Shown here piece by piece: positions 1-64,000 of a stretch of 64,000 bases of DNA. The notes under the pieces are model-generated. The model was given only the letters and a program-made list of their open reading frames with translations, searched no databases and had not been told where the DNA came from. Origin of the DNA: Roseibium sediminis (GTDB lineage: Bacteria > Pseudomonadota > Alphaproteobacteria > Rhizobiales > Stappiaceae); NCBI RefSeq assembly GCF_008711325.1, contig NZ_VXDB01000004.1:1-64000 (forward strand), in the 5' to 3' direction. Each line of letters opens with the position of its first letter. Position 1 is the first letter of the stretch. A program made the translations under genes and the position numbers.

Positions 1-2
1 CC

Positions 3-923
3 CAGGCTAATCATGCACTAACATTCAAACTGGACCGCTTAGGTGGGGCTGATCAGTTTTACGCCTATAGCCTGTATCCCGAATGGTCAGGTCAAAATTG
101 CGCGTCACTTTCTGCCGACCAATGTATGGCAAACTTTCAAACTTACGAAGTCCACGGGTTGCATGGTTTGGCGCACCAGTACAAAACTGGAGAGAGTGCC
201 AAACTGATGTTCGGATTGGCGCTTGGCGGAGCGGCGTTGAGTGTTGCTCCATCAGCGATTTCGGCACTAGCACAATGCGCCCGTAATGTTGCTTGTCTTG
301 CGGATTTGCCAGTACTTGCCGGTGAACTAACACTTGGTGCATCCGGTGCCACGGCAGGTCAAACATTCTTTACCGTAGCAGGTGCTGGAACCGCGCTCGG
401 CGGACGCCTTGTCATGCAGCATGGCGATGAAATTGTCGGTGTTGTCGATGATCTTGGGCGGGTTTTGCAGCCTGTTTCCCAAACACCTGATGATGCCGGT
501 CGTATTCTCTTACAGGCGACTGATGGTGCTTATGGTTATCTTGACGATGCAGGGCGGTTTGCACCAAATAGGGGAACACTAAACGTTACAGCTGCAAATC
601 CATCAGCAAGTGAACGCGCTGCCGCTGAACACATGACGGGCTTGGGTCGAAATGTGGAGTTACGCGATCCAGTCGGGACAAGGGCAGGTGGCGGAACATC
701 AGATCTACTTGTCGACGGAGTTCCATATGATGTTTACACGCCAACATCTGCTAATCCAAATCGGATCATTTCTGCGATTGCGAAGAAAAATGATCAAGCG
801 ACAGGTATCGTCGTTGATCTTTCAAATTCACCTGTGACGGCAGAGCAATTGGGCAACGTGCTTGGACGTGTGAACGGTGCGGGAGCAACAAACATTACTG
901 ACATCGTGATTATTGGGGACTGA
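3..923 (+). CDS. C-terminal end of a CdiA-type contact-dependent inhibition toxin (5' end outside window)
   Basis: The frame is open from the window edge, so this is the 3' part of a larger gene and the ATG at 126 is probably internal. The last roughly 110 residues (from GTLNV to the end, IIGD) resemble the PD-(D/E)XK tRNA-nuclease domain found at the C-terminus of CdiA toxins of the Burkholderia type. Visible signatures are GGGTSDLLVDG, YDVYTP and AIAKKN, which carry the expected acidic and lysine residues. A hydrophobic Ala/Gly-rich stretch precedes it and could be the translocation region. In such systems a surface-anchored filament delivers the toxin tip into neighbouring cells, where it cuts tRNA. 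A small gene follows 4 bp downstream, as immunity genes do. The base composition is more AT-rich than the chromosome further right. The toxin-domain call is fairly sure; the type of the missing N-terminal part is inferred. Confidence 0.78.
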   Translation, partial: QANHALTFKLDRLGGADQFYAYSLYPEWSGQNCASLSADQCMANFQTYEVHGLHGLAHQYKTGESAKLMFGLALGGAALSVAPSAISALAQCARNVACLADLPVLAGELTLGASGATAGQTFFTVAGAGTALGGRLVMQHGDEIVGVVDDLGRVLQPVSQTPDDAGRILLQATDGAYGYLDDAGRFAPNRGTLNVTAANPSASERAAAEHMTGLGRNVELRDPVGTRAGGGTSDLLVDGVPYDVYTPTSANPNRIISAIAKKNDQATGIVVDLSNSPVTAEQLGNVLGRVNGAGATNITDIVIIGD

Positions 924-927
924 TCTG

Positions 928-1167
928 ATGCCTTCAATTAAATGCAAGTGTGGTAAACGTTTGGATATTGGTACGATACCTAACCCAAATGAGTGGCTTG
1001 CTATATCCGATGTTGATTATGATGGTTACTCGGAACAAGTTGACGCCGAAGCTCTCTACGAGAAGTTCACACATTTCCTAGAATGCGATAATTGCGGGCG
1101 GCTTTGGTTTTTTTGGAACGGGTTTAACGGTCCAGCTGAATGCTATGAAAAGAGTAAGCATATTTAA
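928..1167 (+). CDS. Candidate CDI immunity protein, small CxC/CxxC protein
   Basis: This 79-residue protein starts 4 bp after the toxin stop. ATG 928 was preferred over the upstream TTG at 913, which would overlap the toxin. It has a CKCGK motif near the N-terminus and CDNCGRLWFFW in the second half, so a small zinc-binding fold is likely. The middle is acidic (DVDYDGY...DAEALY), which suits a protein that binds a basic nuclease active site. Position directly after a CdiA-CT domain is the main argument for an immunity role: it would bind the toxin in the cytoplasm of the producer and kin. Similar small paired-cysteine proteins occur beside polymorphic toxins, but I cannot tie this one to a named immunity family. 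Confidence 0.6.
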   Translation: MPSIKCKCGKRLDIGTIPNPNEWLAISDVDYDGYSEQVDAEALYEKFTHFLECDNCGRLWFFWNGFNGPAECYEKSKHI

Positions 1168-1240
1168 TCAATGATCACAGCTCCGACGCGTTTGCGACGT
1201 TTATCAGCTCTAACTCACTGGCCACACCGGGTGAATTTCC

Positions 1241-1729
1241 ATGATAGAACGTGACCCTTTACCAAAATGGTCGGTGCCTTATGCGATAAACAAATGGGGT
1301 GGCGAGTGTTTGCCGCCGATTGAAAAGGCTTGGTTATCCCATCTTAATTACTTCGTGCATCCTGACGCGGTTGTAGCTGCTGCTCGCCTATTGTTGCCTA
1401 AATTCGTCGAATACGAAGGTGGGGTGTTTTTAGAGCACAATTTTACGGTTGAACGTTATTTGGAATGGACAACTCGTTTGGCTGAGCTGAGCGAAGTCGA
1501 AAATATGCTTAATCATCAACATGTGTATGATTTGTTCGCCGTAACGGACGATATTTCCGATGACTCCTACCAAGGAATTGCCAACCTTATGGCTGAGACA
1601 ATCAATATAGCTCTCAGGGTTTGCTACCCAAATCGACAGTTTCGTGTAATTGTATCGAATACTGACGAAGACTATGGGCCTACTGTAAGTTTTTACTCTA
1701 TTTCTTCCTCTTCAGACATAGGAACGTGA
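1241..1729 (+). CDS. Hypothetical 162-residue protein, possible second immunity or accessory gene
   Basis: I do not recognise this protein. It is acidic, soluble in appearance, with no signal peptide, membrane segment or obvious catalytic motif, and it is AT-rich like the two genes before it. Its place 73 bp behind the toxin/immunity pair suggests an orphan immunity protein or other toxin-locus cargo; such arrays are common at the 3' end of CDI loci. The start at ATG 1241 follows a weak purine stretch. The reading frame continues after its TGA into the fragment at 1730-1945, which has a different base composition. Confidence 0.6.
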   Translation: MIERDPLPKWSVPYAINKWGGECLPPIEKAWLSHLNYFVHPDAVVAAARLLLPKFVEYEGGVFLEHNFTVERYLEWTTRLAELSEVENMLNHQHVYDLFAVTDDISDDSYQGIANLMAETINIALRVCYPNRQFRVIVSNTDEDYGPTVSFYSISSSSDIGT

Positions 1730-1945
1730 GAATCCGGTACTTACACGGACATCTTCCAGGAAGAGGTCAAGAAGTCTCGCAGCTTCCTCTTCGGCCTGAT
1801 CAGCGCATCCAGCCAGCTGAACACCATCGACCGCTACAACACCGGCACAGCGGCACTGGCAGCGCTCGATCTCAGCCTTTCCCAGAGAGCGGACATGACG
1901 CTGGACGGCGAGACCCTCTCCGCTGGCCGGAAGACTCGCGTCTAG
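1730..1945 (+). pseudogene. Fragment of a G+C-rich reading frame, no start codon of its own
   Basis: Directly after the TGA at 1727-1729 the same frame stays open for about 71 codons and ends at TAG 1943-1945. The peptide includes YTDIFQEEVKKSRSFLF, NTIDRYNTGTAALAAL and LSAGRKTRV, and its codons are much more G+C-rich than the gene before it. It reads like the C-terminal tail of a longer soluble protein whose 5' part was replaced by the AT-rich block to the left. I do not recognise the family. It could mark the old 3' end of the host gene at the right border of the toxin cassette. Confidence 0.4.
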
Positions 1946-2150
1946 TGTTCGAATCCCGTCTGGCTCTCCGGCGATTGAGTGCTTGGGCAAATCATTGATA
2001 TTTTTCACATGGTTATTAGCTGCCGAGGGTCATGAACACTTAATCCTCGTTTCAGAAAGTTGCGCGAAAAGGCCTCACCAAGCGTTATAATTGCATAATC
2101 AACACCTGTGATTGTGGATATGTGGTCCTTGGTTGCGATGGTGGTGAACA

Positions 2151-2193
2151 ACCGGGCGTATACTTAAAGTAGCAGTTTTGACTGCTGCCCGGT
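2151..2193. other. Two-level inverted repeat upstream of prkA
   Basis: ACCGGGC at 2151-2157 pairs with GCCCGGT at 2187-2193, and inside it AGCAG pairs with CTGCT around a TTTTGA loop. The structure sits 134 bp upstream of the prkA start. It lacks a T-run on the plus strand, so an operator or 5' leader structure is as likely as a terminator. The rest of 1946-2326 shows no coding potential that I can support. Confidence 0.35.
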
Positions 2194-2326
2194 GGTGATG
2201 AACAAGCGCCAAAGACAAAGGGGAAGGGCTTGAAGTGCAAGCAAAATCATTGCCTTAGGGAATAGCCGTTCTGTCGGAAACGACAGGGCAGACGCTGCGT
2301 GGTCGCCTGAGAGTGGATGTAGACAG

Positions 2327-4261
2327 ATGGAGATTTATACACGGTTCGCCGAGGACTATAAGAGCAAGCACCTGGAGGAGATTTCGATCCAGGACTACCT
2401 GCTGGGATGCAGGGACAACCCGATGATGCGCGCAACTGCAGCCGAGCGAATGATGGCTGCAATTGGAGAGCCGGAGATCGTCGATACCAGCCAGGACCAG
2501 ACCCTTGGCCGGATCTTCATGAACAGGACGATCAAGCGGTACAAACCCTTTAAAAATCTCTACGGAATGGAATCCACGATCGAGCGGATCGTCGGCTTCT
2601 TCCGTCATGCCAGTCAGGGACTGGAAGAGCGAAAGCAGGTGCTTTACCTGCTCGGGCCTGTCGGCGGCGGCAAGTCCAGCATGGCCGAAATTCTCAAGAA
2701 GCTCATGGAGCAGGAGCCGATCTACGTGCTCAAGGCGGGGGACCAGATCAGCCCGCTCTATGAATCTCCCCTTGGTCTGTTTGATCCCGACCGCATGGGA
2801 GACATGCTTGAGGACAAGTACAATGTCCCCAAACGCCTGCTGAAGGGCCTGATCTCGCCCTGGGCTGCAAAACGCCTGCAGGAATTTGAGGGCGACATCT
2901 CGAAATTCTCGATCGTGAAGCTTTATCCCTCGCGGCTGCACCAGATCGGTGTGACCAAGACCGAGCCGGGTGACGAGAACAATCAGGATGTATCTGCCCT
3001 TGTTGGCAAACTGGACATTCGCAAGCTGGAAGAGTTCAGCCAGAACGATCCTGACGCCTATTGCTATTCCGGTGCGTTGAACCGGACAACGCAGGGCATG
3101 ATGGAATTCGTCGAGATGTTCAAGGCGCCGATCAAGGTGCTCCATCCTCTGCTGACGGCCACCCAGGAAGGGTCCTATGTGGGCACCGAGAATATCGGCG
3201 CCATGCCCTTCCAGGGGCTGATCCTGGCTCACTCCAACGAAAGCGAGTGGCAGCAGTTCAAGAACAACAAGAACAATGAGGCGTTCCTCGATCGCGTCAG
3301 CGTCGTGAAGGTGCCTTATTGCCTGCGGGCCTCGGAAGAAGCGCGGATCTACAACAAGCTTCTGCATGAAAGTGCCCTGGCCGATGCGCCATGTGCGCCT
3401 GAAACCCTGCCGCTTCTGGCGCGGTTCAGCGTGCTGACGCGGCTGACGGAACATGAGAACTCGACGCTCTATTCCAAGATGCGGGTCTATGACGGCGAAA
3501 TGCTGAAAGACACCGATCCCAAGGCGAAGTCGATGCAGGAGTATCGCGATGCCGCGGGCGTGGACGAGGGCATGAATGGCATCTCGACCCGGTTTGCCTT
3601 CAAGGTTCTGTCCGAGACCTTCAACTATGATACCGAAGAAGTCTCGGCTGATCCGGTTCACCTCATGCATGTTCTGGAACAGGCCATTCGCCGCGAGCAG
3701 TTCGATGAGGACACGGAAACCAAGTATCTGGATTTCCTGAAGTCCGAGCTGGCCTCGCACTATGCGGAGTTCATCGGCAACGAGATCCAGAAGGCGTATC
3801 TGGAGTCCTACACCGACTATGGCCAGAACCTCTTCGACCGCTACATCGCCTATGCCGATGCGTGGATCGAGGAGCAGGACTACAAGGATCCTGACACGGG
3901 CCAGATCTTCGACCGCGGTGTTCTGGACAAGGAACTGGAGAAGATCGAACGTCCTGCCGGGGTGTCCAATCCGAAGGACTTCCGCAACGAGGTGGTCAAG
4001 TTCGTGCTGCGCGCACGGGCGGAGAACCACGGGCAGAACCCCGACTGGCGGCGCTACGAGAAACTGCGCACCGTCATCGAGAAGCGGATGTTCGGCAAGG
4101 TGGAAGAGTTGCTTCCTGTCATCAGCTTCGGTGCGAAGCGGGACAAGAAGACCGATGCCAAGCATCACGAGTTTGTCGAACGCATGAACAGCCACGGCTA
4201 CACGACCCGACAGGTTCGGCGGCTGGTCGACTGGTACATGCGCGTCAACAAAGCCGGATAG
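2327..4261 (+). CDS. prkA: PrkA/YeaG family AAA+ serine protein kinase
   Basis: 644 residues, the usual length for PrkA. The N-terminal AAA+ module has a Walker A motif GPVGGGKSS at residues 110-118, and the C-terminal third is the PrkA kinase-like region. In enterobacteria the homologue YeaG is a cytoplasmic Ser/Thr kinase that shapes the response to nitrogen starvation and stationary phase together with YeaH. The N-terminus (MEIYTRFAEDY) matches the family closely and supports ATG 2327. It is the first gene of the conserved prkA-yeaH-spoVR trio, with 22 bp to the next gene, so one transcript is likely. A leader with an inverted repeat lies upstream. Confidence 0.95.
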   Translation: MEIYTRFAEDYKSKHLEEISIQDYLLGCRDNPMMRATAAERMMAAIGEPEIVDTSQDQTLGRIFMNRTIKRYKPFKNLYGMESTIERIVGFFRHASQGLEERKQVLYLLGPVGGGKSSMAEILKKLMEQEPIYVLKAGDQISPLYESPLGLFDPDRMGDMLEDKYNVPKRLLKGLISPWAAKRLQEFEGDISKFSIVKLYPSRLHQIGVTKTEPGDENNQDVSALVGKLDIRKLEEFSQNDPDAYCYSGALNRTTQGMMEFVEMFKAPIKVLHPLLTATQEGSYVGTENIGAMPFQGLILAHSNESEWQQFKNNKNNEAFLDRVSVVKVPYCLRASEEARIYNKLLHESALADAPCAPETLPLLARFSVLTRLTEHENSTLYSKMRVYDGEMLKDTDPKAKSMQEYRDAAGVDEGMNGISTRFAFKVLSETFNYDTEEVSADPVHLMHVLEQAIRREQFDEDTETKYLDFLKSELASHYAEFIGNEIQKAYLESYTDYGQNLFDRYIAYADAWIEEQDYKDPDTGQIFDRGVLDKELEKIERPAGVSNPKDFRNEVVKFVLRARAENHGQNPDWRRYEKLRTVIEKRMFGKVEELLPVISFGAKRDKKTDAKHHEFVERMNSHGYTTRQVRRLVDWYMRVNKAG

Positions 4262-4283
4262 GACAGGGGAGGCCGGGTGAAAC

Positions 4284-5606
4284 ATGACCTACTTTGTGGA
4301 TCGTCGGCTGAACCCCAAGGACAAGAGCCTAAGCAACAGGCGCAGGTTTCTCAAAAGGGTCCGGTCTCAGATCAAGCATGCGGTGGAAGAAGCGGTGCGC
4401 GAACGCGGTATCGCGGATGTCGATCGCGGCAAGAAGGTTTCGGTGCCGACAGAAGGCGTCGCCGAACCAAGCTTCAGGAATGGAAGGGAAACTGGACGGC
4501 ACGAACGTGTCTTTACCGGCAACAAGTCCTTCCAGACCGGAGACCGGATCTCCAAGCCGCCGAGCGGCGGCGCTGGAGGCGGTGGAAAGGAAGGATCGGA
4601 GGACGGAGACGGGGAGGATGACTTCTTCTTCGCCCTGTCCCGCGAGGAATTCCTGGACTACTTCTTCGAGGACCTCGAATTGCCCGATCTCGTCAAGGAG
4701 AGCCTTGCCGAGATTTCCAAGACCAAACCCGCGCGCGCCGGATACTCGGTCGTCGGCGCGCCGGCCAATATCAGCATCAGCCGCACCATGCGCAATGCCT
4801 ACGGGCGGCGGATCGGCCTGAAACGGCCCAAGGCTTCAGATCTGTTGCAGGTTGAAGCCGAGATCGCAGACCTGGAAGCGGTTGTCACTCCCAGTAAAAC
4901 TGAGATCCAGCGTCTGGAAGCTCTTCGCGAGGAGCATGAGAGGCTGTTGCGGCGGCGGCGGGCCATTGCCTATATCGACCCGATGGACGTTCGCTACAAC
5001 AACTTCGTCCAGCAACCGCAACCCAATGCCAATGCTGTCATGTTCTGCCTCATGGATGTCTCTGCTTCCATGGGGGAACGGGAGAAGGACCTTGCCAAGC
5101 GGTTCTTCATGCTGCTGCACCTATTCCTGAAACGCAGATACGACCGCACGGATATCGTTTTCATCCGCCATACCCATGATGCCAGCGAGGTGGATGAGGA
5201 AACCTTCTTCTATTCGCGGCAGACCGGCGGCACGGTCGTCAGCACCGCTCTGGTGAAAATGAAGGAAGTGATCGCAGAGCGATATTCGCCTCTGGAATGG
5301 AACATCTATGCGGCACAGGCGTCGGACGGTGAGAATTTCAGCGGCGACTCCAAGAAATGTGCGTCGCTTCTCTCCGACGACCTCATGAAGCTGTGTCAGT
5401 ATTTCGCCTATGTCGAGATCCTCGGCGAGGAGGAAGCCATGCTGATGAGCAGCGAGGCCAGCGGCATGGAACTTTGGGAGGCGTATCGCGGCGTTGCCGC
5501 GCACTGGCCGAATTTTGCCCAAAAACGGGTGAGCCGGGCAACGGATATCTATCCGGTCTTTAGAGAATTGTTTGCGCGTGACAAGGTTGGAAAACGCCAT
5601 GGCTAG
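4284..5606 (+). CDS. yeaH: YeaH/YhbH family protein (DUF444, VWA-like)
   Basis: 440 residues, typical of the YeaH/YhbH family. The N-terminal third is basic and glycine-rich with a GGAGGGG stretch. The C-terminal half has a von Willebrand A-like fold with a MIDAS-type DVSAS motif near residue 258. The protein is cytoplasmic and always travels with PrkA and SpoVR; in E. coli YeaG and YeaH act together in stress responses, with the molecular activity of YeaH still undefined. A GGGGAGG ribosome site precedes ATG 4284. The last 8 bp overlap the start of spoVR, which suggests translational coupling. Confidence 0.93.
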   Translation: MTYFVDRRLNPKDKSLSNRRRFLKRVRSQIKHAVEEAVRERGIADVDRGKKVSVPTEGVAEPSFRNGRETGRHERVFTGNKSFQTGDRISKPPSGGAGGGGKEGSEDGDGEDDFFFALSREEFLDYFFEDLELPDLVKESLAEISKTKPARAGYSVVGAPANISISRTMRNAYGRRIGLKRPKASDLLQVEAEIADLEAVVTPSKTEIQRLEALREEHERLLRRRRAIAYIDPMDVRYNNFVQQPQPNANAVMFCLMDVSASMGEREKDLAKRFFMLLHLFLKRRYDRTDIVFIRHTHDASEVDEETFFYSRQTGGTVVSTALVKMKEVIAERYSPLEWNIYAAQASDGENFSGDSKKCASLLSDDLMKLCQYFAYVEILGEEEAMLMSSEASGMELWEAYRGVAAHWPNFAQKRVSRATDIYPVFRELFARDKVGKRHG

Positions 5607-7104
5607 CAGGACCAAAGCAACCAGAAAACAACCGGTATTCGAAGCGGTTGACTGGGACTTCGAGACGCTTCAGCGAACGTTTGACGCAATCGAGGATGTC
5701 GCACGCGATGATCTGGAGCTGGATTATTATCCCAACCAGATCGAGATCATCTCCTCCGAGCAGATGCTGGATGCCTATTCTTCCATTGGAATGCCGCTGA
5801 TGTACCATCACTGGTCCTTCGGCAAGCACTTCCTCGGCCACGAGCATCTCTATCGCAAGGGCGCGCGCGGTCTGGCCTACGAGATCGTCATCAACTCAAA
5901 TCCCTGCATCAGCTACTGCCTGGAAGAAAACACCATGGCCTTGCAGGCGCTTGTGATGGCGCACGCCGCCTTCGGGCATAACCATTTTTTCAAGAACAAC
6001 CACCTGTTCCGCCAGTGGACGGATGCGGACGGGATCCTTGAGTATCTGGACTATTCCAGAAAGTTCATTGCCCGCTGCGAGGAACGCCATGGGGTGAGCG
6101 AGGTCGAGAAACTGCTCGATGCAGCCCATGCCTTGATGAACTACGGCGTCTTCCGCCATCGCCGCCCGCGCCAGCTCTCCAGCCGCGAGGAAGCCGAACA
6201 GCGCAGGTTGCGTCTGGAGGCGCTGGAGCAGAGCTTCTATCACCTGTCCAATACGATGCCCGGACATGCAAACCCGGTCATTGATGACAGTGCTCTGGCG
6301 CAGCGCAGGGAAGACATGCAACTGCCGGAAGAAAATCTCCTGTTCTTTCTGGAAAAATACAGCCCGATCCTGCAGCCGTGGCAGCGGGAGGTCATCCAGA
6401 TCGTGCGGACGATTGCGCAATATTTCTATCCGCAGAAACAGACGAAGGTGATGAACGAAGGCTGCGCCTGTTTCGTGCATTACCACATCATCAACAAGCT
6501 CTATGAAGACGGTCGCATGACCGACGGAGCCATGCTGGAGATCCTGCACAGCCACACGAATGTGGTGACCCAGCCGGACTTTGATGATCCACGCTATTCG
6601 GGCATCAACCCCTATGCGCTGGGCTTTGCCATGATGCAGGACATCAAGCGGATCTGTCTTGAGCCAGATGAAGAGGACAAGGAATGGTTCCCCTATATCG
6701 CCGGGAACAAGGACTGGCGCGGCGTTTTGAAGGATGCCTGGGCAAACTATCGCGATGAAAGTTTCATCCAGCAGTATCTGTCGCCAAAGGTCATGCGGCG
6801 CTTCCACATGTTCGCCCTGTCAGACGAGGTGAAGGAGCGGTTCTGCACGGTGACGGGTATTCACGACACCCATGGATATCGCCATGTGCGCGATGTGCTC
6901 GCCCGCAATCACGACTATTCAACGCTGGAGCCTGACATTCAGGTGGTTGATGCCGATCTTCTGGGCGACCGCTGCCTGCATCTGAAAGCCGTTCGCTGTG
7001 ACGGAATTGCACTCGATGTGGCCAGCCGCGATGCAACGCTCGCCCATATCGAGAGGCTTTGGGGCTTCAAGGTTGATTTGCAGGAAGTCGAGGCGACCAC
7101 CTGA
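5599..7104 (+). CDS. SpoVR family protein (YcgB homologue)
   Basis: 501 residues from ATG 5599, which overlaps the yeaH stop; the frame also allows an upstream start at 5572 but the overlapping ATG has the usual coupling geometry. The sequence matches SpoVR/YcgB, with conserved blocks such as DWDFETLQ, YYPNQIEII, MPLMYHHWSFGK, GACFVHY-type (here EGCACFVHYHI) and RHVRDVLARNHD. Bacillus SpoVR affects spore cortex formation; in non-sporing proteobacteria the family is part of the PrkA-YeaH stress module. The stop codon lies inside a perfect hairpin shared with the convergent carnitine operon. Confidence 0.93.
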   Translation: MASRTKATRKQPVFEAVDWDFETLQRTFDAIEDVARDDLELDYYPNQIEIISSEQMLDAYSSIGMPLMYHHWSFGKHFLGHEHLYRKGARGLAYEIVINSNPCISYCLEENTMALQALVMAHAAFGHNHFFKNNHLFRQWTDADGILEYLDYSRKFIARCEERHGVSEVEKLLDAAHALMNYGVFRHRRPRQLSSREEAEQRRLRLEALEQSFYHLSNTMPGHANPVIDDSALAQRREDMQLPEENLLFFLEKYSPILQPWQREVIQIVRTIAQYFYPQKQTKVMNEGCACFVHYHIINKLYEDGRMTDGAMLEILHSHTNVVTQPDFDDPRYSGINPYALGFAMMQDIKRICLEPDEEDKEWFPYIAGNKDWRGVLKDAWANYRDESFIQQYLSPKVMRRFHMFALSDEVKERFCTVTGIHDTHGYRHVRDVLARNHDYSTLEPDIQVVDADLLGDRCLHLKAVRCDGIALDVASRDATLAHIERLWGFKVDLQEVEATT

Positions 7105-7115
7105 GCGGTGGTCGC
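7093..7115. terminator. Hairpin between convergent spoVR and cdhA
   Basis: GCGACCACC at 7093-7101 pairs perfectly with GGTGGTCGC at 7107-7115. The five-base loop contains the spoVR TGA. There is no strong T-run, but the two genes converge with only 17 bp between them, so this is the obvious candidate for ending both transcripts. Confidence 0.55.
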
Positions 7116-7121
7116 ATCCTG

Positions 7122-8540
7122 TCACCGCCGTTCACCAACAAACCGGCCCGCGCCGTCCGGCATTGGACGTGCCGCGTGGGCCTTTGTGAAGGTGGTGAGT
7201 TTCTCCTGAACCGCTGCATCCGGTTCAGAGCTTGAACGGGTGTTGAGGTCCACGTGCAGGAGCAGGGTCTCCATGGTCGCAGCCAGCTGGTCGCGGGAAC
7301 CGTGGAGGAAGTGGAAGAGGTGGAGCTTTTTGCCTTCTCCCTTCAAAACCTGTGTTCGGATGGTCAGATGCTCTCCTGCATGGAGTTCTTCCAGATAGCG
7401 GATGTGGTTTTCGACGGTGAAGTAGCTCTTGCCGGTTGAGATATAGTCGGCGTCCGCTCCGATCATCTCCATGAAACGGTCGGTCGCAGCCGCGCCCGCT
7501 TCCAGATAATGCGCCTCGTTCATGTGGCCGTTATAGTCGGTCCAGCTTTGCGGGATCTGGCGGCTGGCGGTAATCGGCAGATCATCGGAAACCGGCTGGG
7601 GAAGGGCGGCTTCATGCCGGATCAGAACCCCGCCAGCGCCCGTGCCGGTTTTCTTCAAGGACCGCATCATGCCAACCAGATTGTCATCGCGCAGGCGTTC
7701 CAGTTCGCGAATGGACATGTGGCCGGACTGGGCATCCGATTGGCCCGCAATCAGGTCCACTAGTTCCGGAGTGAACTCCGGCACATCCATCAGCTTCGTC
7801 CAGGGCCATTCCAATGCTGGCCCGAACTGTTCCATGAAGTGTTTCATGCCCGCTTCGCCGCCAGCGATCCGGTAGGTCTCGAAAAGCCCCATCTGCGCCC
7901 AGCGAATGCCGAAAGCCATGCGGATGGCATCGTCGATCTCAGCCGTTGTCGCAACACCGTCCTTGACCAGCCAAAGGCTTTCCCGCCAGACGGCTTCAAG
8001 GAGACGGTCGGCGATGTGGGCGTCGATTTCCTTGCGCACGACCAGTGGATACATGCCTATGGATGTAAGGATATCAGCCGCCTTGACGGTCGTTTCCGAT
8101 GGGCCGACTAGCTCCACAAGTGGCAGCAGATACACCGGATTGAACGGGTGGGCGACAATGGCGCACGCGCCATTTTCATTCAGCTCGGATGGTTTGAAGC
8201 CGGACGTCGACGAACCGATCACCGCCGATGCGGGGGAAAGGTCGCAGAGCTGTCCGAGTATCTTGTGCTTGAGGTCCAGCCGCTCCGGCACGCTTTCCTG
8301 CACCCAGTCAGCGTTGGAAACTGCTTCGGTCAGATCGGTATGGAAGGAGAGACGACCTTCTGCGGGCAAGGCCCGGTCATAGAGCGCGGGCAGGCTGCGC
8401 CGCGCATTGGCAAGAACCTCACCGATCTTGCGTTCCGCTTCCGGATCAGGGTCAAAAACGGCAACATCCCAGCCATTGAGCAAGAACCTTGCGGCCCAAC
8501 CGCCGCCGATGACACCGCCACCAACAATTGCCGCCTTCAT
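7122..8540 (-). CDS. cdhA: L-carnitine dehydrogenase fused to betainyl-CoA thioesterase
   Basis: 472 residues with two domains. Residues 1 to about 320 form an NAD-dependent 3-hydroxyacyl-CoA dehydrogenase-like unit with a nucleotide-binding motif GGGVIGGGWAARF close to the N-terminus. Residues about 325-472 form a hotdog thioesterase with the DYNGHMNEAHY signature. This fusion is known from rhizobial carnitine catabolism: the dehydrogenase makes 3-dehydrocarnitine and the thioesterase later frees glycine betaine from betainyl-CoA. The ATG at 8540 was chosen because the upstream extension (to 8774) is a shadow of the next gene, and ATG 8540 overlaps that gene's stop as ATGA. It is the last gene of the operon. 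Confidence 0.88.
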   Translation of the reverse strand: MKAAIVGGGVIGGGWAARFLLNGWDVAVFDPDPEAERKIGEVLANARRSLPALYDRALPAEGRLSFHTDLTEAVSNADWVQESVPERLDLKHKILGQLCDLSPASAVIGSSTSGFKPSELNENGACAIVAHPFNPVYLLPLVELVGPSETTVKAADILTSIGMYPLVVRKEIDAHIADRLLEAVWRESLWLVKDGVATTAEIDDAIRMAFGIRWAQMGLFETYRIAGGEAGMKHFMEQFGPALEWPWTKLMDVPEFTPELVDLIAGQSDAQSGHMSIRELERLRDDNLVGMMRSLKKTGTGAGGVLIRHEAALPQPVSDDLPITASRQIPQSWTDYNGHMNEAHYLEAGAAATDRFMEMIGADADYISTGKSYFTVENHIRYLEELHAGEHLTIRTQVLKGEGKKLHLFHFLHGSRDQLAATMETLLLHVDLNTRSSSEPDAAVQEKLTTFTKAHAARPMPDGAGRFVGERR

Positions 8541-9448
8541 TTCGGAGCCCTCTTGGTGAGACCCAGTCGCTTGCGAACATCTTCCGGGCCGATGATCCGG
8601 GCGCCCATGCCTTCGATGACGCCAACAGCCTTTTCGACGAGCTGCGCATTGGTGGCGAGAACGCCCTTTTCCAGAAAGAGATTGTCTTCCAGTCCGACCC
8701 GTACATTGCCGCCAGCCAGCACCGCCGCCGCTGCAAAGGGCATCTGATCCCGGCCAAGGCTGAAGGCTGACCAATGCCAGTCATCCGGGATGGCGTTGAC
8801 CATTGCCATGAACGTATGGAGGTCGTTCGGTGCGCCCCACGGAACACCCATGCAGAGCTGAACAAGCGCAGGTGAGGCAAGCGTTCCCTCCTTCACCAGT
8901 TGCTTGGCAAACCAGAGGTGCCCGGTATCAAAGGCCTCGATTTCGGGTTTGACGCCGAGCTCTGTCATCATCGCGCCCATGGCCCGCAGCATGCCGGGCG
9001 TGTTGGTCATCACATAGTCGGCTTCCGCAAAATTCATCGTGCCGCAGTCCAGCGTGCAGATTTCCGGCAGGCACTCGGCGACATGCGCCATCCGTTCCAT
9101 TGCCCCCACCATGTCGGTCGCGCCTTCCTTCACCGGGAAGGGGGCCTCGGTGGAGCCGAACACGATGTCGCCGCCCATGCCCGCCGTGAGGTTCAGCACA
9201 ACATCCACATCTGCTGCGCGGATGAGGTCGGTCACTTCCCGGTAAAGATCCAGCCGCCGGGATGGTGCGCCGGTTTCCGGGTCGCGCACATGGCAGTGGA
9301 CGATGGCAGCGCCTGCCTTGGCCGCATCAATGGCGCTGTCGGCAATCTGCTTCGGGCTGCGCGGCACATGCGGGGACTTGTCCTGCGTCCCGCCCGATCC
9401 GGTGACGGCACAGGTGATGAAAACATCCCGGTTCATTTCCAGCGGCAT
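8537..9448 (-). CDS. cdhC: Dehydrocarnitine cleavage enzyme (BKACE / 3-keto-5-aminohexanoate cleavage family)
   Basis: 303 residues of the beta-keto acid cleavage enzyme family. The metal-binding H-x-H is visible at residues 51-53 in IVHCHVRDPETG. Given its neighbours the reaction is 3-dehydrocarnitine plus acetyl-CoA to betainyl-CoA plus acetoacetate. The start at ATG 9448 was chosen because the family begins with a short MN.DVFITCAVTG-type N-terminus and the upstream part of the open frame overlaps the hydratase gene. The stop overlaps the cdhA start by 4 bp, so the two enzymes are probably made in fixed ratio, which fits the fused thioesterase acting on this product. Confidence 0.88.
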   Translation of the reverse strand: MPLEMNRDVFITCAVTGSGGTQDKSPHVPRSPKQIADSAIDAAKAGAAIVHCHVRDPETGAPSRRLDLYREVTDLIRAADVDVVLNLTAGMGGDIVFGSTEAPFPVKEGATDMVGAMERMAHVAECLPEICTLDCGTMNFAEADYVMTNTPGMLRAMGAMMTELGVKPEIEAFDTGHLWFAKQLVKEGTLASPALVQLCMGVPWGAPNDLHTFMAMVNAIPDDWHWSAFSLGRDQMPFAAAAVLAGGNVRVGLEDNLFLEKGVLATNAQLVEKAVGVIEGMGARIIGPEDVRKRLGLTKRAPK

Positions 9449-9458
9449 GGTGATCTCC

Positions 9459-10244
9459 CTATTTTCCTGTCCAGACCGGGTCGCGTTTTTCCGCGAAGGC
9501 GCGGGCGCCTTCCTTCTGGTCTTGCGAGCGGTAAAGGCGCTCAACGGTTTCAAACTGGCTCTTTGTGATGCGGTTCATGGCGTCCTGGAACTTCATGTCT
9601 TCCGCCTCGCGCACGATTTCCTTGATCGCCGCATAAACAAGGGGAGGACCAGAGGCCAGAAGCGCCGCCATCTTGCGGGCCTCTGCCATGAGATCGGCAG
9701 CCGGGTAGATGTGGTTGATCAGACCCCAGCGGGAGGCTTCCTCCGCCTCCAGCCAGCGGCCGGTGAACAGCATTTCCATGGCAATGTGATAGGGAATACG
9801 CTTTGGTAGCTTGATGCTAGCGGCATCTGCGACCGTGCCGGAACGGATTTCCGGGAGGGCAAAACTCGCGTGCTCTGCCGCCAGAATGATGTCTGCGGAC
9901 AGCGCCAGTTCCAGCCCGCCGCCGCAGCAGATGCCGTTGACCGCAGCGATCACCGGTTTGTTGAGACCGCGCAACTCCTGCAGTCCACCAAAGCCGCCAA
10001 CGCCATAGTCTCCGTCAACCGCATCGCCGTCGGCTGCCGCCTTCAGGTCCCAGCCGGGGCAAAAGAACTTTTCGCCCGCACCGGTGATGATCGCGACCCT
10101 CAGATCCGGATCGTCCCGAAAGTCAGTGAACACATCGCCCATGATGCGGCTTGTGGCGAGATCAATGGCATTGGCCTTGGGGCGATCCAGAGTGACTTCG
10201 AGAATATGGCCATCCCGTTTTGTCCTGATCGGATTATCCGTCAT
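9459..10244 (-). CDS. caiD: Enoyl-CoA hydratase family, likely crotonobetainyl-CoA hydratase
   Basis: 261 residues with the crotonase fold: DRPKANAID near the N-terminus, the oxyanion-hole loop NGICCGGGLELAL and the CaiD-like ALPEIRSGTVADA segment. The closest match by pattern is CaiD (carnitinyl-CoA dehydratase). In this operon it would hydrate crotonobetainyl-CoA to L-carnitinyl-CoA. ATG 10244 is preferred to the upstream GTG 10256 because GGAGG sits six bases before the ATG. The N-terminal codons overlap the end of the acyl-CoA ligase gene by 11 bp. Confidence 0.85.
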   Translation of the reverse strand: MTDNPIRTKRDGHILEVTLDRPKANAIDLATSRIMGDVFTDFRDDPDLRVAIITGAGEKFFCPGWDLKAAADGDAVDGDYGVGGFGGLQELRGLNKPVIAAVNGICCGGGLELALSADIILAAEHASFALPEIRSGTVADAASIKLPKRIPYHIAMEMLFTGRWLEAEEASRWGLINHIYPAADLMAEARKMAALLASGPPLVYAAIKEIVREAEDMKFQDAMNRITKSQFETVERLYRSQDQKEGARAFAEKRDPVWTGK

Positions 10245-12279
10245 CTTGTCCTCCACATCGGATCAGCGCGTCAGCTGCAATCGCAAAGTCGGCTCCGCAC
10301 AAAAGCGGGTTGATTTCGAGTTCTTCTATGGGGCGTTCCATCACGCAGGCCTGCACGGCTTCAATCGTGTCGAGAATGGCCTCCAGATCACAGGCAGGTT
10401 GCCCGCGATAACCGGTCAAGAGCTTCGAGAGTTTCAGCGAGAGCAGGGCCGCGTGGACTGTATCGCGGGAGCTCGGCACCAGCAGGGATACACTGTCCTG
10501 CAGCAGCTCTGTCAGCACGCCGCCTGCAGCAAGGGTCAGCACAAAGCCATGGGCGGGATCGCGCACCACACCGACCAGCAGCTCGGCTATGGTGCCCGTG
10601 ATCATTTCCTCCACCAGAATACCGGCTGGAGGCATGGTCAGTGCTGCCTTCTCGACGCTGACAGGGTCCGGCAGGTTCAAGGCAACAGCTCCAGCCTCGG
10701 TCTTGTGGGCGATGCCTGTGCCCTTCAGAACGACTGGGAACCCGATGTCAGACGCCGCCCGTGCCGCCTCGCTCGCAGACGGCACCGCGCGACTTTGAGG
10801 AATGCGAACGCCAAAGGTTTTGAGAAGGGCTTTTGCTTCCGCTTCGTTCAAGGTCCGGAGATTTTCGGGACTTGGCGCAATGTGAAGCGGGGCGCTGTGT
10901 TCGCCGGGCGGCGCGCCAAGCGTCTCGATTGCAGCCAAGGCATCATCAAGGCAGGTCAGGGGGACAATGCCCCGCGCCATCAGGTCTTGCGCGATGGTTT
11001 CCGGCATGGTTTCGGGCAGGGAGCTGAGGATGCCAAAGGGTTTCCCGGCCTTGTTCTTGGCGGCCTCGACCGCCGCAATCACCTTGGCCCATTCGGAACT
11101 GTTGCATCGGTCGGATCGCGGAAAATCCAGAATGACGAGCGCAAGCGAGGCGTCTCCACTCGCCAAATGCGCAAAGGTCTCGGCCATCGCATCCACATTC
11201 CCCCAGATATAGGTGTGATAGTCGAGCGGATTGGCGAGGGCGACCTTGGGTCCAAGAACGGAGCGCAGACCGGCTTTCTGGGGCTCGCTCAACGCCGGAA
11301 AACTGACGCTGTGGCCGATCGCTGTGTCGGCCATCAGGTTTGCTTCTCCGCCGGAGCAGGAGAGGGAGGCGATATTTGTGTTCGGCAGCTTGCCGACGAC
11401 ATGAGCGATCTTCAACGCTTCCAGAAGAACCGGCAAGCTGCGAACTTCCGCAATGCCAAGACGGGAGAAAAGCGCGGACGCGCCAGCGCTGTTTCCGGCA
11501 AGGGAGGCGGTGTGCGAGATGGTGGCAGCTTGCGCCTGTGCCGAGCGCCCGATCTTGAGGGCGACGACCGGTTTGCCTGCCGCCTTCGCCTTTGCGGCAA
11601 AGACTTCAAAAGCCTGCAGGTCATCCAGCCCTTCGATATAGAAGCCGATGGCCGTGACCGCCTCGTCCTCGACAAGAGCAGCGCCGATCCTTGAAAGTCC
11701 GGTCTGGGCCTGATTGCCGACGGTGACGACGGCTGCAATTGGAAGCCCTCGCGCCTGCATGGTCAGGTTGATCGCGATGTTGGAGGATTGCGAGACGATG
11801 GCGACGCCGCGTTTGACAGGAACTAGGCCATGCTGATCCGGCCAAAGCGCGACATTGGCGGTGGCATTCAACAGGCCGTAGCAGTTGGGGCCGAGGATCG
11901 CCATGGACCCGGCAGCCTCAACCAGTGCCGACTGAAGGTCGCCGCCATCTGCCAGTTCTGCCGAGGCTTCCCGAAACCCGGAAGCAAAGCAGATCGCGCC
12001 ACCGGCGCCTTTGGCTGCCAGATCCCGAACGATCTCGATGGTGGCCTGACGATTGATGCCAACAAAGGCGGCATCTGGCGCGTGCGGAAGATCAGCCAAG
12101 GAAGAAAAGGCGGGAATGCCTGCAATCTCGGAGCGGGTGGGATGCACCGCCCAAATCTCCCCTGAAAACCCGAATTTGCGGTTCTGCTCGATCACTTGCT
12201 CGCACCAGACCCCGCCGCCAATCACGGCGATGGACTTGGGGCGCAATAGGCGGTCCAGCGGGCTGTTCTGTTGGCGCAT
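10234..12279 (-). CDS. NDP-forming acyl-CoA synthetase, likely gamma-butyrobetaine/carnitine CoA ligase
   Basis: 681 residues in the acetate-CoA ligase (ADP-forming) layout: CoA-binding Rossmann domain at the N-terminus (PKSIAVIGGG), two succinyl-CoA-ligase-like domains, and a C-terminal ATP-grasp domain with FPVVLKGTG and a lysine-rich nucleotide site. The phosphohistidine motif SHTASLAG is present with His256. The enzyme should activate a carboxylate with CoA and ATP. Because it lies between acyl-CoA dehydrogenase and hydratase genes for betaines, gamma-butyrobetaine, crotonobetaine or carnitine are the likely substrates. It starts 5 bp after the dehydrogenase gene. Substrate is inference; family is clear. 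Confidence 0.85.
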   Translation of the reverse strand: MRQQNSPLDRLLRPKSIAVIGGGVWCEQVIEQNRKFGFSGEIWAVHPTRSEIAGIPAFSSLADLPHAPDAAFVGINRQATIEIVRDLAAKGAGGAICFASGFREASAELADGGDLQSALVEAAGSMAILGPNCYGLLNATANVALWPDQHGLVPVKRGVAIVSQSSNIAINLTMQARGLPIAAVVTVGNQAQTGLSRIGAALVEDEAVTAIGFYIEGLDDLQAFEVFAAKAKAAGKPVVALKIGRSAQAQAATISHTASLAGNSAGASALFSRLGIAEVRSLPVLLEALKIAHVVGKLPNTNIASLSCSGGEANLMADTAIGHSVSFPALSEPQKAGLRSVLGPKVALANPLDYHTYIWGNVDAMAETFAHLASGDASLALVILDFPRSDRCNSSEWAKVIAAVEAAKNKAGKPFGILSSLPETMPETIAQDLMARGIVPLTCLDDALAAIETLGAPPGEHSAPLHIAPSPENLRTLNEAEAKALLKTFGVRIPQSRAVPSASEAARAASDIGFPVVLKGTGIAHKTEAGAVALNLPDPVSVEKAALTMPPAGILVEEMITGTIAELLVGVVRDPAHGFVLTLAAGGVLTELLQDSVSLLVPSSRDTVHAALLSLKLSKLLTGYRGQPACDLEAILDTIEAVQACVMERPIEELEINPLLCGADFAIAADALIRCGGQDDG

Positions 12280-12284
12280 TTTCG

Positions 12285-13445
12285 TCAGACACCCAAGGGC
12301 CGGAAGATGTCCCGGCTGATGATGTGGCGCTGGATTTCGCTGGTGCCGTCCCAGATCCGTTCCACCCGCGCATCGCGCCAGAAGCGCTCGATCGGAAAAT
12401 CACTCATCAAGCCCATTCCGCCGAAGATCTGCAGCGTGGTGTCCGTGACCTTGGCCAGCATTTCGGTGGCATAGAGTTTGGCGCTGGCGATCTCGCGGTT
12501 GGCCGGAAGCCCTTGATCCAGCCGCCAGGCTCCGGCAAGGGTTAGCCAGTCGGCAGCGTCGATCTCGGTGATCATGTCGGCAATCTGGAAACTGACGCCC
12601 TGAAAACGGGCAATCGCCTCGCCGAACTGCTTGCGCTCTGCTGCATAATTCACCGCATAGTCGAAGCAGCGGCGCGCACGGCCAACACTCATGGCGGCAA
12701 CAGTCAGGCGTGTGGCGTAGAGCCATTCGTTCATCACTTGAAACCCGCCATCGACCTCGCCCAGAACCTGTGTGTCGGGCAGGCGGCACTTGTCGAAATA
12801 GAGAATGTAGTTCTTGTAGCCCCGGTGGCTGACAGAGGTGTAGCCGTCCCGCACTTCAAAGCCCGGTGTGTCCCGGTCGACCAGAAAGCAGGTGATGCGC
12901 TTTTTGGGACCGCGCGGGGTGTCATCGACCCCGGTCGCCACGAATACGATGAAAAAGTCCGCATGTTCGGCGCCGGAAATGAAGTGCTTGGAGCCGGAGA
13001 TCACCCAGTCGCCACCATCGCGCACGGCCTGACATTTCATGCCGCGCACATCCGACCCGGCATCCGGCTCTGTGATCGCCAGCGCATCCATTTTTTCGCC
13101 GCGTACGGCTGGAAAGAGATAGCGTTCCCGCTGCTCGCCCTTGCAGGCCATCAGGATGTTTTGCGGGCGGCCAAAGAAGTGGGTGAGGGCCATGGAGCCA
13201 CGGCCCAACTCCCGCTCCACAAGGGTGAAATCCATATGGCTGAGGCCGCCGCCGCCCACCTCTTCGGGGAAGTTGCAGGCGTAAAAGCCAAGGTCGATGC
13301 ATTTCTGCTTGAGCTCCAGCCCAAGCTCGTGCGGCACCTGACCGATGCGTTCGACCATCTCCTCATGCGGGTAAATCTCGGTTTCGACAAAGGATCGGAC
13401 CGTCGAAACGATCATCTCCTGCTCTTCGCTGAGACCGAACTGCAT
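12285..13445 (-). CDS. Acyl-CoA dehydrogenase, likely gamma-butyrobetainyl-CoA dehydrogenase
   Basis: 386 residues with the full acyl-CoA dehydrogenase fold: ITEPDAGSDVRG in the middle domain and, near the C-terminus, the QIFGGMGLM and RIWDGTSEIQRHII signatures with the Glu expected for the flavin/CoA site. ATG 13445 follows GAGGAG. As first gene of the operon it would oxidise gamma-butyrobetainyl-CoA to crotonobetainyl-CoA, feeding the hydratase downstream. The promoter lies in the 77-bp gap to the divergent regulator. It could in principle serve another branched or trimethylammonium acyl-CoA. Confidence 0.85.
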   Translation of the reverse strand: MQFGLSEEQEMIVSTVRSFVETEIYPHEEMVERIGQVPHELGLELKQKCIDLGFYACNFPEEVGGGGLSHMDFTLVERELGRGSMALTHFFGRPQNILMACKGEQRERYLFPAVRGEKMDALAITEPDAGSDVRGMKCQAVRDGGDWVISGSKHFISGAEHADFFIVFVATGVDDTPRGPKKRITCFLVDRDTPGFEVRDGYTSVSHRGYKNYILYFDKCRLPDTQVLGEVDGGFQVMNEWLYATRLTVAAMSVGRARRCFDYAVNYAAERKQFGEAIARFQGVSFQIADMITEIDAADWLTLAGAWRLDQGLPANREIASAKLYATEMLAKVTDTTLQIFGGMGLMSDFPIERFWRDARVERIWDGTSEIQRHIISRDIFRPLGV

Positions 13446-13522
13446 GCCGCGCTCCTCTTGCGTAACCTTGACAAGAGTGAGACAACTCAAAGACATCTAT
13501 CATGCAGGTTTGGGTATAAAGC

Positions 13523-14467
13523 ATGCAGAAAAGGAAAATTCCGCAGGATGGACAGGAGATTTCCGTTCTCTTGTTCGATGAGTTTTCCAATCACTGCCTT
13601 GCGAACACCATCGAGCCGTTTCGGGCAGCGAACACGATTGCGCAAAAGACGCTGTATCGCTGGCGGTATCTGAGCCTTGAAGGTGGCACAATTGTCTCGT
13701 CCAGCGGGCTGCCGGTGCAAACGGCTTCGTGGGGCGAGCACGCCGGAGCCGGGGACATTCTCTGTGTCATGCCGAGCTACGGGTTTCTGGGCTATGCCAC
13801 ACCGCGCATGAGCGAAATCTTGCGGGCGGCCTCGCGACGGTTCGCCATGATTGTTGGTCTGGATACGGGGGCCTGGCTGCTCGCGGTGGCGGGACTGCTG
13901 GACAGCCGTAAGGCAACCATTCACTGGGACGAATATTCAAGGCTTTCAGAGACCTTTCCGGCTGTCGATGTGGTGCCGGACCGGTTCGTGCTGGACGGCC
14001 CTGTTGCGACCTGTGGCGGTGCGTCAACGGCCTTTGAACTGGTGCTGGACCTGATCCGCCGCGATCACAGCCCCATGCTGGCGCTGGAAGTTGCGGCCAA
14101 CTTCATGCATGGCGACAAGCCGCAGCCGGGGGACATGCGCTGGGCAACTTCCGCCGACGGGCTGGTCCGCCGCGCCACCACGGTAATGCGCCAGAACATG
14201 GAAGAGCCACTGTCCATTCCTGCTCTCGCAACTGCCTTGAGCGTTGACCAACGCGTGCTGGAAGAGCGTTTTCGCGAGAAAATGAACCTTTCTCCGGCAA
14301 GGGTCTACAAGGCCATTCGCCTGCGCGAAGCCCGCCGCCTCGTGGAGCTCACGCCCATGAGCGTCACCGAAATCGCCACCCGCTGCGGCTATCAAAACGC
14401 CAGCGCCATGACCCGCGCCTACAGGCAGGAATTTGGCGTTGCCCCAAGGGGGCACCGGCGGGGTTGA
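13523..14467 (+). CDS. GlxA/AraC family regulator of carnitine genes (CdhR-like)
   Basis: 314 residues. The N-terminal part is a DJ-1/PfpI-like amidotransferase-fold sensing domain (EISVLLFDEFSNHCLANTIEP), and the C-terminal 100 residues hold two AraC-type helix-turn-helix motifs ending RCGYQNASAMTRAYRQEFG. This architecture is that of GlxA regulators such as CdhR and GbdR, which respond to carnitine and betaine. It is transcribed away from the acyl-CoA dehydrogenase gene, so it most likely activates that operon from the shared 77-bp gap. A CATGCAG direct repeat (13501-13507 and 13522-13528) lies at the start codon. No good ribosome site is visible, so the exact start is uncertain. Confidence 0.85.
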   Translation: MQKRKIPQDGQEISVLLFDEFSNHCLANTIEPFRAANTIAQKTLYRWRYLSLEGGTIVSSSGLPVQTASWGEHAGAGDILCVMPSYGFLGYATPRMSEILRAASRRFAMIVGLDTGAWLLAVAGLLDSRKATIHWDEYSRLSETFPAVDVVPDRFVLDGPVATCGGASTAFELVLDLIRRDHSPMLALEVAANFMHGDKPQPGDMRWATSADGLVRRATTVMRQNMEEPLSIPALATALSVDQRVLEERFREKMNLSPARVYKAIRLREARRLVELTPMSVTEIATRCGYQNASAMTRAYRQEFGVAPRGHRRG

Positions 14468-15085
14468 TCAACCGGATCTCTTGTGCCTGCTCTCGAACCG
14501 TTCGATATCCGCAGCTGTCGGGCGCTGGTCGGTGAAAACCTGGACATAGTCCGGGATGTTGGCGATGCGGGTGGCCTGATCCTCGCGGATCTTCATCGAG
14601 ATATAGCCGATCTGGGTATACATGACGGTGAGCGCGCGAACGCGGGCTTGTGAGGGATCGAAGCCGAAGCGCTCGAACATGGCGGTCAGGGCGTCCTGAC
14701 GGCGCTTGTCGGCAAGATCAAGGCGCTTTTGCAAGGCGGGATCGTTTCGCGCCCAGTTGCGGATCGCCAGATCAAGGTCTGAATCAAACAGGCTGTTGTC
14801 CAGCCAGCAATCAAAGAGATTGAGGATCGCTTCCACAATGCTGTCGGCATAGGCCTCGACACGGGCGATCAGATTGCCGGTGTTCTTCTCTTCCCATTTT
14901 TGAATCATCGCTTCAAGAAGCGCGTCCCGGTCCTTGAAATGCCAATAGAAACTGGTTCGCGACAGGCCAAGTCGTTTGGCCAGCGGCATCACCTTCACCG
15001 CTTCCACACCGCTCTCGGTCAAGAGCTCATAGGCAGCCTCCAGCCAGAGAGCCTCCGAGCCGCGTTGCGAGTTTGTCTGTTCCAT
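14468..15085 (-). CDS. TetR/AcrR family transcriptional repressor
   Basis: 205 residues with an N-terminal TetR helix-turn-helix (RLGLSRTSFYWHFKDRDALLEAMI) and a helical ligand-binding C-terminus. ATG 15085 follows AAGGGT; an ATG at 15097 is possible but has no ribosome site. The gene diverges from the MttB-family gene, and two copies of GACACAGGTG lie in the gap, so it very likely represses the methyltransferase-demethylase operon and itself. The inducer would be the substrate or product of that pair. Its stop is directly next to the end of the convergent carnitine regulator. Confidence 0.9.
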   Translation of the reverse strand: MEQTNSQRGSEALWLEAAYELLTESGVEAVKVMPLAKRLGLSRTSFYWHFKDRDALLEAMIQKWEEKNTGNLIARVEAYADSIVEAILNLFDCWLDNSLFDSDLDLAIRNWARNDPALQKRLDLADKRRQDALTAMFERFGFDPSQARVRALTVMYTQIGYISMKIREDQATRIANIPDYVQVFTDQRPTAADIERFESRHKRSG

Positions 15086-15116
15086 ACCCTTGTCCATACG
15101 TCTCAGTAGCAATTTC

Positions 15117-15150
15117 GACACAGGTGAACAAGTGACTTGACACAGGTGTC
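15117..15150. promoter_or_regulatory. Candidate TetR operator pair
   Basis: GACACAGGTG occurs at 15117-15126 and again at 15139-15148, exactly 22 bp (about two helical turns) apart. The second copy is extended to a near-perfect palindrome GACAC-AG-GTGTC (15139-15150). A TTGACA that could serve as a -35 box of the methyltransferase gene (15137-15142) overlaps it, so binding would block transcription. Confidence 0.65.
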
Positions 15151-15195
15151 GATTCAATGATCGCTAATGTCAGGAGTTTGGTGTGGGAGGGCATC

Positions 15196-16764
15196 ATGGC
15201 AGTGGCAGCAGAGGTTCGGGAAGGGCGTTCCAGACGGGGGAGGAGCAAGGCAAAGCGATCCGGCGAGCCGGGGCAGAACCCGACGCTGGAGGTGCCCTAC
15301 ATCACGCGCCGCATTCCCACCTACGACCTGCTGGACGAGGAAGCGCTTGTCCGGATCGAGGTGACGGCTGATCGCATACTCGCCGAACTCGGCATTGAAG
15401 TGCGTGAAGATGCAGAAGCCGTGCGCCTCTTTCGTGAAGCCGGGGCCAGTGTCTCGGATATGCGCGAAAACGTCTGGAATGTGAAATTCGAGCCGGGCAT
15501 GGTGCGGGACATCCTCAAGACCGCTCCCGAACGCTTTACCCAGCACGCGCGCAATCCGGCTCGGTCCGTCGAGATTGGCGGCGATGCCATGGTGTTTGCT
15601 CCGGCCTATGGCTCGCCTTTTGTCATGGATCTCGACAACGGGCGGCGCTACGGCACGATCGAGGATTTTCGCAATCTGGTGAAGCTCGGTCAGTCGTCTC
15701 CCTGGCTGCATCATTCCGGCGGAACAATCTGCGAGCCGACAGATGTGCCGGTGAACAAGCGCCATCTCGACATGGTCTATGCGCACATGCGCTATTCCGA
15801 CCGGGCCTTCCTCGGATCGATCACCGCGCCGGAACGGGCGGCAGACAGTATCGACATGTGCCGCATTCTCTTTGGCGCGGACTTTGTCGACCAGAACTGC
15901 GTGATCATGGGCAACTTCAACACGACCTCGCCACTGGTTCTGGACGGTGTGACGGCGGCAGGCATCCGCACCTATGCCGCGGCGGGGCAGGGGTCGATCC
16001 ATCTGCCGTTCCTGCTGGGTGGTGCCGTGTCGCCGCTGACCATGCCCGGTTCCATCGCCCAGTGCCTCGCGGAATCCCTGTCTTCTGCAGCTCTTGCCCA
16101 GTTGGTGCGTCCGGGTGCGCCAGTTCTCATGGCGGGCTTCCTGTCGTCCATGTCGTTGCGGTCCGGCTCGCCGACCTTTGGCACGCCGGAACCGGCGCTG
16201 GGTTCGCTGGTTCTTGGCCAGCTGGCCCGCCGCGCAAAACTGCCGCTTCGCGTTGCCGGCAATTTCTCGACCTCCAAGATGCCGGACGGGCAGGCCATGC
16301 AGCAGGCCATGATGTCGATGATGTCCGCCATTCAGGCTGGCGGAAACTACATCCTGCACACCGCAGGTTTTTTGGACGGGCTTTTGTCCATGTCCTACGA
16401 AAAGTTCATCATGGACTGCGACATGGCCGGAGCCCTGCATTCCTATCTGCGCGGCTTTGAGGTGAACGAGGACACGCTGGGCTTTGAGGCGCTGGCCGAG
16501 TTCGGGCCCGGTGAGCACATGTTCGGCAGCCAGCACACGCTCCGCCACTATGAAACCGCCTATTGGGACAGCGGTTTCAACGACGATCGTACCTTCGAGA
16601 CATGGGACGAGACCGGGCGGGTGGATGCTGCGCAGCGGGCCAATCAGCGCTGGAAGCAGATCTTGCAGGATTATGAGGCCCCGCCGATTGACGAGGCAAC
16701 AGATGAAGCCCTGAGGGATTTCATGGATCGCAAGAAGGCGTCCATGGAAGATGCCTGGTACTGA
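15196..16764 (+). CDS. Trimethylamine methyltransferase family (MttB superfamily, non-pyrrolysine)
   Basis: 522 residues over the whole COG5598/MttB-type TIM barrel, without the in-frame amber codon that encodes pyrrolysine in true TMA methyltransferases. Family blocks include LDEEALVRIEVTADRILAE, FTQHARNP and GTPEPALGSLVLGQLAR. Relatives without pyrrolysine demethylate quaternary amines such as glycine betaine or proline betaine by handing the methyl group to a corrinoid protein. ATG 15196 follows GGGAGGG; the upstream ATG 15157 lies too close to the operator. No corrinoid protein gene is visible in the window. The next gene begins 10 bp later, so they form one operon under TetR control. The substrate is unknown. 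Confidence 0.85.
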   Translation: MAVAAEVREGRSRRGRSKAKRSGEPGQNPTLEVPYITRRIPTYDLLDEEALVRIEVTADRILAELGIEVREDAEAVRLFREAGASVSDMRENVWNVKFEPGMVRDILKTAPERFTQHARNPARSVEIGGDAMVFAPAYGSPFVMDLDNGRRYGTIEDFRNLVKLGQSSPWLHHSGGTICEPTDVPVNKRHLDMVYAHMRYSDRAFLGSITAPERAADSIDMCRILFGADFVDQNCVIMGNFNTTSPLVLDGVTAAGIRTYAAAGQGSIHLPFLLGGAVSPLTMPGSIAQCLAESLSSAALAQLVRPGAPVLMAGFLSSMSLRSGSPTFGTPEPALGSLVLGQLARRAKLPLRVAGNFSTSKMPDGQAMQQAMMSMMSAIQAGGNYILHTAGFLDGLLSMSYEKFIMDCDMAGALHSYLRGFEVNEDTLGFEALAEFGPGEHMFGSQHTLRHYETAYWDSGFNDDRTFETWDETGRVDAAQRANQRWKQILQDYEAPPIDEATDEALRDFMDRKKASMEDAWY

Positions 16765-16774
16765 GGATCAAGCC

Positions 16775-18820
16775 ATGTCCAATGACCCGCTTCTCCAGCC
16801 GCTCAAGATCCGGCATCTGACCCTTCGCAACCGGATCATGATCACCGCGCACGAACCTGCCTATCCGGAAGACGGCATGCCCAAGGCCCGATACCGTGCC
16901 TATCATGCCGAGCGGGCAAGGGCGGGTGTGGCGCTGACCATGACTGCCGGATCGGCAGCCGTTTCGAAAGACAGCCCGCCATCCTTCAACAACATCCTCG
17001 CCTACAAGGACGAGGTGGTGCCGTGGATCAGGGAGCTGACCGACGCCTGCCACGAAGAGGGGGCAGCGGTGATGATCCAGCTGACCCATCTGGGACGGCG
17101 AACAGGGTGGAACAAGGGCCACTGGTTGCCCTCTCTGTCTTCCACAAAACATCGCGAACCGGCGCATCGCGCCTTTCCGAAACTCGCCGAGGACTGGGAC
17201 ATCGAGCGGGTGATCTCCGATTTCGCCAATGCTGCCGAGCGCATGAAGGAAGGCGGCATGGACGGCGTTGAGGTTGAAATTTACGGCCATCTTCTCGACC
17301 AGTTCTGGTCGCCGCTGACGAATGATCTGGACGGCCCCTACGGCAAGGAGAGCTTTGAAACCAGAGCCAGATTGCCGATGGAGGTGGTCAAGGCTGTGCG
17401 CGACAGGGTCGGCAGCGATTTTATCGTTGGCATGCGCTTTGTCGCCGACGAGGTCGCGCCCGGCGGCATCACCTCTTCCGAGGGTATTGCCTTTGCAAAA
17501 CAGCTCGCAGAGAGTGGCCACATTGATTTCGCCAATGTGATCCGCGGGCGCATTCACACCGATCCGTCGCTGACCGATGTGATCCCGGTGCAGGGCATGC
17601 GCAACGCGCCTCATCTCGACTTTGCCGGGGAGGTGCGCAAGGCAACCGGTCTTCCGACCTTCCACGCGGCGAAGATCCCTGATGTGGCAACCGCCCGTCA
17701 CGCCATCTCCGCCGGGCTTCTCGATATGGTCGGCATGACGCGCGCCCATATGGCCGACCCGCATATCGTGAAGAAGATCATCGAGGGACGGGAGGATGAC
17801 ATTCGTCCCTGTGTCGGGGCGACTTACTGTCTAGATCGCATCTATCAGGGCGGTGAAGCGCTCTGCATGCACAATGCGGCCACGGGCCGTGAGCTGACCA
17901 TGCCGCATGTGGCGAGCCCGGCAGAGGCACACAAAAGGATCGTCGTGGTCGGAGCCGGCCCGGGAGGACTGGAGGCCGCCCGCGTGGCGGCGGAACGCGG
18001 ACATCAGGTCACCGTCTTCGAGGCCCAGCCTGATCCCGGCGGTCAGGTACGATTGACAGCGCAGGCAACCCGTCGCCGCGAGATGATCTCGATCATCGAC
18101 TGGCGCATGGCGCAATGCGAGGCGAGGGGTGTCGAGTTTCGGTTCAACACATGGGCGGAAGCCGACGATGTCACGGCACTCAACCCGGATGCGGTCATCA
18201 TCGCAACCGGCGGCCTGCCGAATATCGAGTTGTTCGAGACCGGCGTTGACGCAGAGCATGTGGTGACAGCGTGGGACGTGATTGCAGGAGATGTAAAACT
18301 CTCTGGCAGCGTTCTCATCTATGACGAGAGCGGCGATCATCCGGCCCTGATGGCGGCCGAGATTGCGCTTGATGCCGGAGCAAGGGTCGAGATCATGACC
18401 CCGGACCGCACCTTTGCGCCTGAAATCATGGGTATGAACCTCGTACCCTATATGCGCTCGCTTCAGGGACGGGATGCAACCTTCACCGTGACACGGCGGC
18501 TGATGGGCGTCACCAGAGATGGAAACCGGCTGAAGGCTGTCATCGGCACGGATTACAGCGACCTTCGAGAAGAAGCGATTTACGACCATGTGGTCGTGAA
18601 TTACGGCACGATGCCGAACGCTGATCTCTATTTCGAGCTGAAGCCGTTCTCTTCCAATCTGGGCGCGGTCGACTATGACGCACTGATCGACGGACAGCCG
18701 CAGACGCTCGTGCGAAACCCGCAAGGTCGGTTCCAGTTGTTCCGGATCGGTGATGCGGTCTCGGCCCGCAACACCCACGCGGCCATTTATGACGCGCTGC
18801 GCTTCGTGAAGGACATCTGA
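16775..18820 (+). CDS. FMN/FAD-dependent amine demethylase, N-methylproline demethylase / DgcA-like
   Basis: 681 residues in the trimethylamine dehydrogenase/2,4-dienoyl-CoA reductase layout: FMN-binding TIM barrel first, then a [4Fe-4S] linker, then an FAD/NAD-binding part starting VVVGAGPGGLEAARVAAERG. The length and layout fit N-methylproline demethylase (StcD) and dimethylglycine demethylase (DgcA). The linker has Cys346, Cys352 and Cys364 (pattern C-x5-C-x11-C); the extra Cys of the classic motif is replaced by Ala. ATG 16775 with GAGGA upstream was chosen over 16751. Encoded just behind an MttB-family enzyme, it probably removes a methyl group from the tertiary amine left by that enzyme. 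Confidence 0.82.
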   Translation: MSNDPLLQPLKIRHLTLRNRIMITAHEPAYPEDGMPKARYRAYHAERARAGVALTMTAGSAAVSKDSPPSFNNILAYKDEVVPWIRELTDACHEEGAAVMIQLTHLGRRTGWNKGHWLPSLSSTKHREPAHRAFPKLAEDWDIERVISDFANAAERMKEGGMDGVEVEIYGHLLDQFWSPLTNDLDGPYGKESFETRARLPMEVVKAVRDRVGSDFIVGMRFVADEVAPGGITSSEGIAFAKQLAESGHIDFANVIRGRIHTDPSLTDVIPVQGMRNAPHLDFAGEVRKATGLPTFHAAKIPDVATARHAISAGLLDMVGMTRAHMADPHIVKKIIEGREDDIRPCVGATYCLDRIYQGGEALCMHNAATGRELTMPHVASPAEAHKRIVVVGAGPGGLEAARVAAERGHQVTVFEAQPDPGGQVRLTAQATRRREMISIIDWRMAQCEARGVEFRFNTWAEADDVTALNPDAVIIATGGLPNIELFETGVDAEHVVTAWDVIAGDVKLSGSVLIYDESGDHPALMAAEIALDAGARVEIMTPDRTFAPEIMGMNLVPYMRSLQGRDATFTVTRRLMGVTRDGNRLKAVIGTDYSDLREEAIYDHVVVNYGTMPNADLYFELKPFSSNLGAVDYDALIDGQPQTLVRNPQGRFQLFRIGDAVSARNTHAAIYDALRFVKDI

Positions 18821-18876
18821 GCGTCGCAATCGAGGCACATACGGTTATTGGAAATCAAACCGAGATTGCCCCAAAC

Positions 18877-18953
18877 CGTCATCCTCGGCCCTGTGCCGAG
18901 GATCTGCCCAAGTCGCCAAATGGCAGATGGTCGGGACAAGCCCGACCATGACG
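18877..18953. repeat. 77-bp palindromic repeat element, copy 1
   Basis: Outer CGTCAT/ATGACG arms enclose two hairpins: CCTCGG...CCGAGG on the left and a CGGGACAAGCCCG-type hairpin on the right. A second 77-bp copy lies at 37853-37929. Here it fills the gap between two convergent genes. This is the layout of the dispersed intergenic palindromic elements common in alphaproteobacterial genomes. Confidence 0.75.
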
Positions 18954-18991
18954 AATGGAGTGAAAAAGGAATTGGACCTGACGCTTGAAAA

Positions 18992-19768
18992 TCAGTTGAA
19001 GAATTTCATCTTCACCGAGTTCACGGAAACAGGGCCTGCGGGGGTGTTGAGGCTCGCCTTGTAGAGGATCAGGTAGGAGGTGCCGGGAACCTGTGCCAGT
19101 TCCACTTCCATGGACTTGTTGGCTTCCAGCTGCTTGATGGTCTTGCGATTGGGGCGATGACCGGCAATTGGCTTGTAGCGGGCAGAACAGACCAGAACCG
19201 GTCCGGAATAATTCTTCGAACTACCGCGTTGCTGATACTTCGACTTGTAGCTCAGCACGACATCATAGCGCTCGCGGCCATCATAGATCTTTACCGTGCG
19301 ATTGCAGCTGTCAGGATGAATGCCCTTGGCAGCAGGGAACACCATCGCACTCAAGGGGTCGACGATCCCGCGGCGATGGGCGTCTTCAACCTTGATGCGT
19401 TGATCCATCTTGTCCTGAGCCGGAAATACCGACTGGGAGGCCACATTGCCCTTGTTCATGGCTAGCGCGACCGTGTTCGGTTTTCCGTCATCAACGGCCT
19501 TCATGTTGAACGAGGCCGGTTTGACTGTATCGCCATCGATCACACCGCCGGCAGAGACATCGGCCTTGGCATCCGATACCAGTTTGCCAAAGGCTGCCAT
19601 CGCACCATCACCGCCGATGGAGTAGCCATTGTTGTTGAAATTGACGTTGAGCTTTCCTTCGCCAACCTTCACGCCGAGAAAATTGACGTGGTATTTGACA
19701 TGCAGGCCCTCAGCATGGGCCGGGGCGGACAAGAAAAGCGCAAGTGCAGCCAGGGACAAAAATCTCAT
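18992..19768 (-). CDS. DUF3108 domain-containing exported protein
   Basis: 258 residues starting at ATG 19768 with a clear Sec signal peptide (MRFLSLAALALFLSAPAHA, cleavage after AHA). The mature part (HVKYHVNFLGVKVGEGKLN ...) is a beta-rich DUF3108 domain, found in periplasmic proteins of unknown function in alphaproteobacteria. The longer open frame upstream overlaps the divergent exporter gene and was not used. It converges on the 77-bp palindromic element. Nothing in the sequence points to a specific ligand. Confidence 0.8.
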   Translation of the reverse strand: MRFLSLAALALFLSAPAHAEGLHVKYHVNFLGVKVGEGKLNVNFNNNGYSIGGDGAMAAFGKLVSDAKADVSAGGVIDGDTVKPASFNMKAVDDGKPNTVALAMNKGNVASQSVFPAQDKMDQRIKVEDAHRRGIVDPLSAMVFPAAKGIHPDSCNRTVKIYDGRERYDVVLSYKSKYQQRGSSKNYSGPVLVCSARYKPIAGHRPNRKTIKQLEANKSMEVELAQVPGTSYLILYKASLNTPAGPVSVNSVKMKFFN

Positions 19769-19946
19769 GGGTTTATCGACCTCACTGTGAAACCTGACCA
19801 GCATATTGCATTTTGAATGTGGCCGCAGGCTGAAAGCGTCGTTCAGCTGGCATTCATCTGATCCGCTCGGCCAAAATTGGGTGGCTTGCAGCGCAGGACG
19901 CGATGTGGCAGGCATTCAGGGTCTCCAAAAACTGAAGATCACACTC

Positions 19947-20573
19947 ATGATTCCCATTGATGTTTCGTCGCTTTTCTTTCTTGCCTCGCTGGCTCTTGGC
20001 GCAACCCCCGGTCCGGACAACATCTTCGTCCTGACCCAGTCTGCTCTTTACGGCAGGGTTTCGGGCATTGTGGTGACGCTGGGTCTGTGCACCGGGATAT
20101 TCGTCCATACGGCCGCGGTTGCGCTGGGCGTTGCGGCCATCTTCCAGACGTCGGCAGTCGCTTTCACCGCGTTAAAATTCGCCGGCGCCGGGTACTTGTT
20201 CTATCTGGCCATCAAGGCCTGGCGCGCCGGGACATCGGACCTTGATGCAGGCAAAACGCCAAAACTGTCGCATTGGGCTCTCTATCGCCGTGGCATCATC
20301 ATGAATGTCACCAATCCGAAGGTCGCGATCTTCTTTCTGGCTTTCCTGCCGCAGTTCGCAGATCCGGCTCGTGGCCCGGTTGCCCTGCAGATTGTGCAGC
20401 TGGGTCTTGTCTTCATTTGCACGACACTGCTGGTCTTCGGAGCAGTTGCCATCGGCGCAGGAACGCTTGGCGGCATCTTGCAGCGGACCCCTTGGGCGCA
20501 AGGGTTGATGAACAAGGTTGCCGGGGTCATCTTCGCAGGTCTTGCCATGCGCCTGATCATGACGGAGCGCTGA
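19947..20573 (+). CDS. LysE/RhtB family exporter
   Basis: 208 residues with about six membrane helices and the family N-terminal signature LGATPGPDNIFVLTQSALYGR plus MNVTNPKVAIFFLAFLPQF. RhtB/LysE proteins pump amino acids or derivatives out of the cytoplasm. ATG 19947 is the family start; the upstream open frame has no matching sequence. It lies upstream of, and convergent with, methionine gamma-lyase, so export of an amino acid linked to sulfur metabolism is possible but not shown. Confidence 0.85.
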   Translation: MIPIDVSSLFFLASLALGATPGPDNIFVLTQSALYGRVSGIVVTLGLCTGIFVHTAAVALGVAAIFQTSAVAFTALKFAGAGYLFYLAIKAWRAGTSDLDAGKTPKLSHWALYRRGIIMNVTNPKVAIFFLAFLPQFADPARGPVALQIVQLGLVFICTTLLVFGAVAIGAGTLGGILQRTPWAQGLMNKVAGVIFAGLAMRLIMTER

Positions 20574-20579
20574 TGCAAA

Positions 20580-20616
20580 AAAGGCCTGCCAATTGAGCGG
20601 GCCCTTTCTGTTTTCT
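20580..20616. terminator. Bidirectional terminator candidate between LysE exporter and megL
   Basis: AAAGGCCTGC at 20580-20589 pairs with GCGGGCCCTTT at 20597-20607 with one bulge. A T-rich tail (CTGTTTTCTTA) follows on the plus strand and an A-run precedes it, giving T-rich tails in both directions between two convergent genes. Confidence 0.6.
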
Positions 20617-20624
20617 TACGTCGC

Positions 20625-21830
20625 TTATTCAGCCGCTTCCAGTCGTGCTGTAGGAAGTGCCTGCTCAAGATCGGCCAGAATGTCGTCGATATCTTCCAGC
20701 CCGACGGACAGGCGGATCAGGCCGTCGCTGATTCCGTGTTCGGCGCGCTCTTCAGGCGAATAAGTTGAGTGAGTCATGGATGCCGGATGCTGGATCAGGC
20801 TTTCTGCATCGCCAAGAGAAACCGCGCGCTGGATCATCTGCAGCCGGTTCATGAGGGCAATGCCTGCCTCCAGACCACCATTGAGCTCAAACGCGATCAT
20901 CGCACCGGGCTTTTCCATCTGCCGTGAAGCCAGATCATGCTGGGGGAAGGATTTCAGGCCCGGATAGTAGACAGGTCCGACGGCAGGGTGCGTGTCCAGC
21001 CAGCTGGCAACCGTGGCGGCTGTCTGGCAATGGCGCTCCATGCGAAGGGCGAGCGTCTTGAGGCCGCGCAGCACCAGCATTGCATTGAATGGTGACATCA
21101 CCGCGCCGGTCATGTCCTTCATGCCGACGAGGCGGATTTCGGCGATCTGTTCCTTCTTTCCAACCACAAGGCCGGCAATCACATCGCCATGGCCGCCAAG
21201 ATACTTGGTGGCGGAATGCACGACGATATCGGCACCCAACTCGATTGGGCGGGTGAGGTAGGGCGTGGCATAGGTGTTATCGACAACCACCATCGCGCCG
21301 GCTTTGTGGGCAATTGCGTTGACGGTCTCAATGTTCACCAGCCGCATATTCGGATTGGCCGGAGTTTCGAAATAGACCACGCGAGTTTTGGCTGAAATGG
21401 CAGCTTCGACATTCGCCGGGTCCGACATGTCGACATGGGTGATCGTTACACCCCATTTGGCAAGACCATGCTGCATGAAGGCAAAGGTGCAGCCGTAGAG
21501 CGTCTTGTCGACGATCAGTTCGTCGCCGGGTGATAGCACCGTCCAGAGAACGGACGTGATCGCCCCCATGCCCGAGGACAGGGCAAGACCGGCTTCCGCA
21601 CCTTCCAGAACAGCAATCCGCTGCTCCAGCAGGTCGCAGGTCGGGTTGGAAATGCGGCTGTAGATGTGTCCCTCGCGAAGACCTGCAAACATCTCGCCAC
21701 CAGCCTCGGCAGTCTCAAAGGCAAAGGTGGAGGTCAAATGCAGGGGCGGGGTCAGCGCTCCGCCATTTTCCAGCGGGTCATAGGCATGGTGGATGGCACG
21801 GGTGGCAAAGCCATTGGTCGGTTTGTGCAT
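20625..21830 (-). CDS. megL: Methionine gamma-lyase
   Basis: 401 residues of the Cys/Met metabolism PLP family. The PLP lysine is Lys209 in HSATKYLGGHGD, and the YGC segment (Tyr112, Cys114) is the mark that separates methionine gamma-lyase from cystathionine lyases. It splits methionine to methanethiol, ammonia and 2-oxobutyrate in the cytoplasm. A divergent Lrp-type regulator lies 112 bp away, so the gene is probably induced by amino acid supply. The methanethiol formed can enter sulfur oxidation pathways. Confidence 0.9.
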   Translation of the reverse strand: MHKPTNGFATRAIHHAYDPLENGGALTPPLHLTSTFAFETAEAGGEMFAGLREGHIYSRISNPTCDLLEQRIAVLEGAEAGLALSSGMGAITSVLWTVLSPGDELIVDKTLYGCTFAFMQHGLAKWGVTITHVDMSDPANVEAAISAKTRVVYFETPANPNMRLVNIETVNAIAHKAGAMVVVDNTYATPYLTRPIELGADIVVHSATKYLGGHGDVIAGLVVGKKEQIAEIRLVGMKDMTGAVMSPFNAMLVLRGLKTLALRMERHCQTAATVASWLDTHPAVGPVYYPGLKSFPQHDLASRQMEKPGAMIAFELNGGLEAGIALMNRLQMIQRAVSLGDAESLIQHPASMTHSTYSPEERAEHGISDGLIRLSVGLEDIDDILADLEQALPTARLEAAE

Positions 21831-21915
21831 CGAATTTCCTCCAGTCGGTGAAGGAAATTATAGGTAACTCCGAAGGGCAGGTGCTTGCTATTTTCGCCTT
21901 TATGCTCTTAAAAAT

Positions 21916-21930
21916 TGGCAGAAACTGCCA
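21916..21930. promoter_or_regulatory. Palindrome in megL/lrp divergent promoter, candidate Lrp site
   Basis: TGGCAG-AAA-CTGCCA is a perfect 6-bp inverted repeat with a 3-bp spacer, 12 bp before the regulator start codon. Lrp-type regulators often bind such sites in the gap to their divergent target. Confidence 0.5.
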
Positions 21931-21942
21931 GTCAGGTGAAAA

Positions 21943-22401
21943 ATGGACAGCAAGGATCGCCAGATCATCCGCGCGCTGCAGCGCAATGGACGCATCACCA
22001 ATCAGGAACTGGCCGATGAGGTGAGTCTTTCCCCATCCCCATGCCTGCGGCGTGTGCGCAATCTGGAAAAGGCGGGTATCATTCGGGGATATTCGGCGGA
22101 AGTGGACGAAAAGGCCTACGGCCTGCCAGTCACGGTCTTTGTCCGGATAAAGCTGGAGCGGCACAACGAGGAAGATGTGCAGCGGTTCGAGAGCCACATC
22201 CAGCGGATCGACGAGGTTCTGGAATGCCACGTCATGACCGGCGCCATCGACTATCAGCTTCGTGTGCTCGTGCCGGATCTGGAGGGGTATGAGGACTTCG
22301 TCCGCGCCCGTATCCACACGATCGGCGGCATTGCCTCGATAGACACCAGTTTTGCCTATGGTGTGGTGAAGAAGACGAACGTTTTGCCGAAGTTGTCTTA
22401 G
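21943..22401 (+). CDS. Lrp/AsnC family regulator, divergent from megL
   Basis: 152 residues: N-terminal winged helix (ITNQELADEVSLSPSPCLRRVRNLEKAGII) and C-terminal RAM ligand-binding domain (VLECHVMTGAIDYQLRVLV). The start (MDSKDRQIIRALQRNGRIT) is the family norm. The head-to-head arrangement with methionine gamma-lyase makes that gene the likely target, with methionine or a related amino acid as effector. Confidence 0.9.
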   Translation: MDSKDRQIIRALQRNGRITNQELADEVSLSPSPCLRRVRNLEKAGIIRGYSAEVDEKAYGLPVTVFVRIKLERHNEEDVQRFESHIQRIDEVLECHVMTGAIDYQLRVLVPDLEGYEDFVRARIHTIGGIASIDTSFAYGVVKKTNVLPKLS

Positions 22402-22407
22402 GGGGTA

Positions 22408-22760
22408 TTACACTTTCGATCCGTTAGCCAATTCATCTGGTTCAAAACGCTCTGTGCGAGGATTTAGTGTATCGAAATCTCCACATGAGGAGAATGTCGC
22501 CGACTGTTGCGCATCTTCAAGCTGATTCTCATTTCCAATGTAAACAAACCGCAGTCCCGGCTGCCCTTCACCATTATCTCCGCAACAATTGATACGGTAG
22601 CAGGATACCTACCAAGTCTATTCAACAAGGTTTTTGGAGCGTAACAATGATTGTCGCTTGGAACTGCGAAAATCTTGCCCTAGGAGTTCTGCTGAACGAG
22701 GTGAGTTTCCTCGTCGTAAGGAATTGAAAGCGCGTATTTGAGCCTCAGGGGTAAAAAATA
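22408..22760 (-). pseudogene. Degenerate coding stretch (one stop, one frameshift), unknown family
   Basis: The minus strand holds two protein-like stretches in different frames. The downstream one (22608 to 22410) reads ...GLRFVYIGNENQLEDAQ...FDTLNPRTERFEPDELANG before a TAA. The upstream one includes FLPLRLKYALSIPYDEETHL, then a stop, then GKIFAVPSDNHCYAPKTLLN. They would join into one protein if an in-frame TAG and a shift near 22610-22630 were corrected. I see no start codon and do not recognise the family. The intact membrane-protein gene on the other strand begins 10 bp away. Without this reading, 22402-22769 would be a 370-bp empty gap. Confidence 0.4.
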
Positions 22761-22769
22761 GGAGGTGTT

Positions 22770-23165
22770 ATGAGTTGGATTGCGTCCAAAGAAGAAATTC
22801 AGAAGGAAGCTGAAGAATATTCTAAGCTTGGTTTTTTAGATAAATCGAAAAACGTTCTTGTTCTGATCGTGTTAGTAAAGACAGTTTTGGCGCTTATGTT
22901 TTTTCCTGTTTCGGAGGAATTAATATATAATTTGGGTGCTTATTGGCTCTTGGCAGCTCTTGTTTTTATGAACCTCAGATTTGCAATTGCAGCTCTCTTT
23001 GCCTTGTTTATGGTCGATGCGGTTTTGACCGTAATAAGCGGGCGGGTGCCCATATTGCTGCTGATCTTCAGTATATTCGTTGCGATCTTTTCTCGGCAGT
23101 CATTTTTAGTAGCTTCCGAGCTAAAAAGGAAAAGCAAAGCAGCATCAGTGACTGAAAAGGCTTAA
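22770..23165 (+). CDS. Small membrane protein, unknown
   Basis: 131 residues, preceded by AGGAGGTG. It has about three hydrophobic segments (VLVLIVLVKTVLALMFF; an Ala/Leu-rich stretch around residues 60-90; ILLLIFSIFVAIF) with charged ends. The gene is markedly AT-rich compared with its neighbours, a sign of recent gain. No family recognised. Confidence 0.65.
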   Translation: MSWIASKEEIQKEAEEYSKLGFLDKSKNVLVLIVLVKTVLALMFFPVSEELIYNLGAYWLLAALVFMNLRFAIAALFALFMVDAVLTVISGRVPILLLIFSIFVAIFSRQSFLVASELKRKSKAASVTEKA

Positions 23166-23239
23166 GGGCAAGGGTATTACATTTGCTTTTGAAACGCACA
23201 ACATACGGGCCCGCCGGGGAGACGGACCCGATGCTGGTG

Positions 23240-23677
23240 TTAAAGGTTCAGGACCAGATGCGGTTGACCGTTTGAGGTCTTTTCCTTTGTCCTGCCATCT
23301 GGACCAATGGTGGCGTTGATCCGTTTTCGGAAGGACGAAAAGCTGTCGAACGTCACCACATCGACGGGTGTATCGAGTTCAATTCCAACTCTTTTCCAGC
23401 CACCCTTGTTCAGGGTTTCCAGCGACACGACCGTTCCCCTGATGGACTTGCCGAGATAAATCCCGCTGACCTTGTCGCCAAGGGAGACCAGCGCGCGCGG
23501 CTGGTTGCCAATCGCGGCATGAAACGTGTTCCAGTCGCGATAGCCATGTTGGCTGGCAACAAGCTCCAGCGATTTGCTGTGGCTGATATCGGTGCCGTCC
23601 GACTGCAATTGCGTCCGAAGCCGCTTTGCCTGTGCCTTGGCATCATTCAGGGTCAGAAGGTGTATGGTCTGGGTCAT
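23240..23677 (-). CDS. Glyoxalase-related protein (Glyoxalase_8 type)
   Basis: 145 residues from ATG 23677; the upstream extension is not family-like. The N-terminal 60 residues (LNDAKAQAKRLRTQL ... SHSKSLELVASQHGYRDWNTFHAAI) match the small N-terminal domain annotated as glyoxalase superfamily in alphaproteobacteria. The C-terminal half is a beta-rich domain with GDKVSGIYLGK and GVELDTPVDVV-like segments (here GIELDTPVDVV). No metal-binding glyoxalase motif is visible, so enzyme activity is doubtful. Confidence 0.6.
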   Translation of the reverse strand: MTQTIHLLTLNDAKAQAKRLRTQLQSDGTDISHSKSLELVASQHGYRDWNTFHAAIGNQPRALVSLGDKVSGIYLGKSIRGTVVSLETLNKGGWKRVGIELDTPVDVVTFDSFSSFRKRINATIGPDGRTKEKTSNGQPHLVLNL

Positions 23678-23894
23678 AGCTCTGCTCCACTGTCGCGTCA
23701 TTGGTGCGAGAGAGGATGGGATCCGCGTTGCCATCCGCGCAAAAGACGCGGTGTGTTCAACAGAGTGTTTCTGCGTCAGGGCTTCACCATTGCTCAAGGC
23801 ATGCGGAAGGCGGGTGCCTGCGACCGTCGTCAGATGTGGGATGGCGGGGAGAAATTGTCAAGGCGATTTGCAGCGAGCCGTCTGCAAACGAAAA

Positions 23895-23918
23895 ACGGCG
23901 GGCCAAAAGACCCGCCGT
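23895..23918 (-). terminator. Rho-independent terminator of metG
   Basis: ACGGCGGG (23895-23902) and CCCGCCGT (23911-23918) form a perfect stem with an 8-base loop; on the minus strand it is followed by TTTTT. It lies 28 bp past the metG stop. Confidence 0.8.
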
Positions 23919-23945
23919 AAAACATTCTGACACGCGACCCTTCGA

Positions 23946-25478
23946 TCAGGCCTCGGGAGCATTGACCCGCGGGAAGAGGGAGTCGATTTCACCCAGCGGA
24001 TTGCCACCTGGCAGCTTGTCGAGTTCCGCTTTCCAGGGAGAAGCTGGCGCAGGTGCGTTCAACATCGCAAGTGCCTTCTCCGCTGATCCGGGGATCACCT
24101 GACGCAGGGCTTCAAACAGCACGCGCTGGCAATCAAGCGTAACATACAGAACCGTGGCGCAGCGCTCACGGGTGTCTTCGTTTTTGAACAGCGACCATGG
24201 GGCTTGCTGGTCGATATACTCGTTCATAGCATCTGCCGCCGCGACGATGGCCTGAATGCGGGCCGGAATGTCCGGCATGTCGATCCATTCGCCAAACCCG
24301 GCAGCTGCCTCCAGAACCAGTTTCCGCAAGGCTTCGTCTTCGCCAGTCAGCGCGCCCGCAACCGGAACCTTGCCGTCAAAGTTCTTGTTGGAGAACTTCG
24401 CGACGCGGGACAGAAGGTTGCCGATCTTGTTGCCCAGCTCACTGTTGTAGGTCTGGCGGATCAGCTCGACAGAGATCTGGCTATCGCTCTCGGCACGCAT
24501 GTGACGGGCGAGGTACCAGCGCAGAGCGTCGACGCCCATCAGGTCCATCACCTCGTTCGGATCGACCACATTGCCGATGGACTTCGACATCTTGATGCCG
24601 CCTTCACCGGTCCAGTGGCTGTGGACCGAGAGTTTCTTGGGCAGGGGAAGACCGGCGGCCATCAGCATGATCGGCCAATAGACCCCGTGCGGCTTCAGGA
24701 TGTCCTTGCCGATCAGATGCTCGCACTCGGCCCACCAGGCAGAATAGTCGCCTTCCGGCCAGTTGATGGTGGTGAGGTAGTTGGCAAGCGCATCGAACCA
24801 GACATAGGTGACAAAGTCGGGATCGAACGGCAGTTCAACACCAAGCGTGACGCGGGACTTTGGCCGGGAGATGCAAAGATCTTCCAGCGGCTCGGCCAGC
24901 ATCTTTTTCAGCTCGTTGCGGAAAGCGTTCGGCTGGACGAAATCCGGGTGATCCTCAATGTGTTGCAGCAGCTTCTCGCGGAAGGGCTCCATCTTGAGGA
25001 AGTAGTTGATCTCCTTGGATTCCTCGATCTTCATCGTCGGATGAAGGCCGCAGTCGCCGTCTTCGGTCAGGTCGCTGTCGCGCTTGAACTCCTCGCAGCC
25101 CTTGCAGTATTTGCCGGTGTATTCCTTCTTGACGATCAGGTCCTTGTCGAAAATCGTCTGTTCCATGCTGGCAACCGCCGCCTTGTGGGCGTCGCGGCTG
25201 GTGCGCACGAAATAGTCGTAGTCGACATCGAAGAGGTCGAAGACTTCCCGGAATTCCTTGCAGCGCATGTCGAGATAGGCAATTGCCTCCATGCCCAGAG
25301 CAGCTGCCGCTTCCTGGTTCTTCTGCCCGTGCTCGTCCACGCCGGTGGACAGCATCATGTCATACCCCAGCGCCCTGCGATTGCGCTTCATGATATCGGC
25401 AACAATCGACGTGTAGGCATGGCCGATATGCGGCGAGCCATTGACGTAATAGATCGGGGTCGTGATGTAGCTTTTCAT
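23946..25478 (-). CDS. metG: Methionyl-tRNA synthetase, divergent type
   Basis: 510 residues. Class I signatures are PHIGHAY (residues 16-22) and IKMSKSIGN around residue 295. The inserted zinc segment has Cys125, Cys128, Cys143 and His146, so it looks like a C-x2-C...C-x2-H site rather than the usual four cysteines. The enzyme charges initiator and elongator tRNA-Met. No C-terminal tRNA-binding extension is present, as in many alphaproteobacterial enzymes. It is transcribed alone with its own terminator. Whether it is the only MetRS of the cell cannot be told from this window. Confidence 0.9.
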   Translation of the reverse strand: MKSYITTPIYYVNGSPHIGHAYTSIVADIMKRNRRALGYDMMLSTGVDEHGQKNQEAAAALGMEAIAYLDMRCKEFREVFDLFDVDYDYFVRTSRDAHKAAVASMEQTIFDKDLIVKKEYTGKYCKGCEEFKRDSDLTEDGDCGLHPTMKIEESKEINYFLKMEPFREKLLQHIEDHPDFVQPNAFRNELKKMLAEPLEDLCISRPKSRVTLGVELPFDPDFVTYVWFDALANYLTTINWPEGDYSAWWAECEHLIGKDILKPHGVYWPIMLMAAGLPLPKKLSVHSHWTGEGGIKMSKSIGNVVDPNEVMDLMGVDALRWYLARHMRAESDSQISVELIRQTYNSELGNKIGNLLSRVAKFSNKNFDGKVPVAGALTGEDEALRKLVLEAAAGFGEWIDMPDIPARIQAIVAAADAMNEYIDQQAPWSLFKNEDTRERCATVLYVTLDCQRVLFEALRQVIPGSAEKALAMLNAPAPASPWKAELDKLPGGNPLGEIDSLFPRVNAPEA

Positions 25479-25646
25479 CGGACGCTTTCGGGTTTGGGAC
25501 GGCGGTCAAAAGGCCAATTGCCACAAATGGGTATCGGCTTTCATGCAATCAACCGGTCCTGGAATTCTCTGTCAGGCTATATTTCACAGTCCACCGGGGA
25601 TGAAAAGCCCCGGCGGCAAACCGCATCGTCTGACAGCGGACCGAGT

Positions 25647-26645
25647 TTATCCCAGTAGCCAGATCCCGGCCATCACGAAGAGGGCGAGGAAGATGGTTTG
25701 GGTAACGACCATCCAGATCGCCGGGCCGCCGACTTCCAGCAGTTTCGGGATCGAGGTCTTCATGCCGACAGCGGCAATCGCCGCCAGCAGCGCCCAGCGG
25801 GAGATGTGACCTGCTGCATCGCGCAGAACTTCGGGGATCAAGCCAAAGGAATTGAGCGTGGCCAGAACAAGGAAGGCAACGACGAAAGTCGGGATCAGCG
25901 GTGGGCGCTGGGTGCCCGGTTCAACCTGGTTGCGCAAGATAAGCGCCGCAATGAAGACGACCGGAGCCAGAAGCGTTACGCGGATCAGCTTGACGAGTGT
26001 GGAAAGATCGCCCGTTTCTTCTGAAATGGAGAAGCCTGCACCCACCACCTGTGCAACATCGTGGATCGTGCCGCCGAGAAACACACCGGTTGCCTCTGTC
26101 GAGAGGCCAAGATTGGCGGTGATGATCGGGTAGATGATCATGGCGAGGGTGGAGAGCACGGTCACGGTGATCACCGTGAAGGCAAGGTCACGTTCCGCAT
26201 GTTCGCGCTTCGGCAAGATGGAGCCGATTGCCATTGCTGCCGAGGCGCCGCAAATGGCAACAGCGCCGCCCGACAGAAAGCCGAACAGCTTGTCCCGACC
26301 GAACAGCCCGCACACCAGCAGGGAAAAGCCGATTGTTGCGGCAACGCCGCCTGCAATGACAAGCAGCATCGGGAGCCCAAGTGTCTGCACCATTTCGATG
26401 CTGATGCGAACTCCCAGCAGGGCAACCCCCATGCGCAGCAGCGTCTTGCCGGAAAAGGCGATGCCTTCTGCGGTGCGCTGACCCTTCTCTGAAAGGAAAT
26501 TCAACGGCATTCCGAGAAGGATCGCCATCAACATGGCCGGGGCGCCGTAATGTTCATTCAGAAACTGGGCAGAAATCGCAACCAGTCCGGCAATAGCAAT
26601 GCCGGGGAAGAGGGCAGTGGCCTGCTCCTTGAAGGGGATCGTCAT
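25647..26645 (-). CDS. YeiH family (UPF0324) putative sulfate/sulfite exporter
   Basis: 332 residues with about ten membrane helices and the family blocks FSGKTLLRMGVALLGVRI, SGGAVAICGASAAMAI and LGGTIHDVAQVVGAG. YeiH proteins sit in the inner membrane; members near sulfonate genes have been proposed as sulfate exporters, but the substrate is not established. The gene ends 164 bp before metG, in a gap that contains a CCGGGG/CCCCGG hairpin at 25594-25613. It starts 9 bp after the stop of the MauG-like gene, so the two may be co-transcribed. Confidence 0.85.
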   Translation of the reverse strand: MTIPFKEQATALFPGIAIAGLVAISAQFLNEHYGAPAMLMAILLGMPLNFLSEKGQRTAEGIAFSGKTLLRMGVALLGVRISIEMVQTLGLPMLLVIAGGVAATIGFSLLVCGLFGRDKLFGFLSGGAVAICGASAAMAIGSILPKREHAERDLAFTVITVTVLSTLAMIIYPIITANLGLSTEATGVFLGGTIHDVAQVVGAGFSISEETGDLSTLVKLIRVTLLAPVVFIAALILRNQVEPGTQRPPLIPTFVVAFLVLATLNSFGLIPEVLRDAAGHISRWALLAAIAAVGMKTSIPKLLEVGGPAIWMVVTQTIFLALFVMAGIWLLG

Positions 26646-26654
26646 GGCAAAACT

Positions 26655-28049
26655 CTAATCGGGCTGGTCAACCGGCAGGCCGCTTGGGACGGACTGAGGG
26701 ACGCCAAAGGGAGGTGTCTTGAGGGAGGTGCCCGTTAGGGCATTGAGAAACGCGACAAGATCATCGATCTCACCTTGCGTCAAGGTCATCGCAGTAACGT
26801 CGCGTACGCTTCTCTGGCGCTCCATTTCGAAGCGGTCCTGCCACACGACAAAGTCGATGGCCTCAAGCCAGGGAGCAGCGGGCAGGGCTGCTGTTTGCGG
26901 TGTCCAGCTGGCCAATGCGGCATCAGGATCAAGGTGATGGCGAATGATGCCTTCCAGCGTCGGATAGGCTCCGTTGTGACCATAGGGGGCTGTCAACGCC
27001 ACATTGCGCAACATGGGTGTGCGGAAGCGATAGGCATCTTCCAGCCTGTCCGTTTCGCCCATCCGCCCTACATCGCGCACCATCGGATCGAAGTTGCGGG
27101 TACGTCCGGGGCCAAAAGGCGGTAGGCCAAGGGCGTGGAACTGCTGGTCGGACAAAAGCTTGCCCGAATGGCAGGAGGCGCAATTTGCCTTGCCGTAAAA
27201 GAGATCAAGCCCGCGTTTTTCAGCTTGGCTCAAGGCCTCCTCATCGCCTGCAAGATACGCATCGAAAGGGCTGTCATGGCTGGTCCATTCCAGCGCCATA
27301 AAGGCAGCCAATGCATTGGCGATTTCGGTGATTGTCACGTCCTCAGGTGACGTGATGTGGTCAAAGGCCTCGACAAACATGTCTCCATAGGCCGGGATGG
27401 TGCGCACGCGCTTGGCGAGTATGGGCCAGGCAGCATCAATCCGGTCGTGGATGGCGCCAGCGATCTCGTTTTCCTTCGGATTTCCAGCCATCTCGAACTG
27501 GGCAACAAGCGGGAAGATCGCCTGTGTGGCAAGGATCGAGTTGAAACCGGTCGGCAGCCACTCTTCGGCAGGCGAGTTGAAGCCGTTTTCGAAGGTGTCG
27601 GCAATGGACAGCCTTCCGTCGTGAAAGAAGACTTTCAGCTCCTTTGCGCCCAGATTCCAAAGGCCGGGCGCATTGCGCGGAATGCGCTTCCTGATCCTGC
27701 TGTCACCGGTACCAGCAGTTCTTGTCGGCCCAAGGCCAACGCCGCCTTCGCCAATGCCGAGCGACAGCCCGTCGGACGTCCCGAACTCCGGGTGGTGGCA
27801 TGTGGAGCAGGCAATATTCCTGTTGCCGGACAGGATCCTGTCGTAAAAGAGAAGCTGACCGATCCGGGCCTGCTTTTCATCAAAGGACAGGAAATCGTCA
27901 GCGGTCAGTGGCTCGGGCAGGGAGGTTGCCTGCGCCGAGGCGGCGGTCGCAAAGGCCGTCAGAACCAGTCCGAGGGAGAGTGCCTGCCAATGTCTGCCAT
28001 TCGTCTTCTTGCCGCGCTTTGCGTGCTTATGTGGCTCGCGCCGGCTCAT
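26655..28049 (-). CDS. Di-haem cytochrome c peroxidase / MauG family protein
   Basis: 464 residues with a long signal peptide (hydrophobic part LSLGLVLTAFATAASAQA). Two haem-binding motifs are visible, CSTCHH in the N-terminal half and CASCHS in the C-terminal half, with FGTSDGLSLG and LRNVALTAPYGHNGAYPTLEG typical of MauG/CcpA proteins. Such periplasmic enzymes reduce hydrogen peroxide or oxidise protein or small-molecule substrates. The only start that keeps the signal peptide is ATG 28049, which places the first 60 bp opposite the start of the divergent Sel1 gene. A short gap leads to yeiH. Confidence 0.82.
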   Translation of the reverse strand: MSRREPHKHAKRGKKTNGRHWQALSLGLVLTAFATAASAQATSLPEPLTADDFLSFDEKQARIGQLLFYDRILSGNRNIACSTCHHPEFGTSDGLSLGIGEGGVGLGPTRTAGTGDSRIRKRIPRNAPGLWNLGAKELKVFFHDGRLSIADTFENGFNSPAEEWLPTGFNSILATQAIFPLVAQFEMAGNPKENEIAGAIHDRIDAAWPILAKRVRTIPAYGDMFVEAFDHITSPEDVTITEIANALAAFMALEWTSHDSPFDAYLAGDEEALSQAEKRGLDLFYGKANCASCHSGKLLSDQQFHALGLPPFGPGRTRNFDPMVRDVGRMGETDRLEDAYRFRTPMLRNVALTAPYGHNGAYPTLEGIIRHHLDPDAALASWTPQTAALPAAPWLEAIDFVVWQDRFEMERQRSVRDVTAMTLTQGEIDDLVAFLNALTGTSLKTPPFGVPQSVPSGLPVDQPD

Positions 28050-28472
28050 GCGGAAATCGAAAAGGCGCGTGATCTGATGGAAGAAGGGCAGTTTGGCGAG
28101 GCAATGAAAGAGCTTTGGCCCGCTGCCCGATCCGGCAACGCGGATGCCGAGGAGCTGATCGGCGTGATGTATGCCATGGGGCTGGGTGTGGAACGCGACG
28201 ACGAGCGAGCCTTCGACTGGTATCTCAGGAGCGCCATGAAAGGGCATCCCGGCGCTCAGTCGGGCGTTGGATGGTATTACGAAATCGGACGGGGAATGCC
28301 CGCGCCGGATCTGACCCGCGCTTATATGTGGTACACGCTCTCTGCCATCGGAGGCGATCCGGATGCCGCCATCTCGCTGGAAGAGGTGGTCAAGAAGATG
28401 ACCAAAGCTGAGATCGACAAGGCGCATATTCTGGTCAACGACTACAAGGTCTGGATGTATCCATTCCGCTAG
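27990..28472 (+). CDS. Sel1-repeat exported protein
   Basis: 160 residues starting at ATG 27990 with a signal peptide (MSAIRLLAALCVLMWLAPAHA). The mature part carries two to three Sel1-type helical repeats (ADAEELIGVMYAMGLGVERDDERAFDWYLRSA; PGAQSGVGWYYEIGRGM...). Sel1 repeats bind partner proteins; this one acts in the periplasm or at the envelope. The 5' end overlaps the divergent MauG-like gene by 60 bp. GAGGGAGAG upstream could serve as ribosome site with a rather long spacing. Confidence 0.78.
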   Translation: MSAIRLLAALCVLMWLAPAHAEIEKARDLMEEGQFGEAMKELWPAARSGNADAEELIGVMYAMGLGVERDDERAFDWYLRSAMKGHPGAQSGVGWYYEIGRGMPAPDLTRAYMWYTLSAIGGDPDAAISLEEVVKKMTKAEIDKAHILVNDYKVWMYPFR

Positions 28473-28500
28473 GCTGAGTGGACGAACCCGAGCGGAAGAA

Positions 28501-28528
28501 TTGCAGGCGGAGAGGTCCCCGCCTGCAA
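28501..28528. terminator. Strong hairpin between Sel1 gene and dctP
   Basis: TTGCAGGCGG (28501-28510) pairs perfectly with CCGCCTGCAA (28519-28528), loop 8 bases. It lies between two convergent genes; T-runs are weak on both sides, so it may end transcription or protect mRNA ends. Confidence 0.5.
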
Positions 28529-28539
28529 GGGTTTGAAGC

Positions 28540-29601
28540 TTACTTCACATCCGCAGCGCGGGCAGCGTTGATATCGCCTTCAGCCTTGGCAACTGCGTCG
28601 GTCAGGGCAGTGAAGATCTCGTCGCCGCGAGAGACATTTGCCTTGAACCACTCATAAACCGGAGCAGCAGCGTCCTTGAAGGCTGCTTTCTGGTCCGGTG
28701 TCGGAACATAAAGATCACCGCCACCGGCGACGAAGTCTTCATAGGCCTTGATGGACTTGCGCTTCGGCGAAGCGAAGGTCGCCTGCTGAAGAGCGTAGAA
28801 GCCATCGACGACAACACGGCGCATGTCTTCCGGCATGCCGGTGAACTTCTCGTTGTTCATCCACCACAGGGCGCCCATGTAGGCGTGGCCGTCGAGGGTG
28901 ACATACTGCAGGCCCGCATCCGGGAACTTCATGCCCATGATGTCGGTGATGCCGTTCTTGGAGCCTTCAACAACGCCTGTCTGCAGCGAGGTGAAGAGTT
29001 CCGGCCACGGAATCGGGGTCGGCGAAGCGCCAAGAGCCTTGACGAGTTCCTGCGGCAGATCGGCCACGACGGTCCGGATCTTGAGGCCGGCAAGGTCGGA
29101 CGGGTTCGCGACGCGGTGCTTGGTGTTGGCAAAGTTGCGCCAGCCGCCGGTATTGCCGATGGTCATCAGGCGAACGGCACCGCCGGAGTCTTCCAGAGCC
29201 ATGTCACGCATCTTGCGGGTGAAGTCACCCTGCAGGACGGCTTCGGCAATACGGTCATCGGCCATCAGGTAGGGAAGGTCGAGAACCTGCACATACGGGA
29301 AGATGCCCGACGCGCCGCCAGAGGTGGAGATATAGATGTCGATGGATCCGTCAGCGACGCCCTGAAGACACTCTGCACCGTTGGAGCAGAGCTGGGTGCC
29401 GATGAAGAGTTCCACGGCGATCGCACCGTTGGAGGCGGCTTCCACATAGTTCTTGAACACGACAAGGCCGTCATAGTCCTCGTCGTTCTCGTTGGAATTG
29501 GCTGTTGCGCGCAGCGTGTAGTCAGCTGCAACTGCGCTCAGCGACGAGCCAGCCAGCATGGCCGCGACCGTCAGGTATTTCAGTGTCGATTTGAGCATCA
29601 T
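28540..29601 (-). CDS. TRAP transporter solute-binding protein (DctP type), sulfonate locus
   Basis: 353 residues with a signal peptide (KYLTVAAMLAGSSLSAVA) and the TRAP binding-protein fold (LRATANSNENDEDYDGL..., GLKIRTVVADLPQELVKALGASPTPIPWPELFTSLQTG). It would capture the substrate in the periplasm. It is the last gene of the operon that starts with the LLM monooxygenase. If the pathway call is right, its ligand is sulfoquinovose or a sulfoquinovosyl glycoside; known relatives of this locus use ABC importers instead. Two adjacent ATG codons exist at the start; the first was used. Confidence 0.88.
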   Translation of the reverse strand: MMLKSTLKYLTVAAMLAGSSLSAVAADYTLRATANSNENDEDYDGLVVFKNYVEAASNGAIAVELFIGTQLCSNGAECLQGVADGSIDIYISTSGGASGIFPYVQVLDLPYLMADDRIAEAVLQGDFTRKMRDMALEDSGGAVRLMTIGNTGGWRNFANTKHRVANPSDLAGLKIRTVVADLPQELVKALGASPTPIPWPELFTSLQTGVVEGSKNGITDIMGMKFPDAGLQYVTLDGHAYMGALWWMNNEKFTGMPEDMRRVVVDGFYALQQATFASPKRKSIKAYEDFVAGGGDLYVPTPDQKAAFKDAAAPVYEWFKANVSRGDEIFTALTDAVAKAEGDINAARAADVK

Positions 29602-29624
29602 GGTTCCTCCCTTGAAATGCTCGG

Positions 29625-30917
29625 TTAATCCGCAAATCCCGTCAAACGCGGAATGGTCATGGAAATCGCGGGGATGTAGGTGACCAGGAAGATCACCAGA
29701 ATTTCCACGGCCAGAAACGGCAGGATCGCCTTGGCGATTGTTTCCACCCGTTCCTTGGAAACGGATGCTGCCACGAAAAGCACCAACCCCATGGGCGGTG
29801 TTGCCAGACCAATGGTCAGGTTCACGCTCATGATGATGGCGAAGTGGATCGGGTCGACGCCCAGATTGAGGAAGATCGGTCCAAGAATAGGGCCGAGAAT
29901 GATGATTGCCGGTCCCGCATCCAGAAACATGCCGACGATAAACAGCAGCAGATTGATCAGGAACAGCAGGATCAGCGGGTTTTCGGAGAGGCTGAGAATG
30001 AAAGCAGCCAGATGCTCCGGTGCATGGGAGAGCGACACCACCGTCTTGAAGGCCATCGCCGCGCCAACCAGCAGGAGAACCACGGCAGAGGTAATCCCGG
30101 CCCGGTTCAGTACTTCTGGAAGTTCTGACACCCTCAAGGTCTTCAAGACAAACAGGCCGATGAACAGCGCGTAGGCAACGGCGACCGCCGCAGCTTCCGT
30201 GGGAGTGAAAATCCCGCCGAGAATGCCGCCCAGAATGATCACCGGGGTCAGCAGAGGAAAGAAGGCCTTGAGGCTTGCCTGTCCACGTTCGTGCCATGTT
30301 GCCTTGCGGCTGGCGATCGGAAAGTCGTACTTGTCGGCCATGAACTTGACCATCAGCATCAGGCCGATGCCAACCATGACGCCGGGGACAATGCCCGCAA
30401 GAAACAGCGCAGCAACGCTTTCCCCCATCACATACGCATAGATGATCATGATGCCCGATGGTGGGATGATCGGTCCAATGACCGAGCTGGCTGCCGTAAT
30501 GGCAGCAGCAAAGCGGCGGGTGTAGCCCTGCTTTTCCATCGCCGGGATCAACATGGACCCGAGCGCGGACGTGTCCGCCACTGCAGAGCCGGACAATCCG
30601 GCAAACAGCATGGAGGACAGTACGTTCACATGGGCAAGGCCGCCGCGCAGGTGGCCCATCATGGCTTGCGAGAATTCGACAAGCCGCAATGTGATCCCGC
30701 CCTTGTTCATCAGCTCGCCAGCGAGCATGAAAAACGGAATCGCCATGAGAGGAAAGCTGTCCATCCCATTGTAAACATTGCGATAGAGGAGCGTGATGTC
30801 CTTCTCCTGTCCGTTCAGCCAAAGGAGCAGGCCCGGGGCTGCCAGAAGGCCGAAGAAGACCGGGAAGCCGATCAGGAGGAAGACGAGAAAGAGAGGTAGA
30901 AACCAGACCAGCATCAC
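29625..30917 (-). CDS. TRAP transporter large permease (DctM type)
   Basis: 430 residues with about twelve membrane helices. Family landmarks are GLSGSAVADTSALGSMLIPAM, SSVIGPIIPPSGIMIIYAY and PTEAAAVAVAYALFIG. It forms the inner-membrane sodium-driven channel with the small DctQ subunit. The start overlaps the dctQ stop by 4 bp, and the binding protein follows 23 bp later. Confidence 0.92.
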   Translation of the reverse strand: MMLVWFLPLFLVFLLIGFPVFFGLLAAPGLLLWLNGQEKDITLLYRNVYNGMDSFPLMAIPFFMLAGELMNKGGITLRLVEFSQAMMGHLRGGLAHVNVLSSMLFAGLSGSAVADTSALGSMLIPAMEKQGYTRRFAAAITAASSVIGPIIPPSGIMIIYAYVMGESVAALFLAGIVPGVMVGIGLMLMVKFMADKYDFPIASRKATWHERGQASLKAFFPLLTPVIILGGILGGIFTPTEAAAVAVAYALFIGLFVLKTLRVSELPEVLNRAGITSAVVLLLVGAAMAFKTVVSLSHAPEHLAAFILSLSENPLILLFLINLLLFIVGMFLDAGPAIIILGPILGPIFLNLGVDPIHFAIIMSVNLTIGLATPPMGLVLFVAASVSKERVETIAKAILPFLAVEILVIFLVTYIPAISMTIPRLTGFAD

Positions 30918-31504
30918 TCAGCCCCCGCCATTTCCTCACCCTCGATCACGGGGAGTCTATCCTTGCCGCCGAGCATTTGCACGATGGACCTGAGAACCAG
31001 TTCCACATTGACCAGCACCAGAAGGCCGATGCCGACCAGCAGGGACGACATCATCCAGCTGCGCGGAACGCGCATCCACTGGGAAAAATCGAAGCTTGTC
31101 GGAATGTAGAGCGAAGCCGTCGCGAACTTTCCACCAAAGCCCGTAACTTCGGACCAGCCGATGCGGAAGGCAACGACGAGCACGAGCAGGCTGAGGCTCA
31201 ACAGTAGAACCTGAAGCAACTGCGCCAGTTTGGTCGGCAGAAGGTGGCTGACCATGTCGATTGCGACAAACCCGCTGGCCCGCATCGCCGTTGGAGCCAT
31301 AAGCCCCGCAGACCACAGCATGCAGAAGCGCGAGGCTTCGTCAGGCCAGGGCAGGGCGTTGTTCAAGACATAGCGGAAAAACACCTGGACGAGGATCGCA
31401 ACGACCATAAAGGCGACAGCGACCACACCGATCGCCCGCCCGATACGCAACAGAAATGCGTTCACTCCTCCAAGCAGCGAAACCACTGCCAGCAATGCCC
31501 CCAT
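30914..31504 (-). CDS. TRAP transporter small permease (DctQ type)
   Basis: 196 residues with four membrane helices in the DctQ arrangement (FFRYVLNNALPWPDEASRF..., ASGFVAIDMVSHLLP). It pairs with the large permease encoded next. It begins 48 bp after the flavin reductase gene in the same direction, so the transporter is likely part of the monooxygenase operon. Confidence 0.88.
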   Translation of the reverse strand: MGALLAVVSLLGGVNAFLLRIGRAIGVVAVAFMVVAILVQVFFRYVLNNALPWPDEASRFCMLWSAGLMAPTAMRASGFVAIDMVSHLLPTKLAQLLQVLLLSLSLLVLVVAFRIGWSEVTGFGGKFATASLYIPTSFDFSQWMRVPRSWMMSSLLVGIGLLVLVNVELVLRSIVQMLGGKDRLPVIEGEEMAGAE

Positions 31505-31552
31505 ATGGGCTCCTCCTCATGAACGGGGCTCAGCGAGCCGCCGTCTCCGTCC

Positions 31553-32068
31553 TTATTTCGGCGCGATCTGCCCGAATTTTCCAGCAAAAAAGGTCAGCGC
31601 GTCTCCCTCGCGCATTTCGGCCCGCAGGACCCGGCCCAGAACGATCAGGTGATCGCCCCCCTCATAGGCCGCTACCCGCTGGCACTCGAAGCGGGCAAGG
31701 CAATGCTCGATCAAGGGCACGCCATGCTCGTTCTTTTCCAGATCCAGTCCGTCAAACGCGTGGGCATTCTTCGCAAACCCGTGGCAAACCGACGACTGCT
31801 CATTGCACAGCACATGGATTGCATAGTGTTCCGCCTGTTCGAAGTAGCGGAACCGGCGCGAGCCCTTGTCAGGCGCCCACAGGACCAGCGGCGGATCCAG
31901 CGACACGGACGAAAAGCTGTTCGCCGTGATGCCGACAGGGCCGTCCTCCGACATGGCGGTGACAATGGTGACGCCTGTCGCAAACCGGCCAAAGGCATCA
32001 CGCAGCAAACGCGTGTTGTCGGACTGGGGCTGAAACGTGACGGGATGGTTCGGGCTCTGCATGTTCAT
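31553..32068 (-). CDS. Flavin reductase (FMN reductase component), SmoA-like
   Basis: 171 residues of the flavin reductase-like FMN-binding split barrel (LRDAFGRFATGVTIVTA..., GITANSFSSVSLDPPLVLW) with the GGDHLIVLG segment typical of NADH:FMN oxidoreductases. It would supply reduced FMN to the LLM monooxygenase two genes upstream. Its ATG shares one base with the stop of the aldo/keto reductase gene. Corresponds in order and type to SmoA of the Agrobacterium sulfoquinovose monooxygenase cluster. Confidence 0.85.
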   Translation of the reverse strand: MNMQSPNHPVTFQPQSDNTRLLRDAFGRFATGVTIVTAMSEDGPVGITANSFSSVSLDPPLVLWAPDKGSRRFRYFEQAEHYAIHVLCNEQSSVCHGFAKNAHAFDGLDLEKNEHGVPLIEHCLARFECQRVAAYEGGDHLIVLGRVLRAEMREGDALTFFAGKFGQIAPK

Positions 32069-32958
32069 TACGGAACCTCTTTTCCAAGGGCTGCCTCGTA
32101 GAGACGGAACCAGGACGGACGATCCAGCTTCACCTTGAGGGCGTCCGATATCCGTGCGATCCGCTCAATATTGTTGGTACCAAGCACCGGTATGATCCCC
32201 GCCGGATGGGCCAACAGGAACGCAACTGCAACAGCCGCCCTGTCGACACCCGATTGGCGTGCAAGATCATCCAGCACCTCGGCCACCTTGCCGCTTCCGG
32301 TCATCAGCGAGCCGCCGCCAAGCGGCGACCAGGCCATCAAATGCGTCCCCAGACGCTGATGGAAGGCAAGATCCCCATTTGTGAAGGGCGAGATTTCCGA
32401 AAGGCTGATCTCGATCTGGTTGGTCGCCAGCTTCGTGGTCATGGCCGATTGCAGCAACTCCCAGTCCCACGGACGGAAGTTGGAAACGCCGACATTGCGC
32501 ACCTTGCCGCTCTTGACCACCTCATCCAGCGCCGCACCGGTTTCCTTGTGGTCCATGAGCGGATCGGGACGGTGGATCAAAAGCAGATCGATCGTCTCGA
32601 TGTTCATTTCGGAAAGGGATGCTTCAACCGACCTCAGAATGTGCGCGCGGGAAGTGTCGTAGTATTTGCCCGGCGCATCCGCATAACGACCGACCGGCGC
32701 GATGATGTCGCATTTGGTGACGATCTCCATCTTGTCTCGCAGGGCCGGGTTGGCCTTCAGGGCCGCCCCCAAAACACGTTCGGCTTCATAGCCGCCATAA
32801 ATGTCGGCCTGATCGAAAGTGGTGATCCCCTGATCAAGGCAGGTCTGGATCTTGCGTTCCACATGGGCCGCGGACGTATCGGTATCCTCAGCCAGTCGCC
32901 ACATTCCGTAGACGAGGCGGCTCATTTCAAGTGTCGGGGACAGCGAGATGCGTTGCAT
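32068..32958 (-). CDS. Aldo/keto reductase, YdhF/SmoB-like (probable 6-oxoglucose reductase)
   Basis: 296 residues of the aldo/keto reductase barrel. The catalytic set is visible as Asp49, Tyr54, Lys82 and His129 (FDQADIY, VTKC, LLIHRPDP). The pattern MQRISLSP, YGMWRLAEDTD and CDIIAP resembles YdhF and the SmoB enzyme, which reduces the 6-oxo-glucose left after desulfonation of sulfoquinovose. It lies between the monooxygenase and flavin reductase genes with one-base stop/start overlaps on both sides. ATG 32958 was chosen for that overlap; the upstream open frame is not family-like. Confidence 0.82.
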   Translation of the reverse strand: MQRISLSPTLEMSRLVYGMWRLAEDTDTSAAHVERKIQTCLDQGITTFDQADIYGGYEAERVLGAALKANPALRDKMEIVTKCDIIAPVGRYADAPGKYYDTSRAHILRSVEASLSEMNIETIDLLLIHRPDPLMDHKETGAALDEVVKSGKVRNVGVSNFRPWDWELLQSAMTTKLATNQIEISLSEISPFTNGDLAFHQRLGTHLMAWSPLGGGSLMTGSGKVAEVLDDLARQSGVDRAAVAVAFLLAHPAGIIPVLGTNNIERIARISDALKVKLDRPSWFRLYEAALGKEVP

Positions 32959-34112
32959 CAGCGGCGAACTCCATTTCCAAGCGGTGTTGCGGGCGTATGT
33001 GCCGGTACACGACCATACGCATGAGGCAGCGAACAGGTTTTCAGATTTGGCAAAACAAGTCTGCCGAAGTGGTCGGCCTCGTCCAGATGCGGGTATCCCG
33101 AGAAGATAAAGGCCCGAATGCCCATCTTCTGATATGCCTCGATCTTGCTCATCACCTGATCTGCGGAACCGACCAGAGCCGCGCCGCAGCCCGAGCGGGC
33201 CCGGCCAACGCCAGTCCACAAATGCGGCTCGATGAAACCGGATTCATCCGCGATCTCGCGGTTTTTGGACTGATGGCTTACGCCGAGCGACTTGGCATCC
33301 AGCGCGCGTTCGCGAATGCTGGTGCCTTGGGCGTCGTCCAGCTTGGAGACGATGTAATCTGCATATTCCCTTGCTTCGGCTTCCGTGTCGCGAACGATCA
33401 TGTGAACGCGCAGACCGTAGTCGAGCGTGCGGCCATATCGGTCAGCCACGGCGTGAACCGCCTTCATCCGGCCTTCCAGTTCCTCGATCTTTTCCGGCCA
33501 CATCAGATAGACGTCACAATGCTGGCCGCACAGTTCCAGTGCATCCGGAGAGTAGCCGCCGAAATAGAGGAGGGGGCCGCCGGTCTGATAAGGACGAGCC
33601 GGGTCCGTGGTCAGGCCCTTGAAGGTGTAGACTTCGCCTTCATAGTTGATTTCATCCTGGGTCCAGGCCTGCTTCAGGATTTCGACGACTTCTCGCGAGC
33701 GCTGGTAGCGGTACTTGCTGTCGGCCTGCTCGCCGGGAAAGTCGGAAGAGATGATATTGACCGTCAGGCGGCCTTCCAGCATGTGATCCAGCGTGGCAAT
33801 GGTCCGCGCCAGCATGATCGGCTGCATCTCGCCACAGCGCACGGCCGCAAGAAGATTGATCTTGTCGGTGATCGGCGCGCAGCCGGCCACGAAGGACAGC
33901 GTATCCTGGCCAACCTGATAGGACGACGGGCACAGGATGTTGCGGAAGCCGAGGCTTTCGGCCTTCTTCACGATGCTGGAGCAATGGGCCCATGAGGACC
34001 GAAGGTCTCCGTCCGGCACGCCCAGAAACTGGTAATCGTCCGAACAAAGCGCTGCAAACCAGGACACTTCAGCTGCATCCAGATCCGGTGATGTGACCGG
34101 TACGACCGTCAT
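32958..34112 (-). CDS. LLM-class FMNH2-dependent monooxygenase, probable sulfoquinovose monooxygenase (SmoC-like)
   Basis: 384 residues of the bacterial luciferase-like/SsuD family: SLGFRNILCPSS near the N-terminus, TIATLDHMLEGRLTVNIIS in the barrel and, at the C-terminus, ALVGSADQVMSKIEAY and GYPHLDEADHFGRLVLP. Such enzymes use FMNH2 and oxygen to break a C-S bond and release sulfite. The reductase pair that follows (aldo/keto reductase and flavin reductase) is exactly the set of the sulfo-ASMO pathway, so sulfoquinovose is the best candidate substrate; simple alkanesulfonates are the alternative. A GGGAGGAAG site precedes ATG 34112. First gene of the operon. Confidence 0.82.
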   Translation of the reverse strand: MTVVPVTSPDLDAAEVSWFAALCSDDYQFLGVPDGDLRSSWAHCSSIVKKAESLGFRNILCPSSYQVGQDTLSFVAGCAPITDKINLLAAVRCGEMQPIMLARTIATLDHMLEGRLTVNIISSDFPGEQADSKYRYQRSREVVEILKQAWTQDEINYEGEVYTFKGLTTDPARPYQTGGPLLYFGGYSPDALELCGQHCDVYLMWPEKIEELEGRMKAVHAVADRYGRTLDYGLRVHMIVRDTEAEAREYADYIVSKLDDAQGTSIRERALDAKSLGVSHQSKNREIADESGFIEPHLWTGVGRARSGCGAALVGSADQVMSKIEAYQKMGIRAFIFSGYPHLDEADHFGRLVLPNLKTCSLPHAYGRVPAHTPATPLGNGVRR

Positions 34113-34160
34113 TGAAACTTCCTCCCGAAGGATCGCCTTTTTTTCTTGCGTATCACCCGC

Positions 34161-34187
34161 ATTGATGTAGATCAATAGTGTATCAAT
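34161..34187. promoter_or_regulatory. Candidate GntR operator between smoC-like and gntR genes
   Basis: ATTGATGTAGATCAAT (34161-34176) is an inverted repeat of ATTGAT/ATCAAT with a 4-bp spacer, and a third ATCAAT half-site ends at 34187. It lies in the 103-bp divergent gap, well placed to control both operons. Confidence 0.6.
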
Positions 34188-34215
34188 TTTTTCTGCCCCA
34201 GCGGAATGGGTAAGG

Positions 34216-34941
34216 ATGTCAGAAGCCAACAGAAATCCGAATGCGCTGCCGATCTATGTCCAGATCAGCGAGTTGTTGATCCGTGACATTGCAGCCGGTC
34301 GCCTGATCAACGGAGAGCGTCTTCCACCCGAGAGGGAGATGGCCGCTCAGCTCGGCATTTCCGTCGGCACGTTGCGCAAGGCCTTGGCGGACTTGACGAA
34401 AAGAGGCCTTCTGGAGCGTATCCAAGGGTCGGGAAACTACATCCGCCATGGCGGGCGGACCGAAAGCGTCTACGGCATGTTCCGGCTGGAGCTGCATTCT
34501 GGTGGCGGTTTGCCGAAAGCAACTTATCTGGATGTCTCACGAGCGCAGATCCCGGAGAAACTGGTGACCCATTGGCCGGAGAAGTTCGGACTTGCCAATT
34601 GGGGGACCCGCATCCGCCGCCTTCGCTTCCTGAACACCACGGTGATCGCGGTTGAGGAAATCTGGCTTGATGGCAGCGCCGGGGAGGTGATGACCCACCT
34701 CCTGTCTGATTCCCTTTACCGCTATTACCAGAAGCAGCTTGGGTTCTGGATCACACGGGCGGAGGACCGGGTCGGGATCGGCATGACACCCGATTGGGCG
34801 CCGCCGGAGTTCCCGCTCTCGCGCGGCGCACCGACAGGCTACATCGAACGGCTGAGCTGGTCGGATCGGGCAGAGCCGATCGAGTTTTCAAAGACATGGT
34901 TTGACACGGACAAGGCGCTTTATGTGCAGCGCCTCAAATAG
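34216..34941 (+). CDS. GntR family regulator (HutC/UTRA type)
   Basis: 241 residues: N-terminal winged helix (LPPEREMAAQLGISVGTLRKALADLTKRGLLERIQGSGNYI) and a C-terminal UTRA-type ligand domain. It diverges from the monooxygenase operon and is followed 9 bp later by the Gfo/Idh/MocA gene. It probably represses both transcripts until a pathway sugar is present. The ATTGAT/ATCAAT sites just upstream are the likely targets. Confidence 0.9.
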   Translation: MSEANRNPNALPIYVQISELLIRDIAAGRLINGERLPPEREMAAQLGISVGTLRKALADLTKRGLLERIQGSGNYIRHGGRTESVYGMFRLELHSGGGLPKATYLDVSRAQIPEKLVTHWPEKFGLANWGTRIRRLRFLNTTVIAVEEIWLDGSAGEVMTHLLSDSLYRYYQKQLGFWITRAEDRVGIGMTPDWAPPEFPLSRGAPTGYIERLSWSDRAEPIEFSKTWFDTDKALYVQRLK

Positions 34942-34950
34942 GAGATCTGG

Positions 34951-36072
34951 ATGTCCGCGACAGTAAACTACGGCATCATCGGCTGCGGGATGATGGGGCA
35001 GGAGCATCTGCGCAATATTGCGCTTCTGGATGGCACGCGCATACGGGCCATCTTCGAGCCGGATGCGGAAATGGCAGCGATTGCCAAGACGTTTGCGCCT
35101 GAGGCCGAAATGGTCGCGTCCCTTGATGCCCTGCTCGACATCGCCGATCTGGACTGCCTTGTCATTGTCAGTCCGAACCACTGCCATGTCGGCCAGATGG
35201 AGGAAATCCGCCGCAAGCGGCCCTTGCCGTTGCTGGTGGAAAAGCCGCTCTTCACCAGCCCCGAAGACGAGGCCCGGGTCGCAGCCTTTGCAAAGTCCTA
35301 TCCCGCCCCGGTATGGGTCGCGATGGAATACCGCTACATGCCGCCAATCGCCGCTCTCGTGGAGCAGGTAGCGGAGGCAACCGGCGGGGTGCGCATGCTC
35401 ACGATCCGCGAGCACCGCTTTCCGTTCCTGCCCAAGGTCGGCGACTGGAACCGCTTCAACCGCAACACCGGCGGCACCTTTGTCGAGAAATGCTGCCACT
35501 TCTTCGATCTCATGCGGCTGATCATGCAATCAGAACCGGTCCGCGTGATGGCATCCGCCGGGCAGGCGGTCAATCATCTCGATGAGACCTACAACGGCGA
35601 AGTTCCGGACATTCTCGACCATGGTTACGTTCTGGTCGATTTTGAAAACGGTGCCCGCGCCATGCTCGAACTCTGCATGTTCGCCGAAGGCTCCCGGTAT
35701 CAGGAAGAGGTCAGTGTCGTCGGGCCGAAGGGCAAGATCGAGGCCCTTGTCCCCGGTCCCGGTCGTTTCTGGCCCGATCATCTGGGTGAGCCACCGGTGC
35801 CGCAGGTCATTGTCAGCCCGCGTGATCCCAAAGGCCCCCGGCAAATTGACGTCCCGGTTGATCCCGAATTGCTGGAGGCCGGAGACCACAACGGGTCAAC
35901 CTTCTACCAGCATCAGCAGTTCCTTGCCCTAGTCCGCGGCGAGCGGGCGTCTCCGGAAGTCAGTCTCGAGGATGGCCGCAAATCCGTCGCCATGGGCCTC
36001 GCCGCCCAGGAATCCGCCCGCACAGGTCAGGCCGTGCTCTTGTCACCCAACCGCCTGACCTCGGCGGCTTGA
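34951..36072 (+). CDS. Gfo/Idh/MocA family enzyme, possible NAD-dependent sulfoquinovosidase
   Basis: 373 residues: N-terminal NAD-binding Rossmann domain (YGIIGCGMMGQEHLRN, EKPLF) and C-terminal alpha/beta domain with KVGDWNRFNRNTGGTF, EKCCHFFDLMRL and GDHNGSTFYQHQQFL. The family covers sugar dehydrogenases and NAD-dependent glycosidases. Since it sits in the same locus as a sulfo-ASMO-type set, and family GH188 sulfoquinovosidases of this fold are known beside such clusters, release of sulfoquinovose from its glycerol glycoside is a reasonable guess. A simple sugar dehydrogenase is the alternative. GGAG lies before ATG 34951. The last 126 bases of the gene are duplicated at 36890-37015. Confidence 0.75.
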   Translation: MSATVNYGIIGCGMMGQEHLRNIALLDGTRIRAIFEPDAEMAAIAKTFAPEAEMVASLDALLDIADLDCLVIVSPNHCHVGQMEEIRRKRPLPLLVEKPLFTSPEDEARVAAFAKSYPAPVWVAMEYRYMPPIAALVEQVAEATGGVRMLTIREHRFPFLPKVGDWNRFNRNTGGTFVEKCCHFFDLMRLIMQSEPVRVMASAGQAVNHLDETYNGEVPDILDHGYVLVDFENGARAMLELCMFAEGSRYQEEVSVVGPKGKIEALVPGPGRFWPDHLGEPPVPQVIVSPRDPKGPRQIDVPVDPELLEAGDHNGSTFYQHQQFLALVRGERASPEVSLEDGRKSVAMGLAAQESARTGQAVLLSPNRLTSAA

Positions 36073-36136
36073 GGCGTACCTTAAAATCTCTGTCCCTCAC
36101 CCTAACCCTCTCCCAACGGGAGAGGGGACTGGATCG
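35947..36136. repeat. 190-bp direct repeat, copy A
   Basis: Covers the 3' end of the Gfo/Idh/MocA gene, its stop and a downstream palindrome (CCTCTCCCAACGGGAGAGG). Copy B at 36890-37079 has the same length and differs at about nine positions. The two copies enclose 753 bp holding a phage-type repressor gene. Confidence 0.9.
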
Positions 36137-36311
36137 GGTGCGGAGGCAAATATTTTAGTAAAAGCAACCACAATTATGGACTAAAAGACGCTTCAGCTAT
36201 CTGGAGGAGAAGGCTGGCTACGCAAATACCACATTGAGTGTCAGCTTTCTGCGTTTCTTGCTATTTGAGCTGTTAGCTTCAGAAACTCGCCTAATATCAG
36301 TGTGTTTCGCG

Positions 36312-36722
36312 TTATTTGCGTCTGATTGCCATATGTTTGTAGGTGCTCTTTAGCAGGTGGGTGAACCTATCAGACGGCATATATCCGCCGTTTTCCAACT
36401 CTTCCTCTATATCGCGGGCCTCCTTTTCCGCCGCTTCCCAAAGCTCGGGATCATAACCGACGGCTTTTCCTGTATCTCCTGCTTTGCTGTTTGAATGCGT
36501 TGTGGCTTTTGTGGTGGGCACGTCGTCGTCCTCTGACAACAACCACGCATAATCAACGTTAAAAAAATCAGCGTAACGCCTTGCTGAGTGCAGGCGTGGG
36601 CTCCGGTCGCCGTTCTCATGGCTGATATATGTCTGGATTGGGATACCCATAGCGCGGGCTGCATCCGTTGCGGTTTCGTAACCCTCTTTAACGCGGGCTT
36701 CCTGTAGCTTCTTGTGATTCAT
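36312..36722 (-). CDS. XRE family (phage-repressor type) regulator
   Basis: 136 residues with an N-terminal Cro/CI helix-turn-helix (TATDAARAMGIPIQTYISHENGDRSPR ... YADFFNVDYAWLLSE) followed by an acidic tail. This is the small-repressor type found in prophages and integrative elements. It is AT-rich and enclosed by 190-bp direct repeats. Upstream (36759-36837) are repeated GCAAAAAGCAC and TAATGCG motifs that look like its operators. No integrase, excisionase or structural gene remains beside it, so it may be the last gene of a decayed element. The 239-bp gap between the Gfo gene and this gene holds repeat copy A and AT-rich sequence without a gene. Confidence 0.8.
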   Translation of the reverse strand: MNHKKLQEARVKEGYETATDAARAMGIPIQTYISHENGDRSPRLHSARRYADFFNVDYAWLLSEDDDVPTTKATTHSNSKAGDTGKAVGYDPELWEAAEKEARDIEEELENGGYMPSDRFTHLLKSTYKHMAIRRK

Positions 36723-36758
36723 CTGTTAAATCGCCTCAAGTCAATAGGTCCTCTCATT

Positions 36759-36837
36759 AATGCGGCATTGCATGAAGCAAAAAGCACTTCATTTAATGCG
36801 TTGAGAGTTGTAGTTTGCAAAAAGCACAAGTAATGCG
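36759..36837. promoter_or_regulatory. Candidate operators of the XRE repressor
   Basis: GCAAAAAGCAC occurs at 36777-36787 and 36817-36827, 40 bp apart, each followed after 3-6 bases by TAATGCG. A compact AATGC-G-GCATT palindrome lies at 36759-36769. The set lies 36-115 bp upstream of the repressor start, as a phage control region would. Confidence 0.5.
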
Positions 36838-36889
36838 TGCTGTCAACGGAGTATGATGCACTTTTCGGTCTCGATTTGTCCGGCATCAT

Positions 36890-37079
36890 GCGTCTCCGGA
36901 AGTCAGTCTCGAGGACGGCCGCAAGTCTGTCTCCATGGGCCTCGCCGCCCAGGAATCCGCCCGCACAGGTCAGGCCGTGCTCTTGTCAACCAACCGCCTG
37001 ACCTCGGCGGCTTGAGGTGTATCTAAAAATCTCTGTCCCTCTCCCTAACCCTCTCCCAACGGGAGAGGGGACTGGATCG
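36890..37079. repeat. 190-bp direct repeat, copy B, with a truncated Gfo/Idh/MocA 3' end
   Basis: Same 190 bp as 35947-36136 at about 95% identity. It carries 41 C-terminal codons of the Gfo/Idh/MocA gene in an open frame ending at TGA 37013-37015, but no start, so this part is a gene fragment. Differences include both silent and amino-acid-changing bases. From 37080 to 37400 I see no supportable gene. Confidence 0.88.
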
Positions 37080-37401
37080 AGCACGTGGCCTGATTTTGAG
37101 TGAACAGCCCCTGTTCGAGATGGGAAAGCAATTCGAATGTAGCAAGGCCGGAGAGGCCTTTCAGCTATTCCTCTTCATTTCGGCAATAAGAACAGACTCC
37201 CGCTCATTATGCGTTTTGGTGTTGCCCATGCGGGGCATGGTTCTGAAAACCTGCCCCATCTGGAGAAATTGGTGCGCGAGGAGAGCTGAATAGAATTTGC
37301 CGCGAGATCACGAATTGATGGTCTTCTGAATTTTTCACGCTATCGCCCCCCACTTTCTCCGATAGCATTCCATGGAGGGTCAAATGTAGAGGCGGAGGTC
37401 A

Positions 37402-37450
37402 CCTCTCCCATGGGGAGAGGTCGGCGCAAGGCGCCGGGTGAGGGGATGGG
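37402..37450. repeat. Palindromic repeat in front of the DUF559 gene
   Basis: CCTCTCCCATGGGGAGAGG (37402-37420) is a near-perfect palindrome, followed by a GGCGCAAGGCGCC hairpin and GGGTGAGGGGATGGG that runs into the DUF559 start codon. The core is related to the CCTCTCCCAACGGGAGAGG palindromes in the two 190-bp repeats. Confidence 0.7.
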
Positions 37451-37783
37451 ATGTCTGTAGCCCGTGCACGTGCTCTTAGGCGACGTCAAACGGAAGCCGA
37501 ACGTCTGCTCTGGTCTCGTCTGAGAAACCGTCGCCTGAATGGTTGGAAGTTTCGTCGCCAACATCCAATCGATCGGTTTGTAGTCGATTTTGTTTCCTTG
37601 GACGCTAAGTTGATCGTGGAACTTGATGGATCAGGGCACGGCATGCGCGAGGCATCTGACCAGCACCGGACACTCATTCTGGAAAGTCTCGGCTTCAGGG
37701 TTCAGCGATATTGCAATGTCGAAGTGCAGGCATCCATTGAGACTGTGTTGGAGGATATCCTGACTCGACTTGAAAAAATCTGA
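37451..37783 (+). CDS. DUF559 endonuclease-domain protein (Vsr-like fold)
   Basis: 110 residues. The DUF559 pattern is complete: RRRQTEAERLLWSRLRNRRLNGWKFRRQHPI, then FVVDFVSLDAKLIVELDGSGH with the acidic residues expected for a Vsr/PD-(D/E)XK-like nuclease, then GFRVQRYCNVEV. The cellular role of these small proteins is not known. The ribosome site (GAGGGGATGGG) is supplied by the palindromic repeat directly upstream, and copies of a related palindrome lie close by. That physical link suggests a tie between the nuclease and the repeat. Confidence 0.8.
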   Translation: MSVARARALRRRQTEAERLLWSRLRNRRLNGWKFRRQHPIDRFVVDFVSLDAKLIVELDGSGHGMREASDQHRTLILESLGFRVQRYCNVEVQASIETVLEDILTRLEKI

Positions 37784-37800
37784 GAACCGGAAAACAAAAA

Positions 37801-37822
37801 ACGCCCGGTCGGAACCGGGCGT
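37801..37822 (-). terminator. Distal terminator hairpin past soxF
   Basis: ACGCCCGGT (37801-37809) pairs with ACCGGGCGT (37814-37822), followed on the minus strand by TTTTTTGTTTT. Almost the same hairpin recurs at 37965-37986. It may also serve the convergent DUF559 gene. Confidence 0.75.
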
Positions 37823-37852
37823 AAGGTTGATGACAAACCCATGCCCCTCTGC

Positions 37853-37929
37853 CGTCATCCTCGGCCTTGTGCCGAGGATCTAATGAATTCAAGGCCTTGT
37901 AGATGCACGGGACAGGCCCGAGCATGACG
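37853..37929. repeat. 77-bp palindromic repeat element, copy 2
   Basis: Same length and layout as 18877-18953: CGTCATCCTCGG start, CCGAGGATCT, a CGGGACAGGCCCG hairpin and ATGACG end. It lies between the two twin terminators. Confidence 0.75.
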
Positions 37930-37964
37930 AAAGAAAAAGCGCCAAGCCTTGTCAGCAAACAAAA

Positions 37965-37986
37965 ACGCCCGGTTGGAACCGGGCGT
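37965..37986 (-). terminator. Proximal terminator of the sox operon
   Basis: ACGCCCGGTT (37965-37974) pairs with AACCGGGCGT (37977-37986), followed by TTTTTGTTTG on the minus strand. It lies 33 bp past the soxF stop. Confidence 0.85.
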
Positions 37987-38018
37987 TGATGCGTTGTTTC
38001 AAGAGCAGGTCGCGAGGA

Positions 38019-39296
38019 TCACGATCCGAAGATATCGGCGGTGATGCCGTTGTACCAGCCGACGGATTCTTCGTAGGTCTGCTGGCGCAGGGCTGCGTCT
38101 TCGCCGGTCTGGCTGATGAAGGTGGACGTTGAGGCGATCTTTTCTTCGGTCGGGGCGTATTGTGCGCCAACCTTCACGCCGTCATTGGTCTCGATAAGGC
38201 TCCAGCAGGTGTTGGAGTATTTCGCCGGGAAGACGCGGGATCCGGTGAGGTCACCACGAATTGCCATGGCGGCAACCTTGGCCTGACTGTTGGCCGAGAA
38301 GCCGGACTTCGGCATGTCGCCCGCGATACAGGCGTCACCGATGACGAAGACGGTGTCGTCGGCCTTGGAACGCATGGAGGCCGGGTCGATCGGGCAGAAG
38401 CCGGTTTCGTTGGTCAGGCCGGCCTTTTCGGCGATCATGCCTGCCTTTTGTGCCGGAATGACGTTCACGAGGTCGCCCTTGAACGTGTCCAGATCGGTTT
38501 CGACTTCGCCGGTTGCCGGATCGACTTTCACCAGACCGCCATGGACGTCCGGGCCGTACCACTCGACCATGCCCGGATAGTATTTCGCCCAACCTTCCTG
38601 GAAGAGAGCCTGCTTGGAGAACTTCTCCTTCGGGTCGATGATGATGATCTTGCTGTCGGTGAAGCCCTTTTCCTTGAAGACATGCGCGAACATGGAGACG
38701 CGCTCGTAAGGTCCAGGAGGGCAGCGATACGGGTTCGGCGGTGCGACCATAACGACGTTCTGGCCGTTTTCCAGCGCATCCAGCTTGGCCTTGAGCAGCT
38801 GTGTCTGCGCGCCCGCTTTCCAGGAGTGGGGCATGATCTCGGCAGCTTCTGCGGAATAGCCCGGAACGCTGTCATAGATCAGATCGATGCCCGGAGACAC
38901 GATCAGGCGATCATAAGGCACCTTGGAGCCGTCGGCCATCACGACAACCTTGGCATCGCGATCCACCATCATGGCCATGCCGTTGATGACGGTGATGCCA
39001 TAGTTCGAGGCCAGCTTGTCATAGCTGTGCGTGATGGATTCAAATGTGCGGTAGCCGCCCAGATAAAGGTTCGAAAAGAAGCAGGTCGTGTAAGTCGGGT
39101 TGGCTTCGATCAGCGTGACATCAATGTCGCCGCCGCTGTCCTTGGCAATATAACGAGCTGCGGTCGCACCACCGGCACCGCCGCCGATCACCACGGCGCG
39201 GGGCTTGCCTTGTGCACGAGCATAGAACGGCATTGCGAGTGAGGCGACACCTGCGCCTGCCAGCAAACCGAAACTGCGACGGGTCAAGTTTGGCAT
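38019..39296 (-). CDS. soxF: SoxF, flavocytochrome c sulfide dehydrogenase flavoprotein subunit
   Basis: 425 residues with a twin-arginine signal (NLTRRSFGLLAGAGVASLA) and an FAD-binding motif VVIGGGAGGATAARYI. Cysteines in YRCPPGPYER and GFCPIDP are placed like the redox-active pair of FCSD flavoproteins. SoxF oxidises sulfide in the periplasm and passes electrons to the SoxE cytochrome, encoded just upstream. It is the last gene of the sox operon, followed by a strong terminator. Confidence 0.93.
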   Translation of the reverse strand: MPNLTRRSFGLLAGAGVASLAMPFYARAQGKPRAVVIGGGAGGATAARYIAKDSGGDIDVTLIEANPTYTTCFFSNLYLGGYRTFESITHSYDKLASNYGITVINGMAMMVDRDAKVVVMADGSKVPYDRLIVSPGIDLIYDSVPGYSAEAAEIMPHSWKAGAQTQLLKAKLDALENGQNVVMVAPPNPYRCPPGPYERVSMFAHVFKEKGFTDSKIIIIDPKEKFSKQALFQEGWAKYYPGMVEWYGPDVHGGLVKVDPATGEVETDLDTFKGDLVNVIPAQKAGMIAEKAGLTNETGFCPIDPASMRSKADDTVFVIGDACIAGDMPKSGFSANSQAKVAAMAIRGDLTGSRVFPAKYSNTCWSLIETNDGVKVGAQYAPTEEKIASTSTFISQTGEDAALRQQTYEESVGWYNGITADIFGS

Positions 39297-39348
39297 TATT
39301 TGCTTCCTTCCTTCTAAAACCTTGGCTGCGTTTTTCTCTCCTTACCCG

Positions 39349-40128
39349 TTACTTGGGATCAAGGGAACCGAAATAGGCAGCCAGAGCGGCGATCTCCTCG
39401 TTTCCGAGGTTGAGGGTCATGTTCTGCATGACCTGATTGGTCCGTATGTTGGATTTGTATTCGAACAGGGCACGGATGAAGGCCTCGTTCGGCCAGCCGA
39501 CAATCGACGGAATGCCGTCCGCATGGCCTGACAACTGATGACAGGTCACACATTCCGATGACAGGTATTCCCCATATTCCGCATCGCCCTCGATCTGCAT
39601 GGCCGCCGAGCCAATTTCCGCTCGGGCGGGAGCTGCAGCGGTCGGGTCGACAGAGGGGGCGGCGACGGATTGCGCCTTGAGGTAGGCAATTATCGCGGTC
39701 CGGTCTTCCGGCTTCTTCATGCCGAGATAGGACATGCGTGTGCCGGGTACGAAGGCGCGGGGCTTGGCGAGATATTGATCCAGACTTGCCTCATCCCAGA
39801 CAAGCCCGTCTTCTCCCTTTGCCTTCATGGCGTTGGAATACTTGAAGCCGTCGATTGATCCGGCCACACGCCCGAACAGGCCATCAAGATGCGGTCCAAC
39901 ACCATTACGGGCGCCTTCGCCTATCTGGTGGCAGGCCTTGCAGGCCTTGTAGAGCTTTTCGCCTTGCTGGATATCACCCGCGAAGGTGGAGCCGGAAGTG
40001 AGGGCGCCAATTGCAGTCAGTCCGGCAAAGATCAACGCGCGTGTTGTTTGCGGGAATGAAGAGCGCACACGGTTGGAGGAAGGGACGCGCGGCCGCCAGA
40101 TTGCCTGAGTATAAATCTGAAGGCGCAT
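39349..40128 (-). CDS. soxE: SoxE, di-haem cytochrome c
   Basis: 259 residues with two haem motifs, CKACH and CVTCH. The first domain is a cytochrome c2-type unit closely similar to the N-terminal domain of SoxD (shared blocks GPxL, GRxAG, DGFKYS, VWDEA). It serves as the electron-accepting partner of SoxF in the periplasm. The N-terminus from ATG 40128 has a long basic stretch before a hydrophobic export segment (LIFAGLTAIGALTSGSTFA), so the true start may be later; GGGAGAAC lies before 40128. Confidence 0.88.
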   Translation of the reverse strand: MRLQIYTQAIWRPRVPSSNRVRSSFPQTTRALIFAGLTAIGALTSGSTFAGDIQQGEKLYKACKACHQIGEGARNGVGPHLDGLFGRVAGSIDGFKYSNAMKAKGEDGLVWDEASLDQYLAKPRAFVPGTRMSYLGMKKPEDRTAIIAYLKAQSVAAPSVDPTAAAPARAEIGSAAMQIEGDAEYGEYLSSECVTCHQLSGHADGIPSIVGWPNEAFIRALFEYKSNIRTNQVMQNMTLNLGNEEIAALAAYFGSLDPK

Positions 40129-40160
40129 TCCATCGTTCTCCCGTGGTCTGGCTCGGCTAG

Positions 40161-40194
40161 AGCATCGGGCGTTTTGTTGGAAGCGCCCGATGCT
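40161..40194. other. Intercistronic hairpin soxD/soxE
   Basis: AGCATCGGGCG (40161-40171) and CGCCCGATGCT (40184-40194) form a perfect 11-bp stem in the 155-bp gap between soxD and soxE. With no T-run on the minus strand, it is more likely an mRNA processing or stability element than a terminator. Confidence 0.55.
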
Positions 40195-40283
40195 GATCTA
40201 AGGACGAAGGCTGAGGGTGTATCGCCGCTGGCCACACGTGTAAATACGGATAGATTTGCTAAGGTGTGGATGCCGAGGCGCGT

Positions 40284-41390
40284 CTAGTCGACCGCGCCAA
40301 CACCTGCATCGTCATCGCCGCCATCTTCCGGGGTCACATCCAGAACCCGCGCACGCATGGTGATTTTCACCTCATCTGCCTTGCAGTTTGTCATGCAGGG
40401 CTCGGACTTCGATGCGTAGTGAGGTTCCTCGGAGCGGTCATCCATGAAGAAGTTTTCCTCATTGGGAAGACGAACTTCAAGGAAGTTCTCCTTGGACAGC
40501 ACGAACTCCTCATCCGTCACCACGTCATTGAGATAGAGGAGATAGGCGGTCAGCGCGTAAACATCATCATCGGACATGGAGCGGGCATTGCCGAAGGGCA
40601 TTGCGCGGCGAACATAGTCGTATACCGTGGAGAGATACGGCCAATAGGACCCAATCGTCTTTTCCGGGCGGTCGTCCTTCAGCGAGTCGTGCCCACCTGC
40701 CAGAACCGGCCAGCGTCCGACGCCCTCGCCAAAGTCTCCATGACAAACCGCGCAGTTGTCGGCAAACAGCACTTCGCCATCGGCAACGCTGCCCGATCCT
40801 TCCGGAAGACCCTGACCGTCCGGACGAACGTCAATGTCCCAGGCGGCGATTTCATCCTGCGTGGCAACGCGGCCAAGCTTGAAGATGCCGCTTTCGCGCA
40901 GTGAGGAAGAGGAGGCCGCATCAGGTGTTGCTGCAGCCTCGGCAGTCTGCGCCGGTGCCGGCTCCGCAGGAGCCTGCGAACTGTCAGCGGGAGCAGAGGA
41001 AGAGAAGGTCGCCAGATACGCGATTACATTCTCCAGATCCTCATCCTTCTTGAGGCCTGCAAAGGCCATTTTTGTGCCTTTGACCACATCTTTCGGCTTG
41101 ATCAGGAAGGCAGTCATGGTGGCTTCATCCCAGACCATGCCGCCTTCGCCAGCCTCGATCATGCCTTTGGAATACTTGAAACCATCCACTGTCCCGGCGG
41201 TACGCCCAATGACGTCGTTCAGCTGCGGCCCGGCCTTGTTCGTCGCGCCGTCTCCGACGGCGTGGCAGGCCTTGCATTTCTTGAAGACCTTTTCGCCGGC
41301 ATCTGCATCGCCGGCCTGAGCTGCACCGACCATCAGGCCTGTGGTGAAAACGGCGGCAGAAAGGGCGAGAGACTTAACCAACTTCGACAT
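40284..41390 (-). CDS. soxD: SoxD, di-haem cytochrome subunit of sulfur dehydrogenase SoxCD
   Basis: 368 residues with a signal peptide ([23 protein letters not shown]), two cytochrome domains with CKACH and CAVCH, and an Ala/Pro-rich linker between them. SoxD takes electrons from the molybdenum subunit SoxC during oxidation of the SoxY-bound sulfane sulfur. ATG 41390 overlaps the soxC stop by 17 bp. Near the C-terminus the CMTNC pair may form a disulfide. Confidence 0.92.
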
Positions 41391-42657
41391 TTTCAACCGC
41401 CCCGTTCTTTTGGACATACCAAGTCTGGATGCCGTTGTTGTGGTAGATCGAATTCTCCCCGCGAGCGGCGCGAAGTTCATTCTTGGTTGGCTGATAGAAA
41501 CCGTGTTCGTCCATCGCACGTGACTGGAGCAGCATTTCAGAACCGTCCCAGTCGATGTCGAGATAGAACCGGTGCAGGGACTTGGAGAGGCTCGGGCCGT
41601 CGAGGCGGGCCGTCTTCCAGTTCCTCCCGCCATCCAGAGAAACGTCCACACGGGTGATGCGGCCATTGCCGGACCACGCGAGACCGGAAATCACCATCGG
41701 GCCCTCGCCGTGAGAAATCGGCATTTGCGGGCTGGGGGAAGTGATGACGGACTTCGGATCCATGACCCAAGTAAAGCGCCTAGCCTTGCCGTTTGCCAGA
41801 AGGTCCGTGTATTTCGAGGTTTCCTCGCGGTGATGCCACGGCTCGTCGCCCACTTCGAGACGGCGCAGCCACTTGACCCACATGTTGCCTTCCCAGCCGG
41901 GGACGGCGAGGCGAAGCGGGTAGCCCTGTTCGGGGCGCAGCGCTTCGCCGTTCATTTTCCACGCGACCAGACAGTCATCCAGCGCCTTTTCCATCGGGAT
42001 GGATCGGGTCATGGCCGAGGCATCCGCCCCTTCAGGCATGACCCACTTGCCGTTGGTCTTGACGCCAGCTTCTTCCAGCAATGTCTTCAGCTTGACGCCG
42101 GTATACATGACGTTGTGGACCATGCCGTGGGTGAACTGGCAGCCATTGAGCTGGGACCCACGCCACTCCATGCCACCATTGGCCGCGCATTCAAGGAAAT
42201 AGACATGGTTCTCACGCGGGAAGCGCTTGAGATCCTCCATGGTGAAGACGAGGGGTGTGTCCACTAGACCATTGATCATCAGCCGATGATCCTGCGGACG
42301 GATCTGGGCAACGCCGCCATGGTGGCGTTCAAAGCACAGCCCGTTCGGGGTGATGATCCCGTCCAGTTCGTGCAAGGGCGTGAAGTTGATGGACGATACG
42401 GCATCAGCTGTCAGCCACGGAACGTTGCGGCGAACAACATCCGCCTCGAATTCCGACGGCAGGCCATAGGGAGCTGCATCAACGCCGTCACCAAGATACC
42501 GGTTCCAGTCCTGAATCTCGGTGATCAGCGGGTCGCCTTCTGCACGGGCTCCCGACGCAGCAACACCGGCAACAGCAGCCCCACCTGTGGCAAGACCGGC
42601 CTTGAGAAGCGACCGCCGGGAGAGGGAGGGAGATCCCTTGTCCTTTGTCTCAGTCAT
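41374..42657 (-). CDS. soxC: SoxC, molybdenum subunit of sulfur dehydrogenase
   Basis: 427 residues with a twin-arginine signal ([16 protein letters not shown]) and a sulfite oxidase fold. The molybdenum-ligand cysteine is Cys157 in [10 protein letters not shown]; the dimerisation domain follows ([16 protein letters not shown]). With SoxD it removes six electrons from the SoxY-linked sulfane, which allows full thiosulfate oxidation without sulfur globules. Presence of soxCD marks the Paracoccus-type pathway. Confidence 0.94.
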
Positions 42658-42683
42658 GAATGTGTCCTCAGGTCTTCTTAAAT

Positions 42684-44381
42684 TCAGATGCCGACCACCT
42701 TCACGGACTGATTGTCCGGAAGCTTTACAGTCGGGTTCTTGGTGATATGGCTTTCGACGACGTCCCAGATGGCCGGGCCTTCCGTGCCCTCGTTGACCGA
42801 GGCCCAGCCTGCAACGACATAGTCCTTTGCCGGGTCAATGGCTTCGCCGGTTGCAAGCAGCGTCATGTCGGTGATGCGCTCGCCAATGTCCTTGTTGGGC
42901 GCGATCGTGTAGCCCATGCCACCGACGCGAACCATGTCGCCGCCCTGCTGGTAATAGGGGTCCTTGTTGAAGAGGTTGTCGCCAACGTCTTCCAGGATGT
43001 CCTTGAGCATCTGGCCGGTCATGGTCGAGCGATAGGCCGCCGGATAGGTCATGGCGCAGGCATTGTGCAGGTCTTCGAAGGTGATGTCCTGACCGGGCAG
43101 GAGCGAGGTGCCCCATCTGAAGCCCGGTGACAGGGCAATCTGCGCGTCCCGCTCTTCCAGAAGCGCCTGACAGATCAGGTCATCGAAGGTACCGTTGAAG
43201 TTGCCACGCCGATAAAGCAGGCTTTCCGTCGTGCCCAGCTTGCGGCCAAGTTCCGCCTCATAGGGCGCGCGGACTTCATCAATCAGTGCCGCCATCTCCG
43301 GATCGGGCGTGATCACGTCGGAGAATATCGGGATAAGGCGATAGCCGTAACCGGCAATCTTTCCATCCTGCACATCCAGATCGACACGCGAGACGAACTT
43401 GCCGTTCGAACCGGAAGCGATCACCAGCGTGTTGTTGATGATCACCGGCTCGGGCAGGGCGTCATGCGTGTGCCCGGTCAGGATCACATCGATCCCGTCC
43501 ACCCGGGAGGCGAGCTTGCGATCCACGTCGAAACCATTGTGGGAGAGGAGGACCACAACATCCGCGCCTTCCGAGCGCGCGTCCTCGACATGGGTCGCAA
43601 TGTCTTCCTCGCGAATGCCAAAGGACCAGCCGGGGATCATCCAGCGCGGATTGGCAATCGGAGTATAGGGGAAAGCCTGTCCGATGACGGCGACCTTGGA
43701 GCCACCGCGTTCAAACATCTTCCAGGGTTCGAAAGCGGGCTCGTCCCACTCGCTGTCATAAATGTTGGAGCCGAGGAACGAGAAGGGCAAGGACTCGATC
43801 ACCTCCTTGACCCGGTCCTCGCCATAGGTGAACTCCCAGTGCCCGGTCATCGCATCGGGGTTGAGGGCGTTCATCACCGTGATCATGTCCTGACCTTCAG
43901 TGATATTCGAGGTGTAGCTGCCCTGCCACGTATCTCCGCCGTCCAGCAGCAGCACGTTCTCTTCGCCGCGTTCGGCGCGAATACGCTTGATCACGGTCGC
44001 CACCCGGTCCAGGCCGCCAAATCGGCCATAGGACTTCGCCAGATTGACGAAGTCGTCCGAGGTGAGGGCATAGGCGTCTGGCGAGCCGGGCTGGATGTTG
44101 TAGAGCTTGAGGAAGTCGGCCCCAGTCACGTGAGGCGGTTTGCCTTCAACATCTCCTATGCCGAGATTGATCGAGGGCTCGCGGAAATAGATCGGCTTGA
44201 GCTGCGCGTGAATGTCCGTGATGTGGACAAGCGTGAGGTTGCCCTTCGGCTGCATGCCGAGCAGAAGGTCCTCGGTCAATCCCTGCTGGGCAAGAAGCCG
44301 GGACCAGTTTCCGGCCATGCCGGACCCTAAAAGCGCGCTGGTCGCCGTAGCAGCCATCAGGAATTCGCGTCTTGAAAACAT
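42684..44381 (-). CDS. soxB: SoxB, sulfate thiohydrolase
   Basis: 565 residues in the 5'-nucleotidase/SoxB layout: metal-binding blocks LVHITDIHAQLKP, LLDGGDTWQGSYT, GHWEFTYG, LLSHNGFDVD and LTGHTHDALPEP, then a C-terminal substrate domain. A twin-arginine-like start (MFSRREFLMAATATSALLG) directs export. SoxB hydrolyses sulfate from SoxY-cysteine S-sulfonate using two manganese ions. It lies 26 bp upstream of soxC and 198 bp after soxA. Confidence 0.95.
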   Translation of the reverse strand: MFSRREFLMAATATSALLGSGMAGNWSRLLAQQGLTEDLLLGMQPKGNLTLVHITDIHAQLKPIYFREPSINLGIGDVEGKPPHVTGADFLKLYNIQPGSPDAYALTSDDFVNLAKSYGRFGGLDRVATVIKRIRAERGEENVLLLDGGDTWQGSYTSNITEGQDMITVMNALNPDAMTGHWEFTYGEDRVKEVIESLPFSFLGSNIYDSEWDEPAFEPWKMFERGGSKVAVIGQAFPYTPIANPRWMIPGWSFGIREEDIATHVEDARSEGADVVVLLSHNGFDVDRKLASRVDGIDVILTGHTHDALPEPVIINNTLVIASGSNGKFVSRVDLDVQDGKIAGYGYRLIPIFSDVITPDPEMAALIDEVRAPYEAELGRKLGTTESLLYRRGNFNGTFDDLICQALLEERDAQIALSPGFRWGTSLLPGQDITFEDLHNACAMTYPAAYRSTMTGQMLKDILEDVGDNLFNKDPYYQQGGDMVRVGGMGYTIAPNKDIGERITDMTLLATGEAIDPAKDYVVAGWASVNEGTEGPAIWDVVESHITKNPTVKLPDNQSVKVVGI

Positions 44382-44526
44382 TCAAGCCTCCGGTCAATCG
44401 GCGTGCCTTCAGACGACATGGGAGGTCAGGCACAACTCACCCTTTGACGCTGAAGCATTCTCCGCGCCCGGATCAAGATACCGATAAAAATTCAATTACT
44501 TGGTGGGCAATCTTGCCCGGTTTTAT

Positions 44527-44551
44527 GGTGCGGCGGACATGCCGCCGCACC
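44527..44551. other. Intercistronic hairpin soxA/soxB
   Basis: GGTGCGGCGG (44527-44536) and CCGCCGCACC (44542-44551) form a perfect 10-bp G+C-rich stem, loop 5. It lies 28 bp past the soxA stop in the 198-bp soxA-soxB gap. No T-run follows on the minus strand; partial termination or mRNA stabilisation of the XYZA part is possible. Confidence 0.6.
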
Positions 44552-44579
44552 GATACCGGCCCATGGGCCGATAAGCTGA

Positions 44580-45443
44580 TTACTGGCGCACTGCCGGTGT
44601 TTCCACCGCAAGGCCGGTACCGCGCCAGGTCACGTAGACTTCCAGAGCCATCAGCTCGTCAGAGAAGGCTGCCGGGAATTCTGCGCGAGTGTCACGAATG
44701 CAGCCGCGGAAGCGGTTATGCAGCGACACCATTTCACTCTGCTTCAGACGGTAGGTCGGGAAACCGTTGACGTTGCCCTGGCTGAGATGGTCTGCGCGAA
44801 TGTAGTTGCCATTGTTTTCTTCATGGCAATTGGCGCAGGACAGGTTCAGCTGACCGGTCCGTGTGTAATAGAGGTCCTTGCCGTTATCCCACCAGGACTG
44901 CATTTCCCCCTGACTGAGATCAATGCCAACCGGCATGCCTTGCGACTGGTGCCGGATGTAGGTTGTCAGGGCCTTCTGATCAGCAGCATCGAACTTGTAA
45001 GGCTCTGCCTGCATGTTGTTTTTGCGGCAGGCATCGATCTGAAGTTCGATATTGACCGGTCGATTGGAGGCCGCATCCCACTTCGGATAGGCAGCACCCA
45101 CGCCTTTCATGCTTTCAGATGCATCTCCGTGACAGTCCGCACAGGACTTGCCCGCAGCCCCGTCGGCCGTGTTCCAGATTTCCTCGCCGCGCTCTACATA
45201 GAGCATGCCGGGGTTTTGGAAGCTGTCAGCCTGCAAGGCGCGTGTTTCATCCGTCCGGTAATGCCATCCCGAAATGAGTTCATCAAAAGGATGGCCTTCC
45301 GGGGCGGCGGTACGTGTCGTGATTTCAGTTTCACCATCGATGATCAGCGCCTCATCGACGGGTCCTCCCGCAAGGACGGCTGTTGCGGCTGTTGCTGCAA
45401 GCAGACCGGACATAACGGCTGTCAGTGTTCTCATCTTGATCAA
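44580..45443 (-). CDS. soxA: SoxA, di-haem L-cysteine S-thiosulfotransferase subunit
   Basis: 287 residues with a signal peptide (TLTAVMSGLLAATAATAVLA). Haem motifs CADCH and CANCH are both intact, so this is the two-haem type. The active-site cysteine is seen in RGCIRDTRAE, the cysteine that becomes a persulfide haem ligand. With SoxX it joins thiosulfate to the SoxY cysteine. A second ATG at 45434 could be the start. Confidence 0.94.
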   Translation of the reverse strand: MIKMRTLTAVMSGLLAATAATAVLAGGPVDEALIIDGETEITTRTAAPEGHPFDELISGWHYRTDETRALQADSFQNPGMLYVERGEEIWNTADGAAGKSCADCHGDASESMKGVGAAYPKWDAASNRPVNIELQIDACRKNNMQAEPYKFDAADQKALTTYIRHQSQGMPVGIDLSQGEMQSWWDNGKDLYYTRTGQLNLSCANCHEENNGNYIRADHLSQGNVNGFPTYRLKQSEMVSLHNRFRGCIRDTRAEFPAAFSDELMALEVYVTWRGTGLAVETPAVRQ

Positions 45444-45497
45444 ATCGTCTCCTCCCGATTTGAGAAAATGGCGGGCGCAAGACCCGCCAACTGGCCG

Positions 45498-45824
45498 TTA
45501 GCTGACCGCGATTTCGTTTTCGGTCTCGTAGACCGACCCGTCATCGTCCACCCAGGTGAACTTGAAGGTTCCGGACTCTTCGACCTTTGCGGAAAACTCC
45601 ATGTAGGGGTTCGCCGAAACGGCTGGGTCCATGTCACATGAGAAGACGGTCTGACCGTTGAACTCGCATGTGAACTTGTTGATGATCTGGCGCGGAATGA
45701 GGTTGCCCTCTTTGTCCTTGCGCTGCCCGGATTCCATCGGGTGGCTGATCAGCGTCTTGATGGTGATGACTTCACCCTTGGACGCCTTTTTGGGGACTTT
45801 TACGCGCGGTTTTGGAGCTGCCAT
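45498..45824 (-). CDS. soxZ: SoxZ, sulfur carrier partner
   Basis: 108 residues without signal peptide, with the beta-sandwich pattern of SoxZ (PKPRVKVPKKASKGEVITIKTLISHPMESGQR; MEFSAKVEESGTFKFTWVDD). It is carried to the periplasm bound to SoxY, which has the export signal. Start 33 bp after soxY. Confidence 0.94.
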   Translation of the reverse strand: MAAPKPRVKVPKKASKGEVITIKTLISHPMESGQRKDKEGNLIPRQIINKFTCEFNGQTVFSCDMDPAVSANPYMEFSAKVEESGTFKFTWVDDDGSVYETENEIAVS

Positions 45825-45856
45825 GATTGCGTTTCCTTCTTGTCCGGTCTCGTCTC

Positions 45857-46306
45857 TTAGCCGCCGCAGCCGCCAATGGTGACCTTGACTTCCTTGGTGT
45901 CCATATAGGTTGAACCGTCGCTCATTTTGGCGACAGCGATGACGTTTTGCGTCTTGGCAAGACGAATGCGCGTCTTGGCCTCAGCGGACCCGCTCATGGT
46001 GCTGAAGTTGAATGTGGCAACTGCCGGATTCGGATTGCCGTCCGCCAGGATCATGACGGCAACAACGTAGTTGTCGGCGGTCATGGGGCTGTCGACCGAT
46101 ACGCCGACTGGAACAGTGTTGCCGTTTTCGGCGATTTCAGGCGTATCCAGGCTCACCTTGCCGCTTCCCGGCATGGCACCACCTGTAAATGCCTTGATGG
46201 CGGCCTCGGTCGCATCGCTGGCGGCAAGGCCAGCCTTGGTGCCGAAGGCCAGGAAAGCTGCTGCGCCTGCGGAGAGGCCGAGCGCTTGGCGTCTTGTGAG
46301 GGTCAT
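45857..46306 (-). CDS. soxY: SoxY, sulfur carrier protein
   Basis: 149 residues with a twin-arginine signal (LTRRQALGLSAGAAAFLAF) and the essential C-terminal GGCGG swinging arm whose cysteine carries the sulfur intermediate. It forms the SoxYZ heterodimer, the centre of the Sox cycle. Confidence 0.95.
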   Translation of the reverse strand: MTLTRRQALGLSAGAAAFLAFGTKAGLAASDATEAAIKAFTGGAMPGSGKVSLDTPEIAENGNTVPVGVSVDSPMTADNYVVAVMILADGNPNPAVATFNFSTMSGSAEAKTRIRLAKTQNVIAVAKMSDGSTYMDTKEVKVTIGGCGG

Positions 46307-46324
46307 CCCTAACTCCTTTGGGCC

Positions 46325-46789
46325 TTAGTTGTCTTTCAAAGTCATCAGATAGGCGACAACGTCTTCCACTTCCTCAGCAGTCAGGATCGTCGTGCCCTTG
46401 AAGTCCTCGGCGACATTGATGCCAACGTTCAGGCTGTAAAAGCCCGGCATCACCGTCTGCTCACCAAAAACCTGCTTGCTGTCAATCACGATTGCGCGCA
46501 GCTGGGCTTCGTTCCAACGGTCAGCTGCACCATCCAGAGACGGGCCGACTTCACCGTGGAAAAGCTGTTCCTTCAGGTCGCTGTTGGCGTGGCAGGCGAG
46601 GCAGTTGCCTTTCTTGCGATCAGCAAAAGCATCGCGACCATCTGTGGCGTTTCCCGCGCTTCCGGTGATGGAGGCATTGACCTCCATGTCGACGATTTCG
46701 ACAGCGTCAGGGGCAATGGTTTCCGCAAGGGCGGTGCCTCCCAGCGCCATCGTCGCGACGGCGAGCGAATAGATCAGGCTCTTGGTCAT
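46325..46789 (-). CDS. soxX: SoxX, mono-haem cytochrome subunit of SoxAX
   Basis: 154 residues from ATG 46789 with a signal peptide (SLIYSLAVATMALGGTALA), one haem motif CLACH and the C-terminal VMPGFYSL methionine-ligand region. The upstream open frame to 46933 runs through the candidate operator and was not used. First gene of the XYZABCDEF block, so a promoter in the 150-bp soxW-soxX gap is likely. Confidence 0.93.
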   Translation of the reverse strand: MTKSLIYSLAVATMALGGTALAETIAPDAVEIVDMEVNASITGSAGNATDGRDAFADRKKGNCLACHANSDLKEQLFHGEVGPSLDGAADRWNEAQLRAIVIDSKQVFGEQTVMPGFYSLNVGINVAEDFKGTTILTAEEVEDVVAYLMTLKDN

Positions 46790-46872
46790 TGTGTCGGTTT
46801 TCCTCCTCAAAACGGACGTTCCTCCGTTCCAATGCCGGTTTTTCGTCTCCGGCACTCTCCTCATATAGAAAG

Positions 46873-46890
46873 ATATGAAATTTTGAATGT
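46873..46890. promoter_or_regulatory. Candidate SoxR site upstream of soxX
   Basis: On the minus strand it reads ACATTCAAAATTTCATAT, sharing ACATTCAA....TCATAT with 51479-51496 and the ATTCAA core with 48328-48345. In Pseudaminobacter the repressor SoxR binds in the same soxW-soxX gap. Confidence 0.55.
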
Positions 46891-46939
46891 GTTGTCGAGG
46901 TCCTTTCTCCGGCTCAGTCGAAAGACGTAGCAATTACGC

Positions 46940-47527
46940 TCACTCAGATGCCAGTTTCCCCTCTTCGCGCAGCTGGTTGATGATGCGGGCATGATACTTC
47001 TGGAAGTGCTCGTCGCCCTCGTAGCCTTTCTCCTGCACCCACTTGAACATGTTGAGGAATGTCCATTTTCCGAAAGAACCGGGCATGGTGGCGACGGCGG
47101 CCTGAGCAACCGTCTGGCCTTCAGGAATCTCATCCGGCAGGAAGACAATCGTCGGCGTGAAAACGAAGCCCCATTTGCGGGCAGCGGTTTTCTCCGTCAG
47201 CTCCTCGCCGTCCAGATCGATCACTTCCTCGTCGCCGAACATGTTGTACTGGACCACCATGAAATTCGCCTTGATGTAGTCGGCGACTTCCGGATCAGAC
47301 AGCACGGTTTCGTGCATCTTGGCGCAGTAAATGCAGCCGCGCTGTTCAAAGACGAGCGCGAGGCGCTTTCCGTTTTCTGATGCGGTTGCAATATCTTCTG
47401 CGATGTCCTTGAAAGTGATCGTGAACCAGTCCTGCTTGTGCAGACCGTCTTCGCCGACGGTGGCTGCAAGGGCGGGAGCGGTCCCGACAAATACAACGAG
47501 GGCAATCCGGGCAAGCGTCTTCAACAT
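46940..47527 (-). CDS. soxW: SoxW, periplasmic thioredoxin
   Basis: 195 residues with signal peptide (LARIALVVFVGTAPALAA) and a thioredoxin fold whose active site is CIYC in EQRGCIYCAKMHE. SoxW receives electrons through SoxV and keeps SoxY or other Sox thiols reduced. It begins 21 bp after soxV. Confidence 0.9.
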   Translation of the reverse strand: MLKTLARIALVVFVGTAPALAATVGEDGLHKQDWFTITFKDIAEDIATASENGKRLALVFEQRGCIYCAKMHETVLSDPEVADYIKANFMVVQYNMFGDEEVIDLDGEELTEKTAARKWGFVFTPTIVFLPDEIPEGQTVAQAAVATMPGSFGKWTFLNMFKWVQEKGYEGDEHFQKYHARIINQLREEGKLASE

Positions 47528-47548
47528 GATTCTCTTCCTTCCGGCGGC

Positions 47549-48283
47549 CTAGCCGACCTGACTGAACACGGGGAATGTATCGAGAAGCCAATAGGCAATG
47601 GCGGACATCTGTCCGGTGATGAAAAGGATGCCGGTGAGGATCAGAAACCCGCCCATAACCTTTTCCACCGTTCCCATATGCTTGCGGAACGAGCCGGCCC
47701 ATTTGAGAAACCGACCGGCAAAGGCCCCGGCAAGGATGAAGGGAATGCCGAGCCCGAGTGCATAAACGAAGAGGAGGCCTGCGCCGTTCCAGATCGTGTC
47801 GGAGGATCCGGCGACAAACAGGATGGCTGCCAGCACTGGCCCGACACAGGGTGTCCAGCCGAAGGCAAAGGCAAGGCCCATGACAAAGGCGCCGACCAAT
47901 CCGGCAGGCTTGCTGTCCACTTGCACACGCGCTTCGCGATAGAGCAGGCCGATTCGAAAGATGCCGAGGAAATGCAGGCCCATTGCGATGATCAGCACGC
48001 CTGCGATGATAGAAAGCGTGTCAAAATGTTGGGCAATCGACTTCCCGACAATGCTTGCAGTTGCGCCGAGCGCTACGAAGACAACGGCAAATCCGAAGAC
48101 AAAGGCGATGGAGGATAGCAGAACCCTGCGGCTGGTTGCCTTGGTCGCGGTCTCACCCTTGAGTTCCTCGACGCTGACACCTGCCAGATAACACAGATAG
48201 GGTGGGACGATTGGCAGCACACAGGGGGAAACGAAGGACAGCAGTCCTGCAACGAACGCAGCCCAAATGGAAACATCCAGCAT
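47549..48283 (-). CDS. soxV: SoxV, CcdA/DsbD-like membrane thiol transporter
   Basis: 244 residues with about six membrane helices and the two redox-cysteine segments SPCVLPIVPPY and TPCVGPVLAA of the CcdA family. It moves reductant from cytoplasmic thioredoxin to periplasmic SoxW. ATG 48283 was chosen from the family N-terminus (MLDVSIWAAFVAGLLSFVSP). The gap to divergent soxS holds an AT-rich operator candidate. Confidence 0.92.
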   Translation of the reverse strand: MLDVSIWAAFVAGLLSFVSPCVLPIVPPYLCYLAGVSVEELKGETATKATSRRVLLSSIAFVFGFAVVFVALGATASIVGKSIAQHFDTLSIIAGVLIIAMGLHFLGIFRIGLLYREARVQVDSKPAGLVGAFVMGLAFAFGWTPCVGPVLAAILFVAGSSDTIWNGAGLLFVYALGLGIPFILAGAFAGRFLKWAGSFRKHMGTVEKVMGGFLILTGILFITGQMSAIAYWLLDTFPVFSQVG

Positions 48284-48327
48284 TTCGTTCCTCCCAGAAC
48301 GCCCCACACGAAGGTGTGTCTTTATAA

Positions 48328-48345
48328 ATATTCAAAAACTGCTAT
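48328..48345. promoter_or_regulatory. Candidate SoxR site between soxV and soxS
   Basis: ATATTCAAAAACTGCTAT in an AT-rich divergent gap of 105 bp. It shares the ATTCAA core and spacing to a TAT-rich half with the sites at 46873 and 51479. In Pseudaminobacter, SoxR binds in the soxS-soxV gap as well. Confidence 0.5.
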
Positions 48346-48388
48346 ATATTGCAATCAAAGAGTTTGAAATGCTCGAAGGGGCGTGGAA

Positions 48389-48781
48389 ATGCGCAGGATA
48401 TCAAGGCTGAGGCATTGGCGGGTTTGGGCGTTCGCCCTGCTTTCAATTCTGTTTGTGCCGTCGGTGCAAGCCGCCGAACTGCTCATGCTGGAACAGCCGG
48501 GCTGCCATTGGTGCGAGCGCTGGAACAGTGAAATCGGCGTCGCCTATCCCAAGACGGAGGAGGGGAAGCTGGCCCCGTTGCGCAGGGTAGATATCAGCAA
48601 AGGCTGGCCCGAAGACCTTGCAGCTGTCCGCCCTGAGCGCATGACGCCAACTTTCATCCTTGTCGACAACGGGCGGGAAGTTGAGCGCCTCAGGGGCTAT
48701 CCGGGGGAGCATTTCTTTTGGCCGCTGCTGGCGGACATGTTGGCAAAGCTTCCACCAAAAGCGCCGGGAGCAGGTGGCTGA
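48389..48781 (+). CDS. soxS: SoxS, periplasmic thioredoxin-like protein
   Basis: 130 residues with signal peptide (VWAFALLSILFVPSVQA) and a thioredoxin-like active site CHWC in EQPGCHWCERWN. SoxS keeps the SoxY swinging-arm cysteine active. ATG 48389 follows GAAGGGG; a GTG six bases earlier is possible. It is followed by soxR in the same direction, 80 bp later. Confidence 0.88.
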   Translation: MRRISRLRHWRVWAFALLSILFVPSVQAAELLMLEQPGCHWCERWNSEIGVAYPKTEEGKLAPLRRVDISKGWPEDLAAVRPERMTPTFILVDNGREVERLRGYPGEHFFWPLLADMLAKLPPKAPGAGG

Positions 48782-48861
48782 GGGACAAGCTGTTCCTGTA
48801 GTTTCGAAAATGTTATAGTTCCGCTTGCGGACGCTTCCAGGGGAATACACCGGTAGATCTC

Positions 48862-49212
48862 ATGAACTTGCCAGTGCTGAATAAGGACATTGATCAGGAC
48901 GAGTTTGATGCACTCGTCGAACAGGCCCGAAAGGCCAGTGACCTGTTGAAGGCGCTGTCCCACGAGGTTCGCCTGCTGATCCTCTGTCTGTTGTCGGAGG
49001 GCGAAAAGTCTGTGTCCGAACTGGAGGAAGTCCTGTCCATGCCGCAGGCCGCCGTGTCGCAGCAGCTCGCGCGGCTTCGGCTTGAGGGTCTGGTGCGCTC
49101 GCGCCGGGAAGGGCGGATGATCTACTACAGCCTGGAGAACAAGGAAGTCAGTTCCATTGTCGCCACGCTTTATGACCTTTTCTGCAAGGATGTTCGGCAG
49201 GCCGCAGAATAG
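48862..49212 (+). CDS. soxR: SoxR, ArsR-family persulfide-responsive repressor
   Basis: 116 residues of the ArsR/SmtB winged-helix type (MPQAAVSQQLARLRLEGLVRSRREGRMIYYSL). Cys42 (LLILCLLSE) and Cys108 (YDLFCKDV) are spaced like the cysteine pair that forms a tri- or tetrasulfide bridge in SqrR/BigR relatives. It should repress the sox genes until thiosulfate- or sulfide-derived persulfide appears. AT-rich ATTCAA motifs at three promoters are its likely targets. Confidence 0.9.
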   Translation: MNLPVLNKDIDQDEFDALVEQARKASDLLKALSHEVRLLILCLLSEGEKSVSELEEVLSMPQAAVSQQLARLRLEGLVRSRREGRMIYYSLENKEVSSIVATLYDLFCKDVRQAAE

Positions 49213-49364
49213 CGCCGTGCCTCGCATGAAGGCTCACGGGCTGATTGCGCTGCAGCATTGAGTTCGTTTGCCGGGCCTTGATGCGCTTGCTAGACTCCCT
49301 TGCGGAATTTACCCCTGTCAATGCGTGCGGCAGGGCGATGTGTTCGGGAGGTCGCGCGACTGTA

Positions 49365-50468
49365 ATGGACTGGATCAATCCACTTTATGTCTTGCCGCTC
49401 GCCGGGATTCTCGCTGGTCTGGTGATCGGTTATCTTGCGCGGTCCAACCATTTTTGCACGCTGTCAGCTTTGGAACGGCATTGGTATGCCGGTGACAGCT
49501 CGGGGCTTCGAACCTGGGCGCTGGCTGCGTTCACAGCCCTTGCAGCTACGCAGGTGCTGGTGCATCTCGGTTTTGCGAACACCACCGCGTCCTTCTACCT
49601 CTCTCCGTCATTTCCGTGGACCGGCGCGATCCTTGGCGGGATCATGTTCGGTTTTGGCATGGCGCTGGTTGGCACATGCGGCTTCGGCGCTGTTATCCGT
49701 CTTGGAGGCGGAAGCCTCAGGGCGCTTGTTGTTCTGACCGTCATTGGTCTGGCGGCATTGGCGACACAGCGCGGCATTCTTGGGGTCATACGCGTGCCTT
49801 TGGTCGATGATCTTGCAATGGACCTCAGCTTCGCAAGGGACCAGTCGATGGGCAGTCTCGTTTCTGCGGCTGTCGGCGCCTCCGTTTCCTGGCTTGTTGC
49901 CGGTGTCATCGCCGCTGTCGGCTTTGGTTGGATTTTCTCCTCAGCCTCGTTTCGCGCCGATAGAGCACGGATTGCGACCGGAGTTGTCATCGGGCTCGCG
50001 ATTACATTTGGCTGGGTGGCAACAACATGGGCCTCTCGCGCCGCGATGGATCCGGTTCAGATCGAGGCCGGGTCGTTCGTCGTCCCGGTCGGCGACGCCA
50101 TTCTGCAGCTGATCACCTATACGGGCGTCCTGCCGGATTACGGCGTCGGCTTGATTGCCGGCGTTCTGCTTGGCGCGGTTGCCGCCGCTGTCAGAAAACG
50201 AGATATCCGCTGGGAAGCTTGCGACGATGCCCGCGAGCTTGGGCGCCACATTCTCGGCGGAACGATGATGGGGGTCGGCGGTGTCATGGCCATGGGCTGT
50301 ACGATCGGGCAGGGGATCAGTGGGTTCTCCACGATGGCCATCTCCGCTCCAATCGTGCTTCTTTCTATCGCCATGGGCGCACGCCTCGGGTTGGCATGGT
50401 TGCTTGAAGGGTCGCTGAAAGCCGCTTTTCAACTGAATGCCCCGGAAAACAGGTCGGCGGCCGAGTAG
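49365..50468 (+). CDS. soxT: SoxT-like YeeE/YedE family membrane transporter
   Basis: 367 residues with about nine to ten membrane helices. Cysteine-bearing family motifs are RSNHFCTLSA, GTCGFGAVIRLGGG and GCTIGQGISG, which in YeeE-type proteins handle thiosulfate or related sulfur through the membrane. ATG 49365 begins the first helix; a GGGAGG lies rather far upstream, so the start is not certain. It follows soxR in the same direction; the upstream open frame is not family-like. Confidence 0.85.
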   Translation: MDWINPLYVLPLAGILAGLVIGYLARSNHFCTLSALERHWYAGDSSGLRTWALAAFTALAATQVLVHLGFANTTASFYLSPSFPWTGAILGGIMFGFGMALVGTCGFGAVIRLGGGSLRALVVLTVIGLAALATQRGILGVIRVPLVDDLAMDLSFARDQSMGSLVSAAVGASVSWLVAGVIAAVGFGWIFSSASFRADRARIATGVVIGLAITFGWVATTWASRAAMDPVQIEAGSFVVPVGDAILQLITYTGVLPDYGVGLIAGVLLGAVAAAVRKRDIRWEACDDARELGRHILGGTMMGVGGVMAMGCTIGQGISGFSTMAISAPIVLLSIAMGARLGLAWLLEGSLKAAFQLNAPENRSAAE

Positions 50469-50512
50469 GTCCCGACCGCCGAAAAAAGTCTCACATGATT
50501 GCTGATATTCTA

Positions 50513-51466
50513 TCAGCTGGCGACAAAGCGGTATGCGCCGTTATGGCGTTCTGCAATCCCGTGTCCGGGGTGGGGCAGGTGGTAGCCGATGATCCGCGAG
50601 CGATCCGTAGCGAGCCGGTCCAAAAGGGCCTTGCGCGTTTCAACGCCCTTGGCCTGATCCTGATCGGTGCCCGAAGCCCAATCGGGTTTTTCGAAGGATA
50701 TGACCGCATTCGAAATGGCGTCACCAAGAACAAGCACGCTCTCTCCGCCGCCGTGGATCATGTAGGACATGTGGCCAGGTGTGTGGCCCGAAGTGTCCAT
50801 GGCCTCCACGCCGGGCAGGACCTCCATTCCCGGTGTGATCATGGACACCTGCTCAGAAATGGCTTCAAACCGGCTTTGGGCCCCCACCACGAAGGCCTTG
50901 CGTTCGTCCGGCATGGTGTCCAGCGTGTCAGGCGCCATCCAATAGTCCCATTCGCCCTGTGGAACCCAGTATTGGGCTTCTGAAAACAGCGGGTCTTCGA
51001 ATTCGTCCAGAACCCCCCAAAGGTGGTCAGGGTGAGCATGGGTAAAGATGATATCCGTGATCTCGGACGGGTCTACACCCGCAGCTTCAAGATTGGCCAG
51101 CAACTGGCCTGCAGAAGACTGGAAGTTGGCACCTGACCCAACATCGAAGAGTGCGAGATGATCTCCGGTTCGCAGCAAGGTCACATTGCAGTCGGGGCGC
51201 AGCATGTCGGTGGCAAGGCCGTGCGGTTCCAGAAGCGCCTTGATGTCCGCTTCGCTCTGGTTGGGCAGGATGAAATTCATCGGCAAGCTCAACGTGCCGT
51301 CGCTGAGAACGGTGATTTCCGCGTCACCCAATGCGAAGCTGGAGGAGGAAGCCCGCGCCGAGCGCGGCAGCGAAAGCCCGCCACCAAAAACCGTGGCTGC
51401 CGCAAGCCCGCTTGCCCCTTGCAGGAAGCGGCGCCTGTCGAGGAGCCCAGAAGCCGATTTCGTCAT
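50513..51466 (-). CDS. Exported metallo-beta-lactamase-fold hydrolase (SoxH-like)
   Basis: 317 residues with a twin-arginine signal (LLDRRRFLQGASGLAAATV) and the metal-binding set of the fold: FTHAHPDHLWG, DTSGHTPGHMSY, VLGDAIS and a late PHPGHG histidine. ATG 51466 follows GGAGG. Position inside the sox region and the shared ATTCAA motif upstream suggest a sulfur-compound hydrolase such as SoxH of Paracoccus, whose function is still open. It converges on the first YeeE/YedE gene and diverges from the second. Confidence 0.8.
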   Translation of the reverse strand: MTKSASGLLDRRRFLQGASGLAAATVFGGGLSLPRSARASSSSFALGDAEITVLSDGTLSLPMNFILPNQSEADIKALLEPHGLATDMLRPDCNVTLLRTGDHLALFDVGSGANFQSSAGQLLANLEAAGVDPSEITDIIFTHAHPDHLWGVLDEFEDPLFSEAQYWVPQGEWDYWMAPDTLDTMPDERKAFVVGAQSRFEAISEQVSMITPGMEVLPGVEAMDTSGHTPGHMSYMIHGGGESVLVLGDAISNAVISFEKPDWASGTDQDQAKGVETRKALLDRLATDRSRIIGYHLPHPGHGIAERHNGAYRFVAS

Positions 51467-51478
51467 GTTGTCCTCCAC

Positions 51479-51496
51479 ACATTCAATTATTCATAT
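51479..51496. promoter_or_regulatory. Candidate SoxR site at the MBL/second yeeE divergent promoter
   Basis: ACATTCAATTATTCATAT matches the soxX upstream site in the first eight and last six bases (ACATTCAA, TCATAT). It lies 12 bp upstream of the MBL gene in the 121-bp divergent gap. Confidence 0.55.
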
Positions 51497-51587
51497 TAAT
51501 CCATGTTTCCTTGACTAGCGTCAATGCGAAACACTCGGAAAAGGAGCTGATTTTCCGCAGTCAGGCTGTCGTTTCAGGGAGCAGGGG

Positions 51588-52700
51588 ATGTTGGATCTGG
51601 GGTTTCTTTTCGAACGCGTCTCGGAGGCGCAAATCCTTGCTATTGGCGGACTTTTTGTTGGCTTCATTTTCGGTGCTTGTGCGCAGCAAAGCCGCTTTTG
51701 CCTACGCGCCGCTGCCCTGGATTTCTCGCATGGCATTTTCGGCGTGCGCTTGTCCGTGTGGCTGTTGGCCTTTTCCTGTGCCGTATTGGTGACGCAGGTC
51801 CTCAGCCTGTCCGGAGCAGTTCTGGCGCATGAAGCCAGACAGCTGGCGTCTCCCCAAAGCCTGTCAGGTGCTGCGATCGGCGGATTGCTGTTCGGCGCGG
51901 GAATGGTGCTTGCACGCGGGTGTGCCAGTCGCCTTCTGGTTCTGTCAGCGACTGGAAATCTCAGGGCCTTGCTGTCCGGGCTTGTATTCGCTGTGATCGC
52001 TCAGGCGAGTTTGCGTGGCATCCTGAAACCCGCACGGGAATGGATCGCCGGTTGGTGGACCACGGCTGATATTGGTGGCAATGATCTGACGGCCCACCTG
52101 GCCATTTCCTATCCGGCCACAATCGTCTTCGCGCTTTTGTGGCTTTGCGCCGGTCTCTTCTTTGCATTCCGCGCCCGCACACCGATCTGGCAAGCCTTGA
52201 CCGCGTGTGGGGCGGGTCTGGCGATCCCGCTAGCATGGTGGTTTACTTCCTCCATGGCGTCGCAAGCCTTCGAACCGGTTCAGGTCGAGGGGGTCACCTT
52301 CACGGGGCCCTCTGCCGACACATTGATGTTGTTCCTGTCGCCTCCGGGGTCGGCACTCGACTTTGATATCGGTCTCGTCCCCGGTGTATTCCTCGGCTCC
52401 TTCATCGCCGCGCTTTTGACACGGGAACTTGCCTTGCAAGGGTTTGAAGGCGGCAGGTCCATGGCGCGTTATCTGACAGGAGCCGCGCTGATGGGCTTTG
52501 GCGGCATGCTGGCAGGCGGATGCGCCGTGGGGGCGGGCGTGACCGGCGCGTCGGTATTTGCTTTGACCGCGTGGATCACGCTGACAGGTATCTGGCTTTC
52601 TGCCGCCATCACGGACCGGCTGGTCAATCGCAGTAAGCGCGAAGCATCCACAGCTACAGGATCTGCAGACACGTCTCCTGTGGCCAGCCTTTCCGGATGA
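51588..52700 (+). CDS. Second YeeE/YedE family transporter in the sox region
   Basis: 370 residues, about ten membrane helices, with cysteine motifs QQSRFCLRAA, ARGCASRLLVLSATGNLRAL and GGCAVGAGVTG. The family is the same as the protein encoded at 49365-50468 but the sequences differ clearly, so this is not a recent copy. It probably moves another sulfur species or provides the opposite direction. Transcribed divergently from the MBL gene. Confidence 0.85.
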   Translation: MLDLGFLFERVSEAQILAIGGLFVGFIFGACAQQSRFCLRAAALDFSHGIFGVRLSVWLLAFSCAVLVTQVLSLSGAVLAHEARQLASPQSLSGAAIGGLLFGAGMVLARGCASRLLVLSATGNLRALLSGLVFAVIAQASLRGILKPAREWIAGWWTTADIGGNDLTAHLAISYPATIVFALLWLCAGLFFAFRARTPIWQALTACGAGLAIPLAWWFTSSMASQAFEPVQVEGVTFTGPSADTLMLFLSPPGSALDFDIGLVPGVFLGSFIAALLTRELALQGFEGGRSMARYLTGAALMGFGGMLAGGCAVGAGVTGASVFALTAWITLTGIWLSAAITDRLVNRSKREASTATGSADTSPVASLSG

Positions 52701-52708
52701 CAGCAAAA

Positions 52709-52734
52709 AGCCCCGGCAAATCAATGTCGGGGCT
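52709..52734 (-). terminator. Terminator of the BamE-like gene
   Basis: AGCCCCG (52709-52715) and CGGGGCT (52728-52734) with TTTTT following on the minus strand; it may also end the convergent yeeE transcript. Confidence 0.75.
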
Positions 52735-52752
52735 AGGCTGTGTGGCCGTATA

Positions 52753-53133
52753 TCAGAACAGACCGGACTTCACCGAGACATCGGAATCCGTCATGGAGTA
52801 GCGCTTCACCACGTTGTTGCGGTCAAACAGCACGACGAGTTGCTTGCGCTTGCCGGAATAGGACGAACCGAAGCTGTTGACGATCGGCACGAAGTTGACC
52901 GCGTCGGCCTGGAGCTTGTCGAACTGGTAGGTCCAGATTTCATCGCCAGAATCCGTGAAGCTCGTTTCAAAGGGCGAGCCGAACATCTGCTGAACCTGTG
53001 AGCGGGTGGTCTTGCCCTCGGTCAGTTTGCCGGCAACCGACGTCTCGGTTTCCTCGCGAAGGCTCTCGTTTCCTTTCGAAGCGCAAGCTCCGACAGCTGC
53101 TGCAATGGCAATTGCCAAAATGATGTTTTTCAA
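52753..53133 (-). CDS. SmpA/BamE-domain lipoprotein
   Basis: 126 residues with a lipoprotein signal (IILAIAIAAAVGAC, lipid-anchored Cys in VGACAS) and a BamE-like domain (GKLTEGKTTRSQVQQMFGSPFET ... WTYQF). BamE proteins help the outer-membrane assembly complex; several paralogues of unknown role exist in alphaproteobacteria, and this small one may be such a paralogue. It sits alone with its own terminator. The 248-bp gap on its upstream side shows no supportable gene. Confidence 0.75.
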   Translation of the reverse strand: MKNIILAIAIAAAVGACASKGNESLREETETSVAGKLTEGKTTRSQVQQMFGSPFETSFTDSGDEIWTYQFDKLQADAVNFVPIVNSFGSSYSGKRKQLVVLFDRNNVVKRYSMTDSDVSVKSGLF

Positions 53134-53381
53134 ATCCCCAGTCCCTTAATCGGTGGTCGACTTTGTCCAGTAAATGGGAGTGTCCGGATAGGGTGACTTA
53201 CGTAGATATGGCAAGTGGGCTTGCAGGTTCTGTGGTTATGGAGGTCCTGAAATTTTACCATATGGGCAAAAAGGCAACACGCCGCTGCGTCATCTTGCAA
53301 TTTATGCTTGATGTAATTGCGCAAACGCGAAGATTTGCGCGTCTAATGCATGCGTAATGTGCCCGGCATTCTCTATGCGAC

Positions 53382-53855
53382 TCACCCCTCCGAAATGACG
53401 GGCAGGGGGCGAGCATCCGCAATCGCTTCCATGGTCATGTAGGATGTAACCGTGTCCAGATCGACCTTCTCGATAATGCGCTGATAGACGCGGTCGAAAG
53501 CATTCATGTCCTTCACCACCACCTTCAGCATGTAGTCGTAATCACCGGCGATCCGGTAAAAATCGATGACATTGGAAATGGCCAGCACTTCCCGCCGGAA
53601 TTTCTCCAGCCACTCCTTTGAGTGATGGCGCGTGCGGACCATCATGAACACCGTCAGCGGTAACCCGAGTTCGACCGGATCAAGCCGGATCGTGTGCCCC
53701 TTGATCAGGCCAAGTTCGTCCAATGCCTTCAGTCGTCGCCAGCAGGCATTCTGGGACAGGCCGACCTTGTCTGCGAGATCCCGCTGCGACAGCCGCGAAT
53801 CTTTTTGCAGGGCTGCGAGCAGGCGGCGGTCAATCTGATCTATATCTTTTCCCAT
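53382..53855 (-). CDS. Lrp/AsnC family regulator
   Basis: 157 residues: N-terminal helix-turn-helix (LSQRDLADKVGLSQNACWRRLKALDELGLI) and C-terminal RAM domain (VIDFYRIAGDYDYMLKVVV). It diverges from the class V aminotransferase gene, which is its probable target; repeated TCATATGA/ATCATATAG-like palindromes fill the gap. Confidence 0.9.
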   Translation of the reverse strand: MGKDIDQIDRRLLAALQKDSRLSQRDLADKVGLSQNACWRRLKALDELGLIKGHTIRLDPVELGLPLTVFMMVRTRHHSKEWLEKFRREVLAISNVIDFYRIAGDYDYMLKVVVKDMNAFDRVYQRIIEKVDLDTVTSYMTMEAIADARPLPVISEG

Positions 53856-53935
53856 ATGAGATCATATGACACAAAAATTGAGCATTTGCGATGAAAGAAG
53901 GTGAGGAATACACCTTGAGGTCTATCATATAGTCT
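53856..53935. promoter_or_regulatory. Divergent promoter with repeated CATATGA-type palindromes
   Basis: CATATGA/TCATATG occurs at about 53854-53870 (CCATATGAGATCATATGAC) and TATCATATAG at 53923-53932. These AT-rich near-palindromes are the kind of sites Lrp proteins bind in several copies. Confidence 0.5.
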
Positions 53936-53959
53936 GTGTCCTCAAGGAAGGGCAGGACA

Positions 53960-55426
53960 ATGACACATTCAAATGAGACGGTTTTTGACCGGTTTCGCAC
54001 CTCGCTGGAGCGTCCCGATCTGATCGAGTGGCTGCGCGGTGGCCTGATCGGCGAAGGCACGATCATCAATGGTCCGTTCGGCCCTAAAGAACTGATTTAT
54101 GCCGATTACGTGGCATCAGGTCGGCCTCTGCGTCAGATTGAGGACTTCGTCATGACCGAGGTTCTGCCTTTCTATGCCAACAGCCATACCGAAGCTTCCT
54201 ATGTCGGTGGTGTCATGACGCGCATGCGGCAGGAGGCCCGACGGATCATAGGACAGCTGTGCGGCGCAGATGACGACTATGCGGTCGTGTTCACGGGCTC
54301 AGGTGCAACGACGGGCATCAACCGGCTGGTCCATCTGCTAGGAGCTGGCACGACAGGTGAGAGCGGTGCGGCGCCGCTTGTTGTCATTGGCCCTTATGAG
54401 CATCACTCCAACATTCTTCCCTGGCGCGAAAGCGGTGCCGAGGTGATCGAGATCCGTGAAAGCGCTGAAGGTGGCCCGGATCTGGAGCATCTGGACGCCG
54501 TGCTTGCCGCCGCCGGGGCTGATCGTCTGAAGATCGGTGCCTTTTCCCTTATGTCGAATGTCACCGGTATTGTGACAGATGCCGATGCCGTCACCCGCGT
54601 TCTCAATCGTCACGGTGCCCGCAGCCTGTGGGATTGCGCGGGCAGCGGCCCGTATCTGCCGATTGACATGAAGGTTGGGACCGATGCGCAGAAGGATGCG
54701 GTTGTCGTATCGGCTCACAAGTTCGTTGGTGGCCCTGGCGCAACCGGCATCATGATCGTTCGAAAGGCTGCTGTCGATCGGCGCAAGCCGGTGTTTCCGG
54801 GCGGCGGCACGGTCCGCTTCGTGTCCCCTTGGGCGCATGATTACAGCGAAAACCTTGCAACTCGCGAAGAAGGTGGCACGCCGAATGTGGTTGGAGACAT
54901 CCGCACGGCTCTCGTCTTCATGGTCAAGGCCGCCATCGGTCAGGCGACAATGGACCGTCGGCATGCGGAGTTGCGCGAGCGGGCGATTTCCCGCTGGCAG
55001 AACAATCCTGCCATCGAGATCATGGGCAATCCGGCAGCCGACATGCCGCTTCCAATCTTTTCGATCCGAGTGCGTGACAAGAAGAAGGGCGGATACATAC
55101 ATCAGCAACTAGTTACGCGTATGCTTTCAGACATATACGGTCTGCAGGTGCGTGGCGGGTGTGCTTGTGCGGGGCCGTATGCCCACCGATTGCTCGGCTT
55201 GACAGAAGCCGATTCGGAGGAGATCAGAACCGCCATCTTGTCCGGAGAAGAGACTTTGAAACCCGGTTGGACGCGATTGAACCTCAGCGTGCTGGCCAGC
55301 GACGAGAAGGCGGATCGCATCATTGATGCCGTCGACACGCTCGCATCCGAGCCTTATCCGATGTGCGAACTCTATGAATGTGACAGTGCAACGGCCCGGT
55401 TCAGGCCCCTGAAGGAGGTTGCTTGA
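53960..55426 (+). CDS. Class V aminotransferase / cysteine desulfurase-like PLP enzyme
   Basis: 488 residues. The PLP lysine is in VSAHKFVGGPGATG and a late cysteine motif RGGCACAGPYAHRLLG recalls the sulfur-accepting loop of cysteine desulfurases and related lyases. It is longer than IscS/SufS by about 80 residues. The start at ATG 53960 follows AGGA; the upstream GTG was not used. The stop shares a base with the start of an EgtC-like amidotransferase gene, so the two are translated together. A PLP lyase acting on a sulfur amino acid or its glutamyl conjugate is possible; the substrate is unknown. Confidence 0.82.
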   Translation: MTHSNETVFDRFRTSLERPDLIEWLRGGLIGEGTIINGPFGPKELIYADYVASGRPLRQIEDFVMTEVLPFYANSHTEASYVGGVMTRMRQEARRIIGQLCGADDDYAVVFTGSGATTGINRLVHLLGAGTTGESGAAPLVVIGPYEHHSNILPWRESGAEVIEIRESAEGGPDLEHLDAVLAAAGADRLKIGAFSLMSNVTGIVTDADAVTRVLNRHGARSLWDCAGSGPYLPIDMKVGTDAQKDAVVVSAHKFVGGPGATGIMIVRKAAVDRRKPVFPGGGTVRFVSPWAHDYSENLATREEGGTPNVVGDIRTALVFMVKAAIGQATMDRRHAELRERAISRWQNNPAIEIMGNPAADMPLPIFSIRVRDKKKGGYIHQQLVTRMLSDIYGLQVRGGCACAGPYAHRLLGLTEADSEEIRTAILSGEETLKPGWTRLNLSVLASDEKADRIIDAVDTLASEPYPMCELYECDSATARFRPLKEVA

Positions 55427-56235
55427 TGTGCCGCTGGGCTGCCTGGCATGGTGCTCCCAAGTTTCTTGAGAACCTGATTTACGATCCGGTGCATTCGCTC
55501 ATTGATCAGAGCCGCAATGCGCTGTCCTGCAAAACCGCCATCAATGCTGACGGCTTTGGCGCCGCTTGGTATGGCGAACGCGAAACGCCGTGCGTCTACA
55601 AGGATATCTGCCCTGCATGGTCAGATGCGAACCTTATGCAAATCGCGCGTCATGTCCGCTCCCCCCTGTTCATGGCGCATGTGCGTGCTTCGACCGGAAC
55701 AGCGACAACACGCGGCAACTGCCATCCCTTCGCGGTTGGTCGATGGGCCTTCATGCACAATGGGCAGATTGGCGGGTATGACCGTATTCGCAAGCATCTG
55801 GATGCTCTTGTACCGGATGAACTCTACAAGCATCGCTCCGGGACAACGGATTCCGAAGCCTTGTTCCTGATCGCGATGGGCGAGGGGCTCGACGACGATC
55901 CGATCGGCGCGATGGCGCGCACCGTTTCGAAAATCCAGACGATTGCTGAAAAGCACGGTGGCTCACCTGCCATGCGCTTTGCTGCTTCGTGGTCAAACGG
56001 CAAGAGGATCTTTGCAGCGCGCTACGCGTCGGATCATCTGGCTCCGACCCTGTTTTTCCGGCGCTTTGATGATGGCGTCAGCGTGGTCTCCGAACCCTAT
56101 GACGACGTGACCGGATGCTGGGAAGAAGTTCGCCCCGGTCAGGCCATCGAAGTCTCAAGCGACAACGTGGTCTTTCATTCGTTTCTCAGTGAGCGATATG
56201 AGGCTGTGCAACAAGAAGTGCGGAAGTCGGCTTAA
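55426..56235 (+). CDS. Class II glutamine amidotransferase, EgtC/YafJ-like
   Basis: 269 residues beginning MCRWAAWHGAP; after removal of Met the Cys at position 2 is the Ntn nucleophile. Other family blocks are INADGFGAAWY, FMAHVRASTGTATT, CHPFAVGRWAFMHNGQIGG and SGTTDSEALFLI. YafJ and the ergothioneine enzyme EgtC belong here. It starts within the stop codon of the PLP enzyme. EgtC removes glutamate from a gamma-glutamyl sulfoxide before a PLP lyase acts, so the pairing with a desulfurase-like enzyme is suggestive, but no EgtB or EgtD gene is in the window. Confidence 0.82.
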   Translation: MCRWAAWHGAPKFLENLIYDPVHSLIDQSRNALSCKTAINADGFGAAWYGERETPCVYKDICPAWSDANLMQIARHVRSPLFMAHVRASTGTATTRGNCHPFAVGRWAFMHNGQIGGYDRIRKHLDALVPDELYKHRSGTTDSEALFLIAMGEGLDDDPIGAMARTVSKIQTIAEKHGGSPAMRFAASWSNGKRIFAARYASDHLAPTLFFRRFDDGVSVVSEPYDDVTGCWEEVRPGQAIEVSSDNVVFHSFLSERYEAVQQEVRKSA

Positions 56236-56816
56236 TCCGGCTTCCCCGACTTGCCGACAATCGCAGACGTTTCCTGGTCGACCAGCTCCCGCATTTTCGA
56301 AAGAAGCGGGTGCTTGTCCGTTTGTGCCGCGCCATAGGTCAGGTTGAAGGCAAAATCGATATCCGGATTGTCCGGGGTCAAATTGTGCTGAAGCATCGTT
56401 TCGATCTTGTCGAGGCCCTTGGCCATGACAGCCTCCGGCGTTTGGCCAGTGTTGTATTCCTTCCAGAGCGACAGGATTTCAGCCCGCAGCTCGGCTGCCA
56501 GAGGAGTGCAGAGACGTTCAAGGTCTTTCAATTCCCTTGCATTCCGGTCGTCGTCCGCCGTTTGCGCAATGGCGGGCACATCTCCGCCAATGGCTTCTCC
56601 AAGATCGTGGATGATGCAGAGTTTCAGCAGGCGGGAAAGATCAATGTCCGGATCATTGCTGCTGACAAGCATTGCCAATAGACACAGTCGCCAAGAGTGT
56701 TCCGCGACGCTTTCCTGTCGGCCTTGTCGCGTTTTTCCGGAGCGCAGAGTGTCCTTTAGGCGTTCCGCACTTTGCAGGAAGGTCAGGATTCCATTGACGT
56801 CCCGGAGCGTCTGCAC
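56232..56816 (-). CDS. HD-domain hydrolase (YfbR/HDDC2-like)
   Basis: 194 residues with the HD metal site spread over QESVAEHSWRLCLLAML, CIIHDLGEAIGGD and the later KGLDKIETMLQ. Such proteins are 5'-deoxynucleotidases. The start is a GTG at 56816, without a strong ribosome site. The 3' end overlaps the convergent amidotransferase gene by 4 bp. Confidence 0.83.
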   Translation of the reverse strand: MQTLRDVNGILTFLQSAERLKDTLRSGKTRQGRQESVAEHSWRLCLLAMLVSSNDPDIDLSRLLKLCIIHDLGEAIGGDVPAIAQTADDDRNARELKDLERLCTPLAAELRAEILSLWKEYNTGQTPEAVMAKGLDKIETMLQHNLTPDNPDIDFAFNLTYGAAQTDKHPLLSKMRELVDQETSAIVGKSGKPD

Positions 56817-56843
56817 GAGCGAACAACCTTTTCGGGCGATATG

Positions 56844-57419
56844 TCAGGCCGCTTGAAGGCGGTCCAGAAAGAGTTTGGTAGCAGCATCATAACTGGCCAG
56901 ATCGCCGCTGATGCGCGTTGCAATCTGCGCTCCTTCGACCAGTGCCAGAAGGGCGGCCGCCTCAGCGCCCGGATCCTGCAAATCCTTGACTTCCTTGCTC
57001 TGGCGCGCCTCGTCAAAGCGGGTCTTCAGCCATTGGGCAACCCGTGATCTGAAGGTATGGATCGCGGCCTGTGTCGGCTCTGCAAGCTCGCTATGGGTTA
57101 CCGTATAGGCAACGCACATGCACAGCGTATCGCCACCATTCAGGGCGTCCCGGTAGAAGGACACAAACCGGCGAAGTTTCTCGCTGACCGTCCTGGATTG
57201 CGCCGAGAAAGCTTCAAGGTCTTCCATTACGCGGGAATCGTAACGCTGCATGATGGCCGTCAGAAGGTCCGCCTTCGTCGGGAAGTGGTGATGAATGCTG
57301 GCCTTTCTGATCCCCACCACGCTGCTAAGGTCAGAGTAGCTGAAACCGTCAGCCCCCTTGTGCCTGACGAGGTAGTCGGCAACGTCCATCAGTTCGGTTT
57401 TTGTATCTTTGGCGCTCAT
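56844..57419 (-). CDS. TetR family repressor
   Basis: 191 residues with the N-terminal HTH (YSDLSSVVGIRKASIHHHFPTKADLLTAIM), close in style to NemR-type electrophile sensors, and cysteines in DTLCMCVAY. It follows the cupin and glutathione transferase genes in the same direction after a 139-bp gap. The perfect palindrome upstream of the transferase gene is its likely operator. Confidence 0.87.
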   Translation of the reverse strand: MSAKDTKTELMDVADYLVRHKGADGFSYSDLSSVVGIRKASIHHHFPTKADLLTAIMQRYDSRVMEDLEAFSAQSRTVSEKLRRFVSFYRDALNGGDTLCMCVAYTVTHSELAEPTQAAIHTFRSRVAQWLKTRFDEARQSKEVKDLQDPGAEAAALLALVEGAQIATRISGDLASYDAATKLFLDRLQAA

Positions 57420-57440
57420 CGGACAGGGTCTTTTGGAGGA

Positions 57441-57492
57441 CTACAGGCGGCTTGGTGACTTGCCATTAGCAAAATCACTGACCCGCCTGTGT
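57441..57492. other. Imperfect inverted repeat between cupin and TetR genes
   Basis: ACAGGCGG (57443-57450) pairs with CCGCCTGT (57483-57490), and the arms can be extended inward with mismatches. It may be an operator or a weak terminator in the 139-bp gap upstream of the TetR gene. Confidence 0.35.
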
Positions 57493-57558
57493 ACCTTGAA
57501 GACGTTCCGATGTGAAGATCAACTACCGGAACTCTTGCGAAGAACGCTTCCGACCCCG

Positions 57559-58230
57559 TTATGCCGCCGGCGGCTGAGCATAGGGCAGATGTCCGGTTTT
57601 GACCCATAGCTTGGCTCCTTGGGGACCCGCGACAGCCGACAAATCGACACCCTCGGGAAGACGGAGCCAGGACCCTTTTTGAAGCGGTTCCTCGCCTTCG
57701 GGGGAGAGGGCCCCACCGATCATCAGCAACTCGATGCCACCTTCGGCTTTCAGGTGGAGCTTTGCACCCGGGACTGCAGAATAATAGGTCACGATCTCGC
57801 GTGGATCCCTGTGCAGTTCCGCACTGGCAACTCCGTCTTTGACGTCTCCCAGCTCTGCTTCCATATCCTTTCGGAATTGTGTGCGGTCATTCATGTCGAA
57901 TTGCCAGAGCTTTACAAAGATCGTGCAGCCTTCGTCCGAGCCGGGCGTATGGCTGGTCGTCGGTGGATTTCGAACGTAGGTTCCGGCCGGAAAATCTCCA
58001 TGTTCGTCCTGAAACACGCCGTCAAGAACGATGAATTCCTCGCCGCCCGTATGGGTATGCGCTGAAAACTTGCTACCGGGCGCATATCTGACGATGGTTG
58101 TTGCCCGGGCCACCTCTCCGCCGATCCGGTCAAGCATACGCCGGTCCACGCCCGGCATGGGGGAAGCATGCCACGGCTCAGACTCCGAATGCACCAGAGC
58201 CTTCTGGGAGAAATCTGAACGAATTTCCAT
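57559..58230 (-). CDS. ChrR-like cupin protein
   Basis: 223 residues with two cupin halves. The first has the metal-binding pattern [20 protein letters not shown] and GTYVRNPP; the second is degenerate ([28 protein letters not shown]). The fold matches the cupin part of ChrR anti-sigma factors, but there is no N-terminal zinc anti-sigma domain, so a stand-alone metal-dependent enzyme is more likely. ATG 58230 was chosen for the compact start; 25 bp separate it from the transferase gene upstream in the operon. Confidence 0.78.
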
Positions 58231-58255
58231 GGGTTTATCTCCGTGTTTCGGGGTA

Positions 58256-58876
58256 TCAGGATGCCACACTGGCTCTTGAAGCAATCCTGCGGCGCCACGC
58301 CGCCAGCTTTTTCAAGCGGTCAGGAATTTCAATCTGCGCAAAGTCGGCAAATGCCAGACCGGCATATGCGGTGATATCAGCCATTGAGAAGCGATCTCCC
58401 GCGACATAGTCCGATTTCTTGAGGACTTCGTCGAGATACTCCATCGTCTCGATGGCTTTACGTTTGCGGATCAGGCCCCAGCGCGGGTTCTGTTCCGCCT
58501 CCAGTTCCGGGCCAAGACCCGGTGTGGCGTTGTGAAAGTAATCGCCTACAGCATCCAGAAGGCCCGCCTCCATTCGGCGGTTCATCATGTGAATGACCGC
58601 TCGTTCGCAGGGTGTGCGACCGCAGAGGTTCTCTCCCGGATAGGTGCCGTCGATATATTCGGTAATCGCCGTACACTGGGAAATGAATTGCCCGTCGGCA
58701 AGTTCAAGCATGGGAACAGATGCGTCAGGATTCTTGGCCCTGAATTCCGCACTTCTGTGCTCACCGGCCATTACATTCACCGGAATGAATTGGACTTCGT
58801 CAATCACACCTTTTTCAGCCAGAGCCATGCGGACCCGTGTCGGATTAGGGAAGCCTTCCACGTCATAAATCTTCAT
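58256..58876 (-). CDS. Glutathione S-transferase family protein
   Basis: 206 residues: thioredoxin-like N-terminus ([39 protein letters not shown]) and all-helical C-terminal domain with [14 protein letters not shown]. Together with the cupin and NemR-like regulator it suggests detoxification of electrophiles. ATG 58876 is the family start. A perfect 18-bp palindrome lies 12 bp upstream of it. Confidence 0.88.
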
Positions 58877-58888
58877 TGCCACCTCCAT

Positions 58889-58906
58889 CTACCTATCAAT
58901 AGGTAG
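58889..58906. promoter_or_regulatory. Perfect 18-bp palindrome, TetR operator candidate
   Basis: CTACCTAT-CA-ATAGGTAG: 8-bp arms with a 2-bp spacer, immediately upstream of the transferase gene start. Size and symmetry are typical for TetR/NemR operators. Confidence 0.75.
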
Positions 58907-59129
58907 TTTATTGTTTTGCATTTGTAAAGAGGGGGTGTTGGATTGAGCTGACTTTGTGGCATGGCGCTGCAGGGAGGGAAGGATGCGGGCGACGCGGCCC
59001 TCATCTTTAAGCCCTGCGCCTTCGGAAATGAACGCGATGTGTTTGCGGCCGTAACCCCCAGCGTGCACCTGCTTTCAAGTTTCGCTTAACCCAGGGCGTA
59101 AAACCAACGAAGTCAAAATCGGGATTAGT

Positions 59130-59147
59130 ATACGCAATAATGCGTAT
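59130..59147. promoter_or_regulatory. Inverted repeat in the 58.9-59.3 kb gap
   Basis: ATACGCA-ATAA-TGCGTAT, 7-bp arms. No recognised gene follows directly; a terminated non-coding region ends at 59269. An operator for an unannotated transcript is possible. Confidence 0.4.
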
Positions 59148-59269
59148 TAGCGTCACTTCCGACGAAAGTGGCTGTCCCTGTTCCTGCCAGTGCAGGTTTC
59201 GGCAAATTTGCTTGGATCTTGTGCACATCTTCCCGTCCATGTGGCATTCCGGATGGACGGCGTTTTTTT
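59148..59269 (+). ncRNA. Candidate small RNA ending at a rho-independent terminator
   Basis: The 438-bp gap between the transferase gene and the lytic transglycosylase has no credible coding frame, yet contains a strong plus-strand terminator at 59233-59269 with no plus-strand gene upstream for nearly 3 kb. That implies a short transcript starting in the gap. A CCAGTGCAGG hairpin-forming stretch lies inside. The 5' end is a guess placed after the inverted repeat at 59130-59147. No known RNA family is recognised. Confidence 0.3.
59233..59269 (+). terminator. Rho-independent terminator
   Basis: CCGTCCAT (59233-59240) pairs with ATGGACGG (59253-59260), loop 12 bases, followed by CG and seven T. 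It ends about 58 bp before the transglycosylase start. Confidence 0.8.
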
Positions 59270-59326
59270 GCCGCAATTGGGCTCACCATGGAGATAAGGT
59301 CTGGATTGTCAGCCGTGGGGGGCAAA

Positions 59327-60532
59327 ATGTCGGAAGTCGCAGGGTTTCGCATGCAAGGGATGACACGACTGTTGCCGCTTCTGTTGGGCTTTGCGGTCGT
59401 GAGCGAACCGGCATCGGCGATCGAAAGCTGCGTTTCATCTTTGAAGAAGCAGGCGATTTCGTCCGGCGTCCGCCCCGGTGTCGCGGAGAAAATGCTGGGG
59501 GGAGCGACCTATGATGAAAAGGTCATTCGCTTCTCCACCAGCCAGCCGGAATACAATACGCCAATTTGGGATTACATGGCGTTCCTCGTCGATCCAGAGC
59601 GGATCGCCGATGGTAAGGCATTGATGCAGAAACATCGCAGCACATTGGCTTCCATCGAAAAGCGCTACGGGGTGCCTGGAAACGTGGTCGTCGCCGTTTG
59701 GGGCATCGAGAGCGACTTCGGCAAGTTTCAGGGTGATTTCTACACGCCCCATGCTCTTGCCAATCTGGCTTGCGCGGGAGGACGCCGGGCGAAATATTTC
59801 CGCGGCGAGCTGATGAAAACACTTGAAATCGCCTCACGCGGCGATGTTGCCGTGCAGGATTTCCGGGGGTCGTGGGCTGGGGCCTTTGGGCAAACGCAGT
59901 TCATGCCGACCACCTACACCCGCCTTGCTGTCGATCATGACCGCGACGGTCGAAAGGACCTCGTCAATTCATCCGCTGATGCGCTCGCATCGACGGCAAA
60001 TTTTCTGAAAGACGCGGGATGGCGCAACTCTCGCCCCTGGGGCTATGAGGTCAAGGCGCCGGATGGCTATTCCGGACCGGAGGGTCTCAAAAGCCGTGCA
60101 TCTCTCAGCACATGGGGGAAGAGGGGTTTTGTCACCATGTCCGGAAAGCGGGTGTCGGGCGAAACTGAAGCTGCTTTGATCCAACCTGCCGGAAAGAGCG
60201 GTCCTTCCTTCCTCGTGACACGGAACTTCAATGCCCTACGATCCTACAACGCTTCCACATCCTATGGGCTCGCAATTGCGTTGTTGTCGGAACTGATTGT
60301 TGGACGGGAGCCATTCAAGGCCCCTTGGCCGACGGACAATCCCGGCCTGTCCCGTGCGCAGCGCTGGGAGTTGCAGAAGCTGTTGAACCAGAATGGGATC
60401 GATGTCGGAGAGCCGGACGGAAAGATCGGTCCGGCCACCCGGGAAGGCATCAAGAAGGCGGAAGCCAAATACGGCCTGCCGATTACCGGCCGCCCGGCCT
60501 GGAATGTCTATTATGCGCTGGGCGGCAGGTAG
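59327..60532 (+). CDS. MltB-type lytic murein transglycosylase with peptidoglycan-binding domain
   Basis: 401 residues. A signal peptide (MTRLLPLLLGFAVVSEPASA) is near the N-terminus. The catalytic glutamate is Glu128 in VWGIESDFGKFQG, and FGQTQFMPTTY is the second family motif. The last 70 residues are a PG_binding_1 domain (LQKLLNQNGIDVGEPDGKIGPATREGI). It cleaves peptidoglycan strands to anhydro-muropeptides in the periplasm. ATG 59327 follows GGGGGG at good spacing; later ATGs (59351, 59360) would also keep the signal peptide. Confidence 0.9.
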   Translation: MSEVAGFRMQGMTRLLPLLLGFAVVSEPASAIESCVSSLKKQAISSGVRPGVAEKMLGGATYDEKVIRFSTSQPEYNTPIWDYMAFLVDPERIADGKALMQKHRSTLASIEKRYGVPGNVVVAVWGIESDFGKFQGDFYTPHALANLACAGGRRAKYFRGELMKTLEIASRGDVAVQDFRGSWAGAFGQTQFMPTTYTRLAVDHDRDGRKDLVNSSADALASTANFLKDAGWRNSRPWGYEVKAPDGYSGPEGLKSRASLSTWGKRGFVTMSGKRVSGETEAALIQPAGKSGPSFLVTRNFNALRSYNASTSYGLAIALLSELIVGREPFKAPWPTDNPGLSRAQRWELQKLLNQNGIDVGEPDGKIGPATREGIKKAEAKYGLPITGRPAWNVYYALGGR

Positions 60533-60548
60533 TCTCTCGTTCTGAACC

Positions 60549-61517
60549 CTATTGCTCCTCCAGCCTGTCATGGGCTGGGGCCGGCGTGCGAGACAGGGCA
60601 GACAGCTCCTTGCGAAGCTCGGCAGTCATGTCGATATCGACCGCTTTCAGGGATGGGGCAAGCTGCTCCGGATTGCGGGCGCCGATGATTGGCGCGGTGA
60701 TCCCCTGATGCGCCTTTACCCAGGCAACTGCGAGCGATACCGGGTGGTATCCATTGGCCTCGGCAAAGGCCGTGAATTTCTCTGCCACCTCAAACACCCA
60801 CGGTTCTCCGTAGCGCTTGGAATACATGGTGTTTTCCGAGAGGCGTGTGCCATCCGGCTTCACGCCGGGCCGGAACTTGCCTGACAAGAGCCCGCCGCCA
60901 ACCGGGCTGTAGGAGATCACGCCAAGGCCTTCGGAAATCGCAAGCGGCAGGATTTCGCTTTCCGCTTGTCGTTTCACCAGATTGTACATCGGCTGGAGCA
61001 CCGAAAAGCCGGTCCAGCCCTGTTTGGCACTCAGCCCCAAAGCCTTGGCAATCTGCCATGCCGCGAAGTTGCTGGCACCGATGTAGAGAACCTTGCCGGA
61101 TCGAACCACATCTTCAAGGCCGCGCAGGGTTTCCTCCAGCGGGGTGGCATGGTCGAATTGATGCACGAAATAGACATCGAGCCGATCCGTCTGCAGCCGC
61201 TTCAGGCTCTTTTCGATGGCGCGTGCAATATGCCGCCGGTTTGTGCCGCCCGAATTGCTGTCCGACCCCATGCGGTTGAACACCTTGGAGGTGATGACGA
61301 GGTCGTCGCGTTCTGACTTGATGAGCTTTCCGAGAACTTCCTCTGCAACGCCGTAGCTGTAGATGTCGGCGCAATCGAAGAAATTGATCCCGGCCTCTCT
61401 GCAGTTCCGGTACATGGCGGCGGCCGTGGCCTCGTCCGCTTCCGCGCCAAACGACATTGTGCCGAAACACAATTCTGATACTTCAACGCCAGTCCGACCC
61501 AATGGTACGCGCTTCAT
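60549..61517 (-). CDS. Aldo/keto reductase (YghZ/Tas type)
   Basis: 322 residues with NFFDCADIYSYGVAEE carrying the catalytic Asp and Tyr, VITSKVF with the Lys and YFVHQFDHATP with the His. It reduces aldehydes or ketones with NADPH; the substrate is unknown. ATG 61517 follows GGAGGG. It converges on the transglycosylase gene with 16 bp between the stops. Confidence 0.88.
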   Translation of the reverse strand: MKRVPLGRTGVEVSELCFGTMSFGAEADEATAAAMYRNCREAGINFFDCADIYSYGVAEEVLGKLIKSERDDLVITSKVFNRMGSDSNSGGTNRRHIARAIEKSLKRLQTDRLDVYFVHQFDHATPLEETLRGLEDVVRSGKVLYIGASNFAAWQIAKALGLSAKQGWTGFSVLQPMYNLVKRQAESEILPLAISEGLGVISYSPVGGGLLSGKFRPGVKPDGTRLSENTMYSKRYGEPWVFEVAEKFTAFAEANGYHPVSLAVAWVKAHQGITAPIIGARNPEQLAPSLKAVDIDMTAELRKELSALSRTPAPAHDRLEEQ

Positions 61518-61539
61518 GATCCCTCCGTGCAATGCGGTT

Positions 61540-62241
61540 TCAATTCCTTTGAGGATAGTGAAGTTTTATGGCTTCACGGTCCTGTTTCCCAAGCGTAATT
61601 CGGGCATTTCTCTTCTCGGAAAAAATTGAACCGAATTCATATGCATATCCCTCTATGTCTGAGAGGAGACCTAAAGACTGTGCAAGCTCTTCAAGCATTA
61701 TTGACTTGAATGTATTAGGTCTTTTGTCCGGGATGTTGGCGAATATGATAACAGCGCGATTAATATATTTATTATTGTTCCACCAAATATTTACGTGTGC
61801 CCATTCGATAAATTTCCCCTTCACACCTTTGATCTTGGTATTCATAAGCTTTGTATTGGGATGAATGCTCAGAAGATAAACATTGACATCTGCCTTGGCT
61901 GCAGGAGCAACGCGTCTCAATTGCAACGCCGGCGTAACAGAATTGATTTCGGTAATTGCAGCATCCAGAGCTTGGCTGATGTATTCTGCGTCCTCTGGCG
62001 GATAAAATGGTGCAACATGGGCAAGGGCGACGCGCAGATCTTGGGCTCGCTTTTTGGGCCAACGAACCAGTGGTGTGCGGCACTTGCCTTCTGGTTCAGC
62101 AGCGCACGCAACGGCTTTATGAAAGTCTTCGTCGGTCACTTCGTTTGCAAGCAAGACTCTGCTTTCAGAAAATGCAGGCTCGGCAATCAATAGGCAAATC
62201 GTGGACGCGCAGAAAAGAATTTTCAGAAATCGCTGCTTCAT
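61540..62241 (-). CDS. Exported DUF2927-like protein
   Basis: 233 residues from ATG 62241 with a signal peptide (KILFCASTICLLIAEPAFS). The mature part has PPEDAEYISQALDAAITEINSVT and a protease-like spacing in SIMLEELAQSLGLLSD, resembling DUF2927 proteins; no HExxH zinc motif is present, as Glu-Glu replaces it. The 3' half is clearly AT-rich compared with both neighbours. It ends 22 bp before the aldo/keto reductase start. Confidence 0.6.
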   Translation of the reverse strand: MKQRFLKILFCASTICLLIAEPAFSESRVLLANEVTDEDFHKAVACAAEPEGKCRTPLVRWPKKRAQDLRVALAHVAPFYPPEDAEYISQALDAAITEINSVTPALQLRRVAPAAKADVNVYLLSIHPNTKLMNTKIKGVKGKFIEWAHVNIWWNNNKYINRAVIIFANIPDKRPNTFKSIMLEELAQSLGLLSDIEGYAYEFGSIFSEKRNARITLGKQDREAIKLHYPQRN

Positions 62242-62378
62242 GATCCCTCCCAAGCTGCTTTGGCTTGATTTGAGCGCCCCATTGCCGCTGCGTCCAGCCC
62301 CAAAATCGGATGAGTTGCAAAGTTTCATGCTGCAATGCAATATCGTCAAAATGCATTGGAAGGCGGAAGGGATTCGCT

Positions 62379-63020
62379 ATGTCGGGCCGGATATTGACCG
62401 TGGCGCAGCAAAAGGGTGGGTCGGGCAAGACGACCCTGAGTGCTCATCTGGCAGTGGCGCTCGCGCGCAAGACGGGTGAGCCGGTCGCGATTCTGGACGT
62501 TGATCCGCAAGGGTCTCTCGGCACCTGGTATGAGGCCCGCGAAAACACCTTCGGCGAGGACAATACCGGCCTTTGCTTCCGCACGGCCTCCGGCTGGGGC
62601 GCGCGGCGCGAGGCCCGTTCTCTGGCCCGATCCCACGGCTTTGTGGTGATTGATACGCCGCCCAAGACTGACACGGATGCACGGCCCGCCATTGAAGCTG
62701 CCGACTTCGTGTTCGTGCCGGTTCAACCGACCCCGGTCGACGTTTGGGCCACCGAGCAGACTATCGAGCTTGCGGCGCGCGAAAAGACCCCGGCAATCCT
62801 CGTCATGAACCGGGTTCCGCCCCGCGCTGCGCTGACAGCTGAAATGGATGAGGCCATTCGTTCGTCCGGCTATGAGGCGTTTGCAAGTCGGCTGGGCAAC
62901 AGAACCAGCTTTGCCGCATCCATGGGGCAGGGGGCAACCGTGATGGAAGAAGCGCCGTCCAGCAAGGCGGCGGAAGAGATGGATGCACTGATCAAAGAAC
63001 TTTTGGCCCGCATCGACTGA
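62379..63020 (+). CDS. Orphan ParA-family ATPase
   Basis: 213 residues with the deviant Walker A motif QQKGGSGKTTLS, Walker A' LDVDPQGS and VVIDTPP. It belongs to the short ParA/MinD/VirC1 group that lacks an N-terminal DNA-binding domain. No ParB or parS candidate lies beside it, so it may position a chromosomal cargo such as a receptor array or storage body, or be the remnant of an element. ATG 62379 follows GGAAGG; the longer frame has no family match. Confidence 0.85.
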   Translation: MSGRILTVAQQKGGSGKTTLSAHLAVALARKTGEPVAILDVDPQGSLGTWYEARENTFGEDNTGLCFRTASGWGARREARSLARSHGFVVIDTPPKTDTDARPAIEAADFVFVPVQPTPVDVWATEQTIELAAREKTPAILVMNRVPPRAALTAEMDEAIRSSGYEAFASRLGNRTSFAASMGQGATVMEEAPSSKAAEEMDALIKELLARID

Positions 63021-63133
63021 AACCATTTACCCTTGCGAAAAATCACGGCTGCGGCAGTTGCCATGCCTTCGACACGATCTCATGATGGGCTCGGCAAGTC
63101 TGGGTTGTCACATCTCGCCGCGAGGGTATTGTC

Positions 63134-64000
63134 GTGTCCGGTCCTTTTTCTAAAAAATCCATTGAATTCAAAGAGTTTCATCTCGGGAAACTAGTGTCGG
63201 CCTTTCTGGTCGCAGCGAGCCTTTCAACGGTGGCCGCCGCAGCGGATCGCCGGATTGTCACGATCGATGATGCCGATTATTTCGGCGCGGACTATCGCAC
63301 GGTAAAAGATGTGGATCTGGATGCCTGTAAGGCTGTCTGTCTCGATGACAAGCAATGTCGGGCCTTCACGTTCAATGCGTCCGCTGGATGGTGTTTCCTG
63401 AAATCCGATACCGGACATCTGCAGAGCTTTGCCGGAGCGATTGCCGGACGTGTGCTGGAAGTGGAAGCGCCGCGCCAGACAGCGGAAGGGGAAAGACGCA
63501 AGGAACTGTCTTTTCTGACGGCTTACCAGATCGAGGCAGCCCGCACATTTGAAGTGCGTACCACGGCGGACGGAAATCCAGGCGCAGAAAGTGTCGATGC
63601 TCTTCTGCAGCGTGGTCGACAGGCGTTGGCAGACGGAAACGGGCAGGCAGCAGAGCCTGCGTATCAGGGCCTCGCCGCACTTGAACCAGACAGTTTTGAC
63701 GCGTGGGCCGGACTTGCTCGTGCCTATTATCGACAAAATCCTGACGACTGGCAGGAGCGCCAGCAAAAGCGGGACAACGCGGTTCTGGCGTCCACTATCG
63801 CCTATTTGAAGGCGGTGACCCGTACGGAACGGGCCGATGCCCTTGACCTGTTGGGGTTCGGTCTTGGTCGGCAGGACAACTGGAAGCCTGCCATCAAGGC
63901 GTTTCGCGCCTCGCTTGAGTTGGAAGACCAGCCGGATACTCGCAAGCGCTATGACGATGCCATTGCAGAACACGGCTTCCGGATTGTCGATCATCAGGTT
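63134..64000 (+). CDS. Apple/PAN and TPR N-terminus of an alpha-2-macroglobulin family protein (3' end outside window)
   Basis: The frame from GTG 63134 stays open to the window end (289 codons). After a basic start there is an export segment (LVSAFLVAASLSTVAAAA), then a PAN/Apple-type domain with paired cysteines (ACKAVCLDDKQCRAFTFN, WCFLKS), then TPR-like repeats (AYQGLAALEPDSFDAWAGLARAYY; ALDLLGFGLGRQDNWKPAIKAFRASLEL). In alphaproteobacteria this order is seen at the start of YfhM-type alpha-2-macroglobulins, large periplasmic protease traps. The macroglobulin part itself is not in the window. Confidence 0.68.
   Translation, partial: MSGPFSKKSIEFKEFHLGKLVSAFLVAASLSTVAAAADRRIVTIDDADYFGADYRTVKDVDLDACKAVCLDDKQCRAFTFNASAGWCFLKSDTGHLQSFAGAIAGRVLEVEAPRQTAEGERRKELSFLTAYQIEAARTFEVRTTADGNPGAESVDALLQRGRQALADGNGQAAEPAYQGLAALEPDSFDAWAGLARAYYRQNPDDWQERQQKRDNAVLASTIAYLKAVTRTERADALDLLGFGLGRQDNWKPAIKAFRASLELEDQPDTRKRYDDAIAEHGFRIVDHQV

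Follow-up and report, generated by a model that had tools for sequence, protein, structure and literature searches.

Sulfoquinovose (SQ) is a plant and algal sulfosugar that is recycled by marine bacteria. Its production amounts to about 10 billion tons a year, according to PMC10755693, and ABC transporters are named for its uptake in PMC12421959. An eight-gene locus in a Roseibium (Labrenzia) genome (Stappiaceae) raises the question of whether a flavin-dependent SQ monooxygenase pathway (sulfo-SMO, or sulfo-ASMO) can be served by a different type of importer. We put the probability at roughly 0.87 that this locus, found in the 64,000-nucleotide stretch of DNA analysed here (the window), encodes the import and desulfonation of SQ through a TRAP transporter, SqgA, and SmoA, SmoC and SmoB, judging from homology and gene order.

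Gene content and conservation of the locus

The first-pass annotation had placed eight genes at this locus, those of the monooxygenase core being linked by one-base overlaps, and all eight were found at the same positions, with the fold of each protein borne out by Pfam. These genes, a candidate operator and two neighbours are as follows.

28540..29601, minus strand: DctP, TRAP solute-binding protein (PF03480), the proposed receptor for SQ or sulfoquinovosyl glycerol
29625..30917, minus strand: DctM, TRAP large permease, GTG start (PF06808, 406 bits; TIGR00786, 433 bits, above the cut-off of 268)
30914..31504, minus strand: DctQ, TRAP small permease (PF04290)
31553..32068, minus strand: SmoA-type flavin reductase (PF01613; 161 bits to 4xhy), one-base overlap with SmoB
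32068..32958, minus strand: SmoB, 6-dehydroglucose reductase, an aldo/keto reductase (7bby, 400 bits; YdhF 1og6, 212 bits)
32958..34112, minus strand: SmoC, FMNH2-dependent SQ monooxygenase of the LLM class (701 bits to 7olf and 7oh2)
34161..34176, no strand: candidate operator, a 16-base palindrome in the divergent promoter region (TTGA-N6-TCAA in 53/78 intergenic regions)
34216..34941, plus strand: GntR/UTRA regulator, probable local repressor (PF00392 and PF07702; match in 80/80 named loci)
34951..36072, plus strand: SqgA, GH188 NAD-dependent sulfoquinovosidase of the Gfo/Idh/MocA fold (566 bits to 8zn9; active-site residues kept)
26655..28427, minus strand: ORF for a di-haem peroxidase of the MauG type, start position uncertain, a conserved neighbour (PF03150)
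25647..26645, minus strand: YeiH-type putative sulfate exporter, a neighbour (PF03601; TIGR00698, 130 bits, below the cut-off of 232.6)

The monooxygenase and aldo/keto reductase genes overlap by one base, as do the latter and the flavin reductase gene, and those for DctQ and DctM overlap by 4 bases; the TRAP genes form an adjacent trio with all three subunits present. The arrangement is not a product of chance: of 80 named loci, 59 contained the full set of eight genes, and gene order and orientation were the same in 59/59. SmoB was matched in 80/80 named loci, and SqgA in 78/80, or 78/79 of those with enough upstream sequence. In loci L144 and L145, SmoC and GntR are present but neither SmoB nor SqgA was matched, and L116 has SmoC, GntR and TRAP genes while lacking SmoB, SmoA and SqgA.

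The block may extend below position 28540 to the MauG-type and YeiH-type genes: a MauG-type peroxidase match lies downstream of DctP in 47/80 named loci, and a YeiH-type exporter match was found in 18/80. Inclusion of the sox cluster in the module was not supported, as SoxC and SoxF, which lie approximately 4-9 kb from SmoC in the window, were matched in 0/80 named loci, some of them too short to tell. The MauG-type ORF and the YeiH-type gene are also seen beyond DctP in Ruegeria TM1040 and in the Roseibium loci L006, L007, L012 and L014.

The monooxygenase core

Both sequence and synteny give good support for interpreting the monooxygenase, the SmoB-like reductase and the flavin reductase as an SQ monooxygenase core. 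Firstly, SmoC scored 701 bits against each of 7olf and 7oh2, which we take to be SmoC structures, with 298/383 residues identical (77.8%). Secondly, SmoB is far closer to 7bby, presumably SmoB itself, than to YdhF. Thirdly, the flavin reductase is assigned as SmoA-type through PF01613 and its overlap with SmoB, and scored 214 bits against the NCBIfam FerA model, below the cut-off of 260. The co-occurrence of SmoC and SmoB homologues is the criterion for a sulfo-SMO pathway locus (PMC13372026), and here they are adjacent genes, with a flavin reductase accompanying the monooxygenase.

SmoC belongs to the same superfamily as SsuD and MsuD, and the two PDB entries closest to it are titled methanesulfonate sulfonatase and alkanesulfonate monooxygenase, as would be expected were it to desulfonate general alkanesulfonates or methanesulfonate as a sulfur source, with the sugar enzymes being incidental. 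We regard this as very improbable, given that SmoC reached 245 bits against the SsuD model TIGR03565 (cut-off 518), is identical to SsuD at 117/357 positions (183 bits to 1nqk), and comes with a SmoB match in every named locus. Set against what we take to be the SsuD active-site residues, SmoC carries W205, R235, H237, R306, Y340 and H342 at six of these places, and C23 and G68 where SsuD has H11 and C54.

A GH188-type sulfoquinovosidase

A TRAP transporter and a Gfo/Idh/MocA protein of the GH188 type do occupy the locus in place of an ABC importer and a GH31 enzyme, as first described. By sequence, the latter protein is a GH188-type SqgA, scoring 566 bits to 8zn9, the nearest solved chain (244/363 identical), 359 bits to FlSqgA (8qc2) and 357 bits to ArSqgA (8qc3), to which it is 50% identical. 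With residue roles taken from PMC10755693, the sulfonate triad of ArSqgA (Arg166, Leu170 and Lys172) corresponds to R156, L160 and K162 in the window, and its substrate contacts Lys107, Tyr136, Glu189, His193 and His321 to K98, Y127, E179, H183 and H313. All eight are identical between the two proteins and invariant in 90 aligned sequences. The anticipated active-site agreement is therefore found at eight of nine residues; the ninth, Glu163, named in a comparison of GH188 with GH109 in the same paper, has no clean mapping: once the ArSqgA chain is numbered to agree with R166, L170 and K172, position 163 is a valine, and the neighbouring Glu164 is kept as E154.

That the protein is an ordinary sugar dehydrogenase, a reading which draws on its common fold and a weak match to inositol dehydrogenase 4hkt (64 bits), is highly unlikely, given that it scores 357-359 bits with the characterised SqgAs and 566 bits with 8zn9, and that the triad and five further substrate contacts are invariant. 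No GH31 sulfoquinovosidase was found in the locus, and one elsewhere in the genome was not supported: the sole GH31 match, on another contig, resembles alpha-glucosidase II more than YihQ (262 vs 108 bits).

This locus shares its core of SmoC, SmoB and flavin reductase with the sulfo-SMO systems of Agrobacterium and Novosphingobium aromaticivorans. The Agrobacterium cluster presumably includes a GH31 sulfoquinovosidase, whereas the Roseibium locus has GH188. The former is also equipped with an ABC transporter for SQ glycerol, according to PMC9594981, in contrast to the TRAP transporter here. Kaur et al. (2023; PMC10755693) describe GH188 sulfoquinovosidases as near-universal in SMO clusters of marine Roseobacter-clade bacteria; these clusters similarly combine the SMO core with SqgA, without GH31, and differ in their host, which here is a member of the Stappiaceae. 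Hence the functional interpretation in the first-pass annotation stands on sequence and synteny, whereas its proposal of an undescribed variant mostly fails, since GH188 in SMO clusters had been reported and the complete arrangement is too common among the named loci to be a rarity.

The TRAP importer and its proposed substrate

The part that may be new is the type of importer, as no report linking SQ to a TRAP transporter was found in the literature searched, a search that lay outside the main Roseobacter SQ papers. The slot following SmoA contained TRAP genes in 58 of 74 loci and a sugar ABC importer (L020-type) in seven, for one of which Pfam was used to establish the ABC genes; both were present in none, and neither in nine, meaning that the linkage of the importer is not strict. 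Identity to the window DctP is 67-90% for its counterparts at other SmoC loci, compared with at most 30% for paralogues in the same genome, and 148/353 residues are invariant across 62 DctPs from SmoC loci, that of the window included. DctP distances also co-vary with SmoC distances (Mantel r 0.57, 62 sequences), at a lower level than those of SqgA (0.70), SmoB (0.80) and GntR (0.80), with sequence numbers differing between the genes. It is probable that DctPQM is a dedicated TRAP importer for SQ or sulfoquinovosyl glycerol, and that related SMO operons have an ABC importer in its position instead; synteny and this exchange point to the substrate.

The importer is nevertheless the least-tested part of the locus. 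The SQ pathway enzymes could be real and the TRAP transporter a frequent neighbour that imports another sulfonate or a sugar acid, consistent with the modest best match of DctP among solved structures (4p47, 123 bits), which include no close relative, with Foldseek neighbours that are general TRAP receptors, including those for isethionate, sialic acid and sugar acids, with the nine loci in which the slot held neither importer, and with the occurrence of TRAP genes in 0/11 distant SmoC regions. Yet the mutual exclusion of TRAP and ABC importers in one slot, and the similarity of DctP across SmoC loci relative to its own-genome paralogues, make such an association unlikely. The isethionate receptor IseP (8t9t, 8te9) resembles the proposed system in being a TRAP receptor that binds a sulfonate, but its ligand is a small C2 sulfonate, and it is 22-23% identical to the window DctP in the Foldseek alignment. 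A pocket reading was dropped owing to low confidence in parts of the AlphaFold2 model of DctP, which was only fair (pLDDT 74.5, with stretches 152-160 and 198-223 below 50).

Regulation

Both arms share a 103-base promoter region, through which the divergently encoded GntR/UTRA protein probably represses them. The motif TTGA-N6-TCAA, in 53/78 intergenic regions, would be expected in 0.15 after shuffling. Judged against what we take to be the GntR and FNR consensus motifs, the palindrome is a candidate GntR operator, a reading favoured over an FNR-type site because the centre of the palindrome is largely conserved.

Proposed pathway

From homology-based gene identities, the conserved active-site residues, gene order and synteny, we infer all the reactions proposed for this organism, as well as which way transport runs, what the TRAP transporter carries, the role of the repressor and the fate of sulfite. 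DctP would catch sulfoquinovosyl glycerol, or free SQ, in the periplasm, and the permease DctQM would carry the ligand into the cell. Cytoplasmic SqgA would then cleave the glycoside to SQ and glycerol by transient NAD+ oxidation at C3. With FMNH2 supplied by SmoA, SmoC would use O2 to split the C-S bond, releasing sulfite and 6-dehydroglucose, the latter being reduced to glucose by SmoB; the sulfite probably exits via the YeiH-type exporter or is oxidised. The same conversion of SQ to sulfite and 6-dehydroglucose, and thence to glucose, characterises the sulfo-ASDO/SDO pathway (PMC12890257), although its SqoD is an iron and 2-oxoglutarate dioxygenase, instead of which the Roseibium locus has a flavin monooxygenase.

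SQ uptake has been little studied. Should SQ or its glycosides prove to be carried by the TRAP transporter, many marine SMO bacteria would power their import with an ion gradient rather than ATP, and marine metagenomes could be screened for SQ use with the DctP sequence as a marker.

Organisation of the locus

All eight genes proposed by the first-pass annotation were found, in the order and with the overlaps it had described, and every one of their folds was backed by Pfam. They form two arms that diverge from a common 103-base gap: the genes for the GntR/UTRA regulator and the Gfo/Idh/MocA protein (sqgA) run in one direction, the other six in the opposite one.

28540-34112, minus strand: six-gene arm, from SmoC (34112) down to DctP (28540)
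34161-34176: 16-base palindrome, inside the promoter region common to both arms

The motif TTGA-N6-TCAA was present in 53 of 78 intergenic regions (three of 81 having been omitted for length), against 0.15 expected from mononucleotide shuffling that ignores relatedness. Neither Rfam families, at the gathering threshold, nor tRNA genes were found within the window.

Identity of the enzymes

SmoC shares 298 of 383 residues with 7olf and with 7oh2, which we take to be SmoC structures, and scored 701 bits against either, compared with 183 bits for SsuD; the PDB names of 7olf and 7oh2 are methanesulfonate sulfonatase and alkanesulfonate monooxygenase. At eight active-site positions of SsuD, six SmoC residues were identical, the differences being H11 to C23 and C54 to G68. 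SmoB scored 400 bits against 7bby, a SmoB structure, and 212 against Escherichia coli YdhF. The putative sulfoquinovosidase SqgA scored 566 bits against 8zn9, and 359 and 357 against the characterised enzymes FlSqgA (8qc2) and ArSqgA (8qc3), compared with 64 for an inositol dehydrogenase.

In the active-site alignment advised by the first-pass annotation, the ArSqgA contacts Lys107, Tyr136, Arg166, Leu170, Lys172, Glu189, His193 and His321, included among those listed in PMC10755693, were all identical in the window protein, and invariant across 90 aligned sequences. Glu163 of the same paper had no match in the ArSqgA numbering used, and the neighbouring glutamate maps instead. The window protein has Leu at the Leu170 position, where PMC11465081 describes GH188 subgroups that have Tyr.

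The importer slot

The 80 named SmoC loci compared are the top matches out of no fewer than 554, and are therefore biased to close relatives. The importer slot, which follows SmoA, could be read in the 74 where SmoC is followed by 5.2 kb or more of sequence, the other six being too short. It contained DctM and DctP in 58, a sugar ABC importer of L020 type in seven (L020, L022, L039, L070, L071, L077 and L079, with Pfam domains read in L020 only), neither in nine, and both in none. Eight of the nine loci with neither were read in part, leaving out L060: L080 had genes for an ABC permease and an alpha-amylase, L023 had one for an ABC ATPase, on the opposite strand, L078 a LacI-type regulator, and L011 and L027 a YeiH match directly after SmoA; in L018, L041 and L074, no importer was seen among the genes covered. 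A quick SmoC tree with 95 rows required two changes to account for the ABC rows, compared with 6.8 in shuffles.

The window DctP was 67-90% identical to DctPs from other SmoC loci, and at most 30% identical to each of the 19 further DctP matches in its own genome. Its distances correlated with those of SmoC (r 0.57, 62 sequences), below the correlations for SqgA (0.70), SmoB (0.80) and GntR (0.80), which were taken over 90-94 sequences. Its R176 corresponds to the generic TRAP arginine. Hence the contents of the slot, and the identities and distances of DctP, support sulfoquinovose (SQ) or SQ glycerol as the TRAP substrate, short of proof. No report of a TRAP role in SQ uptake was found in the literature searched, which omitted key papers.

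In a wider sample of the class, 23 of 387 genomes had a SmoC-like match (E 1e-100 or better), nine at 75% identity or above, own genome included, and 14 at 49-53%. Twenty regions were compared: those of the eight other genomes of the closer group, that of G057, from the relatives sample, and 11 of the 14 distant ones. TRAP genes occupied the slot in five of nine closer regions; L151 had ABC genes on the same side, and L147 breaks off at a contig end. L144 and L145, from two genomes of one genus, had a GntR gene and a SmoC 83-85% identical, with no match to SmoB, SmoA, SqgA or the smo-type TRAP in the stretches examined. In the distant regions, SqgA was matched in nine of 11 (43-50% identity), SmoB in nine (37-42%) and weakly in a tenth (25%), GH31 in one (L158), and TRAP in none. 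Therefore the linkage of SmoC, SmoB and SqgA extends far, with TRAP observed in the closer group alone.

Flanking genes

25647-28472: MauG-type di-haem peroxidase, TPR-like gene and YeiH-type exporter, beyond DctP
35947-36136 and 36890-37079: 190-base direct repeat, 95% identical, ungapped
36312-36722, minus strand: HTH_3 gene, between the repeat copies
38019-46306: sox thiosulfate-oxidation cluster, starting about 2 kb beyond sqgA

The peroxidase sits between DctP and the YeiH-type gene, together with the TPR-like gene, which takes its name from the annotated Ruegeria TM1040 locus; TM1040 has the same YeiH arrangement, plus one extra small gene. A peroxidase match lay downstream of DctP in 47 of the 80 named loci. 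The sox cluster encodes a sulfide-dehydrogenase-type flavoprotein, cytochromes, SoxC (639 bits; cut-off 420), SoxB (875; cut-off 550), SoxA and SoxY; none of the 80 named loci gave a match to SoxC or SoxF.

The second repeat copy comprises the sqgA 3' end and 60-odd bases downstream. The 753 bases separating the copies (GC 0.475 against 0.62) matched nothing in the other loci compared except the own-genome copy (L168), and look like what is left of an element that had inserted where sqgA ends.

A described combination in a further genus

Across the named loci, GntR and SmoB were each matched in all 80, and SmoA and SqgA in 78 each; for SqgA, 79 loci had sufficient upstream sequence, of which L023 alone gave no match. 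GH31 was matched in none, using as bait the own genome's non-SQase GH31, which could miss a distant GH31 SQase. The full eight-gene set was present in 59, with identical order and orientation in every one.

The first-pass annotation had suggested an undescribed variant, but the pairing of SQ monooxygenase (SMO) with GH188 has been described: PMC10755693 reports GH188 genes in sulfo-SMO clusters that lack GH31, near-universally in those of marine Roseobacter-clade bacteria. PMC12890257 refers to a study from 2025 of GH188 in Roseobacteraceae, and PMC13372026, which identifies SMO by SmoB plus SmoC, describes it as prevalent in the Roseobacter clade. Hence the combination is a described one in a further genus.

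In the relatives sample, SmoC was matched in 34 of 37 genomes of that genus, own genome counted (G022 by a fragment only), and not in G017, G024 or G031; among the matches listed, the nearest were 91% identical, in Labrenzia and Roseibium records, which points to a Roseibium (Labrenzia) species as host. Thirty plasmid records also had a SmoC-like match, of which seven were inspected. Those of Rhizobium SL42, Ruegeria TM1040, Paracoccus seriniphilus and Salipiger carry the same locus; that of Qingshengfaniella alkalisoli (L116:10001-14310) has SmoC, GntR and TRAP genes, with SmoB, SmoA and SqgA missing within the stretch examined; and those of Spirosoma (55% identity) and Rhizobium WSM4643 (51%) have a SmoC-like gene with no other locus genes in the stretch examined. 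On the SmoC tree of the window and L003-L082, a quick one with many weak forks, Roseibium (Stappiaceae) is intermixed with Tritonibacter, Phaeobacter and others of the Rhodobacterales, suggesting that the locus has been transferred between orders.
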